A stretch of 64,000 bases of DNA from Pomphorhynchus laevis (taxonomy: Eukaryota; Acanthocephala; Palaeacanthocephala; Echinorhynchida; Pomphorhynchidae). The position numbers and the translations under genes are program-made. Of the stretch, positions 1 through 64,000 are shown piece after piece (positions within the stretch are counted from its first letter, which is position 1; the number at the start of each line of letters is the position of its first letter). The notes below the pieces were generated by a model. It had not been told where the DNA came from. It worked only from the letters and a program-made list of their open reading frames with translations, and ran no database searches. The stretch is from NCBI GenBank assembly GCA_012934845.2, contig WNNJ02000889.1, forward strand, positions 89,045-153,044, in the 5' to 3' direction.

Positions 1-3000
1 ATTAGCACTACAGCTTCACCAAACTGAATCATTAGCAAAAGCACTAGCAAATGCCAGCGCAAGGTATCTTAATATCGGCTTACTTCTAATCACAAATGAT
101 GATACCATTCCGCGTGAATTTTTTTAGTAATCATATAATCCCGACGCGAAAGAATGACGAATGCCGGTTCGTCATCACTATGACTCATAGTGCCAGTTCC
201 CTTCCACTGCTGGATGCAGAGGAGGACTGGCAGACGGCAATCAACGAATGAATCGAGTGCATGATGTACTAGAAAATCTCTAGTAACATCGTCTAGAGTA
301 CTGAATTAGCACTACAGCTTCACCAAACTGAATCATTAGCAAAAGCACTAGCAAATGCCAGCGCAAGGTATCTTAATATCGGCTTACTTCTAATCACAAA
401 TGATGATACCATTCCGCGTGAATTTTTTTAGTAATCATATAATCCCGACGCGAAAGAATGACGAATGCCGGTTCGTCATCACTATGACTCATAGTGCCAG
501 TTCCCTTCCACTGCTGGATGCAGAGGAGGACTGGCAGACGGCAATCAACGAATGAATCGAGTGCATGATGTACTAGAAAATCTCTAGTAACATCGTCTAG
601 AGTACTGAATTAGCACTACAGCTTCACCAAACTGAATCATTAGCAAAAGCACTGGCAAATGCCAGCGCAAGTATCTTAATATCGGCTTACTTCTAATCAC
701 AAATGATGATACCATTCCGCGTGAATTTTGTTAGTAATCATATAAGCCCGACGCGAAAGAATGACGAATGCCGGTTCGTCATCACTATGGCTCCTCAGTG
801 CCAGTTCCCTTCCACTGCTAGATGCATAGGACTAGCAGACGGCAATCAACGAATGAATCGAGTGCATGATGTACTAGAAAATCTCTAGTAACATCGTCTA
901 GAGTACTGAATTAGCACTACAGCTTCACCAAACTGAATCATTAGCAAAAGCACTAGCAAATGCCAGCGCAAGGTATCTTAATATCGGCTTACTTCTAATC
1001 ACAAATGATGATACCATTCCGCGTGAATTTTTTTAGTAATCATATAATCCCGACGCGAAAGAATGGTGAATGCCGGTTCGTCATCACTATGACTCATAGT
1101 GCCAGTTCCCTTCCACTGCTGGATGCAGAGGAGGACTGGCAGACGGCAATCAACGAATGAATCGAGTGCATGATGTACTAGAAAATCTCTAGTAACATCG
1201 TCTAGAGTACTGAATTAGCACTACAGCTTCACCAAACTGAATCATTAGCAAAAGCACTAGCAAATGCCAGCGCAAGGTATCTTAATATCGGCTTACTTCT
1301 AATCACAAATGATGATACCATTCCGCGTGAATTTTTTAGTAATCATATAAGCCCGACGCGAAAGAATGACGAATGCCGGTTCGTCATCACTATGACTCAT
1401 AGTGCCAGTTCCCTTCCACTGCTGGATGCAGAGGAGGACTGGCAGACGGCAATCAACGAATGAATCGAGTGCATGATGTACTAGAAAATCTCTAGTAACA
1501 TCGTCTAGAGTACTGAATTAGCACTACAGCTTCACCAAACTGAATCATTAGCAAAAGCACTGGCAAATGCCAGCGCAAGGTATCTTAATATCGGCTTACT
1601 TCTAATCACAAATGGTGATACCATTCCGCGTGAATTTTTAGTAATCATATAAGCCCGACGCGAAAGAATGACGAATGCCGGTTCGTCATCACTATGACTC
1701 ATAGTGCCAGTTCCCTTCCACTGCTGGATGCAGAGGAGGACTGGCAGACGGCAATCAACGAATGAATCGAGTGCATGATGTACTAGAAAATCTCTAGTAA
1801 CATCGTCTAGAGTACTGAATTAGCACTACAGCTTCACCAAACTGAATCATTAGCAAAAGCACTGGCAAATGCCAGCGCAAGGTATCTTAATATCGGCTTA
1901 CTTCTAATCACAAATGATGATACCATTCCGCGTGAATTTTTTAGTAATCATATAAGCCCGACGCGAAAGAATGACGAATGCCGGTTCGTCATCACTATGA
2001 CTCATAGTGCCAGTTCCCTTCCACTGCTGGATGCAGAGGACAACTGGCAGACGGCAATCAACGAATGAATCGAGTGCATGATGTACTAGAAAATCTCTAG
2101 TAACATCGTCTAGAGTACTGAATTAGCACTACAGCTTCACCAAACTGAATCATTAGCAAAAGCACTAGCAAATGCCAGCGCAAGGTATCTTAATATCGGC
2201 TTACTTCTAATCACAAATGATGATACCATTCCGCGTGAATTTTTTTAGTAATCATATAATCCCGACGCGAAAGAATGACGAATGCCGGTTCGTCATCACT
2301 ATGACTCATAGTGCCAGTTCCCTTCCACTGCTGGATGCAGAGGAGGACTGGCAGACGGCAATCAACGAATGAAATCGAGTGCATGATGTACTAGAAAATC
2401 TCTAGTAACATCGTCTAGAGTACTGAATTAGCACTACAGCTTCACCAAACTGAATCATTAGCAAAAGCACTAGCAAATGCCAGCGCAAGGTATCTTAATA
2501 TCGGCTTACTTCTAATCACAAATGATTATACCATTCCGCGTGAATTTTTTTAGTAATCACATAATCCCGACGCGAAAGAATGGTGAATGCCGATTTGTCA
2601 TCACTATGACTCTTCGTGCCAGTTCCCTTCCACTGCTAGGAGCAGAGGAGGACTGGCCGACGGCAATCAACGAATGAATCGAGTGCATGATGTATTAGAA
2701 AATCTCTAGTAACATCGTCTAGAGTACTGAATTAGCACTACAGCTTCACCAAACTGAATCATTAGCAAAAGCACTAGCAAATGCCAGCGCAAGGTATCTT
2801 AATATCGGCTTACTTCTAATCACAAATGATGATACCATTCCGCGTGAATTTTTTTATTAATCATATAAGCCCGACGCGAAAGAATGACGAATGCCGGTTC
2901 GTCATCACTATTACTCATAGTGCCAGTTCCCTTCCACTTCTGGATGCAGAGGAGGACTGGCAGACGGCAATCAACGAATGAATCGAGTGCATGATGTACT

Positions 3001-6000
3001 AGAAAATCTCTAGTAACTTCATCTAGAGTACTGAATTAGCACTACAGCTTCACCAAACTGAATCATTAGCAAAAGCACTTGCAAATGCCAGCGCAACTAT
3101 CTTGATATCGGCTTACTTCTAATCACAAATGATGATACCATTCCGCGTGAATTTTGTTAGTAATCATATAAGCCGACGCAAAAGAATGGTGAATGCCGGT
3201 TCGTCATCACTATGGCTCCTCAGTGCCAGTTCCCTTCCACTGCTAGATGCATAGGACTAGCAGACGGCAATCAACGAATGAATCGAGTGCATGATGTACT
3301 AGAAAATCTCTAGTAACATCGTCTAGAGTACTGAATTAGCACTACAGCTTCACCAAACTGAATCATTAGCAAAAGCACTAGCAAATGCCAGCGCAAGGTA
3401 TCTTAATATCGGCTTACTTCTAATCACAAATTATGATATCATTCCGCGTGAATTTTTTTAGTAATCATATAATCCCGACGCGAAAGAATGGTGAATGCCG
3501 GTTCGTCATCACTATGACTCATAGTGCCAGTTCCCTTCCACTGCTGGATGCAGAGGAGGACTGGCAGACGGCAATCAACGAATGAATCGAGTGCATGATG
3601 TATTAGAAAATCTCTAGTAAGATCGTCTAGAGTACTGAATTAGCACTACAGCTTCACCAAACTGAATCATTAGTCAAAGCACTAGCAAATGCCAGCGCAA
3701 GGTATCTTAATATCGGCTTATTTCTAATCACAAATTATGATATCATTCCGCGTGAATTTTTTTAGTAATCATATAATCCCGACGCGAAAGAATGGTGAAT
3801 GCCGGTTCGTCATCACTATGACTCATAGTGCCAGTTCCCTTCCACTGCTGGATGCAGAGGAGGACTGGCAGACGGCAATCAACGAATGAATCGAGTGCAT
3901 GATGTACTAGAAAATCTCTAGTAACATCGTCTAGAGTACTGAATTAGCACTACAGTTTCACCAAACTGAATCGTTAGCAAAAGCACTAGCAAATGCCAGC
4001 GCAAGGTATCTTAATATCGGCTTACTTCTAATCACAAATGATTATACCTATCTGCGTGAATTTTTTTATTAATCATATAAGCCCAACGCGAAAGAATGAC
4101 GAATGCCGTTTTGTCATCACTATGACTCATAGTGCCAGTTCCCTTCCACTGCTGGATGCAGAGGAGGACTGGCAGACGGCAATCAACGAATGAATCAAGT
4201 GCATGATGTATTAGAAAATCTCTAGTAACATCGTCTAGAGTACTGAATTAGCACTACAGCTTCACCAAACTGAATCATTAGCAAAAGCACTAGCAAATGC
4301 CAGCGCAAGGTATCTTAATATCGGCTAACTTCTAATCACAAATGATGATACCATTCCGCGTGAATTTTTTATTAATCATATAAGCCCGACGCGAAAGAAT
4401 GACGAATGCCGGTTCGTCATCACTATGGCTCCTCAGTGCCAGTTCCCTCCCACTGCTGGATGCAGAGGAGGACTGTCATACGGCAATCAACAAATGAATC
4501 GAGTGCATGATGTACTAGAAAATCTCTAGTAACATCGTCTAGAGTACTGAATTAGCACTACAGCTTCACCAAACTGAATCTTTAGGAAAAGCACTGGCAA
4601 ATGCCAGCGCAAATATCTTAATATCGTCTTACTTCTAATCACAAATGATGATACCATTCCGCGTGAATTTTGTTAGTAATCATATAAGCTCGACTCGAAA
4701 GAATGACGAATGCCGGTTCGTCATCACTATTTGCTCCTTAGTGCCAGTTCCCTCCCACTGCTGGATGCAGAGGAGGACTGGCAGACGGCAATCAACAAAT
4801 GAATCTAGTGCATGATGTACTATAAAAGCTCTAGTAACATCGTCTAGAGTACTGAATTTGCACTACAGCTTCACCAAACTGAATCATTAGCAAAAGCACT
4901 AGCAAATGCCTGCGCAAGTATCTCAATATCGGCTTACTTCTAATCACAAATGATGATACCATTCCGCGTGAATTTTTAGTAATCATATAATCCCGACGCG
5001 AAAGAATGACGAATGCCGGTTCGTCATCACTATGACTCATCGTGCCAGTTCCCTTCCACTGCTGGATGCAGAGGAGGACTGGCAGTCGGCATTCAACGAA
5101 TGAATCGAGTGCATGATGTACTAGAAAATCTCTAGTAACATCGTCTAGAGTACTGAATTAGCACTGCAGCTTCACCAAACTGAATCATTAGCAAAAGCAC
5201 TAGCAAATGCCAGCGCAAGGTATCTTAATATCGGCTTACTTCTAATCACAAATGATGATACCATTCCGCGTGAATTTTTTTATGAATCATATTAGCCCGA
5301 CGCGAAAGAATTACGAATGCCGGTTCGTCATCACTATGACTCATAGTGCCAGTTCCCTTCCACTGCTGGATGCAGAGGAGGACTGGCAGACGGCAATCAA
5401 CGAATGAATCGAGTGCATGATGTACTAGAAAATCTCTAGTAACATCGTCTAGAGTTCTGAATTAGCACTACAGCTTCACCAAACTGAATCATTAGCAAAA
5501 GCACTGGCAAATGCCAGCGCAAGTATCTTAATATCGGCTTACTTCTAATCACAAATGATGATACCATTCCGCGTGAATTCTTTTAGTAATCATATAATCC
5601 CGACGCGAAAGAATGACGAATGCCGGTTCGTCATCACTTTGACTCATAGTGCCAGTTCCCTTCCACTGCTGGATGCAGAGGAGGACTGGCAGACGGCAAT
5701 CAACGAATGAATCGAGTGCATGATGTACTAGAAAATCTCTAGTAACATCGTCTAGAGTTCTGAATTAGCACTACAGCTTCACCAAACTGAATCATTAGCA
5801 AAAGCACTGGCAAATGCCAGCGCAAGTATCTTAATATCGGCTTACTTCTAATCACAAATGATGATACCATTCCGCGTGAATTTTTTTAGTAATCATATAA
5901 TCCCGACGCGAAAGAATGACGAATGCCGGTTCGTCATCACTTTGACTCATAGTGCCAGTTCCCTTCCACTGCTGGATGCAGAGGAGGACTGGCAGACGGC

Positions 6001-6600
6001 AATCAACGAATGAATCGAGTGCATGATGTACTAGAAAATCTCTAGTAACATCGTCTAGAGTACTGAATTAGCACTACAGCTTCACCAAACTGAATCATTA
6101 GCAAAAGCACTGGCAAATGCCAGCGCAAGTATCTTAATATCGGCTTACTTCTAATCACAAATGATGATACCATTCCGCGTGAATTTTTTTAGTAATCATA
6201 TAATCCCGACGCGAAAGAATGACGAATGCCGGTTCGTCATCACTATGGCTCCTCAGTGCCAGTTCCCTCCCACTGCTGGATGCAGAGGAGGACTGGCAGA
6301 CGTCAATCAACGAATGAATCGAGTGCATGATGTATTAGAAAATCTCTAGTAACATCGTCTAGAGTACTGAATTAGCACTACAGCTTCACCAAACTGAATC
6401 ATTAGCAAAAGCACTGGCAAATGCCAGCGCAAGGTATCTTAATATCGGTTTACTTCTAATCACAAATGGTGATATCATTCCGCGTGAATTTTTAGTAATC
6501 ATATAAGCCCGACGCGAAATGATGACGAATGCCGGTTCGTCATCACTATGACTCATCAGTGCTAGTTCCCTTCCACTCCTTGATGCAGAGGAGGAATGGT
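1..6600. repeat. 304-bp satellite DNA array, about 21.5 monomers
   Basis: Head-to-tail monomers start with 'attagcactacagcttcacc' at 1, 305, 609, 910 and so on, with a period of about 304 bp and small indels. The array is already running at base 1, so it extends past the left edge. At least two sub-types are mixed: one has 'atggctcctcagtgcc' and a shortened 'gatgcataggactagcag' (609-909, about 3,043-3,344), the other has 'atgactcatagtgcc'. Short open frames occur in several monomers on both strands, but stops and indels break them in neighbouring copies, so I do not call them genes. About 100 bp of each monomer matches one arm and the flank of the foldback element at 62,898-63,071. Confidence 0.97.
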
Positions 6601-6611
6601 GTTTACGAAAA

Positions 6612-6652
6612 GGCATTCGTCATTCTTTCGCTTCGGGCTTATATGATTACTA
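6612..6652 (-). repeat. Inverted satellite fragment ending the array
   Basis: Directly after the last monomer, the segment reading 'ggcattcgtcattctttcgc' and on to 'gggcttatatgattacta' is the reverse complement of the monomer stretch that starts 'tagtaatcatataagcccga'. The forward copy lies at about 6,490-6,530, so the array end is an inverted-repeat arm. AT-rich DNA without recognisable content follows. Confidence 0.85.
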
Positions 6653-9600
6653 AATTAATTAGATAATAATGACTTTATTTATCTCGCCAATTAAATGTCA
6701 TTTGTAATTTAATTGACAATGTAATTAAATTAATTAGTTTATTATTGATAAATAATAATTTTATAAATTTATAAATAAATTTTTACAATTGATATTATAT
6801 ATATTTATATAATTAATTACATTTAATTAATATTTTAATGTAATATCTGTATAATTTTTGAGATGAATGTGAACCTCAAGTTAGCCCTTTTTACATCGTT
6901 CTTACAGTTTTATAAGTAGTTTTCTGCAACCCGTCTGTAATTGGCTATCATAATATAAAATAAATATATTTTCATTCAATAGAGTACATGGTGGTCTCCA
7001 TTAGCAAGGTAATTTTGCACTACATTTTAAAGTTAATTGTTAACCTTTCGAAATCAAGTGCGCAGATTGGCAAAATATTGTAATTTAGCCATTTCATACA
7101 TATCCAAATGCATATTTTATACAGTCACTAATAAAATACACGTATTATTTGTATTATTTAGCCGTATTAATTAGCCGTATTATTATTGAAATAATAATTA
7201 AATAATTTAAATAAAATTTTATTATATAATAAAAGAAATATGTGTGTTATATACAAATTATTTATTAATATATTTATTAATTTATGTATTTTGGCAAAAT
7301 ATTGTAATTTAGTTATGATTTATCAAAATCATGACTAAATATTTTTATAGTTTAGGACTATCAAAAGGATTAGTCCTAAACTATTGGTGTTACTCAACTA
7401 ATTTGCGGTTGCAAATTTGCATTAAATGTGCATTAAATTTTAACTTCAACTAAAATTTAGCTTCAATTTTTCTTTTTTAAGTTTTGCTCCTTTAAAGAAA
7501 AAATTATCTTATTACTTTAGTTTCTTTTAAGTTTAAAGAAATCTCTTTTATTCTTTAAATTCCTTTTTATTACGATCGCTTAAAATATCAAGGTAGTTTA
7601 CTTTATAAATTCTATAAAGTAAATATATTATTATATTATATATTATACTCTATAATTATAGAATATTCTATAATATATTCTTGTTTCGATCAATATACTT
7701 TTAAGTTGATAGTTTCGTAAATATAGTATTTTTATAGAGTACTTTTAATGTGTATAAAGAGAGTATTTTAATATATTAGACATATTATATATTAGACATA
7801 TTATATATTAGACATATAATATATACACATATTTTAATGTGTATAATATAGTATTTTAATAATAGATTACTTTTAATATGTGGATTAAATACTGGTGAAA
7901 AATAAATATCATTGTTAGAACAAATAATTTAATGTTGAAATTTCAAATGACGTCAATTTTTGTAAATTTGTGGTAATTAATATTAGCTATCCGTTTTAGT
8001 ATAGGATCGATAGCAAATTTTAGCTGAATAACCTTTTACTTTTTATCAGCTATGCGTTATCATTTTTAGCATTCAATCCATTAGTCGTTAACTTTACATT
8101 TATTGGATTCTAGATTTGTAATAAAATAAAAGTTTCAACCGATCAGACTATAATTAAAGCTTTATTGCAATCGACCAAACTAAAATTAAATCTTTATTGT
8201 ACTCAATCAAGCTAGAATTTGAGCTTTATTCAATTAGAATTAAGGGGTATTGAAATATTCGATATAAATTTTTTATTTTGTATGGACCACGAAATATAAA
8301 ATTTTGTGATCAACACAATTTGGTTCTTTTGGTTTTTACATGTTTCCTAGTAAATTAAAATTTATTTAGAATAATTTTTAAATATTTTTAATTTATGTCA
8401 AAAATCCACTTTATCATTTGCTAAAATGTTCAACTTTATTGTGAATATTTTTTCAAGTTCTTACATTAAATTATTTTTTGCTTTTGGTGTTACTCAGCTA
8501 ATTCGCGGTTGCAAATTTGAAGAAGGCGAATTTCAAAGCTCTATAGTTTACGCTAAAAACAAAGGTTTATTTATAATCACATGAGGATCACCACAATGAA
8601 TATTGTGGTGATCCATAATTTATTCACCATAATTGAATATTCACCATAATTAAATATTATGGACATAATATTCACCATAATATTATTGAACATAATATTA
8701 ACCATAATTGAATATTTGAATTCAATTAAAAAATGGCATCAAAAATGTTCATTTGCTTAAATAATTTAAAATGTTCATTTTTTAAATAATCAATTAAATA
8801 ATTTATTTTATGAATATTTTAATATTTTAAATAATATTTTAAAAGAATATTATAATTAGAATAGAGATAGTCTAAGGATCTAGTCTATAGTCTAATAGAA
8901 TATCTAAGGATCTGAGATAGTCTATGAAAAGACTATCCTTACGGCTGATTCAAGCCGGACAATTATTTAGCAGTTGATCGACGAATGTCGAACATACGTT
9001 GCCCGGGCCGCTCCACGAAGAGGCTAATTGGCAATAGGTGTTAGTTTATGACTTAATTGACTGACACCTAGCGGCCCATTTGTACTTAGTGCTAATACTA
9101 ATTTGTACTGAGTGTCAATACTAAGTGCATTAGATAGATAGTACAGTTTGGTAAAATATTGTATTGGATCATTCTTGCACTAGTAGAGAATTTGTTGGTC
9201 ATTTGTAAGTCTAACAACTGATCACGGACTATTTCTAACGGACATCTAGTTGTATCTTGTTGATCTAAAAATCCCGAACATTTTTGATATGTATAGATGA
9301 TGGATGATATGATATACTTTTACAGCTATGATTTAATGTGAAGTTAGGCATACGTTTAATAAATATATTATTTATTAATATATTATTATTTATATAAATA
9401 TATAAAATATATATTCATTAATATATAATTTTTATATGTAATATTATTTTCATATTAAAGATTATTGAAGGAACTTTGATAAAAATTAGTTAAAAGTTTA
9501 GTATAATTTTTAAATTAGTTAATTTTTATAATATAATTAATAATTATAATATAATTATAATTATTTTATATATTTTTTAAATTCAATTTATAAATAAAAA
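6653..9600. other. AT-rich DNA without a recognised gene
   Basis: The stretch is mostly A/T runs and short palindromes. A more GC-balanced patch at 8,930-9,130 is open in several frames on both strands and contains a small inverted repeat (aggtgtta...tgacacct near 9,036-9,070). I could not assemble a convincing exon from it. Confidence 0.6.
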
Positions 9601-9672
9601 AGCTCAAAAGGTAAGTCTCATAGCGGGCAAAATTATAAAACAATAGGTTGACGTTTTCATACTCCATTTAAG

Positions 9673-9800
9673 GTCAGCTGGTATGCTGCAATCATTTACC
9701 CGGCAACGATGAAAATCTAAGATTTTCTGAACAGGAGGAAAATCCTCGTATGCAAAAAAAAGGTAGCACGGCCAAGCGTAAAACCAATAACCAGCTTTAA
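9673..9800 (+). CDS. Possible internal exon of an unrecognised gene
   Basis: After an in-frame stop and an AG, one frame stays open for 42 codons (QLVCCNHLPGNDENLRFSEQ and on) to a TAA at 9,798. It is polar, with charged and basic residues near its end, and is more GC-balanced than its surroundings. It lies 200 bp upstream of the exon at 9,999 on the same strand. I found no donor whose phase joins the two cleanly, because the available GT sites give phase 1 or 0 and the next exon needs phase 2. The link is therefore unproven. The opposite strand also has a 69-codon open frame (9,604-9,813), so coding on either strand is uncertain. Confidence 0.25.
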
Positions 9801-9998
9801 TCTGCATATACATTCGGCATAAGTTCGATTTTGCTGTTTAACTCATTGTAATCGGTTAACTGAATTTAACTAATTGTATTATTATTTTATAATAATATAA
9901 TTATAATTTTATAATTATATAAATATTTTATAATATATTGATATTTTATACGAATAAGAAACGATTTTAAATGCAGTCTATATGTGATTTTAATTTAG

Positions 9999-10605
9999 AA
10001 ACTTTAATGACAGAATCAGACAAGCATCCGAGAAGTATGCTAGATTTCTGCAGCCATCATTAAGTAAACGATGCAGACCTTTAGAACCTTCATTGCGACC
10101 GATTGTCTTGATGACAAATATTTTACGGCAATTGCTACTTAATCAAACTTCCTATACAACCAGCAGCGAACAGTCGTTGCAAGTTCAATCGACTAGTTTA
10201 TTAAATGATCAGCAGCAAAACTGTAAAAATGAAGTTGGTAGTATATCGACCACTATAGAGGAATCATGCTCTAAAGGGTCAGATTTCAACAACGATGTTG
10301 AAATGGACTACGACGAAAATTCTACAAATGCTCCTTTACAGACTGCAAGTGAAACATGTCAATTATCGGATGTTCGATCAGCGGTAAGTGAACCACCAAA
10401 TTGTGAAAAGCCTCAAAATTTAAACTCTCAAATATCTCCGTTAAAGAGCAATAAGAAATTTTTTGCTAAACAAGACCCCAATAGTACCAATAAATCGCGT
10501 CAGATAAATATTCAATCCTCTTTAACTACAGGAACCGAAGAGTCATTTCGTGAAAGCATAAGCCAAAGGCTACGAAGTAGACGGAAACTCAAAAGTCAAA
10601 AATAA
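9999..10605 (+). CDS. 3' exon of an unrecognised Ser/Asn-rich protein
   Basis: An open frame runs from a splice-acceptor-like site (ttttaatttag, AG at 9,997-9,998; upstream in-frame stop at 9,991) to TAA at 10,603-10,605, about 200 codons. No ATG lies near its start, so it reads as a terminal exon entered in phase 2. The first 50 residues are basic and well mixed (RNFNDRIRQASEKYARFLQP). The middle is rich in Ser, Asn, Gln and acidic residues with no hydrophobic segment, and the end is basic (RLRSRRKLKSQK). The composition suggests a disordered, possibly nuclear protein. I do not recognise the family. The exon stands out from AT-rich flanks by its base composition. The upstream exons are not identified. 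Confidence 0.55.
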
Positions 10606-11229
10606 CGGGTGTAATTTAAAAAGAGCAAACGGGAGAATGAACGTTTGAAACATGCGCGCGTATTTTTGTCTTTCCATATATATTTAGCTAATCGGTGGTA
10701 GTATTTTCTTGTGACTGATCCGCATAAAAATCCTTTCACATGTAATGACATTTAAATTTTAAATTGTCTTTGTGTAAATAAACTAATGATAAGCTATTTT
10801 TGGAATTCTGTTTGAGAATTCTGTTTGAATACTCATATTTAATCATATTTTTTGTAATACGGAGACAATTGATTATATCAATTTCCCTTTAAATATTGAG
10901 CTTTAAACAATAATAACAATTTTATAATTTGTTTTAAAAGTTATAAAAACAGATATAGGGGAAGCAAGAAAATATAAAAAAACTGAACTATAAAAAAATA
11001 TAAACTATGATTTATATAATAAACATATAATCATAACCATATAACCTAATAATCAACCTATAATTATAATTATTTGTTAATTATAAGTTTAACCTTATAA
11101 TTTTTATTATAAGGTTAAAAGAAAAGATTTTACAGAAAATAACAAAAATATTTTTGCAATATCCAAAATCATTGAAATATCTTCTATATTAAAAGAAGAT
11201 ATTTTAAAAGCTATAATAACTTCTCTACT
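10606..11229. other. AT-rich 3' flank with a diverged repeat copy
   Basis: No gene is seen. At 10,950-11,030 a degenerate version of the following 102-bp repeat is visible (acagatataggggaagcaagaaaatataa). Confidence 0.6.
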
Positions 11230-11790
11230 AAATGATATCGAGGAAGCGAGATAATATAAATGTACATTATTGTATAATTTAAGCGATTATTTATGTAATT
11301 GACCTGATTATAAGGTAAAAAGAGATATAGAGACAGATATTGAGGAAGCAAGAAAATATAAATGTACATTATTGTATAATTTAAACGATTATTTATGTAA
11401 TTGACCTGATTATAAGGTAAAAAGAGATATAGAGACAGATATTGAGGAAGCAAGAAAATATAAATGTACATTATTGTATAATTTAAACGATTATTTATGT
11501 AATTGACCTGATTATAAGGTAAAAAGAGATATAGAGACAGATATTGAGGAAGCAAGAAAATATAAATGTACATTATTGTATAATTTAAACGATTATTTAT
11601 GTAATTGACCTGATTATAAGGTAAAAAGAGATATAGAGACAGATATTGAGGAAGCAAGAAAATATAAATGTACATTATTGTATAATTTAAACGATTATTT
11701 ATGTAATTGACCTGATTATAAGGTAAAAAGAGATATAGAGACAGATATTGAGGAAGCAAGAAAATATAAATGTACATTATTGTATAATGT
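11230..11790. repeat. 102-bp tandem repeat, about 5.5 copies
   Basis: The unit contains 'gaggaagcaagaaaatataa' followed by 'atgtacattattgtataatt', and successive copies are almost identical after a diverged first one. The period is a multiple of three and one minus-strand frame has no stop, which produces a 188-codon open frame (11,211-11,777) of five 34-residue blocks rich in Tyr, Ile and Leu. I treat that frame as a by-product of the repeat. Confidence 0.95.
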
Positions 11791-11971
11791 ATGCATGCCT
11801 GTAACGAATTAAATCAAAATCGTTCATGCTTTAGAGCCGGCATAAATTCAATAATCGGCAAGGGTGAGTACCTATTTCACAATATCCATAATAAAATGAA
11901 CGCTCTTTTTACGAGAAAATTATTTTAAATAATTTCTTTCAAAATTATTATTCTTTAATTTACAAAATATT

Positions 11972-12120
11972 AATTTTAAAAATAAAAATTACTTAAATTT
12001 ATTAAATATTTATTTAATAATATCAAGTTTTATCGTTAATATTATTTACTGAAAAATGAAATGATTTTATATTCAAAAATTATTTTATATCTAAATTTAT
12101 TGTTTCAATTAAAATAATTT
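11972..12120 (+). repeat. Direct repeat, left copy
   Basis: About 150 bp (attttaaaaataaa...caattaaaataattt) recurs almost unchanged and in the same direction at 12,622-12,769. The two copies bracket the calmodulin-like pseudogene and a hairpin. They may be LTR-like ends or a large duplication. Confidence 0.85.
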
Positions 12121-12176
12121 AAAAGTTTCAAAACGTGTATCACTATTCTCGATGTAATTCACTGTATTCAATCTTC

Positions 12177-12373
12177 CTATCAGATGTTATCCTAGTCGAC
12201 CTCGTAGATCATGACTCGAATCTCAGCTTCTGTCGGGTTCTTTAACAGAAACCGAATCGTGCTGTCAGTCTGTTCAGTCGACATTGTGCATTCGTCATCC
12301 CTCTCGAAAAGCAGAAAAGCCTCCTCGAGTTCAGTAAACTGCTTTTCAGAAAATTGATCAATTGATCTACCAT
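12177..12373 (-). pseudogene. Calmodulin-like EF-hand pseudogene
   Basis: From an ATG at 12,373 the minus strand reads MVDQL. After a one-frame shift it reads SEKQFTELEEAFLLFERD, then NPTEAEIRVMIYEVD, a stop, and DNI. This follows the N-terminal part of calmodulin (helix, first EF-hand loop, NPTEAEL..MINEVD segment). The first loop has changed residues (FERDDECTMSTEQ where calmodulin has FDKDGDGTITTKE), so calcium binding would be impaired. There is one frameshift near 12,356 and an in-frame TAG at 12,192-12,194 before the second loop. No introns are seen, so it may be a retrocopy. It is bracketed by 150-bp direct repeats. The calmodulin relationship is clear to me by pattern; the breaks are seen directly. 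Confidence 0.8.
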
Positions 12374-12516
12374 TTCACAATCCACATGCCCCTCTGAATT
12401 AATTGAACCGCCGTTGAAGCCACTGTACAGATCAGTTTGATCACTGGCGGTATCCTTGAATTCAGTAAACTACTTGATATTATAAAATACTCGATATTAA
12501 TATTTAGAAAATTAAT

Positions 12517-12583
12517 TTTAAATTGTTGAGATAAAAGGCCCTATCCAGCAGTATGAGTAGGGCCGTTTCTCTCAATAATTTAA
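12517..12583. repeat. Imperfect hairpin, about 65 nt
   Basis: Arms of the form 'ttaaattgttgaga...aggcccta' and 'tagggccgtttctctcaata' fold around a loop of about 12 nt (ccagcagtatga). It lies between the calmodulin-like pseudogene and the right direct repeat. Its size is like a miRNA precursor, but there is no other evidence for processing. Confidence 0.6.
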
Positions 12584-12621
12584 ACAATCCCAAGAGAGGA
12601 TCATTTTGATTTAATGAATTT

Positions 12622-12769
12622 ATTTTAAAAATAAAAAATACTTAAATTTATTAAATATTTATTTAATAATATCAAGTTTTATCGTTAATATTATTTACTG
12701 AAAAATGAAATGATTTTATATTCAAAAATTAATTTACATCTTGGCTTATGGTTTCAATTAAAATAATTA
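12622..12769 (+). repeat. Direct repeat, right copy
   Basis: This is the second copy of the repeat at 11,972-12,120, in the same orientation, with a few substitutions near the end (aatttacatcttggcttatg against attttatatctaaatttatt). Confidence 0.85.
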
Positions 12770-13049
12770 TCTTTAAAATTATTAAAGTAGATATATACAA
12801 AATAATATATCGCAATATTAATATATTACAATATTAATAGCTTATAATACTTGAGTATTATATACTCAATTATATAATGCGTATATAAATGTTTTTATAC
12901 ATTTGCGTAACAACACGTTGTTATATATGAAGTATCTTCGACTGATAGAATAATGCAAATGAATATATATTTTTCAAAATTTAAAACTTTCTATATTTTT
13001 TTATATTTCAAAATATATATTCAATAAATAGTATGAGGGTCTAAGTAAA

Positions 13050-13898
13050 TGTGGCGCGCCCAGCGCGCCACCCATGCCAGATGCGCCACCTTAAAAAATA
13101 AATAAAAAGGCGGTAAAATTATATTTTTTTAATTCTAGAAAGATGAATCGTTTCTTCTTTTTTATCAATCTTAACTTTGACATAGTTATTTGACAAAACT
13201 TCAAGAACCTCGGCATTTGTATTGAAAAAAGAGGAGAGTTTAGATTTTTTTGTCTTCTGATTATTATCGAAATCCAAGGCAATCAATACTCTATCACCGA
13301 CATTTATGTCATATTTTGACTTATGTACAAGTGAATGTACATAAGTCTTTCTAAATATTTAGTGCAAATAGAAGAAACGGCATTTTCATTATCTAATGCA
13401 TCTGATGAATTTTCATCAAGATCTTTTGCTTGGTTTTCAACTTTTGGTTCAATGGAAGCTATTTCTGTATCTTCGTCGCTGGCTGAAACAGTGATTACAA
13501 GATGCTAATCACCTAGACTTATCAGGAAACGTCTGTTAACACATAGACTTCTACTGATTTGTTATATTCTCATGACAAAAATGAAATATAATTTTGATAT
13601 GCAATTATTTTTACATAATTCTATCATCTGTCTTCTACCATCTTGCACTGAGAGCACAGCTTATTCCCACACATAATCACGTGTCAATTTCACAGGGTAT
13701 AAATACCTTGAAATTTGCTCTCCAACACTCGTGCAAGCATCGCCACAAAGCAGGAAGGAAGACAGCAGAAAATTTTTTATTATTATTTTGTCATAGATGC
13801 TTAGTTTTGAATCTCGAGTTTGACATTCACGGGTTCGATTCTTCAAGAAGAACATTGGGTGGCGCATCTGGCATGGGTGGCGCGCTGGGCGCGCCACA
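13050..13898 (-). mobile_element. 849-bp TIR element with 5-bp target duplication
   Basis: The terminal inverted repeats are 41 bp and identical: left 13,050-13,090 beginning TGTGGCGCGCCCAGCGCGCC, right 13,858-13,898 ending in its complement with ACA. Both sides are flanked by GTAAA (13,045-13,049 and 13,899-13,903), a clean 5-bp target-site duplication. The TIR carries its own palindrome GGCGCGCCcaGCGCGCC and is strikingly GC-rich for this sequence. TGT...ACA ends with an integrase remnant inside fit a Ginger-like or related integrase-encoding DNA transposon. The small size indicates an internally deleted copy. Identical TIRs and an intact duplication suggest recent insertion. Confidence 0.92.
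13119..13322 (-). pseudogene. Integrase C-terminal domain remnant
   Basis: Inside the TIR element the minus strand reads KYDINVGDRVLIALDF, then EVLEVLSNNYVKVKIDKKEE, then THLSRIKKI and a stop. This is the small beta-barrel that ends retroviral-type integrases and Ginger-type transposases (GDRVL..., ...VLEV..NNYVKV..., HLSRIK). The segment before it (about 13,330-13,490, minus) is open in another frame and very acidic (SDEDTEIASIEP). The catalytic DDE core is absent, so this is a deleted relic. Confidence 0.7.
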
Positions 13899-14200
13899 GT
13901 AAATAACGGATGACTGATTACGATTCGCACATTTACCATCTGGTAGACAATCCACATAATTTTCAAGCTTTAACGCAAACATACTTTATAGTAATACTAA
14001 CATATTCAATCTCTATTACTTTTAACTATTCAAAATGTCTGATTTCATTTTAAGATATGTATTTTAATTAAATTTGTGTTAGTAATACTAGCATATGATG
14101 TTCTCAAACTAAAATATTTTATAATAAATAAAATCTAATATATAATAAATACATTCTAATAATGTAATAAATATTATACAATATAATAAATACAATCCGA

Positions 14201-14980
14201 ACGTTTAAAGGCTTAAACAAATTAAGAAATCGTTTTTGGAACACGCGCGGCCTGTAAGAAAGATTACGAGTGCACAAAGTAAACGGCAATCACTCTGTGC
14301 ATGATATATTAAAAAATATTGGCATGATATATTAAAATATACAATAATCAACATATTATAACATTATATCAATATAATATGATTAATATAACATGATATG
14401 AATAATAGAACATAATATGAAGATAACAGATTATATTGATAATAGGAAATATTTGACGCGATATATTAAAAATATGAAATATATCATGAATACTCAAAAA
14501 TATAATTTTATTCCAAAACCTATGTATTTAAAAATGTTAGTTTTTTAAATTTATAGTTATCTATAATTCAATTTAGAGATAAAAGATAAAATAAAAATAT
14601 TGTATAAAATAAAATGGTATAATATAAAAGGTGATTATAAGTGATTATAATAAATTCAATCTTAATAAACGTTTTGACATTGGAACATGCGCGACCTGTT
14701 CACGATTGTAAGTTTGACGAAAAAGAAAGATTACGAGTGCACAGTGTTAAAGACAGTCGATGTTTAGGCACTGGCGAAGAAACACGCACAGTAAGACAGT
14801 TGAATGATACCATGCTTAGCAAGGATCAAAAAGATTGACAAAGTTCTTCATTGTTAAATTTTCAGTGATCAGTTGTCCTTATCAACTGTTCCAACTTTCG
14901 GCGATTCATTGTATTCTGATTCTAGCATTGATATTTTGTAAAAAGTCCGGTTATTTTAATGGATCAATTGTAAAACGATT
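14201..14980 (+). repeat. Diverged duplication with a short open frame
   Basis: The segment 'ttggaacacgcgcggcctgt...aagaaagattacgagtgcac' near 14,236-14,285 recurs at 14,679-14,741 with a short insertion. The second copy lies in a 65-codon open frame (14,641-14,838; CKFDEKERLRVHSVKDSRC). A GTAAGA follows at about 14,789 and an acceptor-like tttcag at about 14,865. A join in the available phase meets a stop at once, so I do not propose a gene. Confidence 0.35.
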
Positions 14981-15145
14981 ACTATAGTCAATCCTTGCAC
15001 GCGCTGCTCATCTAATGTTTACACTTATCAATGATGCATTGTGTCAACGATCAATGAAAAGCTAGAATGCCGTTCTATGCTTTCCAAAACTTTGTTTTGC
15101 CTCTAGGGGTGACTACACACAAGAACATAAAAGAAACATCAAAAA

Positions 15146-15367
15146 ATGCATCGCGAACATGCTTCACTAATGAAATTGCGTAGTCTCAGAAATTTGTTTT
15201 CGTTGATCAGTTCATATACTAAAACAAAAATATCTAGAAATTTATTAAACAATTCTACCTCGCAAAAAGATATTGCTCTCGTCCGAATCGGTAACTTCAG
15301 TAAATCGATGCGAACACTCATATCTGATAGAATATGCGCCTTGACACATATGGTAAGGAAGCTATAG
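15146..15367 (+). other. Unassigned 73-codon open frame
   Basis: ATG to TAG; the product is basic and has no recognised domain (MHREHASLMKLRSLRNLFSL). A GTAAGG donor-like sequence sits at its end (about 15,352). The minus strand is also open over the same interval, so neither frame is certain. It may be part of the decayed RT that follows. Confidence 0.2.
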
Positions 15368-15429
15368 AATTTGCATCCGTCAACTTGAAACATGATTAAA
15401 AAGATGCCACGACATATTTATTAATGCCA

Positions 15430-16560
15430 GTTGATTCCAAAGCCGTTATGGCTTCCATATACTCTTTTACTAAACCTACATATACTGAGTGTTTTTTGTT
15501 TGCGCCATGAACATCTACAGGATATGATATTGACTGATCATGGAAATGTTCTACCGCGTATCGCAAGCATAATAAATTATTTGAATGGTGGACTTATTAA
15601 TATATTATTAATATATTTAGTACTAGCTTATCGGGAGTTATCCGATTATTTTTGCTGGTGCCGATCCGATATCACTAAACAGGCATTGTGGATGAATCCG
15701 ACTAATTGCAGATGTGACACCCTCAGTCGATTGTATTAGATATGTGCGTAGGAAATTGCGGAGAATTTTCCAGCGCTCTTAACCCCCATCTAGTCGGGGT
15801 GTCGATTTCAAACAGCATGAAACTTATCATCCATGATTTTAATCATTAAAATTACGAGACGATTGATCATTCAAATTAGTTATAACTAAATGTTCAAGTG
15901 CGAAATGCCTTTAAGTCATTAAATCACGATGTAATTATTCAAGCTGTATATAGACAATTCGGTGATGCTATGAACGACCTTGGCATTTACGTATTGGGGG
16001 TCAGGAATCGTAAAAATCTTTACGCAGAGTACTGCAGGGTGGCCCTCTTGAGCCTGTCAGTTCTCGCTTTGAATTCAACTGACGATAGAGAATATAAATT
16101 TGTTAGGGTTATTGGATTAAATGGTACTTAGACGATGGAATAATCGGTGAGTTCGCACGGCCCTGAGACTCAAGTGGTGAAAAAACCAGATAATAGGAAA
16201 TCACGAAGCAACTCATTTTTGTACAGTTGCATTTCTCTGAATCCATGACCTTGAAAGAAACCATTAATTTTATTCTAATTGGAAAGCCAATTGGAAGTCT
16301 ATAATTTATTGTTTCTTGTCTGGAATAAAGAGATCCTGACTTGCTTTCAGAAATTCCCGATCCGCAGATTATCCACCTATTTTTACAACACTGCAATTCA
16401 GGCTTACGTAATAACCATTTGATGCGAATAGTCGATTCTTCTATGAACTCTGCTCTAAAACATTTTAATGAATCCATCATCAATATCATTAACGAAGTAA
16501 TATTCCTAGTTGTCGCAAACACATAGTTGCAGGCTATTCCTACAATAGCCAACTCGCTAA
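15430..16560 (+). pseudogene. Decayed non-LTR reverse transcriptase
   Basis: Pieces of an RT appear in order but in changing frames: GIRxIA-like DNA at about 15,690; 'ALNPHLVGVSISNSMKLIIH' at about 15,772-15,835; 'NAFKSLNHDVIIQAVYRQF' at 15,900-15,960; 'VLQGGPLEP' (RT QGDPLGP motif) at about 16,030; 'WYLDDGIIGEF' (the catalytic Y-x-D-D motif) at about 16,117; 'LIGKPIGS' at about 16,280; 'SEIPDPQIIHLFLQHCNSGL' at about 16,345. Several stops and frameshifts separate them. The motif wording is the same broad family as the RT at 19,996-22,080, but this copy is far older. Confidence 0.7.
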
Positions 16561-17934
16561 ACTTCTCATACAGTATTTCGTATCCTTATAATGATGTGGC
16601 TGAGGATTTAAATATCAACACAATGCCAACTAAGTTTAAAGATCTTAGAGATCATAAATCTACACTTATTAAAGTATATAATATAATCACTTTTAAAAGG
16701 TAAAATAACTCGCTTAATTAAATATGTAAATCTAACATATAAAATATTTATTAAATATCTATTATTTTATATATTCATTTAGATGTTTATATCTTATAAA
16801 AATTAAATGCATTTATAAGTTAAAAATATTTAACTGGTACAATGAATGAAAGCAAACTGATAGAAATTTATTGCGAAATTTTAGCAAAGTGTTTTCTAAT
16901 CTATCCTAAAATAGAAATTTTATCCTAAGATAAAATTTCTTAAATTTCGATAAACGAACCTTGACAGTTTAATCAACGTTGCGGCTACATTACGACAATC
17001 ATTTAAATATATTATCAATATATTATTTAATTATTATTAATACATTATTTCATTTGTTTTTATTGATACTAAACAGGTTATATATATTATAATCGGGTAT
17101 AGAATATAAAATATTATAAAATATAATATATTTTATAATATATATTATATTTATTATATTTTATATTATAAAATATAATTCGTAAATTAACCACTTCACA
17201 CTTGCATTTAATTTAGACGTATACATTAGATGACTATTTAATGACCAAGTATTTCATGACGTATCAAACATTTCAAATTTGTAAATTTTCTCAGTTTTCC
17301 TGACGACGCCTATGAACAACAGGTGAAAATTTGAATAATAAAAATATTTTAAACTAGTCCCTTTCCAAATAAAAATAAACTTATAAAAAATAATTTATTA
17401 TTTAATAATAATATAAATAATATTATTAAATAATTTATTATTTGATAATTTGTTTAGAATTTTCACTAGTACGCTTAAAAGATATTAAATAATTAACATT
17501 TACAAAACTACACAATATAGTAATTATTTACAACTATTTAATGATAAATAAATATTTCCAATTTAAAAACTACGAAATTTAATCATTTGAAATTAAATAA
17601 TATATAAATTGTAAAATATTATATTATTGTATTATAATTTAAAGAATTGTCTATAAACATAACGAAATACTTTATTTTAAAAGATACAAAATATGTATTT
17701 AGCACGAACGTAGTTGCACCACAAGGTTTCGTATTCTTTCCATTAAATCCACACAACAACTAGCCCAATACATGGTGAAATTCAATGTGTTGTTTACAAC
17801 ACTTTATAATGAAATAAATTATCCCTATTTAAAAAAAATGGTTTTCGCGCCAATTATAGCAAAATATTTTTTATACAAAGTATACATTATTAATATATTT
17901 CTCGAAACAATAAAGAAGCTTTTCGAAAGTATAA
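16561..17934. other. AT-rich spacer
   Basis: Long A/T runs and small palindromes such as 17,100-17,180. I see no gene. Confidence 0.7.
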
Positions 17935-18345
17935 ATGAACAACGGTGATTACAACAATTGTATGAATACTTGTAACGAGGAACCCTGCAAGATAGTAAAG
18001 CTTGCACCTGGACAACAGCTCTGTGTAACAAAGACAACATACTGTCTATCACCTCCACCGGACAGAACTGAGGAAAGAAAAATAAATCCAATCGTCACAG
18101 TTCAATGTTGTCCGGATGATGCAGGTCAGGAGTATATCATTCAGTCGGATAAACACCAAAATAACTGCAGTAATTATAACCAAAATCCATATTGCCCTCC
18201 AAATAATAGTAGAGATGAACGTATGCTCAACTGTTATCCTCGCAATGCAGATACACGAAACGGATTTGGAAATAATGGACGGTCGCCGGCTTCCAAGCCT
18301 TCAGGATGGTACGATAGCTGTGGGGAATTCAACTATCGATATTAA
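17935..18345 (+). CDS. Small cysteine-rich protein, unrecognised
   Basis: An uninterrupted 136-codon frame runs from ATG (MNNGDYNNCMNTCNEEPCK) to TAA. The product has many cysteines in its first half (CMNTC, EEPC, QQLC, TTYC, VQCC), is rich in Asn, Pro and Asp, and ends WYDSCGEFNYRY. There is no hydrophobic start or membrane segment, so it would be cytoplasmic or nuclear unless an upstream exon adds a signal. It is intronless as read. AATAAA-type polyadenylation signals follow at 18,372 and about 18,402, within 60 bp of the stop. Base composition differs sharply from the AT-rich flanks. I do not recognise a family. Confidence 0.7.
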   Translation: MNNGDYNNCMNTCNEEPCKIVKLAPGQQLCVTKTTYCLSPPPDRTEERKINPIVTVQCCPDDAGQEYIIQSDKHQNNCSNYNQNPYCPPNNSRDERMLNCYPRNADTRNGFGNNGRSPASKPSGWYDSCGEFNYRY

Positions 18346-18739
18346 TCGATATATTATTTTTATGGTCCTTCAATAAATTTGTAATTTTTAGTTTGATTTT
18401 GAAATAAAATAAAAAAAAATACAATTATATGTTAATTTGTGTTAATTTTAATAGTATTTTTTAGTCTTAAAATCATTCAATTTCGCTTCGTCATCACCAA
18501 ATCGAAGTAATGATTTCAACATTATATTTTGTTGGTAAAATAGCAAAGAAAAATGAGCATTAATTGTACGTTCAGAATTGGAACACGAAGATAAGGATAT
18601 TTCGTTATCCCATGCTCAGTAAATATGTTTCATAACTTTCATATAGTTTCATTTATGCCATTTACTAAGAAGAAACTGCTTTGAGAAGCTTTCGATCGTC
18701 AATTACAAGAATAAATCTTTATTCTTAAAACCACTAAAG

Positions 18740-18948
18740 TATTTTAAATTTTTAAATTATTCAAGACCAATCAGGTATGGTTGAACGGTAGCAAAAAAAA
18801 TATTTTGATATTTCGCAAGAAATTACTATCATCTTCAGAAATTTCTGAAGATTAAGTAGATTAAGATGATAATTTCTGAAAATGCTAGTATTTTCTAGCG
18901 AAATATCAAAATACCTGATTGTTCCTGGATATTTAAAAATTTAAAATA
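18740..18948. mobile_element. Foldback (MITE-like) element, about 209 bp
   Basis: The left arm 'tattttaaatttttaaatta...aatcaggta' and the right arm 'acctgattgttcctgg...tttaaaaatttaaaata' are imperfect complements. An inner pair (tttgatatttcgcaagaaat / tttctagcgaaatatcaaaa) and a central palindrome (cttcagaaatttctgaag) continue the fold. No open frame is present. The right-arm sequence recurs alone at 19,614-19,656, so it is a dispersed family. Confidence 0.8.
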
Positions 18949-19613
18949 CAAATAAGGATGGATATATTTCTAATTAAAGTATTTATAGCACTATATCTAT
19001 AATTCGTAACAGATTGATCATAATAACAATTCATAAAATGTACTTAATATAATTTTAATATAACTTAATACAATTAATTTAATATAATTATAATTATTTA
19101 ATATAATTATAATTTTTAACTTGATTTTTTCATTGTTTACTTTAGTAGCTTATTCACACCTCAATTTGGCAAGTTCCTTTTATCATTTAGCGTTTTTGAT
19201 TTTTATTCTTTCATATCTTCAAAATTCCCTATGCTTTTGTCAATCAAAACCGCAATGCCTTTAAATTTAATAGCGATTAAATGAAGCCCACAACTCGATT
19301 TGATTAAAAAATATAAATACATATAAATAATTATCAAAAATGTTAACTTCAAAAATACGTTTTATTAAATTATTCTTATATATTGATATAATATATAAGA
19401 ATATAATAAACTGCAATTCACAAATAGTAAATAAACGAAGTAAAATTTATCTTGTATTATTTAAATATTTTAACGTGTAATTCGTTTAATTTTATTCGCT
19501 TCTTTTAAGTGTTCAATTTTATATTTAAATATACATTAAATATTAAAGAACTAAATTAATATTCTCAAACATTAATAATGGTATACAAATTTTATAAAAA
19601 TAAAATTCACATA

Positions 19614-19656
19614 CCTGATTGTTCCTGGATATTTAAAAATTCAAAATACAGATCAG
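19614..19656 (+). repeat. Solo arm of the 18.7-kb foldback family
   Basis: 'acctgattgttcctggatat' and the following 'ttaaaaattcaaaatac' repeat the right end of the foldback at 18,740-18,948 with one or two changes. The rest of the element is missing. Confidence 0.75.
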
Positions 19657-19910
19657 GGTGAATACATTTATGATCATTCAAAGCATTGATTTTCATTTTA
19701 TATATTTTATAAAATATATATTATATTTATATAAAAAATATATAAAAAATATATTATATTTATATATCATATTTATATTATGTTTATATTTATATATTAT
19801 ATATATATTATTGAAATGTATTCCCTTCATTGTTTCTTAATATCAGAAAAAAATTATAAATAAATATTTGAATGTTAAAATATAACAACATCATAAAATA
19901 TATATATATA

Positions 19911-22095
19911 TTTTTTTTTAAGAATAATAACTTTATTGAAAAAGAAAAGTAAATTTTACAGAAATTAGGTTCCCGTCGCGCATTCGCAGACATAATTAGA
20001 CTTCGAGCACAGCGCAAAACTCGCTGTGGTGGGTTGTCATAAGATTAATAGGTTTGGAACAGCTGGAACGTGGCGAGCGTAAGCATGCGGAAACTGATCG
20101 TGCGATTTCAAAACTGATGTCTCGTTTCATCTTTATGGCTAGATCAGAATAAGAACGCGTTGACCGATGCGTCAGTTTTGAAGCCGTGGTTTTGATTAAT
20201 CTTTCCGCTTCAATGCCCATTCCTCCCGAAGTGGAGAAAATAAGAGGTATGAAAGACCCTCGTTCAACTAGCGCAATCCGTTCACTGTATTTGGCTTTCT
20301 TGCGACTCTCGTTGTATTCGAAAACAGACTCAGGCTTCCTTGATATGTTCGATTGAGCAGGTGCAGCAAATACATTAACATCAAAAAATGTTCGCTCAAA
20401 TCGACTACCGTGTAGCCCGGAACAAACTATGTCAAGACGCGCGCTTGGATCACGGGTTGTTGTTGTTCGTTCGAAAGTAATATTTTCAGGAACCTCGGTT
20501 AGCTGAGGTTCGCAAGCTACGCCGTGAGATATGCGACTAAGATAGTGTGAGATGATGTCGCGGACTGCATTATGCCGGATCGAAGGCAAAGCACCTCGTC
20601 TACATGATAAGGAATGAGCCACACTGACTCGAGTGCCGCAAATGCAGTTGCTAACTCCAATCTTAGGATCAGTATGTCCATACCTTGCGTTCAAAGCATC
20701 CCTGAATTCGTTCGAAGAAAGATGAAAATTTTCATGCTTGAGCGGAAGCGCACTTAACCACGAAGAAGCTCCACTGCGAGCAGCATGCGCGATCAGATTA
20801 CTGGTTGCGGGTATCGCTAAGATCGGAATTTTAGAGAGGCGTTCTTGGTGCGATAGTGATCGTAGTGTCTTGATTTCGCTAAGCATAGTTTTCTGCCTCT
20901 CTCTTAGGCTATCGCCACCTGAACCAGAATTATAGGTTGAAATTAGCATGTTTGAGGATTTGCGTTCAAGTGTGGCTATGGTTGCAGGGTTCGCGATACC
21001 AATACCTCCAAATTTGAAAGGAGAGCACAATATTGACTTCCAGTCTTCATCGAGGTCCCAGGACACGAAGTTTGGGAGAAGCTGTGTGATTAAAGTGTGT
21101 GACAGATCCGACCAGATAGTGGCTGAGCAGTCGCAGGTGCGCATTATGTGTGTCCACTTAAATTGGACGGAGTTGATTAATCCTGCAAAAGCGACATGCG
21201 GATCTACCTTGGCAACATAATCGAGACGTTGCAGCATTGTGGTCCATGTAGACAGAAGTTTTGCGGTTGCTGCATTTACAAAATCGTTGGACCCGACTGG
21301 ACTGCCGAGAATGATGATTCCATCGGTGGAAGTTTTTATTTCGGGGTCGGGGAGGTTCGATTGATCAATATGAAGGTGTGATAGGAGGTGAGACTTACGT
21401 GTGTTTACGAAATAGCCATACTTTGGTCCATCGGTATGAAGCACTTCCCATACCTGTTTCAAAACGTCAGTGGTCCCAATAAAGTTGGCGTCATCTGCAT
21501 ACCATTTTTGGAAGACCGACGGAACTTTGCGTTGAATTGCTTTTATCAAAGGGAGAGAGGTCAGGGCGAAGCCAGCCATCGCAAAAGGATCGCCCTGGGT
21601 GAAACCTTCGGTGGAGTATAAGCTTTGACTTCCCACAATGAGTTGTGCAGGGTTTGCGTAGACATTACGAAGAGCCCGAGAAAGCGACGGGCATACGAAA
21701 TCTATGTTGTGTAATGCCACCGCTCTGTTTGTTCGGTTGAAAGCATTTGAAGCATCGATTGACAAAATACAGCGGTCGTCGTGACGGTTAAACTCATCTC
21801 TAAGTGTGCTGATGGCGACTTCGATACCGCCTTTTTGAGAAGCCCCTAATTGAACGGACCCAGCAACGTCCTGAATGTCATTGCGAACAATATCTAGAAT
21901 GGCCCGGCTTATAATGCGTCTGACAGTATTGCAAATACCTATGGGGCGGATTCCTCCTGACTTTTTCTCTAAAGCAACCAGACGGCAAGCGGTGAAAGCA
22001 TCTAAAGTTCCTGGAGTGAGTGGTTCTGTTGCGACGAGTGGTTCTGTTGAGTGGTTCTGTTGAGTGGGTGGTTCTGAGTGAGTGGTTCTGTTGTC
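19911..22095 (-). mobile_element. 5'-truncated LINE with RT and RLE-type C-terminus
   Basis: The element runs on the minus strand and ends in AATAAA (about 19,934) and a short A tract at 19,911-19,919. At its 5' side the coding frame runs into a small tandem repeat of 'gagtggttctgtt' units (about 22,017-22,095), where homology to known RT motifs stops. This looks like a 5' truncation with added filler. The coding part is described separately. Confidence 0.75.
19996..22080 (-). CDS. Non-LTR RT with zinc motif and endonuclease-like end
   Basis: The frame is open for about 695 codons; the first ATG is at 21,765, but coding clearly starts upstream of it. In order it shows: LTPGTLDAFTACRLVALEKK, GGIRPIGICNTVRRI (RT motifs 0-1); VQLGASQKGGIEVAI; LSIDASNAFNR (catalytic D); EGFTQGDPFAMAGFAL (QGDP); KWYADDANFIG (YADD); KTHL-like thumb; LGSPVGS; a cysteine-histidine motif CICGTRVSVAHSLSC with RHNAVRDI; then ARLDIVCSG...FFDVNVFAAPAQ...YSERIALVERGSF...FSTSGGMG. 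The last part has D...DVxVF acidic residues like a PD-(D/E)XK fold, as in R2/NeSL-group LINEs with a restriction-like endonuclease. All RT catalytic residues are present and no stop interrupts the frame, so decay is recent. The N-terminal DNA-binding region is missing. Confidence 0.85.
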   Translation of the reverse strand, partial: HSEPPTQQNHSTEPLVATEPLTPGTLDAFTACRLVALEKKSGGIRPIGICNTVRRIISRAILDIVRNDIQDVAGSVQLGASQKGGIEVAISTLRDEFNRHDDRCILSIDASNAFNRTNRAVALHNIDFVCPSLSRALRNVYANPAQLIVGSQSLYSTEGFTQGDPFAMAGFALTSLPLIKAIQRKVPSVFQKWYADDANFIGTTDVLKQVWEVLHTDGPKYGYFVNTRKSHLLSHLHIDQSNLPDPEIKTSTDGIIILGSPVGSNDFVNAATAKLLSTWTTMLQRLDYVAKVDPHVAFAGLINSVQFKWTHIMRTCDCSATIWSDLSHTLITQLLPNFVSWDLDEDWKSILCSPFKFGGIGIANPATIATLERKSSNMLISTYNSGSGGDSLRERQKTMLSEIKTLRSLSHQERLSKIPILAIPATSNLIAHAARSGASSWLSALPLKHENFHLSSNEFRDALNARYGHTDPKIGVSNCICGTRVSVAHSLSCRRGALPSIRHNAVRDIISHYLSRISHGVACEPQLTEVPENITFERTTTTRDPSARLDIVCSGLHGSRFERTFFDVNVFAAPAQSNISRKPESVFEYNESRKKAKYSERIALVERGSFIPLIFSTSGGMGIEAERLIKTTASKLTHRSTRSYSDLAIKMKRDISFEIARSVSACLRSPRSSCSKPINLMTTHHSEFCAVLEV

Positions 22096-24204
22096 AGTTA
22101 TGCAAATAATTTCTTAGTTATTTAATCAATTTTATTAGTTTTTCATCCAGTTTTAATTTTCAACACGTAAACTGTCAAATAGCTAATAGCGTTGAATTAT
22201 CTAAATTGCATCATTTACGATTAGTGGTAGGCATTGAAACAATATGTTTGACGATCTTTCTCTATGACATTATGCTGCTACTTGACAATCTGAATGCAAA
22301 TAATTAAATCTTTTGATTTTTTAGATGTATCATCATACTTAAAGTTTTTTTGGTAAATTTCGAAGCCATACTCTAGCATCATCGTTCTATCATACGCTGC
22401 TAAGTACCTCGTAGTTCCTCTCACCATAGCCTCTCTGGTGTTAATATACAATTAATTTAAGTTGTAGTTAGTTCATTTAGTGACGTACCTAATTTAATAT
22501 CTAAATTATCAAATAAATATTAAAATTTTTACATTTTAATCTCTATAGTTAGATTTCACTTTTGGACTACCAAATAATTTCACTAGCTCGACATTTTTAA
22601 TACATTAAAAAAGTTTTCCGAATAACACATTGCATTGAAACAATAGAAAGATTCGATTGATCGGAAACGTATGCAACTGACTTTATTTCATCAAGCTTCA
22701 ACTCATGAGATCAACAGAAGAATAATTGAGAAAACGAAAGCAACGCAACTCAATAAAAGTAAGTAAATAAAAATGTAATTGCCAATCAGAATTAGATACA
22801 AAACCCTTGATGAATTTCGAACCTATTTGACTTCCTGTTTAAAACAACGCCCACTTTGTAAATTGAAGCCACAGGTAACTGGTTGTAGCACAGTAAAACT
22901 TATTAATTAGACATCCCACTACTTTGCAATAGACACAGGCGCCATCTTCAGATCCACGAAGCATATAACCTGGATGGACGTAGATGCTAATTAGACATTG
23001 TTAAGATAATAAAGAACTTATCAGTAGCTCCGTCATGTAACCGAATTCACATAATTCTTCCAAACGTATTTGCGATCATGATAAACTTGTCTGAGACTAA
23101 GGAAATAAATGCATATAATTGTAGCACGCATTTCAAACATGATAAATTATTTGATTTATTATGAATGATTCTACAATAATGAAATATTTCAATTCAGTTA
23201 TTTAATCTGACGTGTTGAAGCTTGATGAATTACAGGCCTTTGCGTCGTTGTATTTGGTATTTTAAGCACAAAAGATAACGCTAGATGAACAAAAATAACT
23301 TATATTATTGTCCAATTATATACGTTGAATAGCTATTTACAAACTAAAAATGTTTGAATATTCACTATTGCTAAAATGATTTTTTATTAAATTAATAAAA
23401 AAAGTTAATTTCTTTAAATTAAGAAATTAACCAACATTTTAACAGTCCTCTAGAATCTAACGTGTCACATGGTGGTAATATAATCATTGAAATTTATACA
23501 AATCATACATGGGTTGAATTGACTCACCCATACCGGGATCCAAGAAAATCATTTATTTTACAGATATAAAATAAATAAAAATGTAAAACCATATTTTAAA
23601 AAACTATATTAATTTACTGATAAATGAGGGCTGATGGGGCAACGTTGCTAACGATGAATTTACGTGCTCTGAATTTACATTTACATTTATTGCAGTGTCT
23701 ACATTTAGGAATTTTAAATGTTACCTATTCTTGAAAACTGGAATGTGGGAAAGTATACGTTAAACTTATAAATGGACAAATATCAAATTTGATGAACAAT
23801 TTCTTAAATAAAGACAAATTTTAAATGCAAAAGTATTTTGCAATATCGTTTATTAATTATATTCATAGGTGCATTATCAAAATAAATATTCCAGATTTTT
23901 TTGTAAATTATTTTAATTCGCAATTTTTACTGTAAATCAAAAACAGGCAAAATTTGTATAAAAATGTTTGAACAAAAGTCATCAAACAAATGATTCATAT
24001 TCCGTATTTTCCTATATGAGCAACGCTCGTAGTATTACAGCATATTCTGCATCTTCTCATAAACGATAAAGAACTATAAGAGTAAAGGAATCTTTAAAAT
24101 TCGACAAAACCAATTATTACACGATAATGCAAATTAAACATCTAAATGCCATTTTATCAGCTAATATTTTTATCATCTAAATTGAAAGTGTTCAAATAAT
24201 ATTG
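22096..24204. other. AT-rich interval with a few short coding-like patches
   Basis: The minus strand has open, codon-like patches at about 22,340-22,440 (REAMVRGTTRYLAAYDRTMM) and 22,850-23,095 (LRQVYHDRKYVWKNYVNS, then GYMLRGSEDGACVYCK) with GT and AG at intron-like 44-55 nt spacing. I cannot join them in phase or name a family. Nothing else is recognised. Confidence 0.35.
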
Positions 24205-25030
24205 TTCAAAAGATTCAACTATGGAATATTTAAAGTATTCAAATATGGAATATATGGAATATTTTTTTATAAAGATTTAATATATATATTATTGAAATAA
24301 TATTATTATATATAATTTAAACAACACAATGTTATTATTCTCAGTTTATAATAACCTGTCATAATAAGATGGTTTCAACCGAAAAGATTCAAATATGGAA
24401 TATTTAAAGTATTCAAATATGGAATATATGGAATATTTTTAATAAAGATTTAATATATATATTATTGAAATAATATTATTATATATAATTTAAACAACAC
24501 AATGTTATTATTCTCAGTTTATAATAACTTGTCATAATAAGATGGTTTCAACCGAAAAGATTCAAATATGGAATATTTAAAGTATTCAAATATGGAATAT
24601 ATGGAATATTTTTTATAAAGATTTAATATATATATTATTGAAATAATATTATTATATATAATTTAAACAACACAATGTTATTATTCTCAGTTTATAATAA
24701 CATGTCATAATAAGATGGTTTCAACCGAAAAGATTCAAATATGGAATATTTAAAGTATTCAAATATGGAATATATGGAATATTTTTTATATATATTCAAT
24801 ATATATAAAAGTATTGTAAGTAAAATAAACCTTTTCCGGTTTCTTTTACTAACAATACTTGTATGGAAGCATTCAATCGTGGATCCCGGAGTCGGTTACA
24901 CTCTCACTCTAATTATATATATTCAATAATTTAAACAACACAATGTTATTATTCTCAGTTTATAATAACCTGTCATAATAAGATGGTTTCAACGGAAAAG
25001 ATTCAAATATTCCATATTTGAAGTATTCAA
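24205..25030 (+). repeat. About 173-bp tandem repeat, 4-5 copies
   Basis: Units start with 'aaaagattcaaatatggaat' at 24,208, 24,381, about 24,554, 24,727 and about 24,998 (partial). The fourth unit holds a unique insert of about 140 bp (24,790-24,925) with a hairpin (aagtattgtaagtaaa / tttactaacaatactt). An open frame over this insert (24,741-24,929) follows the repeat and is not a gene. Confidence 0.9.
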
Positions 25031-25155
25031 ATATGGAATATATGTTATATATGTTATATTAAAAAGGTCATTCAAATATTCATGAAGAGGCTAATTGCAT
25101 TTAATAATAACTTCTATTAAAACATAATTTTTAATATTTCTATTAGCCATTAAAA

Positions 25156-25553
25156 TCAACTTCTCTTAAAGAAGGTAAACACAAATTTTAAGATTAATTT
25201 AAAAATCGAAATATAAAAGGATACGGTTGTATTCCAAGGTGCTAATCGAAGCCACAGTGGAAAGAATCCCTTATATAAGGCAAAAAAACCTTCACTTGCG
25301 ATAGTCTAAAAATAAACAAATGCATAATTAATTTTCTCCTAATTTTAATTATAACCTGTCGTATGCAATCCATAGAATTTCTGTACAAAGCTTGCGGTTT
25401 GCCGGAAGTTGGATTTATAAGTTTACGCTGATTCATTAATCTTGTCTTTTTTAAATTATAATTTGGCTTTAAAATGTCAAAAGTTAGCATACCCTAACGA
25501 CATCTATTGGATTTGTTGCAAGTGTGGCTGCAAATCCCGCTACAACACTCGCA
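25156..25553 (-). CDS. Carrier gene exons 7-9
   Basis: Exon 7 (25,553-25,493) encodes [21 protein letters not shown] 47-nt intron precedes exon 8 (25,445-25,356), [20 protein letters not shown] then [11 protein letters not shown] 50-nt intron precedes exon 9 (25,305-25,156), [20 protein letters not shown] then [12 protein letters not shown] and a hydrophobic-basic tail to TGA. Related carriers have PNWLRLGPWN at the same place, which fixes the frame. The tail after WNTT is diverged and could hide another small intron. Confidence 0.85.
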
Positions 25554-28500
25554 CTTGATTTAAAAGCAAATCACGTTAAACATAAAATCTTACAGGTATG
25601 CAACTTTAATATCAAGATAAATTAAAAATACAAGAAATCAGCAAATTAAACAACCAAGCGGCGAATTTCCGGATCACGCTACGTGTTCGCTTTTCTTACG
25701 ATTAAAGATTAAAAAGTATTGTGGAATTTCGAATCGATTTGTGATCATTTCTTCCATGATAAACAATCACAGCTGGCCTTGCAATGAGCAGAATGTCGTC
25801 TGTCAAGCATGCAAATGTGTACATTCTGGTAGTTCACGAATAAAGTGTCTACGGGCAGCAGTGGCTCTTACAGAGAGTAAACAGGTCACGAATTTTTACG
25901 AAGTAAACAGGTCCTAACAGTGTCATGAATCTTTACGAAGAACATGTGACTCTATTGTGTTATCAATACAACATAGATGGGCGAGTAAAAAAATATTTAA
26001 TATTTTAAGAAAAATATCCAACGACTTATTTTTCATTGATATTTTGTGCGGTGCATTTGCGTTAAAAAATTCACTCAAGGTGTAACAGAGCACAGAAACG
26101 AGCCTTTGCAGGTGATCTTGCAACAGGGAGTGGTAACTTCATGGGTAAGGATATATGTAGCGAGTGCGAAATATAAATTCCAACAGGCATAAAATCAAAA
26201 CTTACGGTTCACCATCTTATAAAAGTAGCGAAATAACCAAGTGGTTAATTGTCTCAACAACCTTTTCTCTTTAAGACTATTATTACAGCAAAATTCTCAT
26301 TTCCAGGATTTACACGATTCTCAGTGACATACACACATTTAAACCAGTGGCTTTCTTCGCCAAGTTTTGAGATTTGCTCACTCAATCTCTATCATATATC
26401 CTGTGTCTCTTAGCATGGAAATAAGACTGAAACAATTCGATGTCGGGTCGTGGGGAGAGTCTGAGAATTGACAAAGGCGTCACGATTCTTAGTGGCATAC
26501 ACACATTTAAATAACCCGTGGTTTTCTTCGCCAAGTTTCGAGATTTGCTCACTCAATCTCTATCATCTATCCTGTGTCTCTTAGCATGGAAATAAGAATG
26601 AAACAATTTGATGTTGGGTCGTGAAGGGAGTCTGATAATTGCCCAAGGCGTCACGATTCTCAATGGAATACACACATTTAAATAGCCCGTGGTTTTCTTC
26701 GCCAAGTTTCAAGATTTGCTCACTCACTCTATACTATCTATCATGTGTCTCTTAGCATGGAAATAAGACTGAAACAATTTGATGTCGAGTCGTGAAGGGA
26801 GTCTGATAATTGCCCAAGGCGTCACGATTCTCAGTGGCATACACATTTAACCAGATGCGTTCTTCGCGAAGTTTTGAGAGTTGCTCATTCTATCTATACT
26901 ATCTACCCGGTATCTCTTAGCATAGAGATAAGACTAAAACACATTCACGTAAAAAAGCGTCCACTAGACATCCCCAGAATGTCCTAGACACATCGACCAA
27001 CATTCTTCAATGTGAAGAGCAGCAGTTTTAGTTCGAAAATTTTGCAGATGGCTAAACTATCTGGCTGGAAAGCTCGAAGCGGCTGAATTACGAGCACCTC
27101 ATTTCGGTCGTATGTACCCACATATTGTTTTTGCGGCGGTTATTACCCAATATTCATGAAGATAGATTAAGACAATAACGAAAATTTAGCGATAAATAGA
27201 AAGCGATGGATGAAGGCTTAGCGTCCGCTTTACCATGTCAAATATGTAAATATCGGATAACTTAACTGAAGATACATATTTTGTAATGTTTATAAATAAA
27301 AATGTAAGTATTTCAATCTTAACAAAATTTATAACTCAGAATTTTTATATACTGAATTATAGAAATTAAAGCATGTATTTAAATAAAGATTGGTACTCAA
27401 AAAATATAAGTTCAGTATTGACTGATTAGATGAACTGTCAAGGCCGTTCGAAAATCATTGAGAAATTGAATAACTGGAACGTAGTCTACGGGCTGGACGA
27501 AATCCACTGTTCTTTCCTTACAACTGTCCCTCAGTTGTAAGGCTTACGCTCTTAAGGCTTGTCTGAGCCTTACGCTCTTAACCAGATCGAATTACTGTGA
27601 GGACAATCCTTAAATACTAGGCAGAGGTTGTTGTTGAATTGTCGCTGCACTCGTTGGATCCTTAATGAATACGGCAGGTATAATAGTAGTGCACGGATGT
27701 GCTGAGTAGACAACGGTCCAGGATTTCTTTCGAAATACGGCATTTATACTAAATGGTGTTGCTTGATAGACTGGACTTCGATTCACGACTTTCAGTGACC
27801 ATGTCACTTCTAGACGACCAATGAGTACCAGGCAACACTCATCAGTAAAATGAAGTACTCACTGGCTGTTTTCGGTTGCCTGTGTGATATTGTGAATAAA
27901 GGCGTTTCCGACACTTTGCTTAATTGTCTTAGGCTTAAGCTCTATCAAGAAACACTATTTAGTATAAATGCCGTATTTCGTAAGAAATCCTGGACCGTTG
28001 TATACTCAGCACATCCGTGCACTACTATTATACCTGCCGTATCCATTAAAGATCCAAAGAGTGCAGCGACAATTCAGCAACAACCTCTGCCTAGTGTTTA
28101 AAGATGGTCCGCGCAGCAATTCGATCTGGTTAAGAGCGTAAGCCTCAGACAATGAAGCAAAGTGTCGGAAACGCCTTTATTCACAATATCACACAGGCAA
28201 CCGAAACAGCCAGTGAGTACTTCATTTTACTGATGAGTGTTGCCTGGTACTCATTGGTCGTCTAGAAGTGACATGGTCACTGAAAGTCGTGAATCGAAGT
28301 CCAGTCTATCAAGCAACACCATTTAGTATAAATGCCGTATTTCGAAAGAAATCCTGGACAGTTGTCTACTCAGCACATCCGTGCACTACTATTATACCTG
28401 CCGTATTCATTAAGGATCCAACGAGTGCAGCGACAATTCAGCAACAACTTCTGCCTAGTATTTAAGGATTGTCCTCACAGTAATTCGATCTGGTTAAGAG

Positions 28501-31500
28501 CGTAAGTCTCAGACAATTAAACAAGGTGTCGGAAACGCCTTTATTCACAATGTCACACAGGAAACCGAAACGGCCAGTGTGTACTTCATTCTACTGATGA
28601 GTATTGCCGGGTACTCATTGGTCGTCTAGAAGTGACATGGTGACTGAAAGTCGAGAATCGAAGTCCAGTCTATCAATCAACACAATTTAGTATATATATT
28701 GTAGGTTTAATAATTTAAATAATATTACGATATTTTTAATATCGTAGCCAGCTTTGCAATAAAAATCAATGGTAGCCAGCTTTTCCTCATAGACCACAGC
28801 TCCAAGTAATTTTTCTCAATGACAATTTATAAAATGACGCATTCCTTGTGGAATCCTGTGAGAAATTCAGTGCCCTCATAATCAACGGATACGCATTTGT
28901 GCCTTATATAAAGAAAAACTAGAAGGTCCACACACGCAACAAGCCAGTAAAAACGCTTTCTGCACCTGAGCTTGGTATAGCATTGTGAGGAATTGCTGGT
29001 GTCTTTATAGTTATCATAAAAGCAGTCGAAACGTACCCTAACCACTTCATCCTACTGACGATGACTGCTGGGTGGTTAGCAACGTCTCGGAGTGATACAT
29101 TAGACTAATGAAGCTGATAATCGAAGTTCAGTTATTTAGCAGCAAATATGGATTAAAAATCAATCGTAGCTAGCTGTGACTCCTGGACCACATTTTCAAG
29201 CGATTTTTCGCAATAACAATTTATAAAATGAGGCATTCCTTGTGGAATCCTGTGAGAAATTCAGTGCCCTCGTAATCAACGAATACACATTTGTGCCTTA
29301 TATAAAGAATAACTAGAAGGTCCACACACGCAACAATCCAGTAAAAACGCTTTCTGCATCTGAGTTTCGTATAGCATCGTGAGAAATTGCTGGTGTCTTT
29401 ATACTTATCACAACATTAGTCGAAACGTACCCTAACCACTTCATCCGACTGACGATGACTGCTGGGTGGTTAGGAACGTCTCGGAGTGATACATTAGACT
29501 GATGGAGCTGATGATCGAAGTCCAGTTATTTAGCAGCAAATATGGATTAAAAATCAATCATAGCCAGCTTTGGCTCCTGGACCACAGTTTCAAGCGATTT
29601 TTCGCAATAACAATTTTTATATATAGTAAGTATAAATTAAAATCAATTTATAAGCTACTTCGAGTTATACAGGGTCTTTCAAGTTCGAGTTTCTTTTTTA
29701 AAAATGTATTGTTCTGACAACTATCACTGTTTCAAAAAACTTTTTTTTCAGATATCAAGTAGAAGGTTCACGATTTACTGAAATGGATTGTATGTCACTT
29801 GAGAACCGTATAAACAATAAAAATCCACAACGAAAATGGTGGAGCAGTAAAAACAACATTTCGCAAAATTGTCCACATTTTTTGTCGATATAATCGTCCA
29901 ACGGAGCTAAGAATAAGGAAGTTGGTCGAAAAATTTAAGTCGACTGGATCGGTACAAGACAGAAGTACACCAGAGCACAATCGTCCGATGCGTTCAGCTA
30001 AAAATATCGCTGCTGTTCGCGAAAGCATTGAGGAAGATAAAAATTTATCGATTGAACGATGTTTACAGCAATTGGGCCTATCTGCAACCACCACATGGAA
30101 AATTTTGCGTCAGGACTTAGTTCTCAAGCCTTACAAAATTCAGCTGATGCAAGAGTTGAAGCTGAACGACCATCAGCAACGTCGACAATTCTCTGATTTT
30201 GTTCAGCAACAACCTCATGATTTTGCTGAAAAAATCATCTTTACAGATTAAGCCCATTTTCATTTGAATGGCTGTGTGAACAAACAGAATTGCCGGATTT
30301 GGGCACTGGAAAATCCACAGCAGTATATAGAGAAGCCACTACACTCCTCTCGTGTAACTGTTTATTGCGCATTTTGGTATGGTGGAGTCATTGGACCGTT
30401 TTTCTTCGAGAACGCATATGGAAATACGCTTACTGTCAACGGACTGCGATATCGGGAAATGCTCACAACTTTCTTTTACCCTATTGTTGATGGCGTGGAT
30501 ATGGATGATATGTGGTTTCAACAAGACGGTGCGACATGCCATACAGCCAATAAAACAATAAAGCTATTGGAATTGAAATTCAAGGGAAAAATACTCTACC
30601 GAAATGCAGACACAAATTAACTCCCAAGATCTCCGGATTTAACACCTTTGGATTATTTTCTGCATGGCCATCTTAAAGACGGTTTATGCTAACAAACCAG
30701 AATCAATTAAAGCTCTAAAAAACAACATTCGCCGCGAAATTAAGGAGATATAACCACAAGTAAGCGTTCCCGCGGTTGGCATTTACACGATATCGTTTAT
30801 CATTTTTAAATTATAGAACGTGTACTATACATCGACAAAAAATATGATTTTACTTTCACAATGTGTGCTTAATTCCAATTTTAAAAAGAAACTCGAACTT
30901 GAAAGACCCTGTATATATAATTTGATGTTATGATTAATGATTATAAAATCATCCCGTTCATCTTAAACAGTGATCAAGCTTTGAACACTGTTTAAGCGTG
31001 TGTTAAGGTGCCTATGAATGATTATTGAAGTCACGGTAATGATGAGCTCCGTTAGAGCGAAACGCGTCTACCGTTGTGGAAGTTTGTCATCACATATAGG
31101 ATGACTGGGCATACGTAGCGACTTTGAATATTGCGAGAATAATTCGGTTCTATTTCTTGGTATGAATAAGATATATAGAATGCTGCCTGGTGTTAATGCC
31201 TCCTGGTGGGGAAAATATAGTGATTTATTTATAAGTACACCATTGTGTGTCCCAGGGCAGGTGTAACATCAAATTATATTTTATATATTTGTACACTTTA
31301 AAGTGTCCCTGTAAAACAGCATTTCTATTAAAAGGAATTTAGTGCCTGATGCATGGTTAAACTGCAACACGCACCGCCATGCACAGAGCTTATGCTAAAT
31401 TTCCTCTGATGATTCAGATTAAGGGTAGTTATGTTTTTCGAGCTTTATACATTGTTTAAGCGTGTGTTAAGGTGCCTATGGATGATTATTGAAGTCACGG

Positions 31501-34500
31501 TACTGATGAGCTCCGTTAGAGTGAAACGCGTATACCGTTGTTGAAGTTTGTCGTCACACATAGGATGACTGGGCATACGTAGCGACTTTGAATATTGCGA
31601 GAATAATTCGGTTATATTTCTTGATCTGATGAGGATATATATAATGCTGCCTGGTGTTTATGCCTCTTCATGAGGAAAACAGTGATTTATTTACGAGTAC
31701 ACCATTGTGTGTCCCAAGGCAGGTGTAACAACAAATTATATTTTATATATTTGTACACTTTAAAGTGTCCCTGTAAAACAGCATTTCTATTAAAAGGAAT
31801 TTAGTGCCTGATGCATGGTTAAACTGCAATACGCACTGCCATACACAGAGCTTATGCTAAATTTCCTCTGATGATTCAGATTAAGGGTAGTTCTGTTTTT
31901 CGAGCTTTAGACATTGTTTAAGCGTGTGTTAAGGTTCTTATGGATGATTATTAAAGTCACGGTACTGATGAGCTCCGTTAGAGCGAAACGCGTATACCGT
32001 TGTTGAAGTTTGTCGTCACACATAGGATGACTGGGCATACGTAGCGACTTTGAATATTGCGAGAATAATTCGGTTCTATTTCTTGGTATGAATAAGATAT
32101 ATAGAATGCTGCCTGGTGTTAATGCCTCCTTGTGGGGAAAACTGTGATTTTTATAAGTACACCATTGAGTGTCTCAAAGGCAAGTGTAACATCATAATAT
32201 ATTTTATATATCTATACACTTGAAGGTGTCTCTGAAAAACAGCATTTCTATTAAAGAGAATTTAGTTCCCGATGCGCAATACGCACCGGGAACTACGCAT
32301 CTGGTTAAACCGCAATACGCACTGCTATGCACACAAAGCTAATGCTAAATTCTATCTGATCATTCAGATTAAGGGTAGTTCTGTTTTTGAGCTTTAAACA
32401 CTTTTTAAACGTGTGCTAAGGTTCCTATAGATGATTATTGTAGCCACGGTACTGATGAGCTCTGTTAGAGCGAAACGCGTCTTTCGTTGTTAATGTTTGT
32501 CGTCACAAATAGGATGACTGGGCATACGTAGCAACTTTGAATATTGCAAGAATAATTCGGTTACTAAATATATTAAATTGTTCGCCAGGAGAACACGTGT
32601 TCGTTGTTTATGCCTAATAAATATTTATATATAAGATGATTATTAAATATTATTAAACTTGAAATACAAAACTGATCGTAAATTGGAATGTACGATTTGT
32701 AATTATCGAAAGAAACATCAGCTATAAAGAATTACCAGAAATGTGTTACTATATTATCTGTGCCGAGATTATTTCTGATAATGTATCGTTTGCTACAGTC
32801 ATATACACCAAGTTCAACACCTGTAACAATGCTCTGTCTTTGGAATGTTTGAATCGATCCCTCAAGTTAGAGATAAAAACAAAAATTAGCAAATCTGTGT
32901 TGTTTATATTCACTCTATAGAGTCCCAAAAAACCTTCCTTTTGGTAAATATTCACGAAGTAGGCAAGAAGGGACATTTTCGGGCCGCTTTTTGTTGTTTT
33001 GGCAGCTTGTAGACGAACCTATGATACAAGCAATTATTTAAACATTTAATCGAATTAAAAAGGAAGTATATAGTAAGTATTCATTTCTGAATAATGCTAC
33101 AAAAATCAGTTAAGAAACGTTTCGTTGGTAGATACATTGAACAAAAGCGAAAATTACGAATCAATGTTTTGTTGTAAAAATCGTAATTTTTCTTCGTTCA
33201 GATCAATTAAAATAGTTATTTTGATATGAATATAAATGCTTAAAATTAACTTTTGTTTCATTCTTCGATATAAATTTAGATAAAGAATTAAATTTATTGC
33301 GATTCATATTATTACGATATTCTTTAAATTCACGATAAATCTTTTCGATAATAGTGAGCAACACGTCTTGGCAAAACAGCATAGGATACAGACATTATGT
33401 TATTTACTACAATAATATATATATTGAAAATCATAACTTTTACAGATCGTAGACTGATACAATACTGTCTTTCCTGAATCAGCATCTACAATTCTTTCAT
33501 ATTTTGCTTCTTTATACGTTTTCATTCAATATTTGAGTATCCGAACAAAATATTATTTGTCATCTTCAAAATTCCTCAACGCAGTTTTCCGTAGACCACC
33601 TCGCGGCGCTTCAATTATGAATTCGCTTCCGACAGTAGAAGTATTTAAGGAATTGTATCGTTTACTATGCGAAGTGCTGGCTTAAAGATACCTTTGCCTG
33701 ATATTTTTGATTTTACAATTGATAGGTGTTTTGAACTGCATCGTTTGTGCACGATATCGTTTGTGTGGGTTTATCTTTGAAACGTTTAACAGCTATTTGT
33801 TTCTATTATTTTCTTTAATGTGACTTTTGAAGGTCATCATTCCGAGCAGTGTAGTAGCACTGGGAGCACTATTGAGTAATAAATTTTTTGGTTGTAGTGA
33901 TATATTTTTATTTGGATTCAGGAGACTGAAAGTTGCAGTAGCCTTTGAAATCCGGTTCATCACCTTTGTGCCACCGATACAGATGTTGGATATCACAGTA
34001 CCTAAGTAGCCAAATGTGCGAACATTTTCAATCACATTGTAGTCCTTAATTTTGCATTATTAATGACATATAGACAGTACGAGACACTAAGATCTTTAAA
34101 AAACACAACATCCTCGTTAAAAATTCAGTGATTCAAAATAATTGACAAATATTATGACGATTTACGCTGTATAAAGCCACCTTGAAATTCAGGAACGCAA
34201 AAATAGTTTGCTAACGAAATTTCGATATCAATTCCATTAAGATACGTTATGCGAATATCTGATATATGCATTCCCTTTGTGATTAAAATGTAGCCTGGTA
34301 TTGTCTTAGCTGAGTTTCTCTGGAGGGACTTATTCTGCTAAAGATGATCGATTTATCATTTTATAAGGCACTGATAATTGTGAAATAGCCAGATAATTTG
34401 AACATTTATTAATGTAACTTTTCTTATTTAGAGCTGTTTAGTTAGTTTGATCAGTTAGTATGATTTAATGTGCTTAGATGCCTTTGAACAATTTGTACAA

Positions 34501-37500
34501 TAATGTATGTCTAGATGAGCCACACTCTCTAAGTATCTCAGGGAAACTTTGGTCTGATCCACCGTGCCCCATGGTTTGACATCCAATGCCTACTCTAAAA
34601 GCGTCGACCCCGTCATGCATTTCGAGACTATCATCGCTCTCTCAGATGTGATTTCCACTCGATCACTCTGTCTTCCCGTGATTCCTATCTTGCCATTCGC
34701 CGGTCTCATCTCAACCTACTACGTACCAAATGCAACTTTTTCTGACAGCATGAAATCATCACTCCATTCAACTCTAAGACAATCTGGCATACTTTAAACT
34801 CAATCCCTTGCTCGCTCCTCTTCGCCTTGCAACATCAATCCCCATGATTATTCTTCATTTCTCCAGACCAAAGTATCCACGTTGCTCTCTCACACCCCGA
34901 TCTCCATCCTATCCCACTCTGCCCAGCCTAACCTCATCCTCCCGGAACTCTTTAATCTTCTCCATGTCTCACCTACCGAAGTCTCATCTGTCCTCATGTC
35001 CTTGTCAACAAAACCTCACATGCCCATCCCCTGCCTATTCACATACTTAAATCCATATGCTCATCGATATCCCCTTTTCTCACAACCTTGTTTAACTCGT
35101 CCATCCGCAGTAGTATCTTCCCTTCACACTGGAAATCCGCAATCGTTCGTCCCCTTCTTAAGAAACAATCGCTCGACCCCTCCCTTCCTGCTAGCAATGG
35201 CCCCATTTCACTACTCTCTACTCTTTCTAAGCTCTTAGAACGCCTCATCTTAATACAGATCAACGCTTAACCTTACTCATCTAATCTGTACCCCCCTTTC
35301 CAATCCGCTTTCCGCTCTAATCACTGCACAGAAATTGCCTGCATGAAAGTTTACAACGACTTACTAATTTCTCGTGACAAGACTCTATATGGTGTTCTCA
35401 TCTCCCTCGACCTCTCCTCCGCCTTCGACATTGTCGACCACTCCGTACTCCTTTCTCACCTTTGTTATGATTATGGCTTTTCTTCCTCCTCCGTAGCATG
35501 GTTTGCCTCATATCTATTCGACCGTTCCTTTCGCGTCTGTTCTAATTCATCATCCTCCCCTCCCATCCCTATCTTTTGCGGGGTCGCACAAGGTTCAGTT
35601 CTAGGTACCCTGCTTTTCTCTCTACTACTTGGTGATCTCTCTCCGTTTATCAAACCTTTTTCCTTTAACGTCATGCAATACGCCGATGACATCATCATCT
35701 ATGATCATGCACCCGCACATCGCATACACGATAGCGGCATTTCTGCCTCCAACTGTCTTTCTTTTATCTACGAACGTCTATCTAATCTCCATCTCGTTCT
35801 AAACCCCGACAAGTCTAAAATAATGTGGATCCTCCCCCGTAAACCAAACATATCACCTACCACTGTATCTTTTGCCTCATCGATCATCCCCATAGTACAC
35901 AATCTCACTTTCTTAGACTTCCATTTCGATAATCACCTTTCCCTTAAACCCTTCGTCCGTGACAAGGTCCGCCGTTCGAGTGCTCTATCGTCTTCGTAGC
36001 TTTGACCACGCATCCACACATCTAACCCAACTCGCATGGCCCATTATCTACATCCGCCTCCAACTCCGCCTTCTAATAACTTTTCGTCTAACCACTGTCG
36101 GCTCCCATCGTTTATCAATCTTCCTTTCTTAGACGACACTCGCCCTACCTCGCTATCGCTGCGTTCCCGTCATACCCTCATACTCCACGTTCCCAATCAC
36201 TCCAACAACTATGGTTTCCGATCCTTTCTCCTCGCCGCCCCACTCTCCTGGAATCAACTCCATCTCGACGTCAGCCGAGCTCCCTCCTTTATCACATTCA
36301 AACGCCTCCTCCGTTCACCTTCTCGACACATGATTTTCATTTTTGTTTTGCTGTGGTCATGTAAGCGTGCGCTGGCACGCATTTGTCACATTATTATTAT
36401 AGTGTACAAGTTACTAGCCGCAAATGGCTGTTTCAACTGTTCACAAATTACATTTTAAAATATCAATTAAAATACATCCACGAATCCAAATTAGAGTTCA
36501 CAATCCACTTCAGCAGCATCTTCTTGAAGTGTCTATTGCTAGTAGCATTGACGACGTCTTCAGGCAGCGAATTCCAAACATTCAATGCGCGGTGGGAAAG
36601 CCTACTCACACTCCTTATTTTGCCACCTGAAATGATCTCCCGTCCAAAAAATCACGAATCCAATTGCATAACATGGAGGATACTCCGTAGTGTGCTAACA
36701 ACCTAATCATCCCATCATGAGGGACGCGATCGAAGGCTTTCGAAAAATCAATAAAGATTATATCGAGTGAGCTACCAAAACTTAACGACTGGGTCCAAGT
36801 TTCGCGCGCGGTAAGCAAGTTCGTCAAACAAGAACGGGAGTGACGAAAACCATGTTGAGCGGACGATAGTATACCAAGAGAGACAAGATGATCGTAGACT
36901 CTAGTGCTGATGGCGCGTTCGAGAACTTTGCACAGAGAAGAGGTTAAGCTTATTGGCCTATAATCACCACATGATGATGCAAAAATTTTTTTGGGAATAG
37001 GAACAACGGTTGCAGTTTTCCAATCTTCTGGGACACTGCCAGTGGCCAGAATTTTATCAAAGATAATAGTCAGGAATGGTGCCAGGTAACTCGATAAAGC
37101 TTTGAGCAGGTATGGGGAGATGTCATCGGGGCCAGCTGCGCTAAAAGGACGAATATTATTGAGATAATCTTGAATTTCAGTAACGCAAATTGGCCGGGAT
37201 TCATTACGCGGAGGGATAGAGCACCCGTACCATATCATATGAGAATCGCAATGTGGTAAAGTGGATAAAGAGAACGAGGATGCGAAGGTCTCAGCTATAT
37301 CAGTTTCATTTGTAACCAAGCCACATTCAGAGTGCACATGCTTGATTGCAGAGTTGAGCGTTCCGTTTTGCCGAGCATATGACCAAAATAGCTTGGGGTT
37401 GCGATTAACTTCCTTGATGATTGTAGATTCGAATTTATCACGTTTTAACGTTTTCATACGAGTACAGACGTTCCTAAGATACCTATAAATGTTGGCGTAA

Positions 37501-40500
37501 TACGGAAGCGAACGAGATAACTTCCAAAGACGATTTCGTACTCGCAACATCAATCTCAGGTCCTTATCGAACCAAACAGGATATTTAGTATTTGGCGAGA
37601 TGATACGCTTTGGTGCAAACACGTCAGAAATACCTAAAAGGTAATCCCCAATCACTTTTAGTGAGACTTCTTTAGTATTTGTTAAAGATAGTGGACGACG
37701 TTGACAGAAAGATAAAATTTGCTCATCAAGCACTTTTGACCAAACCCGTTTTACGATGGGAGCCGTAAAATGGCGGAATTTAAAGTTTGGGGTGACCTGT
37801 AGTGATAGCACGCAGTGGTCAGAGTTACCTATCGGTGGAAGATAATCCACTCGAGCTATGTCTTCAAGACGTTTGGAAAAAACCAAGTCAAGTATAGTAT
37901 CATTATTATGGGAAGAAAATCGTGTGGGCTCTTGAATGTGTTGTACTAGTAAGAGTTCATCAGCGAGGAAGTGGGAGATTTCTCTTTCTACGACGGTGCC
38001 ATCATCAAATATTGTTTGCCGCCAATCTGATCTAGGTAGGTTGAAGTCTCCTAGAAGAAGGAAATGAGAACTGATACTTATCGATCGCAATACTGACTTC
38101 AGAAGATTACAATCAGTGATCATAGAAGGTGAGCGATATACAACGCAGAGACTGATACCAACACGATCATACCCAATATGAAAGGTAATACTCTCGAACG
38201 AGCCTTGCGGATCACAAACTTGATCGATGCCAGAAATTAGCAAATGGTCTCGAACGTACACTGCAACACCGCCCCCTCGCATACTGGACCTCCTGTCCCC
38301 TCGAAGTAGACGATAACCTGGAATATTTACAGTGGCATCCAAGATGTGTTCATGTAGCCATGACTCACTAACACAGAATATATCATACGCATTAACCTCA
38401 ACATGGTATCGAAGCTCTACAAGTTGTGCAGGAAGACTTCGTAAATTTAAATAACCTACCGATAAATAGCAACGAGTTGCATTGGAATCCTTTTTGGTTT
38501 TACTAAGGCACGGTCTATCAAATACAATCAGATACCCTAAGGAATGGTCAGTGTTCTCTGAATTTACATGGAAACAGGGGTCCCGACAGTTAAAGGAGCC
38601 AACTGTTTCCAACGTACGACAGGACGCCACTTGACAACCCGAAAATCCCGTATGCATATATTAGCCTCACCTTGAGAAAGCCGGTGTCTCAATTCGATGT
38701 TTGCTTTTCGTAATTGTAATCGCTCATCTGGCGAAAGGTCACGAAGGATACGAAATGGCAACCCCCTAAGACGATATCCACGTGATAACAACACGCGCAC
38801 ATGATCACTAGAGGACAATATCACCTTCAACAGTCTTGGTTTCTCCTGTGTTCTTTTACCAAGCCGAAATAGCTTCTTCACGTGTATAGACGATGCTAAC
38901 TCTTCATCACCTTCATGCAATAGATGGGATAATACCTTACGCAAAATAGACACGTCATGGTCCATATGTTCCTGTGAGTTTGCGGAATTGGACTCAGTAA
39001 GTTCGCTGAATAACACGCTATATGACCTGTCATAATGATGCCGAGTTATCTCAACCGACTTCGCATGTCGAACTTCACTATTTTCTGTAGGGGAAAAGTT
39101 CGATGCTATATGGGTTGGGGATCTGTTGTCTGAAGACGTGCACAAGCTGGACGACGAATTTGCTTGGACACTGGTGTCATTGTTGTCGATAATTGGCTTA
39201 TCACATGGTGCAACATTTATAAGAGCATGCTTTGAATTCAATGAAGTCCGTAAAACACTGTCGCCCATCCGGCATTGAGGCTCAACTTCAATGTTGGAAC
39301 TTGTGGCATTTACTACTGATTTAGGAGGCAAGTAAATCTTTTTTATATTTAATATTTTTTATAATAAATCCTTTTTATATTTTTTTATTAAAATATAAAA
39401 TTTATGGGAATAATCGTTTTAAACAGCTTTTTCCACTTGATTTGCTAAATCCTCCGAAAACTTTCTTGTTATTGCGGATACTTTATTTTAGTTTCTGTGT
39501 GAGATTTATTTGTTTTATTGCGACTACAAGCTAATGTTTTGTTTGTGCTGATCATATATTGTCATAGTCGTTTTGCCGATCCGCTGATTTCTGTTGATAT
39601 ATTCTTGGGTAGTAGTTCAGAAGTCGTTGAAAATATTGCGTCACGAAGACGCATCAATTTCATTATGATGTCTAACGGTATATTTAATATATTTAGTTGT
39701 TTTGATATGTTATTTTGGAAGTTAAACCTAATATGTTCGTCCATCAACACACGGGTGTATATAGCGAGAACTCACTTTCGTAAGTGTTTTGAATAAACTT
39801 GCAGTCGCTGTAACTCATTCCTATTAGAAGTGATAAGTTACTACATCTATGCCTCAATATAATCTGTAGTAAGTTATTAAATTCCTCCACCTGCTCCGAA
39901 CGAGAATGTAGTCAAGTTGATTTTATCTCAGATCATTCGGAAACTCCACGTCTCGAGGTGACACTTTTATACTGGAAAGTCGTATTCATTTCAATGAAAT
40001 TGTATTATAGCAACGTGTTTATGAGTTTCACACCATATCGGCATAATATTTCGATCGCATCTTGACGACGAATAGTTAAGTGTGTTCGATAATCTATAAA
40101 ACCATTAAAATCAACTTTGACAGCAAAGAAGTCACAGGAGGGTATGTTGGATATGATTATGTCTAACTCATTATAAAATCGATCAGCACTTGTTTGTGGT
40201 GACGAGTTTATCAGATCATACACACGAAAATGGTATTTTTACTATATTTTCTCATAACGAATTGAGACCAATATGTCTTAAATAGATATATAATCTATGA
40301 CATACAAGCCAAATCAGAACGAACGATGATAGCCACGCCGTTCAATTCTGAGTTATCTGTCGGACATCATAATATGTAGTATAACATGTCCCAAACTACT
40401 CTACCTTTTTTTGGCGTCTGATCCTTCCTTATGGCTGCTCCTCTATCGTGGAATCATCTGCACATTCATATACGCCAATCAACCACCCTGTCATGCTTTA

Positions 40501-43500
40501 AACGCCAAATCCGATCCCATTTAAACAATTTAATTAATTTATCTGTGTGACTTTTGCTCTTTTGTGTTAGTTAGTGGACTTGTAAGCGTGCAGCTGGCAC
40601 GCATTTGTCACGTTAAATAAATTATTATTAATAATATTGACAGCATAAAATTGAATGGTGGGGTCTACTATCCATGCTTGTGTGTTAGCCCATTTCGGTG
40701 ATGAAATTTTTTAAAATATGGATGCTGCCAATGTTCACCACCTTCATAACACACAAGCTGGTTGTCAAAGACTGTTTATTCGACCAAACTAGGTTAGCCT
40801 ATCTCGCAGTTAATTAATAAATAATTAGAATAAAATGTAATTGAAATTTTGTGTGCATGAAAAATGCTTTTCTTTTAACTTTAAATATTTGATCTTTACG
40901 ATTGATAATCGATTTAATAAATGTTTAGAAATTAACAATATTGATAAAGAGAAAGTCTAACAAGTTGCACGAATTGTTGAAGCAGCTGGAATGATTTTCA
41001 GTAAAAGCCATTTTATAGCCAAATTCTCAGTAAACTCTACAGTTAAGCTTAAAACCGAATTCCGAAAGCAAAATCTCAGAAAATGATGAATCAGTTGTTG
41101 TAGCCCACAAGAATATACTATTTTTGTAGAGGAGGAATGCATGCTTGCAATCGTTGCTCTATTCGGAATGCCGAATGTTCATTTTTCTTTAAAAGTGGAC
41201 ATTACGCGAAGGTTTGCGAAATTGAAAACGTTTCTTTATCGACAAGGAAACAGCCGAAACATCTGACCGTACACATTCGACAGTGAATCTTTCAATCGCG
41301 TTCTTTGCCAGATCATCTAAACTAGACGATCTAATACTTCACAACTTAATTATCTTGTCTTACTCTTCTTATCAATTCTGAGACCAGGTAATTAAGAGAC
41401 CAGGTAATGGCCAATAGCCAGGTCGCGTAGCGCGTGGAGTGAAGGTAGTAGATCTTTATAGATCTTGTTCCAGCCTACAACGCATTAAGCAACGCAACCC
41501 CTGTCAGATGCTGCTGGATGGCCCGTTGTAAGTTTAGTCTGAGTCAACTAAACTAGGTGGCGACACCGAAAAAGCAACGTTAAAAATTATGACTTAAAAG
41601 TTACATGTACTCAACCAGATTGGAAAAATACGTAAGTACTAATGATTTCAATTTTAGATCTTTTAAATGTAACAGAAAAAATGTATAGTTTGTGATGTTA
41701 TAAATAATAATTGTATTGTAAGTAATACGACAAACAAATGTTTTTCATTAAATATTAATAATAATTGTAACTGCAATACCGCAGGTGTAGTGTATCTAAT
41801 ACAATGCACATGTGGATTGCAATATATAGGAAAAACATATCAAATGTTAAAAACTAGGTTTAGGCAACACATATATAATATACAGCATAATAGTCAAACT
41901 ATATTTCATAAACATATGAGATTAATAGGACATGATATTAAAAACTGTAAATTATTTATTTTAGAACATATTATCGAAGAAAACATATCAATATTAAATC
42001 AAAAACTATTAGAAAAAGAAGATTTTTGGATTAAAACGCTTAATTCCATGTACCCATTAGGATTGAATGACGTGGTACAAGGAATTGGCAGAAGTAGTAT
42101 AATACATAATAAACAACTATATTATAATAATCCGGTTAAACGCAAACCAAGAAGTCATGGTGATAAAAGGAATAGGAAAAATAGAGTTAAAAATATTAAA
42201 AAAATATGTATATAAATGAACAATTAGAAATATTAAAACAACTTTTAAGTGATAATAAGCTAAAAGATCTTTATGTAAATATAAGAAGTTTTTCTAAAGA
42301 TATCATATGTTCAATAAATCAAAAATTAATTAACGACTATGATAGGCTAAGTTGTATAATAGACAGTTATTGTAATACAAAATACTATAATCGTACAATA
42401 AATGTTAATAATAACAATAAAAAATATACACTGACCAAAAATTTTATTAATAAATGTATAGATAACATAAATATAGGTGGACTTTTAAATAATTCTAAAA
42501 GTATAGAAATAATAGGGTCAGATTTAAGTAAATATATTCCTAAAATAAGGTATAAACTCTTATTACCATTAGGACAAGAAATTTGTAATTATAATAAAGA
42601 ATAGAAAACTATATGTAACGATGATATAAAAACATTATAGAAACAGAATGCAATTACAAGTCTTAATTTTGATAAAATAAATGAACATATATGCACTCAT
42701 AATCAAGAATTAATTAAAAATAGTGAATTAAGGAAAATGGTATCAAAAGTGTATAAATATAAGTTAACTAATAATAACAATAAAAATAAAATTTATAATT
42801 CGTTATATAATGACTTAAATGCTTACTTTGTTAAGCTGATTAAAAGTAAAATCTTAAATACATCAAAGATAAACATTTAGAACACTTATATATAAAATTA
42901 AAAATAAAATGAAAATAACAAACAATTATAAAAGGAAAGATAAAATTAATAAAGATATGTATAAAGAACTTACTAAATTAAAGGATAACTATATAATAAC
43001 AACTATTGATAAAGCTAGTAATAACTTTGTCTTCATATGCAAAAAGCTTTATTATGATATACTAATGAAAGAGGTTAATTCTAATGATTTAAATGTAAAT
43101 CCAACATATGAACGTAGTGAGTTGAGTTTAGAAACAATTATTACAAGTCACTGTTCTATAATGGATAAAAAGGGTATAAAGGTTGAATTAGATAATAAAA
43201 CTATACCTATATTATATTGGAATCCAAAAGTTTATATGAATAAAATACTTAAAGTAATTATAACACACTTTTAAAAATATTGTAGGATAATCGAAATTAT
43301 TTTAGGATATTATTTTAGGATATTATTTTAGGATAATAAATAATATACTTTGTATTAGAATAAGATACTATATAATCAAATTTAATTAGTGGAAATACGT
43401 CCTTTACTCCTATTTGGCCCCGCTGTTATGTTGGGTAGAGGAATTAGAGGCCGAAATCTGATAACATTGCAGTTCCTCCTGATAACCTCGAATCTTTATT

Positions 43501-46500
43501 CTTATAACTTTTATTTTAAATTCCAATTTTTTATTTTAACTTGTATAACTCTGTTATTTATTAGTCAGTTTATAAAAATTGACTTATTTTAGATTTCAAA
43601 AATATCAAATAATTTTAATTATTTATTAATTATTTATTTATTAAATTTTGATTTATTGATTTAGCATTATTATTTTTATTATTTTTTTTTGTTTATTATT
43701 ATTTTTTTGTTCATATATTTTTATGTAGACTCAGTTAGCTGAATTTATTTGTTTCTTTCAAATTTATGGCTAATTCATCATTTGCATTTCGGGTATCTTA
43801 TCGCAATTGTAGCTATCCTGATATTCACTTGTCATCTTTCATCTGTTTTGTTCGCGTGCTTCAATTCAAATTAATAGAAATACTAAGCAAAATTGCTTGG
43901 TTTTGGTCAATTATCTTGCATGGAAATCAATTTATAGACAGTTAATTTAACATTGTTAATTTAACAATCCAGTCTCTACGACTCGACATTGAAGATCGTC
44001 ATTTTGCTTGTTTGGATTAAGAGTTTTCGACTTAACATTTTCCGTTTACGACTTAGGCTCAGTAGTTTAATGCTGATCACAGTCAGAATATGCGAATTTA
44101 GGATGACTAAAAATAATAACGATAGTACGCAAACAACTGATTACTGTTTTCATAGGCTCAGTAGTATTTATGCACCTAAGTATGTTGAATTTAATTAATG
44201 TCTATCTAGATAATTTAAACATTCTGTCATGAGGAATAGAGTGGATTGCAGTACATAGTAGTCCTTGGACAGACTGCAAGCATTCAGCAAAGACCGTTTC
44301 CAAGCTGACACGGGATAGCCATAATCTCTAAGTCGTAAACGGATAGCGTTCCACAATACTGCTGAAACGTTCGATCTGTCGGTTGCCAAACGGATTGTAC
44401 GGTGAAGAGTGACTTTTTACAGAACATGTACTAGTTAGATAATCTGAGAATTCTCGAAACAGAAATGCTGATCACAGTCAGAATATGCGAATTTAGGATG
44501 ACTAAAAATAATAACGATAGTACGCAAACAACTGATTACTGTTTTCATAGGCTCAGTAGTATTTATGCACCTAAGTATGTTGAATTTAATTAATGTCTAT
44601 CTAGAGAATTTGAACATTCTGTCATGATGAATAGAATGGTTTGCAACACATAGTAGTCCTTGGACAGACTTCAAGCATTCAGCAAAGACCGTTTCCAGGC
44701 TGACACGGGATCGCCATAATCTCTATTTTCGTAAGAAAAATATATAAACGCAACAAATATGACTACAATATAATTGCAGGTGAATTGATAAACTTGAATT
44801 CAAACAAGGCGGATACCGAATTTATTTAAAGAAAATAAATGAATATATCAACTTAACATCAGTCTCGACGCCCTCTAAACCCAGGATCTGTTTTCCATGT
44901 TATTTTTTCTAAAACAATCTTTAATAAATTTATTCAAATTATGGCAAATAAAAATACAATCTTGAATGCTTCAAGTACAAGGTATTTCCGTTTATTTGTA
45001 GATTCCTCTCAGGACCGGTCCCATATCTCTGTCTGGTATGCATAGGAAATAACAAACTATGCAGTTTGTCGCTGATTTTTTAGTAACAATCACTGCCCTT
45101 TCACCAGTGATTTTTCTCTGTCAAACATATGTAGTATAATTTATTAATTCTTATAATATGTTTCTATAGATTATTAGCCTTTAAACTCGTGCCTTCGAAA
45201 GAATTTTATAGTCTTTAATCAATATTTAACATGCTATGGTCCTAAATAAAAATAAATGAAATTAAAGAATCTTAGAAACTAGAAATTATTTAAAAATTCG
45301 GTTTATTACATTTAAACTAAAAATTCGTTTTATTTCATTTCTAAATATTAATAAATTGTATTTTTTTATTAAAATTAAAGGTTTTTAAATTTGAAATGCC
45401 AGATTTCCCAGATTCGAGTAACCAATAACAAAGCTAACCAATAAAAAATCCATCATCCCACTCCTACAACGCACCATCAACTCCGCCGTTCGAGTGCTCC
45501 TACGTCTCCGTCGCTTTGATCACACATCCACATATCTTGCTCAACTCTCTTGGCCCACCATCCACATCCGCATACAACTCCGCCTTCTTATAGTAAATTT
45601 TCGTCTCATCGCTGTCGGCTCCCCATCGTTCATCAACCTCCGTCTTGTACGACACTCGTCCCACATTTCTATCGCAACGTTCCCGTCATTCCTTCTTACT
45701 CCACGTTCACAATTACTCTAACAAGTACGGTCTCCAATCCTTCCTCGTTGCCGCCCTACTTACCTGATATCAGCTCCAACTTGACGTCCGCCGTGATCCT
45801 TCCTTTATTACATTCAAGTGCCACATCCGTACCCACCTCCTCGACGCATGATTTTAATTTTAATTTTGCTGTTGTAGTCATGTAAGCGTGCGCGGGCACG
45901 CATTTGCCACGTAAAAATAAATCTTTTTTAAGGCTGTTTTTGAAAATTTCTCTCGCCTGCGACCTGTCAGATGCACATATCTCATTTGGAAGGGAGATAA
46001 TTAGCAAATAACCTTGCATTGTGGTAGTAATTTTATAAGGTCTACTATTGGAATCATTTGAATTTCTCGTATTCAACCCATGTTATAAATAGTAAGATTT
46101 CGTGATCAAATAGATTATAGCCTTACCAAGTTCAAATCGTGAAATTCCGAGATAATTATGTTTTAAATTTGGTATGAATAAAAGTTATTTTAAATTAAAT
46201 ATTTTTCTTTATATATTTCTTAATTGTATTTCATTTTATATTCTATATATCCTAAAATCATAATAGGCAAAGCAAGAAAATTCGATTTTACCATTGCAAA
46301 AATGATACATTTTTATAAGTCCTTTATCGCTTTTAATAATCATTTCAATTATAAAAAAGTTGTGGAAAGGCCGCTATCCCAAAGACATTAGAATTGTAAG
46401 CAAATAAATACGAGTAAATAAAGTTAAGTATAACTTAACCAATATTGTACATATTTAGCTTCAAACGTAGTAAAATCCAATGAAAACCGAATGTGTAAAA

Positions 46501-48170
46501 TTGCCATTGTGGATTAATGATGTGATAAAGTAGAAATCGGGGCAGTGTGAAGTATTTGGGGTGTCTAAGTAATTGACTATTGGAAGAATGTTACAAAAAA
46601 TGACTGTTAAATATAAAATCGATTAACTAAAGAGATTATCGAATGGTTAAATCACTACAAGGTGGACAAATAAGAGAGAGAAGAACTTTACAAACTAGTT
46701 GCTTGGTTAAAATGTTCCATCCATAACGATGTGAACAATTTATCCAACGATTTGGAGGCAATTAGCTAAATAGGTAGTATGTCTATACAGACCTTAAGTA
46801 AGTCTGTAGGATTTGCAATAAATCCAGCACAACCACCAGCTAACATACCACAAATTATGTTATAAAAAAGTGTGTCGTCTAAATAAAGTTTTTAAAATAA
46901 ATGTATCCTGTTATAAAATATACTTTTGTTGCCGATAATTAGACGTTTGGCATAATTGTAGAATCCCATTTTAAGAGGACCATATGTGGCCTGACGTAAC
47001 ACAGCCGGAGAAAATCTAAATTAAATAGAAATCATAAAGGTAAATTTAAAAATTAGCGTACATTATAATTTCATTTAAAATTTACTTAAATGCATCAAAA
47101 TAACTAATGATATCTGTGTAATATGCATGCTAAAATAAAAGACTATTAAAAATAAAAGACTATTAGAATAGTTCCGACGAATAGAACAAGTCGATTTTAC
47201 GTTGCAATATTTTAATATTTGCGTGCACATAGATTAAATATTTCCCGCTTACTTTTACTTGATATTTAAAGAATAATGGAGTATTAAATTATATTTTTCT
47301 AAGAAATACGACCTTAACAGTGATACTTCACAATTAAAATATGTTTGTAGATACTTAGGCAATTAACGCTTACGATATTGCCTTAATTCCTAACAAAAAT
47401 TTAGATTTCAAAATTCAGATCGACTGGCATTTTACGAAATATTAATGAGGTTTAATCTAAATCAACGATACAAATTTAATCAACAACGAGGTAAGCCGAA
47501 ACGATCATTTTTATATAATAAAGAGATAATTTGAAAGAATTTATGATTACATACTATGAGGCATAATTTTGCTACAATGAATCTCCGAGTATTGCCCGCA
47601 AAAGCTATAATTCCAAAATAACACTGTATATTGTTTTAAACATGTCCATATAATTTATGGTTTATAAATTATATTAATTCATATATAATTTATAATAATA
47701 TAAATAATATCCATAAATAATTTATAAATTTATTATGAATTCCAGTGTTTAAATATAAAATATTGCAAATTAAGATAAAAATAATAATTAAAATAACAGT
47801 CGTTTAATCGATTTTCAGTTACTTTCAATCAGAGCGGACAAACTATGTTAATACATAAATAATAACACTGACTCCAGTGTTTATAAATTAAATGTAAATC
47901 GCTAGTTATCATACCCATTATAGAGGGCTAGAATTCCTTCTTCTTTAGCAATTGTTAAAAACGCATGAATCATTCCTCTATATTTAATCTGCTTTAACGA
48001 TGCATCTATGACTTGTCCCTGAAGCTGAAGTCTTGTCTTTGTAAGGTCAAAAGGGAATGAAACTAAACTATTAATACTTAAATGATATATTAAATGATAT
48101 ACCCACCGAATTCTCCACATACAGATGCCACGCCTCCACTGATAAATGGTTTTAAACCTTCATAAACCAT
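25156..48170 (-). CDS. Mitochondrial carrier, UCP5/KMCP1 type, 9 exons
   Basis: By-eye exons (minus): 48,170-48,107; 48,062-47,915; 47,015-46,924; 46,878-46,793; 33,018-32,914; 32,860-32,736; 25,553-25,493; 25,445-25,356; 25,305-25,156. All junctions are GT-AG and all phases agree, giving 306 residues, the usual length of the family. Three repeats of about 100 residues each carry the SLC25 signature: [10 protein letters not shown] (P25), [11 protein letters not shown] (P125), NPIDVVRTRLM (P222). [24 protein letters not shown] and [10 protein letters not shown] closely follow SLC25A14/SLC25A30, inner-membrane carriers for small anions. Substrate cannot be read from sequence. Five introns are 44-53 nt, one is 899 nt, and two (13,774 and 7,182 nt) are filled with mobile DNA. 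The last 15 residues ([14 protein letters not shown]) are unlike the usual end, so the final exon boundary is the weakest point. Confidence 0.9.
25619..25910 (+). other. Cysteine-rich open frame inside carrier intron 6
   Basis: The plus strand is open for about 95 codons. Its last 45 residues ([20 protein letters not shown], then [20 protein letters not shown]) have a C-x(5)-C-x2-C-x-C...C spacing like part of a von Willebrand type C module. No reliable start, acceptor or partner exon was found. It could be an exon of a nested gene or a relic. Confidence 0.25.
26313..26990. repeat. About 170-bp tandem repeat, 4 copies
   Basis: Copies begin 'cacgattctcagtggcatac' at 26,313, 26,481, 26,652 and 26,823 (periods 168, 171 and 171) and share 'tcttcgccaagttt' and 'tctcttagcatggaaataag'. 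The last copy is the most diverged. It lies in intron 6 of the carrier gene. No coding frame is conserved between copies. Confidence 0.92.
27583..28680. repeat. Inverted and direct copies of a ~430-bp repeat (family F1)
   Basis: The left arm (27,583-27,925, minus orientation) pairs with the right arm (28,150-28,500, plus), giving a near-perfect inverted repeat of about 350 bp. A third partial plus copy (27,940-28,145) sits in the loop and a fourth partial plus copy follows to about 28,680. A frame of about 65 codons containing [20 protein letters not shown], then IIPAV, is open in three copies (27,610-27,807 minus; 27,850-28,101 and 28,268-28,465 plus), despite point differences. No homology is recognised. 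Each copy also carries the GAAAC...CTGATGA structured motif listed in the findings. Confidence 0.88.
28735..29620 (+). repeat. About 400-bp tandem repeat (family F2)
   Basis: Two full units and a partial third repeat 'ttcttcgcaataacaattta'-like and 'ccttgtggaatcctgtgaga' blocks (near 28,845 and 29,240) and 'aactagaaggtccacacacg' (28,918 and 29,309). The family shares a skeleton with F1 (cttcat..tactga.ga, agtgacat-like, aatcgaagtccag) but differs in most positions. A 72-codon minus frame in the first unit (28,827-29,045) is broken in the second, so I do not call it a gene. Confidence 0.85.
29670..30911 (+). mobile_element. Mariner-like element, 1,242 bp, TA target duplication
   Basis: The ends are inverted repeats of about 31 bp starting CAGGGTCTTTCAAGTTCGAG at 29,670 and finishing with its complement at 30,911. 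Both are flanked by TA (29,668-29,669 and 30,912-30,913). The interior is a transposase gene with two stops. It lies inside intron 6 of the carrier gene and immediately left of the hammerhead array. Confidence 0.95.
29812..30690 (+). pseudogene. Mariner transposase, two in-frame stops
   Basis: One frame gives a nearly full-length transposase: the helix-turn-helix N-terminal half ([34 protein letters not shown]) and the catalytic half (IIFTD[19 protein letters not shown], [35 protein letters not shown], stop, [20 protein letters not shown]). The three acidic residues are present: FTD, QQD and SPD, with about 36 residues between the last two as read. The stops lie at 30,249-30,251 and 30,618-30,620, where related proteins have Glu and Trp. 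A further stop at about 30,688 precedes a degraded end. The copy cannot make active enzyme. Confidence 0.9.
31032..31076 (+). ncRNA. Hammerhead ribozyme copy 1, core mutated
   Basis: It has stem I (CACGGTA / TACCGTTG), stem II GCTC-CGTTA-GAGC, GAAA, and a GTC site before the predicted cut after 31,068. The core reads ATGATGA where CTGATGA is required (position C3 changed to A), which abolishes activity in known hammerheads. I infer that this copy is dead. Confidence 0.85.
31496..31540 (+). ncRNA. Hammerhead ribozyme copy 2, core complete
   Basis: In order it has stem I 5' strand CACGGTA, core CTGATGA (31,503-31,509), stem II GCTC-CGTTA-GAGT (one G-U pair), GAAA (31,523-31,526), CGCGTA with a GTA site, and stem I 3' strand TACCGTTG. 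Cut predicted after 31,532. Stem III is minimal (A-U and C-G around a 2-nt loop), as in the short-stem-III type I hammerheads described in Penelope-like elements, which often work as dimers. Confidence 0.9.
31958..32002 (+). ncRNA. Hammerhead ribozyme copy 3, consensus match
   Basis: CACGGTA-CTGATGA-GCTC-CGTTA-GAGC-GAAA-CGCGTA / TACCGTTG: every core position matches, stem II is fully Watson-Crick and stem I has six pairs. Cut predicted after 31,994. It is the best candidate for activity. Confidence 0.92.
32445..32489 (+). ncRNA. Hammerhead ribozyme copy 4, weak stem I
   Basis: CACGGTA-CTGATGA-GCTC-TGTTA-GAGC-GAAA-CGCGTC / TTTCGTTG. The core and stem II are intact, but the 3' strand of stem I has changed so that pairing with CACGGTA is partly lost. 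Cut would be after 32,481. Probably slow or inactive. Confidence 0.85.
32736..33018 (-). CDS. Carrier gene exons 5-6
   Basis: Exon 5 (33,018-32,914) opens after atag with [20 protein letters not shown] and ends [13 protein letters not shown] at gtgaat. A 53-nt intron follows. Exon 6 (32,860-32,736) reads [20 protein letters not shown], then [21 protein letters not shown]. It corresponds to the second-repeat end and the fifth helix of SLC25A30-type carriers. Exon 5 is separated from exon 4 by 13.8 kb of transposon-rich intron. Confidence 0.9.
33019..33790. other. Carrier intron 4, 3' portion
   Basis: Mostly AT-rich. A short plus-strand patch at 33,590-33,683 ([20 protein letters not shown] then RLLCEVLA, stop) looks codon-like after a cag, but no partner exon was found. 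Confidence 0.4.
33793..34041 (-). pseudogene. LINE RT C-terminal fragment
   Basis: The minus strand reads [57 protein letters not shown]. This is the post-YADD segment of many LINE reverse transcriptases (FxYLGxxIS...RIxKAxxxFxxL...NISLxxKxxL). It is truncated on both sides, and the usual CETW that follows LLYG is altered. Confidence 0.75.
34560..36398 (+). mobile_element. LINE copy A (plus strand), coding region broken
   Basis: C-rich coding-type DNA in an AT-rich region. The RT core is continuous at 35,343-35,999. Upstream parts (34,560-35,270) are in shifting frames but include endonuclease-RT linker text and '[15 protein letters not shown]'. Downstream is the C-terminal region (36,000-36,330). 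The 3' end has a conserved hairpin GCGTGC-gctg-GCACGC (36,365-36,380) followed by 'atttgtcac' and an (ATT)n tail. Related 3' ends occur at 40,410, 45,450 and, more diverged, 48,535. Confidence 0.85.
35343..35999 (+). pseudogene. LINE A reverse transcriptase core
   Basis: A 218-codon open frame contains [20 protein letters not shown] (first catalytic Asp), [39 protein letters not shown] (motif B-like QGS), [10 protein letters not shown] (YADD) and [11 protein letters not shown]. The catalytic Asp residues are all present, but the frame is cut from the endonuclease by upstream shifts and ends early at RRSSALSSS. The family is a CR1/jockey-like APE LINE by motif style, a judgement without database support. 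Confidence 0.85.
36615..38657 (-). CDS. LINE B ORF2: APE endonuclease and partial RT
   Basis: 680 codons without a stop. Residues of about 60-300 form an apurinic-type endonuclease: [17 protein letters not shown] (catalytic Glu), [31 protein letters not shown] (GDFN), [20 protein letters not shown] (SDH). The RT begins with [70 protein letters not shown] and [15 protein letters not shown] (first catalytic Asp), and stops at [15 protein letters not shown]. The QG and YADD motifs are absent, so it cannot reverse transcribe. The start ATG at 38,657 is the first in frame; translation may begin elsewhere or by re-initiation after ORF1. Confidence 0.88.
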   Translation of the reverse strand: MHTGFSGCQVASCRTLETVGSFNCRDPCFHVNSENTDHSLGYLIVFDRPCLSKTKKDSNATRCYLSVGYLNLRSLPAQLVELRYHVEVNAYDIFCVSESWLHEHILDATVNIPGYRLLRGDRRSSMRGGGVAVYVRDHLLISGIDQVCDPQGSFESITFHIGYDRVGISLCVVYRSPSMITDCNLLKSVLRSISISSHFLLLGDFNLPRSDWRQTIFDDGTVVEREISHFLADELLLVQHIQEPTRFSSHNNDTILDLVFSKRLEDIARVDYLPPIGNSDHCVLSLQVTPNFKFRHFTAPIVKRVWSKVLDEQILSFCQRRPLSLTNTKEVSLKVIGDYLLGISDVFAPKRIISPNTKYPVWFDKDLRLMLRVRNRLWKLSRSLPYYANIYRYLRNVCTRMKTLKRDKFESTIIKEVNRNPKLFWSYARQNGTLNSAIKHVHSECGLVTNETDIAETFASSFSLSTLPHCDSHMIWYGCSIPPRNESRPICVTEIQDYLNNIRPFSAAGPDDISPYLLKALSSYLAPFLTIIFDKILATGSVPEDWKTATVVPIPKKIFASSCGDYRPISLTSSLCKVLERAISTRVYDHLVSLGILSSAQHGFRHSRSCLTNLLTARETWTQSLSFGSSLDIIFIDFSKAFDRVPHDGMIRLLAHYGVSSMLCNWIRDFLDGRSFQVAK
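38564..39331 (-). CDS. LINE B ORF1 protein
   Basis: 255 codons from [20 protein letters not shown]. The first half is polar and Ser/Asn-rich. The second half has a basic, leucine-rich block ([60 protein letters not shown]), like the RNA-binding ORF1 domain of CR1-type LINEs in flatworms and other animals. It precedes and overlaps ORF2 as expected for an ORF1. It probably coats the element RNA. Intact as read. Confidence 0.8.
   Translation of the reverse strand: MPPKSVVNATSSNIEVEPQCRMGDSVLRTSLNSKHALINVAPCDKPIIDNNDTSVQANSSSSLCTSSDNRSPTHIASNFSPTENSEVRHAKSVEITRHHYDRSYSVLFSELTESNSANSQEHMDHDVSILRKVLSHLLHEGDEELASSIHVKKLFRLGKRTQEKPRLLKVILSSSDHVRVLLSRGYRLRGLPFRILRDLSPDERLQLRKANIELRHRLSQGEANICIRDFRVVKWRPVVRWKQLAPLTVGTPVSM
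40410..40640 (+). mobile_element. LINE 3' end fragment (family A)
   Basis: The text 'gctgctcctctatcgtggaa' (AAPLSWN-type C-terminal motif) leads to the 3' hairpin GCGTGC-agctg-GCACGC (40,586-40,602), then 'atttgtcacg' and an (AATA/ATT)n t-rich tail. It is 5'-truncated. Confidence 0.8.
40930..41310 (+). pseudogene. LTR-retrotransposon gag zinc-knuckle fragment
   Basis: The plus strand reads, with frame changes, [20 protein letters not shown], then [12 protein letters not shown], then [31 protein letters not shown]. The C..C....AEC.F..K.GHYAKVC layout is the double zinc knuckle between gag and protease in Ty3-type elements, with one cysteine lost (FFF where F-C is usual). Downstream 41,390-41,590 may be element flank; 'ggtggcgacaccg' there resembles a primer-binding site, which is speculative. 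Confidence 0.55.
41690..42215 (+). pseudogene. GIY-YIG endonuclease of the PLE
   Basis: In one frame: [86 protein letters not shown], then [17 protein letters not shown] and a stop at 42,215. The Y-L-I...Y-I-G-K-T core, the Arg of KTRFRQH and the Glu of LEKEDFW are the expected catalytic residues of the GIY-YIG fold. Upstream (FKCNRK, about 41,662) lies one frame away. The first ATG, at 41,790, is inside the domain and is not the true start. It would nick target DNA for PLE insertion. Confidence 0.85.
42206..43274 (+). pseudogene. PLE linker and N-terminal RT remnant
   Basis: Two open pieces: 42,206-42,604 ([17 protein letters not shown], a Leu/Lys/Asn-rich linker) and 42,909-43,274 ([53 protein letters not shown]). 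The phrase TTxDKASNNxVFICKxYY and then the (Y/L)YWxPKxHKxP motif define the beginning of PLE reverse transcriptases. The catalytic YADD part is missing, and stops separate the pieces. Confidence 0.8.
43400..43985. other. AT-rich interval
   Basis: I see no gene. A T-rich low-complexity stretch at 43,600-43,720. Confidence 0.7.
44076..44740 (-). pseudogene. Two copies of an LTR-element integrase fragment
   Basis: A block of about 260 bp is present twice (44,080-44,340 and about 44,467-44,735). On the minus strand the first copy reads [14 protein letters not shown] (frame 1), [20 protein letters not shown] (frame 2) and [18 protein letters not shown] (frame 1). This is the end of the integrase catalytic core in Ty3-type elements (SPYNPxGNGQxERFNGxIWxxxxLxLxxxxxPxxxWExxLxxALHSxRSLLCTAxNxTPHERxF). 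Frameshifts and stops make it inactive. The second copy is shorter. Confidence 0.7.
45450..45930 (+). mobile_element. LINE 3' fragment (family A)
   Basis: C-rich DNA related to 35,960-36,398 (for example 'gccgttcgagtgctc', 'cacatccgcatacaactccg') ends with the hairpin GCGTGC-gcgg-GCACGC (45,886-45,901), 'atttgccacg' and an A-rich tail. It is 5'-truncated and has stops in all frames. Confidence 0.85.
46793..48170 (-). CDS. Carrier gene exons 1-4
   Basis: Exon 1 (48,170-48,107) starts [20 protein letters not shown]; this ATG gives the expected short N-terminus before the first membrane helix. A 44-nt intron (gtgggt...tttag) precedes exon 2 (48,062-47,915) with [16 protein letters not shown] and [10 protein letters not shown]. 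An 899-nt intron precedes exon 3 (47,015-46,924), [19 protein letters not shown] 45-nt intron precedes exon 4 (46,878-46,793), [20 protein letters not shown], ending NPTDLLK with donor gtctgt. Confidence 0.9.
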
Positions 48171-48396
48171 CTTAGAAAATATCAGAAAAGCTTTAACGAC
48201 AAGTTTTTACAGCATAACACATCGACATTTATATTTACATTTAGATTTTACACCTTACCTTTTTGTTTGGCTTTTCTACGATTCATGGTATATCTTCTCG
48301 ATGCAGTCATTACGTTCACGTGCCCTCCTGCCTGTCCTATATATTTGCGTCTATTCAAGTACATTTATGACTCCTTTGCTTTTACAAGTTATATTT

Positions 48397-48530
48397 ACTA
48401 CGGTATAGTAAATATTATCTACAGTGGAGTATTTTTTATGCTACGGTGTAGCATAAATTACATACATTACTACGGTGTAGTATTTTAATATGCTACGGTG
48501 TAGCATATTTAATACGGTGTAGTATTAATA
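48397..48530. repeat. Cluster of short hairpins with a CGGTG loop
   Basis: Short perfect palindromes with a common centre follow each other: ACTA-CGGTA-TAGT, ATGCTA-CGGTG-TAGCAT, TACTA-CGGTG-TAGTA, ATGCTA-CGGTG-TAGCAT, TA-CGGTG-TA. The stems differ but stay complementary. Confidence 0.85.
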
Positions 48531-48534
48531 TAAC

Positions 48535-49265
48535 TGCGGGGTCCCACAATATCCAGTCTTAGGTCCACTGTTTTTTCTCTACTGCTTGGCAATTTCTCTC
48601 CGTTTACCAAACCTTACTCTAACGTCATGCAATGCGGCGATGAGATAGTCATCTATGCTCATGCACCCGCCCATCGCATACACGATATTAGCATTTTTGC
48701 CTCCAACTGTCTTTCTTCTATCTACGAACGTCTCACCAATCTCCATCTCGTTCTAAACCCCGACAAGTCTAAAATAATGTGGATCCTCCTGTCAACCTAG
48801 CATATATCATCCCCCTGTATCTTTTGCATAATCAATCATCCCCATAGTCCATAATCTCGCTTTCTAAAGCTTCCATTTCCATTATAATCTTTACCTTAAA
48901 CCCTTCCTCCGTCGTATCTGCCCCCTTATCGACTTCTGTCCTTGTATGTCACTTTTTCATCGCTTCTCTTACCTAAAATCAATTACTTCCTCAGCATTTA
49001 CACCAATTCTCTAAAATACTCTCTGTAGCTTCGACCACACACCCACACATCTAACCCAACTCGCATGGCCCATTATCCACATCCGCCTCCTAATAACTTT
49101 TCGTCTCATCGCTGTCGGCTCCCCATAGTTCATCAACGTCCCTTTCTTAGACGACACTCGTCCCACCTTTCTCTATCACTGCGTTCCTATCATTCCTTTT
49201 ACTCCACGCTCTCAATTACTCTATCAACTACGACCTTCGATTACATCACAGTCATGTTGCATTTA
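48535..49265 (+). mobile_element. Decayed LINE copy (family A)
   Basis: Long stretches match 35,590-36,240 at DNA level (for example 'catgcacccgcccatcgcat', 'ctccatctcgttctaaaccc'). The RT YADD region is changed (catgcaatgcggcgatgaga). Truncated at both ends, and it begins immediately after the CGGTG hairpin cluster. Confidence 0.85.
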
Positions 49266-50688
49266 CAGACCCGACCCGATTGTCGCTTATTTATTTGTAC
49301 CTATTGAGCAGTGTGTAATCCCTACTGAAGAAGACAACATATCGAATGAAATCAGAGAAATACTCATATCGTACAATCAGCTTCTAATATATTAACAGTA
49401 ACTTTTTAACTCAATATTTGTTGATTCATCCACCCGTAATAAACCGTATTAATATATTCCCATTTTATCAACAGAGGTCATATAATAAATCCAGACTGAC
49501 ACGTCATAGCTCATAGTGTGCCTCAATTCGGATATCTCTGATGGTCGATGTCACTTCTGTTAAGTGAAATATCATCAGATGAGACCGGTAGTCACTTTTA
49601 TCTTTAGAAGACAATGATTCAGATTTTACATGGCTACTACATTTTCTACCCTTGGATAGCAACTGTAAAAATGCAGCAATTGGTTTTCAACGAGTAGTGA
49701 ATTGACGTTTTTTAAGTCCAAAACTTTAAATGCTCAAAATCTTATAAATATTTTGCAACGTATTGTAGAGTTGTATGTTATCATTTTCCTTGCTGATTTA
49801 TTCATAAGATAAAGATCACGAAGAATATGTGTCCATCCGGATCTTAATGGATAGCCACGTTTGAGTTAACAGGTTATTTTGTTGATCCAGAATTTGAATA
49901 AACAGCTTTTTCAATGTATACCTTCTATTATTACATTGGAATTTTGATCAGTGGCACATCGTAGTGTCATAGCTGAAGGAAGGATTAATGAGCTTATTGC
50001 TGAGCTATAGTGCATTTCTTTTATCTTACTTACTTTATAATTCATACTCGATTTCGTACTCTATATTTGCTTCCTATTTGTTTTGCTAGTTTTAACTGTC
50101 AAAATTCCGGCATGCTTGCTGGAGAATAAACTGATTTGACAAACATATCTATCGATACGCCTCAACGTTCAATTTGTTAGTTGTTTTCAAGCAAATACAA
50201 ACTGAATTGAGTTGGGTTTCATTTTCTCATTAGCCAATCTTGATAGATTGTACCATAGATTGTATCAGTGATTGCTTCGTCCTTCGCGACCATCTACAAC
50301 TCTGATTTCTCGACATTTAAAGAATAATCAACGCTGATTGAAACGGTAATATTTATGAACTAGTTGAAGATAGATGCAAGACAAAAGTTACAGAAGCATT
50401 TACCGATAATATATCTGGCTTAGACTAACCAGAAGCGACACTAGAAGTTTAAAGTCATTGCAATAATTTGATAGTTTTTGCTTTCAAAATTAATGATTAA
50501 TTTTGCCTTTTTGTTCAATCTTTCATTTGGCTATTATAATTGTTAATATGATACAAAATATAATTACTGTTATCTGCTGTTTTGCATGATTGATCATGCG
50601 AAAATGTTTCTTGTAAATTTAATTATTTCATCTTTACGATATAAATTAATAGTAGTTTTAGTTTATGTTAATTCAATGCTCATATCAG

Positions 50689-50690
<2 letters not shown>
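49266..50690. other. Interval without recognised features
   Basis: AT-rich sequence with no convincing frame or repeat. Confidence 0.6.
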
Positions 50691-50758
<68 letters not shown>

Positions 50759-50760
50759 TA
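50691..50760. repeat. (AT)n microsatellite
   Basis: About 28 uninterrupted AT dinucleotides, then imperfect AT sequence. Confidence 0.97.
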
Positions 50761-50835
50761 TATATTTTATTAATATAAATAAAATATTTATGGAACGAAG
50801 AATATTATTTTTTATTTAATACAACAAAACGTTAA

Positions 50836-51450
50836 TGTCCGATATTTCGATCGCTACTGCTATCATCGTCAGGAAACTACAAAAAATTACTAAAGTTGCC
50901 ATTTATACAAATTACAATAAAACAGAAGCAAACTTCAAAGAAAAACATTACAAACACACATTCACACACATTCTATACAAGGTTTTTTTTTGTAAAAAAC
51001 AAACTTCAAAGAAAAACATTACAAACACACACTCACACACATTCTATGAAAGGTTTTTTAAAAAACAAATTTCAAAGAAAAAGAACCGCAACCCAAGATT
51101 AAAAGGAAAGAATATATTAAATAACAAACAAATATAATTAACCAAGTTCAATAAGGATTACAACTAATTAAAAACTAATATTAAATTTTCAAATTAAAAT
51201 CAGGTTTATTATTAGGTAAAATGTTATTCTTATTAATAAAATATGCCTTCTGTATTATACGAGAAAGATAATAACTTTCATATGATAAAATTGAATCGTC
51301 ATCAAAGTTCATATTATGACCTAAATTCAATACATGTTGTGATTTGGTGCTATGCAATTTGAACAAATGGCATATACATTACCAATCTAGAACTTTGTAT
51401 AAGTATTGATGTATGACAGGCCACATTTATGTATCCCGAACCAATGAGTT
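50836..51450 (-). mobile_element. 3' part of a canonical Penelope-like element
   Basis: On the minus strand: a decayed GIY-YIG end (CGLSYINTYTKF, then HVLNLGHNMNFDDDSILSYE, SYYLSRIIQKAYFINKNNIL; 51,450-51,181), a 3' region with a roughly 70-bp direct repeat (acaaacttcaaagaaaaaca at 50,928 and 51,000), then a hammerhead-like terminus (50,875-50,838), next to the (AT)n tract. The endonuclease lies at the C-terminus here, the standard Penelope order, unlike the copy at 41.6 kb. Confidence 0.65.
50838..50875 (-). ncRNA. Hammerhead-like motif at the PLE terminus
   Basis: Minus strand: CTGACGA (position 7 of the CUGANGA core is free), then a stem GATAGC-AGTA-GCGATC with one A-G mismatch and one extra U, then GAAA and TATC, with an ATC cleavage-type triplet. 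Stem I is weak (TTCC / GGA). Known PLEs carry such minimal type I hammerheads. Activity is doubtful. Confidence 0.55.
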
Positions 51451-51754
51451 CAAAATTATTTATTTAGCAACTGTACAATTTTATGCTTATAAGAAGAATA
51501 ATTAAAAATGACATGGATACTTAAAGTATATCGCTTCGCCAAATAGCGAACAAGCGGCTGAATAGCTCATCCTATCAATATGCTACAGGTTGGTATACAT
51601 ATCGAATGCAATTAAATATAAAAAGATAATGCTGACACAAGATAATAAGGTTTGACAAAAATAAATAAATATATTTATGCATAATTCAGATTAAATTCAT
51701 TTCGAAAACGTTGTGTAAATGAAATTTTTTACTTAAAGGTATGGTCTTGGTAAA

Positions 51755-52370
51755 TTATCAGATTTCGGACCCTGTTCTTCGACCAAACGTTACAGCGGGC
51801 TTAATACATGCTAATGATGCAATTTGATTATATGGAGTCATATCTTATCATAACGCACAGTATGTTATTTATTATCTATCCATAAAAAAGGTCCTTCACA
51901 AGTCGAGTAAAATACCTGGGGTTTACCGTTTCGGTGAACTGTTCCGCGAAAGCTGACCTGGATAGACTCAAAAGTATCCTAAAGGATAATTTAGCCATCA
52001 CCAGGAGGAATAGCTATCTTATCATATTTCGACCACTGTTCTTCGACCAAACATAGCAGCGGGCCAAATACATGCTAATGATGCAATTTGATTATATATA
52101 GTCATATATTATTATAGCGCACAGTTTATTATTTATTATCCATTCATAAAAATGTTCTACTTTAAGGATTAAATTTATTTTTAATAATATTGTGATGATT
52201 TTTATCTAAAAGTTAGAAACAAACTTTTCCATTTTTTTTGTAAATTTTAAACGTTATGAACTGATTAATAGTATGCCATGTTTTAGAATATAGTTTGGTC
52301 ATCATAAGGAGGAATTGCTATATTATCAGGTTTCGGACCCTGTTCTTGGATCAAACATAACAGCGGTACC
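51755..52370 (+). repeat. Triplicated block with a LINE RT fragment
   Basis: 'ttcggaccctgttcttcgac' recurs in varied form at 51,768, about 52,028 and 52,333, followed by 'acatgctaatgatgcaattt' in the first two copies. Between the first two, 51,918-52,048 reads KYLGFTVSVNCSAKADLDRL, then KSILKDNLAITRRNSYL. This is the region after YADD in RTE-like LINEs, truncated on both sides. Confidence 0.7.
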
Positions 52371-53968
52371 ATGCTAATAAAAATCGAAGTCATCATATGA
52401 AAATCGAAATTCAAGAACGTATATTTTGTGCAACTTGATTGTGAATTACAATGGGCAAGATATTATGAACATGCGTTTAAAACGAACATATTACAAAGTA
52501 AACAAATGAACATATTACAATGAATAAACAACTTTATACTTTTTAAAATAACTTACTCGATAATGCACAGTGTGAATGTGATGTACATAAGGAAAGTTGA
52601 TTAGTTACGAATGGATACTGATTAAGCAAGCTGATTAATTAAAATTTTGGATTTACAGGGTAGTTCTGTAAACGAAACATGGACAAGTCATTGTATATCA
52701 TCACGTTTAAAACAAGTGATAAAGCCCGTATATCAATATGTTTATTTTTCTATTTCATTCTAACTTTACCTTAATAAATAAGTGTTTCATATTTGGCAAT
52801 CGACCGAATTGAATAAAATATTCTATTCTATTCAATTGTCATTATGATGAAAGACCTTTTTGACATCACACAACTAAAATACCTTTCACAATGGCCTCCG
52901 AGTCATTTTTAGCAAAGGAAATGATAATTTTTAACAAAGGACATGTTCTGCCTGTTTCATGTCTGTGAAATATTTTAAAAAATAACAATGTGGTGTTAAA
53001 TAACTAAAATATTTTATGATGCATTCCTGTGTAGGTTACAGTGATATTGTAGAGTTGAATAATAGTTTGATCCATATGCAAACATTGTGTTTACCCTAAA
53101 ATACTAACAAGTCATTGAATAGTCAGTTATATAGTGACGTTTCATGCTAATATATAGTCATTGAATAGTCAGTTATATGCAGTTAGAACACTAAAAGTGT
53201 TTGTAACTATTTTAGTGTTAAACACTGCATTGTAAATTTGAATTACCAAGGAATTCAAAATTTTACTCGATAGTTTTGAAGTGACCAAATTGATTTTAAT
53301 GATGATAAATTATATTGATAAATTACTACTAATTAGCATTATTTATATAAATACCTATAGCCAACACCTTATACACACTTATACACACACCTTATCAGAT
53401 GTGTGAGTATTATAAGAAAAATAATCTGATCCGTTTTTTTTAATTAGGAATTTTGGAGAAGGACTAAAATAAGCACTATTTTATCTGGTCTGCTGCTAGC
53501 ATAACCAGAAACAAAACGTACAATTTGTTCGGATTAAAATTAACGTTTTGTTTATAATGATGCTTATATATGTATTTCAAAATCCAAAAATTTAAATCCA
53601 TTTTGGGATCCGTTTATGGATACTTGTATATAAGACTAAACAGTGGTCGAAAGCTTTAAAAACAATTAGAATAACTATTGTCTTGTACTATCGGTTTGAA
53701 ACTTAATTTTAAAGATTATATAAATAAATATATAAATATATAGAGAATAAACCGTCGTGTGACAGGATCATTGATAGATGATTCTTGCATTGTAATTTTG
53801 ACCTAATTCGGAAACTGCCAAAGACACGACAATTTTATTATTAACACTATTACAAAGAGTTTTCGGCTATTGCCTTCTTCAGCTAACTTTACAATTCCTT
53901 ACGATCTATATATACTGATTGTAAAGCCTGCCGTTGACGGGATCATCCATTTGAGATACTTTTGGAAT

Positions 53969-54150
53969 ATGTTGACACCGCTTTTTAAACCGCCGAAATG
54001 AAATAGAACAAATGCCCTTTATTTATTAAAATGCGTTTCACATTCATAAAAAACTGGAAAAACATTATTTTGAGAAAGCGAAACGCGTTTTAATAAATAA
54101 AGGGCATTTGTTCTATTTCATTTGGGCGGTTTAAAAAGCGATGTTAACAT
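53969..54150. mobile_element. Foldback element, 182 bp
   Basis: Arms of about 70 bp: 'atgttgacaccgctttttaa' and on to 'aaaatgcgtttc', against 'gaaacgcgttttaataaata' and on to 'gcgatgttaacat', with few mismatches and a loop of about 45 nt. No coding content. Confidence 0.9.
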
Positions 54151-54215
54151 ACATAAACGACATTTTCTAATCGGTGTGACTCAGGACTGATTATATCAAT
54201 TCTTTCCATATATGA

Positions 54216-54397
54216 ATGTAGATATTAAATAACCGAGCCAAATTCAAAAAAAAATGACAAAATGAGTATATTTTTTAAAGCTTTCGGCGTGAGCCTTCTT
54301 TGGTAATTTACTGAAGAAGGCTCACGCTGAAAGCTTTAAAATATAAACATATGGTCATTTTGTTTATGAATTTGGCTCAGTTTGTTAATATCTACAT
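54216..54397. mobile_element. Second foldback element, 182 bp
   Basis: The left arm from 'atgtagatattaa...gagccaaattc' and the right arm 'gaatttggctc...ttaatatctacat' pair, and an inner pair (aaagctttcggcgtgagcct / aggctcacgctgaaagcttt) closes on 'tggtaatttac'. The inner arm reads CTGAAGAAGGC...GCTGAAAGC, similar to decayed hammerhead/PLE ends. Confidence 0.9.
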
Positions 54398-54613
54398 ATA
54401 GACTATAAATAGTCTATATATAGTCAATTATAGACTATATATGATTAGATTCATATTTAAATCGGTGCAGATTCGGATTGTCCATCGATGATGATACTGA
54501 TGATAATAAAATTATTATGCTGTTATATGCTTTCATATTAACCATCTGTTAAAAGATCCCGTATAAAGGTATTTGTAGAAAAATGGCAAGTTTCATATAG
54601 CTAGGAAAATATG

Positions 54614-54890
54614 GAGTGACTGGATGGATAGTCGAGCGTGCTTAGCGTGTGCCAATAATACGATTCGAGTTCGAATCATGAAAGAAACAAACTAATTACT
54701 AAAGGAAAATGACGGTACTCAGCCCTCTGATGAACCCGGGTGTACAATGCAAATGCAAACTGGCGAAATGACCTGAGTATGCAACACTCAGACATCAAGG
54801 AATGTGAATATGGAAATTATGAAGCGAATGCTGACTTGGATTTGAATATGCAATTCTAATATATATGAAAGCATCTATCAAAGGATCCTT
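54614..54890 (+). mobile_element. tRNA-like SINE head and tail
   Basis: 'tggatagtcgagcg' resembles a polymerase III A box and 'cgagttcgaatca' a B box 35 bp further on, but the arms do not fold into a sound tRNA. The block from 54,545 to about 54,680 recurs in reverse at about 62,262-62,400, including upstream sequence (ccgtataaaggtatttgtag). Confidence 0.55.
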
Positions 54891-55043
54891 AAGGCGGTTT
54901 GACTGTATATATAAAGCTAAAAAATTGTTTTTCACTAGACAAACAACAGTTCGGCCTCTAGGCCTTTATCATCTACAATACAAAACACATAGTTCAATTA
55001 GCCGATCATTAACAATCAAAAAATAAATAAATTTTTATGTTGT

Positions 55044-55086
55044 GTCCCTCCAATTATAGACGTGTTCCGTCTATAATTGGAGGGAC
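55044..55086. repeat. Perfect 19-bp hairpin
   Basis: GTCCCTCCAATTATAGACG and its exact complement flank a 5-nt loop (tgttc). No T-run follows and there is no coding context. Confidence 0.95.
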
Positions 55087-55328
55087 ATGCCGTCGTCGTC
55101 AAGCCATGTCGTGAACCAAGTATTACAATTGCGTATTCGAATAAATCTTCTTTCTTCTCATGAGCAGAAATACAGTTGTTCACAATCGCGTCTTTTTCTA
55201 CGTATCTTTGTTTATATCGCTACGACGATTATTTAGTCTAACGTTCATGCTATATCCTGTCTGCCTACTGCATTTTGCACAATCTACATGTTCTCACATA
55301 TATATCCCCTGTAGATTGGCACGTTGCA

Positions 55329-55431
55329 TCACGTTTAATTTTGTAGTTCAATCCCGTCCATTTACTTTTTATTCTGCTTGAATCAAGACGTTGTTCAAGC
55401 AGAATTTTGTCTTACAAAATTAAACGTGTAA
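55329..55431. repeat. Small foldback, about 100 bp
   Basis: 'cacgtttaattttgtag' pairs with 'tacaaaattaaacgtg', and an inner pair 'attctgcttgaa / ttcaagcagaat' surrounds 'tcaagacgttg'. A 73-codon open frame across it (55,160-55,381) is probably chance. Confidence 0.8.
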
Positions 55432-56207
55432 TATATAGTGAATATATTATACGTATATTATGTATATAGTTTACGAGGCTGGTTGAACTGCTTGCCAGAA
55501 TCCAATATGCGGATACGATTTATATTTTTAAATAATATTTATTGACTAGTTTCGGTTTGTATCTTTATCAACGTACAAATTGTACGTTTTGTTTCTGGTG
55601 ATGCTTGCCCAAATATAAAAATATTTATGCCTATCAAAATATAGAAAAAATTAATGCTTATTCATTTATGCTATAGACATTTCATTGAAATAATCATAAG
55701 TTAAATAGTATTCAAAGCATTTAATGGTATTTATCGATACTTGAAATTCAATCTGAAATTTTATCAAAGTTTAAATGAGATTAAACCTGCGTTAAATGCT
55801 AAGTATTACTGAATACTAAATTTAGATAAATGTATCAATGTCCAAATTTTATTCTCATTTGCGACTAACAACGAAATCTGTTTGCATTTTACAATTTTTT
55901 ATATAATTTTGAATTAAATACAATTTTTATCGATCTAAGCACATCTCCGCCACTATGCTGATTAGATGCTATAAATTAGTAATAATATATCAATAAAATA
56001 GGGTATTCTTAATTTATTCAGCATTCTTTCATTGCAAATTGGAGAAGTGCAAAAACCTGAATACCATGTGTTTTATAAGTGATTGCTAAAATTACATTTT
56101 ATATAAGCTGGCCTAATAAGCTTAACCGAAAATTATATTTGCTTTCTTTTTCTTCTTAATTTTTATAATTTTTTTCTTGTAATTTTTTATATTTTATAGA
56201 TAAAATA

Positions 56208-56771
56208 ATGTATTTTAGTATTAATGTATTTATTATACTAAACAGTAAAACTGTTTTTGAAAGGACAAATATAATTTTGGATATAAGTTCAGTCCTTTAT
56301 CTGTTAGACTGTCTTGCGTCAATGAATATTATACTAAACAGTAAAACTGTTTTTGAAAGGACAAATATAATTTTGGATATAAGTTCAGTCCTTTATCTGT
56401 TAGACTGTCTTGCGTCAATGAATATTATACTAAACAGTAAAACTGTTTTTGAAAGGACAAATATAATTTTGGATATAAGTTCAGTCCTTTATCTGTTAGA
56501 CTGTCTTGCGTCAATGAATATTATACTAAACAGTAAAACTGTTCTAAATCGTATATTAATTATTTTGATTTCTCTGCTAATCATTTGGACTGTTCTGATT
56601 TTTGTAATGGTTTGCTTCTGGCGGGTCAAAACGAAGAAGCAGAAACTTTCCAGATTTTGGAATACACGGGATCGAAGAAAAGTAAAATCTGGCGGAAATG
56701 AAATGAATGCTCGTGGATCAGAAGATATCAAGGAAAATACGATGGTCTTAGCTAACGATAGTTTTGATTAA
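56208..56771 (+). CDS. Single-pass membrane protein with internal repeat
   Basis: 187 codons, ATG to TAA. A 96-bp unit is repeated three times (starts 56,232, 56,328, 56,424; a fourth start at 56,520 diverges), giving 32-residue blocks (ILNSKTVFERTNIILDISSV then LYLLDCLASMNI). The last quarter is unique: a strongly hydrophobic segment at about residues 116-138 (ILIILISLLIIWTVLIFVMV CFW), then a basic tail (RVKTKKQKLSRFWNTRDRRK) ending acidic. This predicts an N-out single-pass protein with a cytoplasmic tail. The DNA repeat is exact, so the expansion is recent, and its frame is kept. Translation could instead start at the last ATG (56,514), giving an 85-residue protein of the unique part. The family is not recognised. 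MEMO1 begins 290 bp downstream on the same strand. Confidence 0.6.
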   Translation: MYFSINVFIILNSKTVFERTNIILDISSVLYLLDCLASMNIILNSKTVFERTNIILDISSVLYLLDCLASMNIILNSKTVFERTNIILDISSVLYLLDCLASMNIILNSKTVLNRILIILISLLIIWTVLIFVMVCFWRVKTKKQKLSRFWNTRDRRKVKSGGNEMNARGSEDIKENTMVLANDSFD

Positions 56772-57059
56772 GTTATTGTCATTTTTTCAACAACCAACTT
56801 AATTAAGTAAATTGGAAAACTAATATTTTGTTAAACCGAAATTTAAAAGTTTTGCTCGCATTAATAGGCTATAATTTTTATCAGCAAAGCTTTTTAATTT
56901 ATAGTAAAACTTACCATACGAGGTTTTATCGTGATTTGCATATAATGGAATACGGAAGAATCCAATGCATTGACTAGTAATAACTATCAAATTTTAACTT
57001 GATTTCAGATAAAGTTCTGAGTTTCTTTAAATTATGTTTTGTTAAGTATTATTTTGAAG

Positions 57060-60000
57060 ATGTCATTAAGCAGACCCGCAAGTCATGCAGGGAGTTGGTA
57101 TCAACGAAATAGTAAGTCATTGCTTTTGGTTATAAAACAAACTTAAGGAATATATAAATTTGGAAGACAATTTGTAAAACGATTATCAATCGTAAATTAT
57201 ACACTGTAGCCCATTATGTTTCACGAAATAATATCGTGATTAAGAATATAAATTCATTGAACCTATTTTTCTGAAAAATTACTAGTTTTATAGTTTGCTT
57301 TCTATTTTTAACTTAATAAGATGTGCAGTTATTTTTACAATTAGAAATTTTGATGATACTGTACGTTGCTTTAATCCTATCTATAAGGCAACAACAGTTC
57401 GCTACATTTTAGTATTGCAGGACCTCATCAGCTACTGATCGAATACTTGCATTGCATGTTTCGGTCCTTTTAATGTTGACTGATAATCACTCGATTCTTC
57501 TGCTTTTCTTGGCAATTAGGTTTAATAAAATACTTTCGTCTTACATTTTGCAAATTTAATTAAAATCATTTCTGATTTCAAATTAAATCAGCGTTTGTAG
57601 AAGAAGGTGGTATGTTCGATTTGAAAACTTACATATTTTTTCTAATGATTACTATTATCAAACTTATCATCTATAATTTGTTTCATAATTTTAAATTGAT
57701 ATACCTGTGCAGTTAGCCAACATTAAAAGGACTGAAATCAGCCATCATTAAAAGGACCAAAGTCAGAAAACATTAAAAGGGTCGAAGTAAGCCAACATTA
57801 AAAGGTCAGAATTCAGCCAACATTAAAATGACCCAAATTAGCCAACATTAAAAGGGCCGAAGTCAGCCAACATTAAAAGGGTCGAAGTCAGCCAACATTA
57901 AAAGAACCGAAGTCTGCCAACATTAGAAGGGCCGAAGTCAACCAACTTTAAAAGGACCGAAGACAGTCAACATTAAAAGGACCGAAGTCAGTCAACATTA
58001 AAGGACCGAAGTCAGTCAACATTAAAAGGTCAAAAGTCAGTCAATATTAAAAGAACAGAAAAAGTAGACGAGTCGAGTGATCGTCAGCCAACATGAAAAG
58101 GGTCGAGAGTATTAGATCAGTAGCTTATGTGGCCTAACAATATTGAAATGTAGCCCACTGCTGTTGGCTTATAGATAGAATAAAAGTAGCGTGCAGAATA
58201 AAAATAGTCATCAAAATTTCAATGGTAACAATGACCGCATAGTTATGAAAACTTAAAATTAGGAAACAAACTATAGATGATTAGTTTGATAATAGTAATC
58301 ATTAAGATAAATAGGTAGGTTTTCAAATTGAAGGTAGCGCCTTTCCCTACCAACGCTGATTTAACTTGCAATAAGGAATGATTTCAATTAAATTTGCAAA
58401 ATGTAAGACGAAAGTCTTTCATTAAATGTAATTGCTAATAAAAACAGTCGAGTCGAGTGATCGTCAGTTAACATTGAAAGGGCCTCATCAGTAGCTAATG
58501 AGGTCCACCAATACTAAAATGTAATGTACTGCTGTTGGCTTATAGATAGGATAAAAGCAGCGTGCATAATAAAAATAGTCATCAAAATTTCAATTGTAAC
58601 AATGACTGCTCAGGTATATCAACTTAAAATTAAGAAACAAACTATAGATGATTAGTTTGATAGATGGTTGTTTTACAATTACATCTTTATTTTAATTATT
58701 TCTGGTACTATATCTGTAGCATAGCCACTGCTTAATTATGCAATTAATAAAGTTAGCCAATAAAGTAAGCAATGCATTAAAAATGTGTTAAGTATTTTGG
58801 CACTCATTTGACCAAAAAACAAGCAAAACAATTAAATTATTAAATATTTAAAAATTTTGTATATAAAATTCGATTTTTAGCAGAAGAAATATTTCGCATA
58901 AAATCAATTTTGCTGAGATATTCTTACAAATATAATTTAAAAAATTACAATATTACATTGTAATATTAATATAATATTACAATGTAATATTATATTACAT
59001 AATATATGTATGTTATAATATAACATAAATATTAAATATGTATATAAATGTTTTGTTTAGAAAATAAATGGCTGGTTTGTTCTTATTGTGAACAGTTTAT
59101 TTGGTAATAATTGTCATTTAATTGTATATTCCAAAGATTGAATTAATCGAATGACTTTGTGGATAAATAGTTTTGAAAACTGGGTTAATTAAATAGTTTA
59201 ATAACCACTTTAATATATTTTATATTTGAGTTTTGTTATTATTTTGAGTTTATTACAACTTCGCATATTAAGTTCTAAATCAAAACAGCTTTTTTCTCAA
59301 TAGGGCATTCTATTTGATTTGCATTTCTATTTTTGACTTTTTTAATATAATTATTAAGAAAAGATAAGAAATAGCGGAATCTATATTATAATGATATATT
59401 ATAATATTATAATATTATATATTATAATATTATAATTTGTTAATACCATAATTGTATGGTATTGTATGTTGTAATATAATTATATAATATATAATTATAT
59501 AATTACATAATTGTATGTTGTAAAATGGTTTTTTATGTTCGTTTCATTTGTAGTATCTGCAAGATACAGATAAATATATTTTAATATTAGATACTTAATT
59601 ATTACTTTATCTTCGTAATTTGTAACAAATCATTGCAACAAAATTCAGATAAATTGAAGATGTGAATAATGATAATCGATATTAATTTTGATTGATAAAC
59701 GACTTTTAGATTAATTCTTAGATTTTAAATAAATATGAAAATTTTGTATTTTAAAATATTAATTATATATGTTTATATTTTAAATGAAATAATGTCATCG
59801 CATTTAACGTTTGAAACCATTCTAGAATTCAAGTGTACGATTTAAAATGCACAACATCCGAATGTTTGCGTACAAGCCAATTACAAAACCCACGCGAAAA
59901 ACTAGAGAGTTATTTTTAAAGGAATTATTTAAAGGAAATCTTTCGGCTTAAATTGGTTTATGAATATAGTCAGAAAGGAATATTAATTCATCTATTGCAA

Positions 60001-63000
60001 ATCTAGAAGATAGATTTATTGATGTTTTAAGTGGCTCATGAAAACATGCCGCTTGCAAGTCCATTAAAATAAACAAAAAATTAAAAAAATGATGTGACTA
60101 AGTCAATACCACGTAGCCGACGTTTAAACGGTGAAAAATTAGGATATCATTGCTAGCTTAGCTGCAGGGACAGGAACGCATGCCAAAGTTCGTATGATGA
60201 CGAGGAATGCTTAGGAAATGAAGTTCTGCTTCATTTCTAGAAAATGGAGTAGAACTTCTTGCATAAAAAATTCTAATTCACAGTCTTTTAAAACGCTATT
60301 TGATCTGTGAATATAGTCAGAACAGAAATTACATGCTCGGTTATATCGGCATGGTACGCATCACATTCGTCTAGTTTGGCTTTTGAATTAGTCCAAGTGT
60401 GTGAACGAGAGTAACATGACCTTAAACATTGATTTTCCGATTTCCTAATTTATCTCATAACTTGACATGCTTTATAAGTTGTAAGCATTGATTATATCAA
60501 ATCTTATGATAAATCATTTTGCAGATTGCAAACAGACTGTTTGACCCATAAATATTTGAAACAATTAATGCCAAAAGTATATACTGTCCTCTAAACAACA
60601 TGGTCATTCTTATTTACAAAAGTCATAAACTTTTACATTTAAGTTTATCTAAATGTAAGTAGTTTGAAACGATTATAAAAAATGCATTTTAGCCGTGGAT
60701 CTAAACAACAGTCTGACTGAGTACTTGTCCAACGCAGCTATACATGACGCTGCCAAAAATTATTCTGTCAAAGCAATAATTGCTCCGTAAGTAAATTTTA
60801 ATTATACACTATAATTAAATACGTTATTTTTAGGCATGCTGGTTATACTTATTCTGGTCGCACTGCTGGTTTTGGCTACAAACAAATAAATCCAAATAAC
60901 ATGTAATTGTCTCATACAAAACATAATTGTAATTGCAATAAAACATACATTCTCCGTCGTGCTTCTAATCATGTAATGTGAGAGGGTCTAAATTACCTTT
61001 TTTGCTTTAAGAACCACAGGAAATTAGCCTTCTCGTAAATCAACACGCATATTTAATCGAAATAAATGTCTTAAATGCTAAATATATACCAGCTGCTGAA
61101 AGTCATGTTTTTGGTTGTGATAAATACCAATAATATCAATTACTATTTTATAATTACCGATAATTTGCGATTACTGATAATTACAAGTTCGTTCAATATT
61201 TTTTTTATTATTTAGTCATTATAATTTATTAATAAATTATTTATTATCAAATAATAGTTATTATTAAGTGTTAATGATAACTATTATTATTTAATAAATA
61301 ATGAATAAAAAATAAATATATAAATAATGACAGCGAATATTAACAACAATTAACGAAGCGTTAAAAACAATGATCAGTTAACTAGTCGTAGCTGAAATCA
61401 AGTTAAAACTATGTAAAGGCAGTTTCTGTAAAAACAGAAATGCGGTTTGTTGTAGTTGCGTTTAGCGCACCCGGCGTTCCAGTGCAGGAACTATCGAACA
61501 TACTCAAATTATGCCTTCAATAGCTTACTGTCCTCAGCCAATTACACTGATAGATAACGATAAAGGCAGTTCACCATCTTTTGAAACCATTCTAGGATCC
61601 ATATGTATCGATTTAAAATGTACAACATCCGAATAATAACGAACACGCCAATTGCGGAGCCCCAACGGGGAACTAGATAGTTTTTTAAAGGGGTTATTTA
61701 GCGAAACCTTTCGGCTCAAGTTTGCACTAAATAACACGTCTCTACTTTGGCTCTTGAATTAGTTCAAGTGTGTGAACTTGAAAAACATGTCCTTAAACAT
61801 ATTGATTTGTCGATTCCCTAATTTATCTCATAACCTAATTTGAAACAGATATCTCGTGAATTGATTTGAGATAGATATAGCGTGACCTTACTTGAAATAT
61901 ATGTCTCGTTCATAATATCTTCATAAATCTCGTTCATACGAAATTTCATACGAAATTAGCCTCAATCATTTGAAGTTCGGAGAATTGAATATTCTATAAA
62001 ATGCGAAAAAATGCTTTCAGTCACATTCAATAAGAATGATACTCTCATTTTAATAAGATTATTTGTGACTGTTCGTTGAATATATCAGGTCCTGATATAT
62101 TCAACTGGCGGTCTCAAATTTCTGTGTGCTAAACGCATTAATTAAACAATCGTTTGAAACGTTAAAATATTATCGGGTTAAAATCAATTATGCGATGAGT
62201 GACACTTTCACATTCACGGAATGAAGCTATAATAAAAGCTCTCTATAATGGAAAGAGCGATATACTTGGCACACGCTCAACACGCTCTATTATCCATTCA
62301 GTCACAAAATAATTTCCTAGTTACATGCAAATTTTAATTTTTCTACAAAAACCTTTATACGGTATCCTTTAACGAATGCTTTCATATATTTGTAGTTTAA
62401 CGGAAAACCTGCTCAGTCAAATCGCCTTTGAGATCCATTGATGGATGTTTTTAAATATTCGAATTGTCGATTCAAATCAAAACCAGTATTCGCTTCCAAA
62501 TTTCCGGAATGCTTATGCTAAATGACCTATGTATTTAACACTCAGGCATCAGAGAATATGAATCTGGACGTTTTGAAGTCAATACTGGTCTTCCAAATTT
62601 GAATCTACAATTATATATATAATTTCTTAAAATTAACTCACAAAGAGCCAGCAATATAACGCCAGAGACGTAGTAACCGTGCAGTTAAACAATGAACATA
62701 ATTTCTAAGCAGTTAAGCTTCCGCAATAGTAAAAGCTTTTATCGTCTATACTCTGTGAGGTTATTGCATGTTAAAATATTTTTTAATTTTAATAATTTAT
62801 AATTTTTAATTATAAATAATCTTTTAAACTATTTACTATAAAACGATTCTATTATCATTTATGAATAAACGATTAGTTTCTTGCAATGCATTAATTTTTT
62901 CTTGTAAAACATGTAAGCCAGACGCGAAAGAATGACGAATGCCGTTCCGTCATCACAATGACTCATCAGTGCCAGATCCATCAGTGCCTTGATCTGGCAC

Positions 63001-63655
63001 TGATGAGTCATTGTGATGACGAAACGGCATTCGTCATTCTTTCGCGTCTGGCTTACATGTTTTACAAGAAATTCACGCAGAATGGTCTCACTCTCCTTAA
63101 ATTAATTTTTTCATCATAAAAAATTTGATCAATTTAATTTTTTAAAATCGTTTTTTCAAAATTCGGAGTTTGTTAACCCATTCGGATTCACATTGACGCG
63201 TACTAGCTAGGATGATACTGATTTTTTAAATTCATTTAATTTTGTTGAAAGTCTTACTTAAAATGAATTAAATACGAATTATTTTTATTAAAATTTAGAA
63301 TTCAATAAAATGAACATAAAATTATAAAATATTAAATATCATAAATATTATATTATATATAAACAAAAATGCAATTTAAAAAAATGAATTTAATTTGATA
63401 AAGAATAAATAATTTATTAATATTTAAATTTATTATTCAATATTTATTATTCATTATTAATAAAAAATTATAAATTTATTATTTTTACAAAATATTATTT
63501 CTATTCATTTTATTGATTCTAAATTTGTTTATTTATATTTAGAGAAACCGTTTTTATACTCGGACCGTCCCATTATTTTCCCATGAATTACTGCGGATTA
63601 ACCCAATTCAGTGAATATAAAACTCCAATAGGAACTCTAATGATAAATTCCGATG
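57060..63655 (+). CDS. memo1: MEMO1-family protein, exons 1-4 (gene continues right)
   Basis: Exons: 57,060-57,111; 60,693-60,786; 60,834-60,902; 63,543-63,655, all with GT-AG ends and matching phases, giving the first 109 residues. MSLSRPASHAGSWYQRN corresponds to the N-terminal ASHAGSWY of MEMO1. SVKAIIAPHAGYTYSGRTAG holds the conserved His (H50 here, H49 in human) and VFILGPSHYFPMNYCGL the second (H82 here, H81 in human); the neighbouring His of human MEMO1 is Tyr here. MEMO1 is a dioxygenase-like fold protein that binds copper or iron and acts in redox and cytoskeletal signalling. Intron 2 is 47 nt; introns 1 and 3 are 3.6 and 2.6 kb and full of repeats. After exon 4 (donor gtatat) the rest, including the Cys ligand, lies past the window. 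Confidence 0.9.
57340..58670. mobile_element. Inverted-repeat complex with internal minisatellite
   Basis: The left segment (57,340-57,715) is the reverse complement of the right segment (58,060-58,420) over most of its length (for example 'aaatttaattaaaatcattt' against 'aatgatttcaattaaatttg'). A second, partial right-hand copy follows (58,441-58,670). The minisatellite fills the middle. All of it lies in intron 1 of the MEMO1 gene. Confidence 0.85.
57716..58065 (+). repeat. 24-25-bp minisatellite, about 14 copies
   Basis: The unit is 'agccaacattaaaaggaccgaagtc' with variation (aggaccaaagtca, agggccgaagtca). The same word occurs once in each arm of the surrounding inverted repeat (reverse at 57,460-57,490, forward at 58,080-58,105). 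Confidence 0.95.
58671..59809. other. AT-rich part of MEMO1 intron 1
   Basis: Low-complexity TA-rich DNA, with small palindromes at 58,940-59,010 and 59,380-59,510. I see no gene. Confidence 0.75.
59810..60460 (+). repeat. Dispersed repeat, long copy
   Basis: 'tttgaaaccattctagaatt', 'atgcacaacatccgaatg' and 'aatctttcggcttaaa' at its start, and 'attagtccaagtgtgtgaac' and 'cctaatttatctcataact' at its end, recur in the same order at 61,575-61,840. Function unknown. Confidence 0.8.
61575..61840 (+). repeat. Dispersed repeat, internally deleted copy
   Basis: It matches both ends of the copy at 59,810-60,460 but lacks about 390 bp in the middle. The 67-codon minus frame across it (61,534-61,737) is not supported by the other copy. 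Confidence 0.8.
62262..62400 (-). mobile_element. Second SINE-like copy (reverse)
   Basis: The minus strand repeats 'ggataccgtataaaggtttt', 'gtgactgaatggataataga', 'gcgtgttgagcgtgtgccaa' of the copy at 54,545-54,680, including the A-box-like part. The B-box region is not conserved. Confidence 0.6.
62898..63071. mobile_element. Foldback element related to the satellite
   Basis: Arms of 81 bp (62,898-62,978 and 62,991-63,071) with very few mismatches enclose a 12-nt loop. The arm text 'gacgcgaaagaatgacgaat' 'gccgt..cgtcatcac.atga' 'ctcatcagtgccag' matches the satellite monomer (for example 153-202). The homology continues past the right arm into 'attcacgcagaatggt', the complement of the monomer's 'accattccgcgtgaat'. 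It lies in intron 3 of the MEMO1 gene. Confidence 0.93.
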
Positions 63656-64000
63656 GTATATTTATTTTGTTATTCAAATGAATGCGTAATTTAACTTGCA
63701 TGATTAAATACATTCGGATAATACTTTCACAATCTGTTCAATTTAAAAGCTAATGTCAGTTAAACTAATGTCAGCACAATGTTCGAATATTACTATGTGG
63801 TAATAAGTTCGATATACTGTGACATTGGTAATAAGTGTCAATTATTTCACAAGAGTACAACAGCTTCTATCTGTCAAGACTTATTTAGATATGTTAATAT
63901 TAATATTTTAATATTAAATATTTAGATAATACTTAATATTATATTAGATTAGATTAATATAATGTTATATTATATAAATTATTATATAATATGATATTAT
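63656..64000. other. Start of MEMO1 intron 4
   Basis: AT-rich sequence after donor gtatat. I see no further exon before the window ends. Confidence 0.6.

Follow-up and report, generated by a model that had tools for sequence, protein, structure and literature searches.

The hammerhead array and its host gene

The window, the whole 64-kb stretch of DNA analysed, contains a tandem array of hammerhead ribozymes that is placed, by protein-family matches on either side, in an intron of a mitochondrial-carrier gene and antisense to that gene. Downstream lies a copy of a Penelope-like element. The features are as follows.

25198..25558, minus strand: host carrier gene, third-repeat pieces 3' of the array-bearing intron, each below the Pfam cut-off alone
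30974..~32566, plus strand: retrozyme array, full units of 464, 462 and 487 bp and a partial fourth
31033..31074, plus strand: hammerhead copy 1, C3 changed to A, predicted inactive; H17 is C; would-be cut after 31068
31497..31538, plus strand: hammerhead copy 2, whole core; predicted cut after 31532
31526..31531, plus strand: helix III of copy 2, the palindrome ACGCGT, a hexamer that all four copies share
31677..31695, plus strand: equivalent of zone S2 in copy 2 (monomer q240–258), one of two positions favoured by the 3' ends of dispersed copies
31737..31753, plus strand: equivalent of zone S3 in copy 2 (monomer q300–316), the other preferred 3' end
31959..32000, plus strand: hammerhead copy 3, whole core and intact stems; predicted cut after 31994
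32446..32487, plus strand: hammerhead copy 4, whole core; its stem I contains a single mismatch and a single wobble; would-be cut after 32481
32914..33018, minus strand: host carrier gene, Mito_carr part 5' of the array-bearing intron (20.6 bits, below the Pfam cut-off alone)
41392..43247, plus strand: Penelope-like element, a degenerate member of an abundant family

A core pattern allowing up to three mismatches matched the 64-kb window four times, always on the plus strand, at 31039 (one mismatch), 31503, 31965 and 32452 (none); shuffled windows gave 0.26 matches on average, and four were reached in 0 of 100 shuffles. The first-pass annotation had described four tandem hammerheads at about 465-bp spacing, in agreement with the observed hammerhead-to-hammerhead spacings of 464, 462 and 487 (about 463 bp). 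Its reading of the individual copies also holds: copies 2 and 3 retain every core position, copy 1 carries the C3-to-A change and stem I of copy 4 is damaged, to which we add that, in copy 2, the pair at the base of stem II is G-U and not G-C. The monomers of 462 and 487 nt that it named are the lengths predicted for cuts at copies 2–3 and 3–4. Its location for the array stood, but the limits of 30985 and 32575 are refined here; TRF reports 30977–32563 with a period of 462 and 3.4 copies, and homology past ~32,566 lacks significance, being equalled by 30 of 500 shuffles. A second search of the 64-kb window, made with a descriptor and covering both strands, recovered copies 2 and 3 but copy 4 only under an alternative pairing, and gave no further hammerhead. 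The two longest stop-to-stop frames within the array, both on the minus strand, measure 70 and 88 aa.

At the Rfam gathering threshold there were no matches in the window. The Infernal hit anticipated at copies 2 and 3, whose absence the first-pass annotation would have counted as refutation, was nearly lacking: it appeared for copy 3 alone, and under a relaxed threshold, where copies 3, 4 and 1 matched Hammerhead_HH9 at 19.1, 17.1 and 16.9 bits (E 0.17 to 0.83; gathering cut-off 52 bits) and copy 2 was absent. A second family in the genome, with a 296-bp unit and 89 genome matches to one of its 24-mers, has hammerheads that exceed the Rfam cut-off (41.2 bits against 34). Because this sister family passes and the stems covary between the two families, we attribute the miss in the window to a limit of the models. 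All 10 stem pairs compared between the families are kept, three of them, in stems I and II, having changed on both sides with pairing retained; pairs were counted by segment and not from the MAFFT alignment, since MAFFT set the helix III loop gap inside stem I. Covariation within the first family consists of isolated double changes only.

Single copies are probably weak ribozymes, helix III being merely the ACGCGT palindrome, whose self-duplex is predicted at -9.5 kcal/mol. With such a helix III, cleavage would be expected in dimers, as the account of newt and axolotl repeats in PMC7229834 suggests. Folded as a circle, the consensus gives -124.3, against -106.5 ± 5.2 in 60 single-letter shuffles; a single linear unit has a z of -2.0, with 1 of 100 dinucleotide shuffles folding equally well.

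The antisense position in a carrier-gene intron, proposed earlier from the letters alone, is borne out by minus-strand Mito_carr matches flanking the array on both sides. The third-repeat pieces score 14.1 bits (25,558–25,490) and 20.2 bits (25,326–25,198); scanned as a single frame from 34,998 downward, the whole frame scores 30.2 bits (E 4e-7). Another minus-strand Mito_carr match, at ~48,075–47,911, scores 42.9 bits, above the cut-off of 22.3.

A dispersed family and its insertion junctions

The core pattern has 636 matches in the 249-Mb genome. On sequence grounds, the repeat family is an animal-type non-LTR retrozyme, dispersed and non-coding, and the array, as one of hundreds of genomic places, therefore needs no local explanation. 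The first-pass annotation was right in recognizing real tandem antisense hammerheads, but missed both this genome-wide dispersal and the significance of ACGCGT for dimers. In a viral collection, the general hammerhead pattern matched once, in a sequence whose helix III is long and by eye different; a retrozyme 28-mer had 0 matches there.

Copy ends were scored at 51 loci. Two zones of 3' ends, S2 and S3, about 55–60 nt apart, were drawn from the first 41 loci, where they held 44 of 65 3' ends, and were fixed before 10 fresh loci were scored; these placed 11 of 13 3' ends within the zones (p 4e-11 against uniform) and 4 of 14 5' ends. Over all 51 loci, the zones hold 55 of 78 3' ends, 23 lying outside both, as against 6 of 80 5' ends (Fisher 4e-17). 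The ribozyme cut itself was not used as a copy end: 0 of 80 5' ends fall at q93–99 and 0 of 78 3' ends at q92–98, the nearest being one 5' end at q92, three bases off the cut, and alignment runs across the cut site in 73 of 81 segments. In no 3' flank do the first 25 nt contain a poly(A) stretch of 8. In the second family, examined at five loci, three 3' ends lie near f2 288–296, one ~57 nt beyond and one at 273, too few to count.

The putative target is AT-rich: (TA)4 lies within 40 nt of 40 of 78 3' ends, against 8 of 49 outer 5' flanks and a background of 5.1%, the tract presumably having been present before insertion. Junctions with (TA)n number 85 at S2, 65 at S3 and 2 at a further site, S1, which is found intact 707 times. 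Pairing with TA as the sole determinant of the start was considered and finds no support at S1, which has an alternating TA run of 7 nt, a better match than S2 with none above 3, and yet only those 2 junctions. Pairing may help at S3, since its junction has a 5-nt TA run with a 7-nt run beside it. The window array terminates at monomer q ~177–179 where the (TA)n tract is absent, and thus lacks the insertion signature; a search of its flanks for target-site duplications gave short common words only, the longest of 9 nt.

Many copies are joined head to head. All 51 loci together contain 18 head-to-head pairs, in 17 loci, against 2 tail-to-tail pairs. Because 11 of 20 places in one early sample had been chosen for spacing or opposite strands, we give counts separately for 30 loci chosen without regard to orientation, which contain 12 such pairs in 11 loci. 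Where both ends lie in the zones, 9 of 10 pairs combine one S2 with one S3 end (p 0.01); within the 30 loci, all 7 pairs that could be scored do so (p 0.007). This insertion pattern is the new element of the present work; a literature search of titles and abstract openings, mostly outside subscription papers, found no report of such retrozyme junctions, which does not prove their absence.

Mobilisation and competing accounts

Turning to a possible helper, Penelope-like elements are abundant in the genome (150 matches scored among 5082 candidates), and the family to which the window copy at 41392..43247 belongs (94.7% to a unit taken from locus L038) is, from its sequence, a candidate helper type. 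As examined, this family lacks the retrozyme junction pattern, since its 3' ends fall mostly at a single site (u185–187 in 11 of 18 cases) and its inspected flanks contain no (TA)4 run. The retrozyme was rejected as a part of this family: five loci compared gave only short matches, the longest being 30 nt at 90% at L038, where a retrozyme piece adjoins the element, and a descriptor scan inside the unit returned no hammerhead. It was likewise rejected as a Penelope-like element itself: its frames in the window do not exceed 88 aa, so that it encodes neither reverse transcriptase nor GIY-YIG nuclease. At two loci (L014, L017), the 3' end of a Penelope-like element adjoins the retrozyme, and these are taken as insertions into it. 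A GIY-YIG search for another helper gave 75 matches, of which three loci were inspected: one is a bacterial contig (L072), one another family (L073) and one the abundant family (L074). Scans of all three found no retrozyme and no hammerhead.

We consider it likely that the array is a non-autonomous retrozyme insertion, derived from hammerhead-cut RNA and mobilised by Penelope-like machinery, the helper being deduced from the form of the junctions; internal starts, an optional "tail" and head-to-head arms, hallmarks of Penelope-like elements, all hint at such mobilisation. The window copy would be a single, old insertion of this non-coding element, antisense within the intron. Its RNA would be cut by the type I hammerheads, probably as dimers formed through ACGCGT, into units of 462–487 nt that, by analogy with the known family, may be ligated to circles or left multimeric. 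Circles and uncut multimers predict identical junctions. A Penelope-like reverse transcriptase would then start inside the RNA at S2 or S3, the sites where 3' ends are observed, extending a DNA end that lies within a (TA)n tract such as those in the flanks. Copying would run backwards through the hammerhead cut site, sometimes for several rounds, as segments across the cut suggest, and would halt anywhere, in keeping with the wide scatter of 5' ends. Both DNA ends would often be extended, one from S2 and the other from S3, and the products joined into the head-to-head structures seen. A point against this account is that, in loci not selected by ribozyme, hammerhead positions have no significant extra conservation relative to the rest (20 of 588 changed against 186 of 3641, p 0.08).

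That the family is instead an old relic with neither present cleavage nor movement, and the window copy without effect, is a possibility of some substance, short of even chances. Copies differ by several per cent, copies 1 and 4 in the window are damaged, and core and stems are both preserved in only 8 of the 14 hammerheads from 10 loci not selected by ribozyme. The 99% identity of some matches to a 139-nt part of the repeat and the core pattern kept in 636 places argue the other way. Because extinction is compatible with retrozyme insertion as its history, the likelihoods of the two overlap.

Movement of the retrozyme by LINE-type machinery with twin priming we judge unlikely. LINE-like frames occur in the window (36615–38660) and at L011; long frames between arrays at L011 and L010 match reverse transcriptase (at L010 below cut-off), and the 2.5-kb frame at L011 is a LINE-like element lying between retrozyme pieces inside an array, flanked by AAGAATGAT and AAGAATAAT. 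Twin priming likewise generates inversions, which would suit the head-to-head pairs, but it leaves one end at the 3' end of the RNA, whereas here both outer ends often lie at the two internal sites, poly(A) runs are absent, and no end coincides with the cut made by the ribozyme.

A satellite that spreads at the DNA level, through unequal crossing-over and excised DNA circles that re-insert, with the hammerhead as passenger, is more doubtful still. Random breaks would then be expected at both ends, but 3' ends sit in two zones and 5' ends do not; nor does this route predict head-to-head joints whose 3' ends point outward. The tandem units would fit, as would contig C487, with 20 core matches among those listed, mostly ~463 bp apart, and the greater likeness of units within arrays than between them (6.6% against 9.6% divergence); unequal exchange may lengthen long arrays. 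Finally, a regulatory role, in which an antisense self-cutting transcript tunes the carrier gene, is suggested by the antisense intronic position but is very improbable, given hundreds of similar places elsewhere and nothing found that links array to gene.

Relation to known systems

The kinship in type with ribozyme repeats of newts and other animals, proposed in the first-pass annotation, is upheld by the tandem type I hammerheads. As far as the account in Cervera and de la Peña 2020 (PMC7229834) describes them, animal non-LTR retrozymes resemble the present family in their short tandem repeats with a type I hammerhead, low GC, lack of coding capacity, dispersal, self-paired RNA and occurrence alongside Penelope-like elements. 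The units here are longer, at 462–464 nt against ~170–400 nt for the RNAs of that account, and the repeats of 462–487 bp slightly exceed the 150–450 bp quoted there. The newt and axolotl repeat HHR_Amex1, compared by its description in the same source, likewise has a helix III shortened to a single base pair and capped by a palindrome, for which dimer cleavage is expected, but has a different unit of ~330 bp. The pDo500 repeat of Dolichopoda cave crickets, also compared by description only (PMC2837043), is similarly a ~500-bp repeat with a hammerhead for which single and double forms are proposed, and is described as a satellite.

Penelope-like elements have been named as likely movers of animal retrozymes from co-occurrence and shared hammerheads (PMC7229834, PMC7761336, in the portions available), and the insertion step is offered as a model in the former, whereas many copies in one genome here record that step and allow its junctions to be described. 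Their form is amenable to an in vitro assay of the type outlined in PMC11167929. We advance, as a proposition no better than evenly balanced, that animal retrozymes are satellites of Penelope-like elements, combining a dimer-active hammerhead with a two-site start module, and that copying of both (TA)n break ends, one per site, would in a single event yield both tandem arrays and twins joined head to head.

Penelope-like elements, as portrayed in PMC11167929 and PMC3846280, encode reverse transcriptase and GIY-YIG nuclease, whereas the retrozyme encodes nothing known, and their tail is 30–40 bp against about 55–60 here. According to PMC11167929, a Penelope-like element has two adjacent internal start sites, starts at a site non-homologous to the target, and inserts at AT-rich targets with both strands cut and extended; PMC3846280 describes head-to-head arms with the tail on one arm. 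The retrozyme thus shares with hammerhead-bearing Penelope-like elements two internal starts that yield an optional tail, an AT-rich target and, as we interpret its junctions, extension of both strands, together with head-to-head arms and starts downstream of the hammerhead.

The window array and the carrier gene around it

A pattern search of the window returned four hammerheads on the + strand, at spacings of 464, 462 and 487, housed in a tandem repeat of period 462 and 3.4 copies. Shuffled window sequence gave a mean of 0.26 matches, and none of 100 shuffles contained four. The first-pass annotation had described such an array at about 465-bp spacing, and its account of the individual copies also stands: the core is complete in copies 2 and 3, copy 1 carries a C3-to-A change in its core, and stem I of copy 4 is damaged. 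The damage in copy 4 amounts to one mismatch plus one wobble, and in copy 2 the basal pair of stem II is G-U. The array is a genuine hammerhead array and belongs to the known retrozyme kind.

Features of the window (q, position along the family unit, is numbered along 31,438–31,899)
31,039, + strand: hammerhead copy 1 (first base of the CUGAUGA box, pattern search)
31,503, + strand: hammerhead copy 2 (likewise)
31,965, + strand: hammerhead copy 3 (likewise)
32,452, + strand: hammerhead copy 4 (likewise)
30,974 to about 32,566, + strand: retrozyme array, by alignment to the family consensus, ending at about q179
29,814–30,620: Tc1/mariner-like transposon fragment just upstream of the array, named from the look of its frames
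about 48,075–47,911, − strand: Mito_carr match, the only one above the Pfam cut-off alone
33,018–32,914, − strand: Mito_carr match, below the cut-off alone
25,558–25,490, − strand: Mito_carr match, below the cut-off alone
25,326–25,198, − strand: Mito_carr match, below the cut-off alone

Because − strand Mito_carr pieces lie on either side, the array would, as far as these pieces tell, be antisense in a predicted carrier-gene intron between 32,914 and 25,558, as had been proposed. A single whole frame holding two of the three sub-cut-off pieces scores 30.2 bits (cut-off 22.3), and among solved structures uncoupling protein 2 is the first carrier exon's best relative. In the Tc1/mariner-like fragment, Pfam recognized a helix-turn-helix domain only. 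At the left edge of the window, and continuing past it, is a 304-bp satellite (1–6,599) of 21.8 copies that are 95% alike. Adjoining the array (27,610–29,616) are a 364-bp and a 394-bp tandem duplication with the same short frame on both strands. The window also contains a tandem repeat of 14 copies of a 25-bp unit (57,711–58,060) and two long frames with reverse transcriptase domains (19,996–22,113 and 36,615–38,660), of which the latter has an endonuclease domain as well. The array is ordinary locally and informative at the family level, because retrozyme insertions record copying start points.

Genome-wide copies and the ribozyme fold

With two positions free, the core pattern has 636 matches in the 249-Mb genome (3242 contigs), 314 and 322 on the two strands. 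Besides the window, three sets of loci were compared: 20 among the first 100 of the 636 places, 11 of them picked for spacing or opposite strands; 20 taken in list order from the same 100; and 10 fresh loci chosen among the top 40 matches to q320–458, a stretch away from the ribozyme and end zones, after excluding the window itself and two places close to the end of a contig. Divergence is 6.6% within arrays versus 9.6% between them, and the nearest neighbour lay in the same array in 9 of 33 cases (expected 2.05), so the arrays look old by these distances.

Helix III of the window hammerheads is ACGCGT, a single A-U pair with a palindromic CGCG cap. The hexamer is present in 98 of the 111 hammerheads of the 51 loci. 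Of the 111, 97 come from the window and loci selected by exact core and 14 from loci not so selected; the core is intact in 9 of these 14. At position 17, 87 hammerheads carry A and 22 carry C, with G and U in 1 each. At loci not selected by ribozyme, the ribozyme was not significantly more conserved than the rest of the unit (p 0.08). The ACGCGT duplex is predicted at −9.5 kcal/mol, and a 49-nt piece of copy 3 has a best predicted fold 6.3 kcal/mol more stable than its single-hammerhead fold. Rfam model scores of the window hammerheads reach only 16.9 to 19.1 bits, possibly because helix III is so reduced and the single fold weak. Such a reduced, palindrome-capped helix III is shared with axolotl HHR_Amex1, for which cleavage is described as poor in the single copy and good in the dimer (PMC7229834).

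A second family was found at locus L056 (2862–3895), a distinct tandem repeat with a 296-bp unit and head-to-head arms, all three hammerheads of which pass Rfam Hammerhead_1 (41.2, 41.2 and 37.3 bits; cut-off 34); its 24-mer has 89 exact matches genome-wide. Compared with window copy 3, one stem I pair and two stem II pairs are changed on both sides with pairing kept, the remaining seven compared pairs are identical, and helix III is again palindromic (ACACGTGT), so hammerhead structure, beyond sequence alone, has been preserved between the families. A hammerhead-like motif on a viral contig (L001, 11485–11575) has, by eye, a long helix III and no relation to the retrozyme.

Insertion ends and the start of copying

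Ends were mapped on segments of at least 80 bp chained by BLAST. Two zones drawn from the first 41 loci themselves (40 and the window), S2 (q240–258) and S3 (q300–316), together make up 7.8% of the unit and there hold 44 of 65 3' ends versus 2 of 66 5' ends. In the fresh loci they hold 11 of 13 3' ends (p 4e-11) and 4 of 14 5' ends. By set, the 3' ends in the zones number 21/31 (first), 23/33 (second), 11/13 (fresh) and 0/1 (window), and the pooled 51 loci give 55/78 versus 6/80 5' ends. The window array itself fits the family pattern poorly, its 3' end lying outside both zones and lacking (TA)n. Of 78 3' ends, 40 have a (TA)4 within 40 nt, as do 8 of 49 outer 5' ends; among 5000 positions drawn at random from these loci the share is 5.1%.

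At the ribozyme cut site, no 5' end falls at q93–99 and no 3' end at q92–98, with one 5' end at q92; the ends of cut RNA thus leave no clear trace among insertion ends. Together with the alignment spanning the site in 73 of 81 segments, this indicates that the copying templates were circles or uncut multimers, either of which would give the same junctions.

Pairing with TA as the determinant of the start would favour S1 (GGATATATAG, near q198), one of the unit's two 7-nt alternating TA runs, and disfavour S2, where no TA run exceeds 3 nt; S3 has runs of 5 and 7 nt. Exact patterns across the genome gave 85 junctions into (TA)n from S2, 65 from S3 and 2 from S1, the intact S1 stretch occurring 707 times. 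Pairing as the determinant is not borne out by the 2 versus 85, so the start is fixed mainly by position along the RNA, and TA pairing may assist at S3.

The 51 loci contain 18 head-to-head pairs (5' ends within 30 bp of each other; 17 loci) versus 2 tail-to-tail pairs. The fairer count is that of the second and fresh sets, because some first-set loci were picked for opposite strands: 12 head-to-head pairs in 11 of 30 loci, and both tail-to-tail pairs. Where both 3' ends lie in zones, 9 of 10 pairs combine one S2 with one S3 end (expected half, p 0.01; one arm is below 80 bp in L045 and L059); mixed pairs make up 10 of 12 with gaps up to 400 bp allowed (p 0.02) and 7 of 7 scorable pairs in the 30 loci (p 0.007). 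The arms overlap in sequence in some pairs (L013, L015, L050), which means that one stretch of RNA was copied twice. At L014 (1468–1550), the joint of two head-to-head arms is a near-perfect hairpin. Its match to a microRNA family, at 56.2 bits, stays below the cut-off of 59.2 and is a possible source of false annotation.

Resident and known Penelope-like elements

An abundant resident family, represented by a 908-aa frame (in L041; 150 matches scored), is probably Penelope-like, judging by the appearance of its N-terminal GIY-YIG part and by its relatives; it is of the permuted kind called Naiad. Pfam found no domain in the 908-aa frame; a same-family copy (L074) matches the GIY-YIG model, and other relatives carry a GIY-YIG or a reverse transcriptase domain. 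Besides this family, the genome has at least one GIY-YIG frame that appears to be of another kind (L073). The abundant family differs from the retrozyme in end pattern and flanks: it ends at u185–187 (along its own unit) in 11 of 18 cases, and (TA)4 is absent from the flanks displayed. A degenerate copy lies in the window (41,392–43,247), tandem units of about 3.52 kb occur elsewhere in the genome, and at L038 (2038–2088) a retrozyme piece ending near S2 directly precedes a Penelope-like unit. A 458-aa GIY-YIG frame resembling UvrC belongs to a contig (C1660, L072) that looks bacterial, with a full-length tmRNA match (149.9 bits).

Penelope-like elements have been proposed as likely retrozyme helpers by Cervera and de la Pena (PMC7229834; PMC7761336), and the retrozyme junctions are evidence for that proposal. 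The purified Anolis Penelope-like protein is reported to cut AT-rich DNA and extend both strands; copying begins at two adjacent sites within the RNA, the stretch between them forming an optional 30–40 bp tail in genomic copies, and the hammerhead, located upstream of both sites, is dispensable in vitro (PMC11167929). Rotifer Penelope copies are likewise described with head-to-head arms and a tail on one arm (PMC3846280). The retrozyme has the same feature set as these Anolis and rotifer elements; copying of it starts about 150 and about 210 nt downstream of the ribozyme cut.
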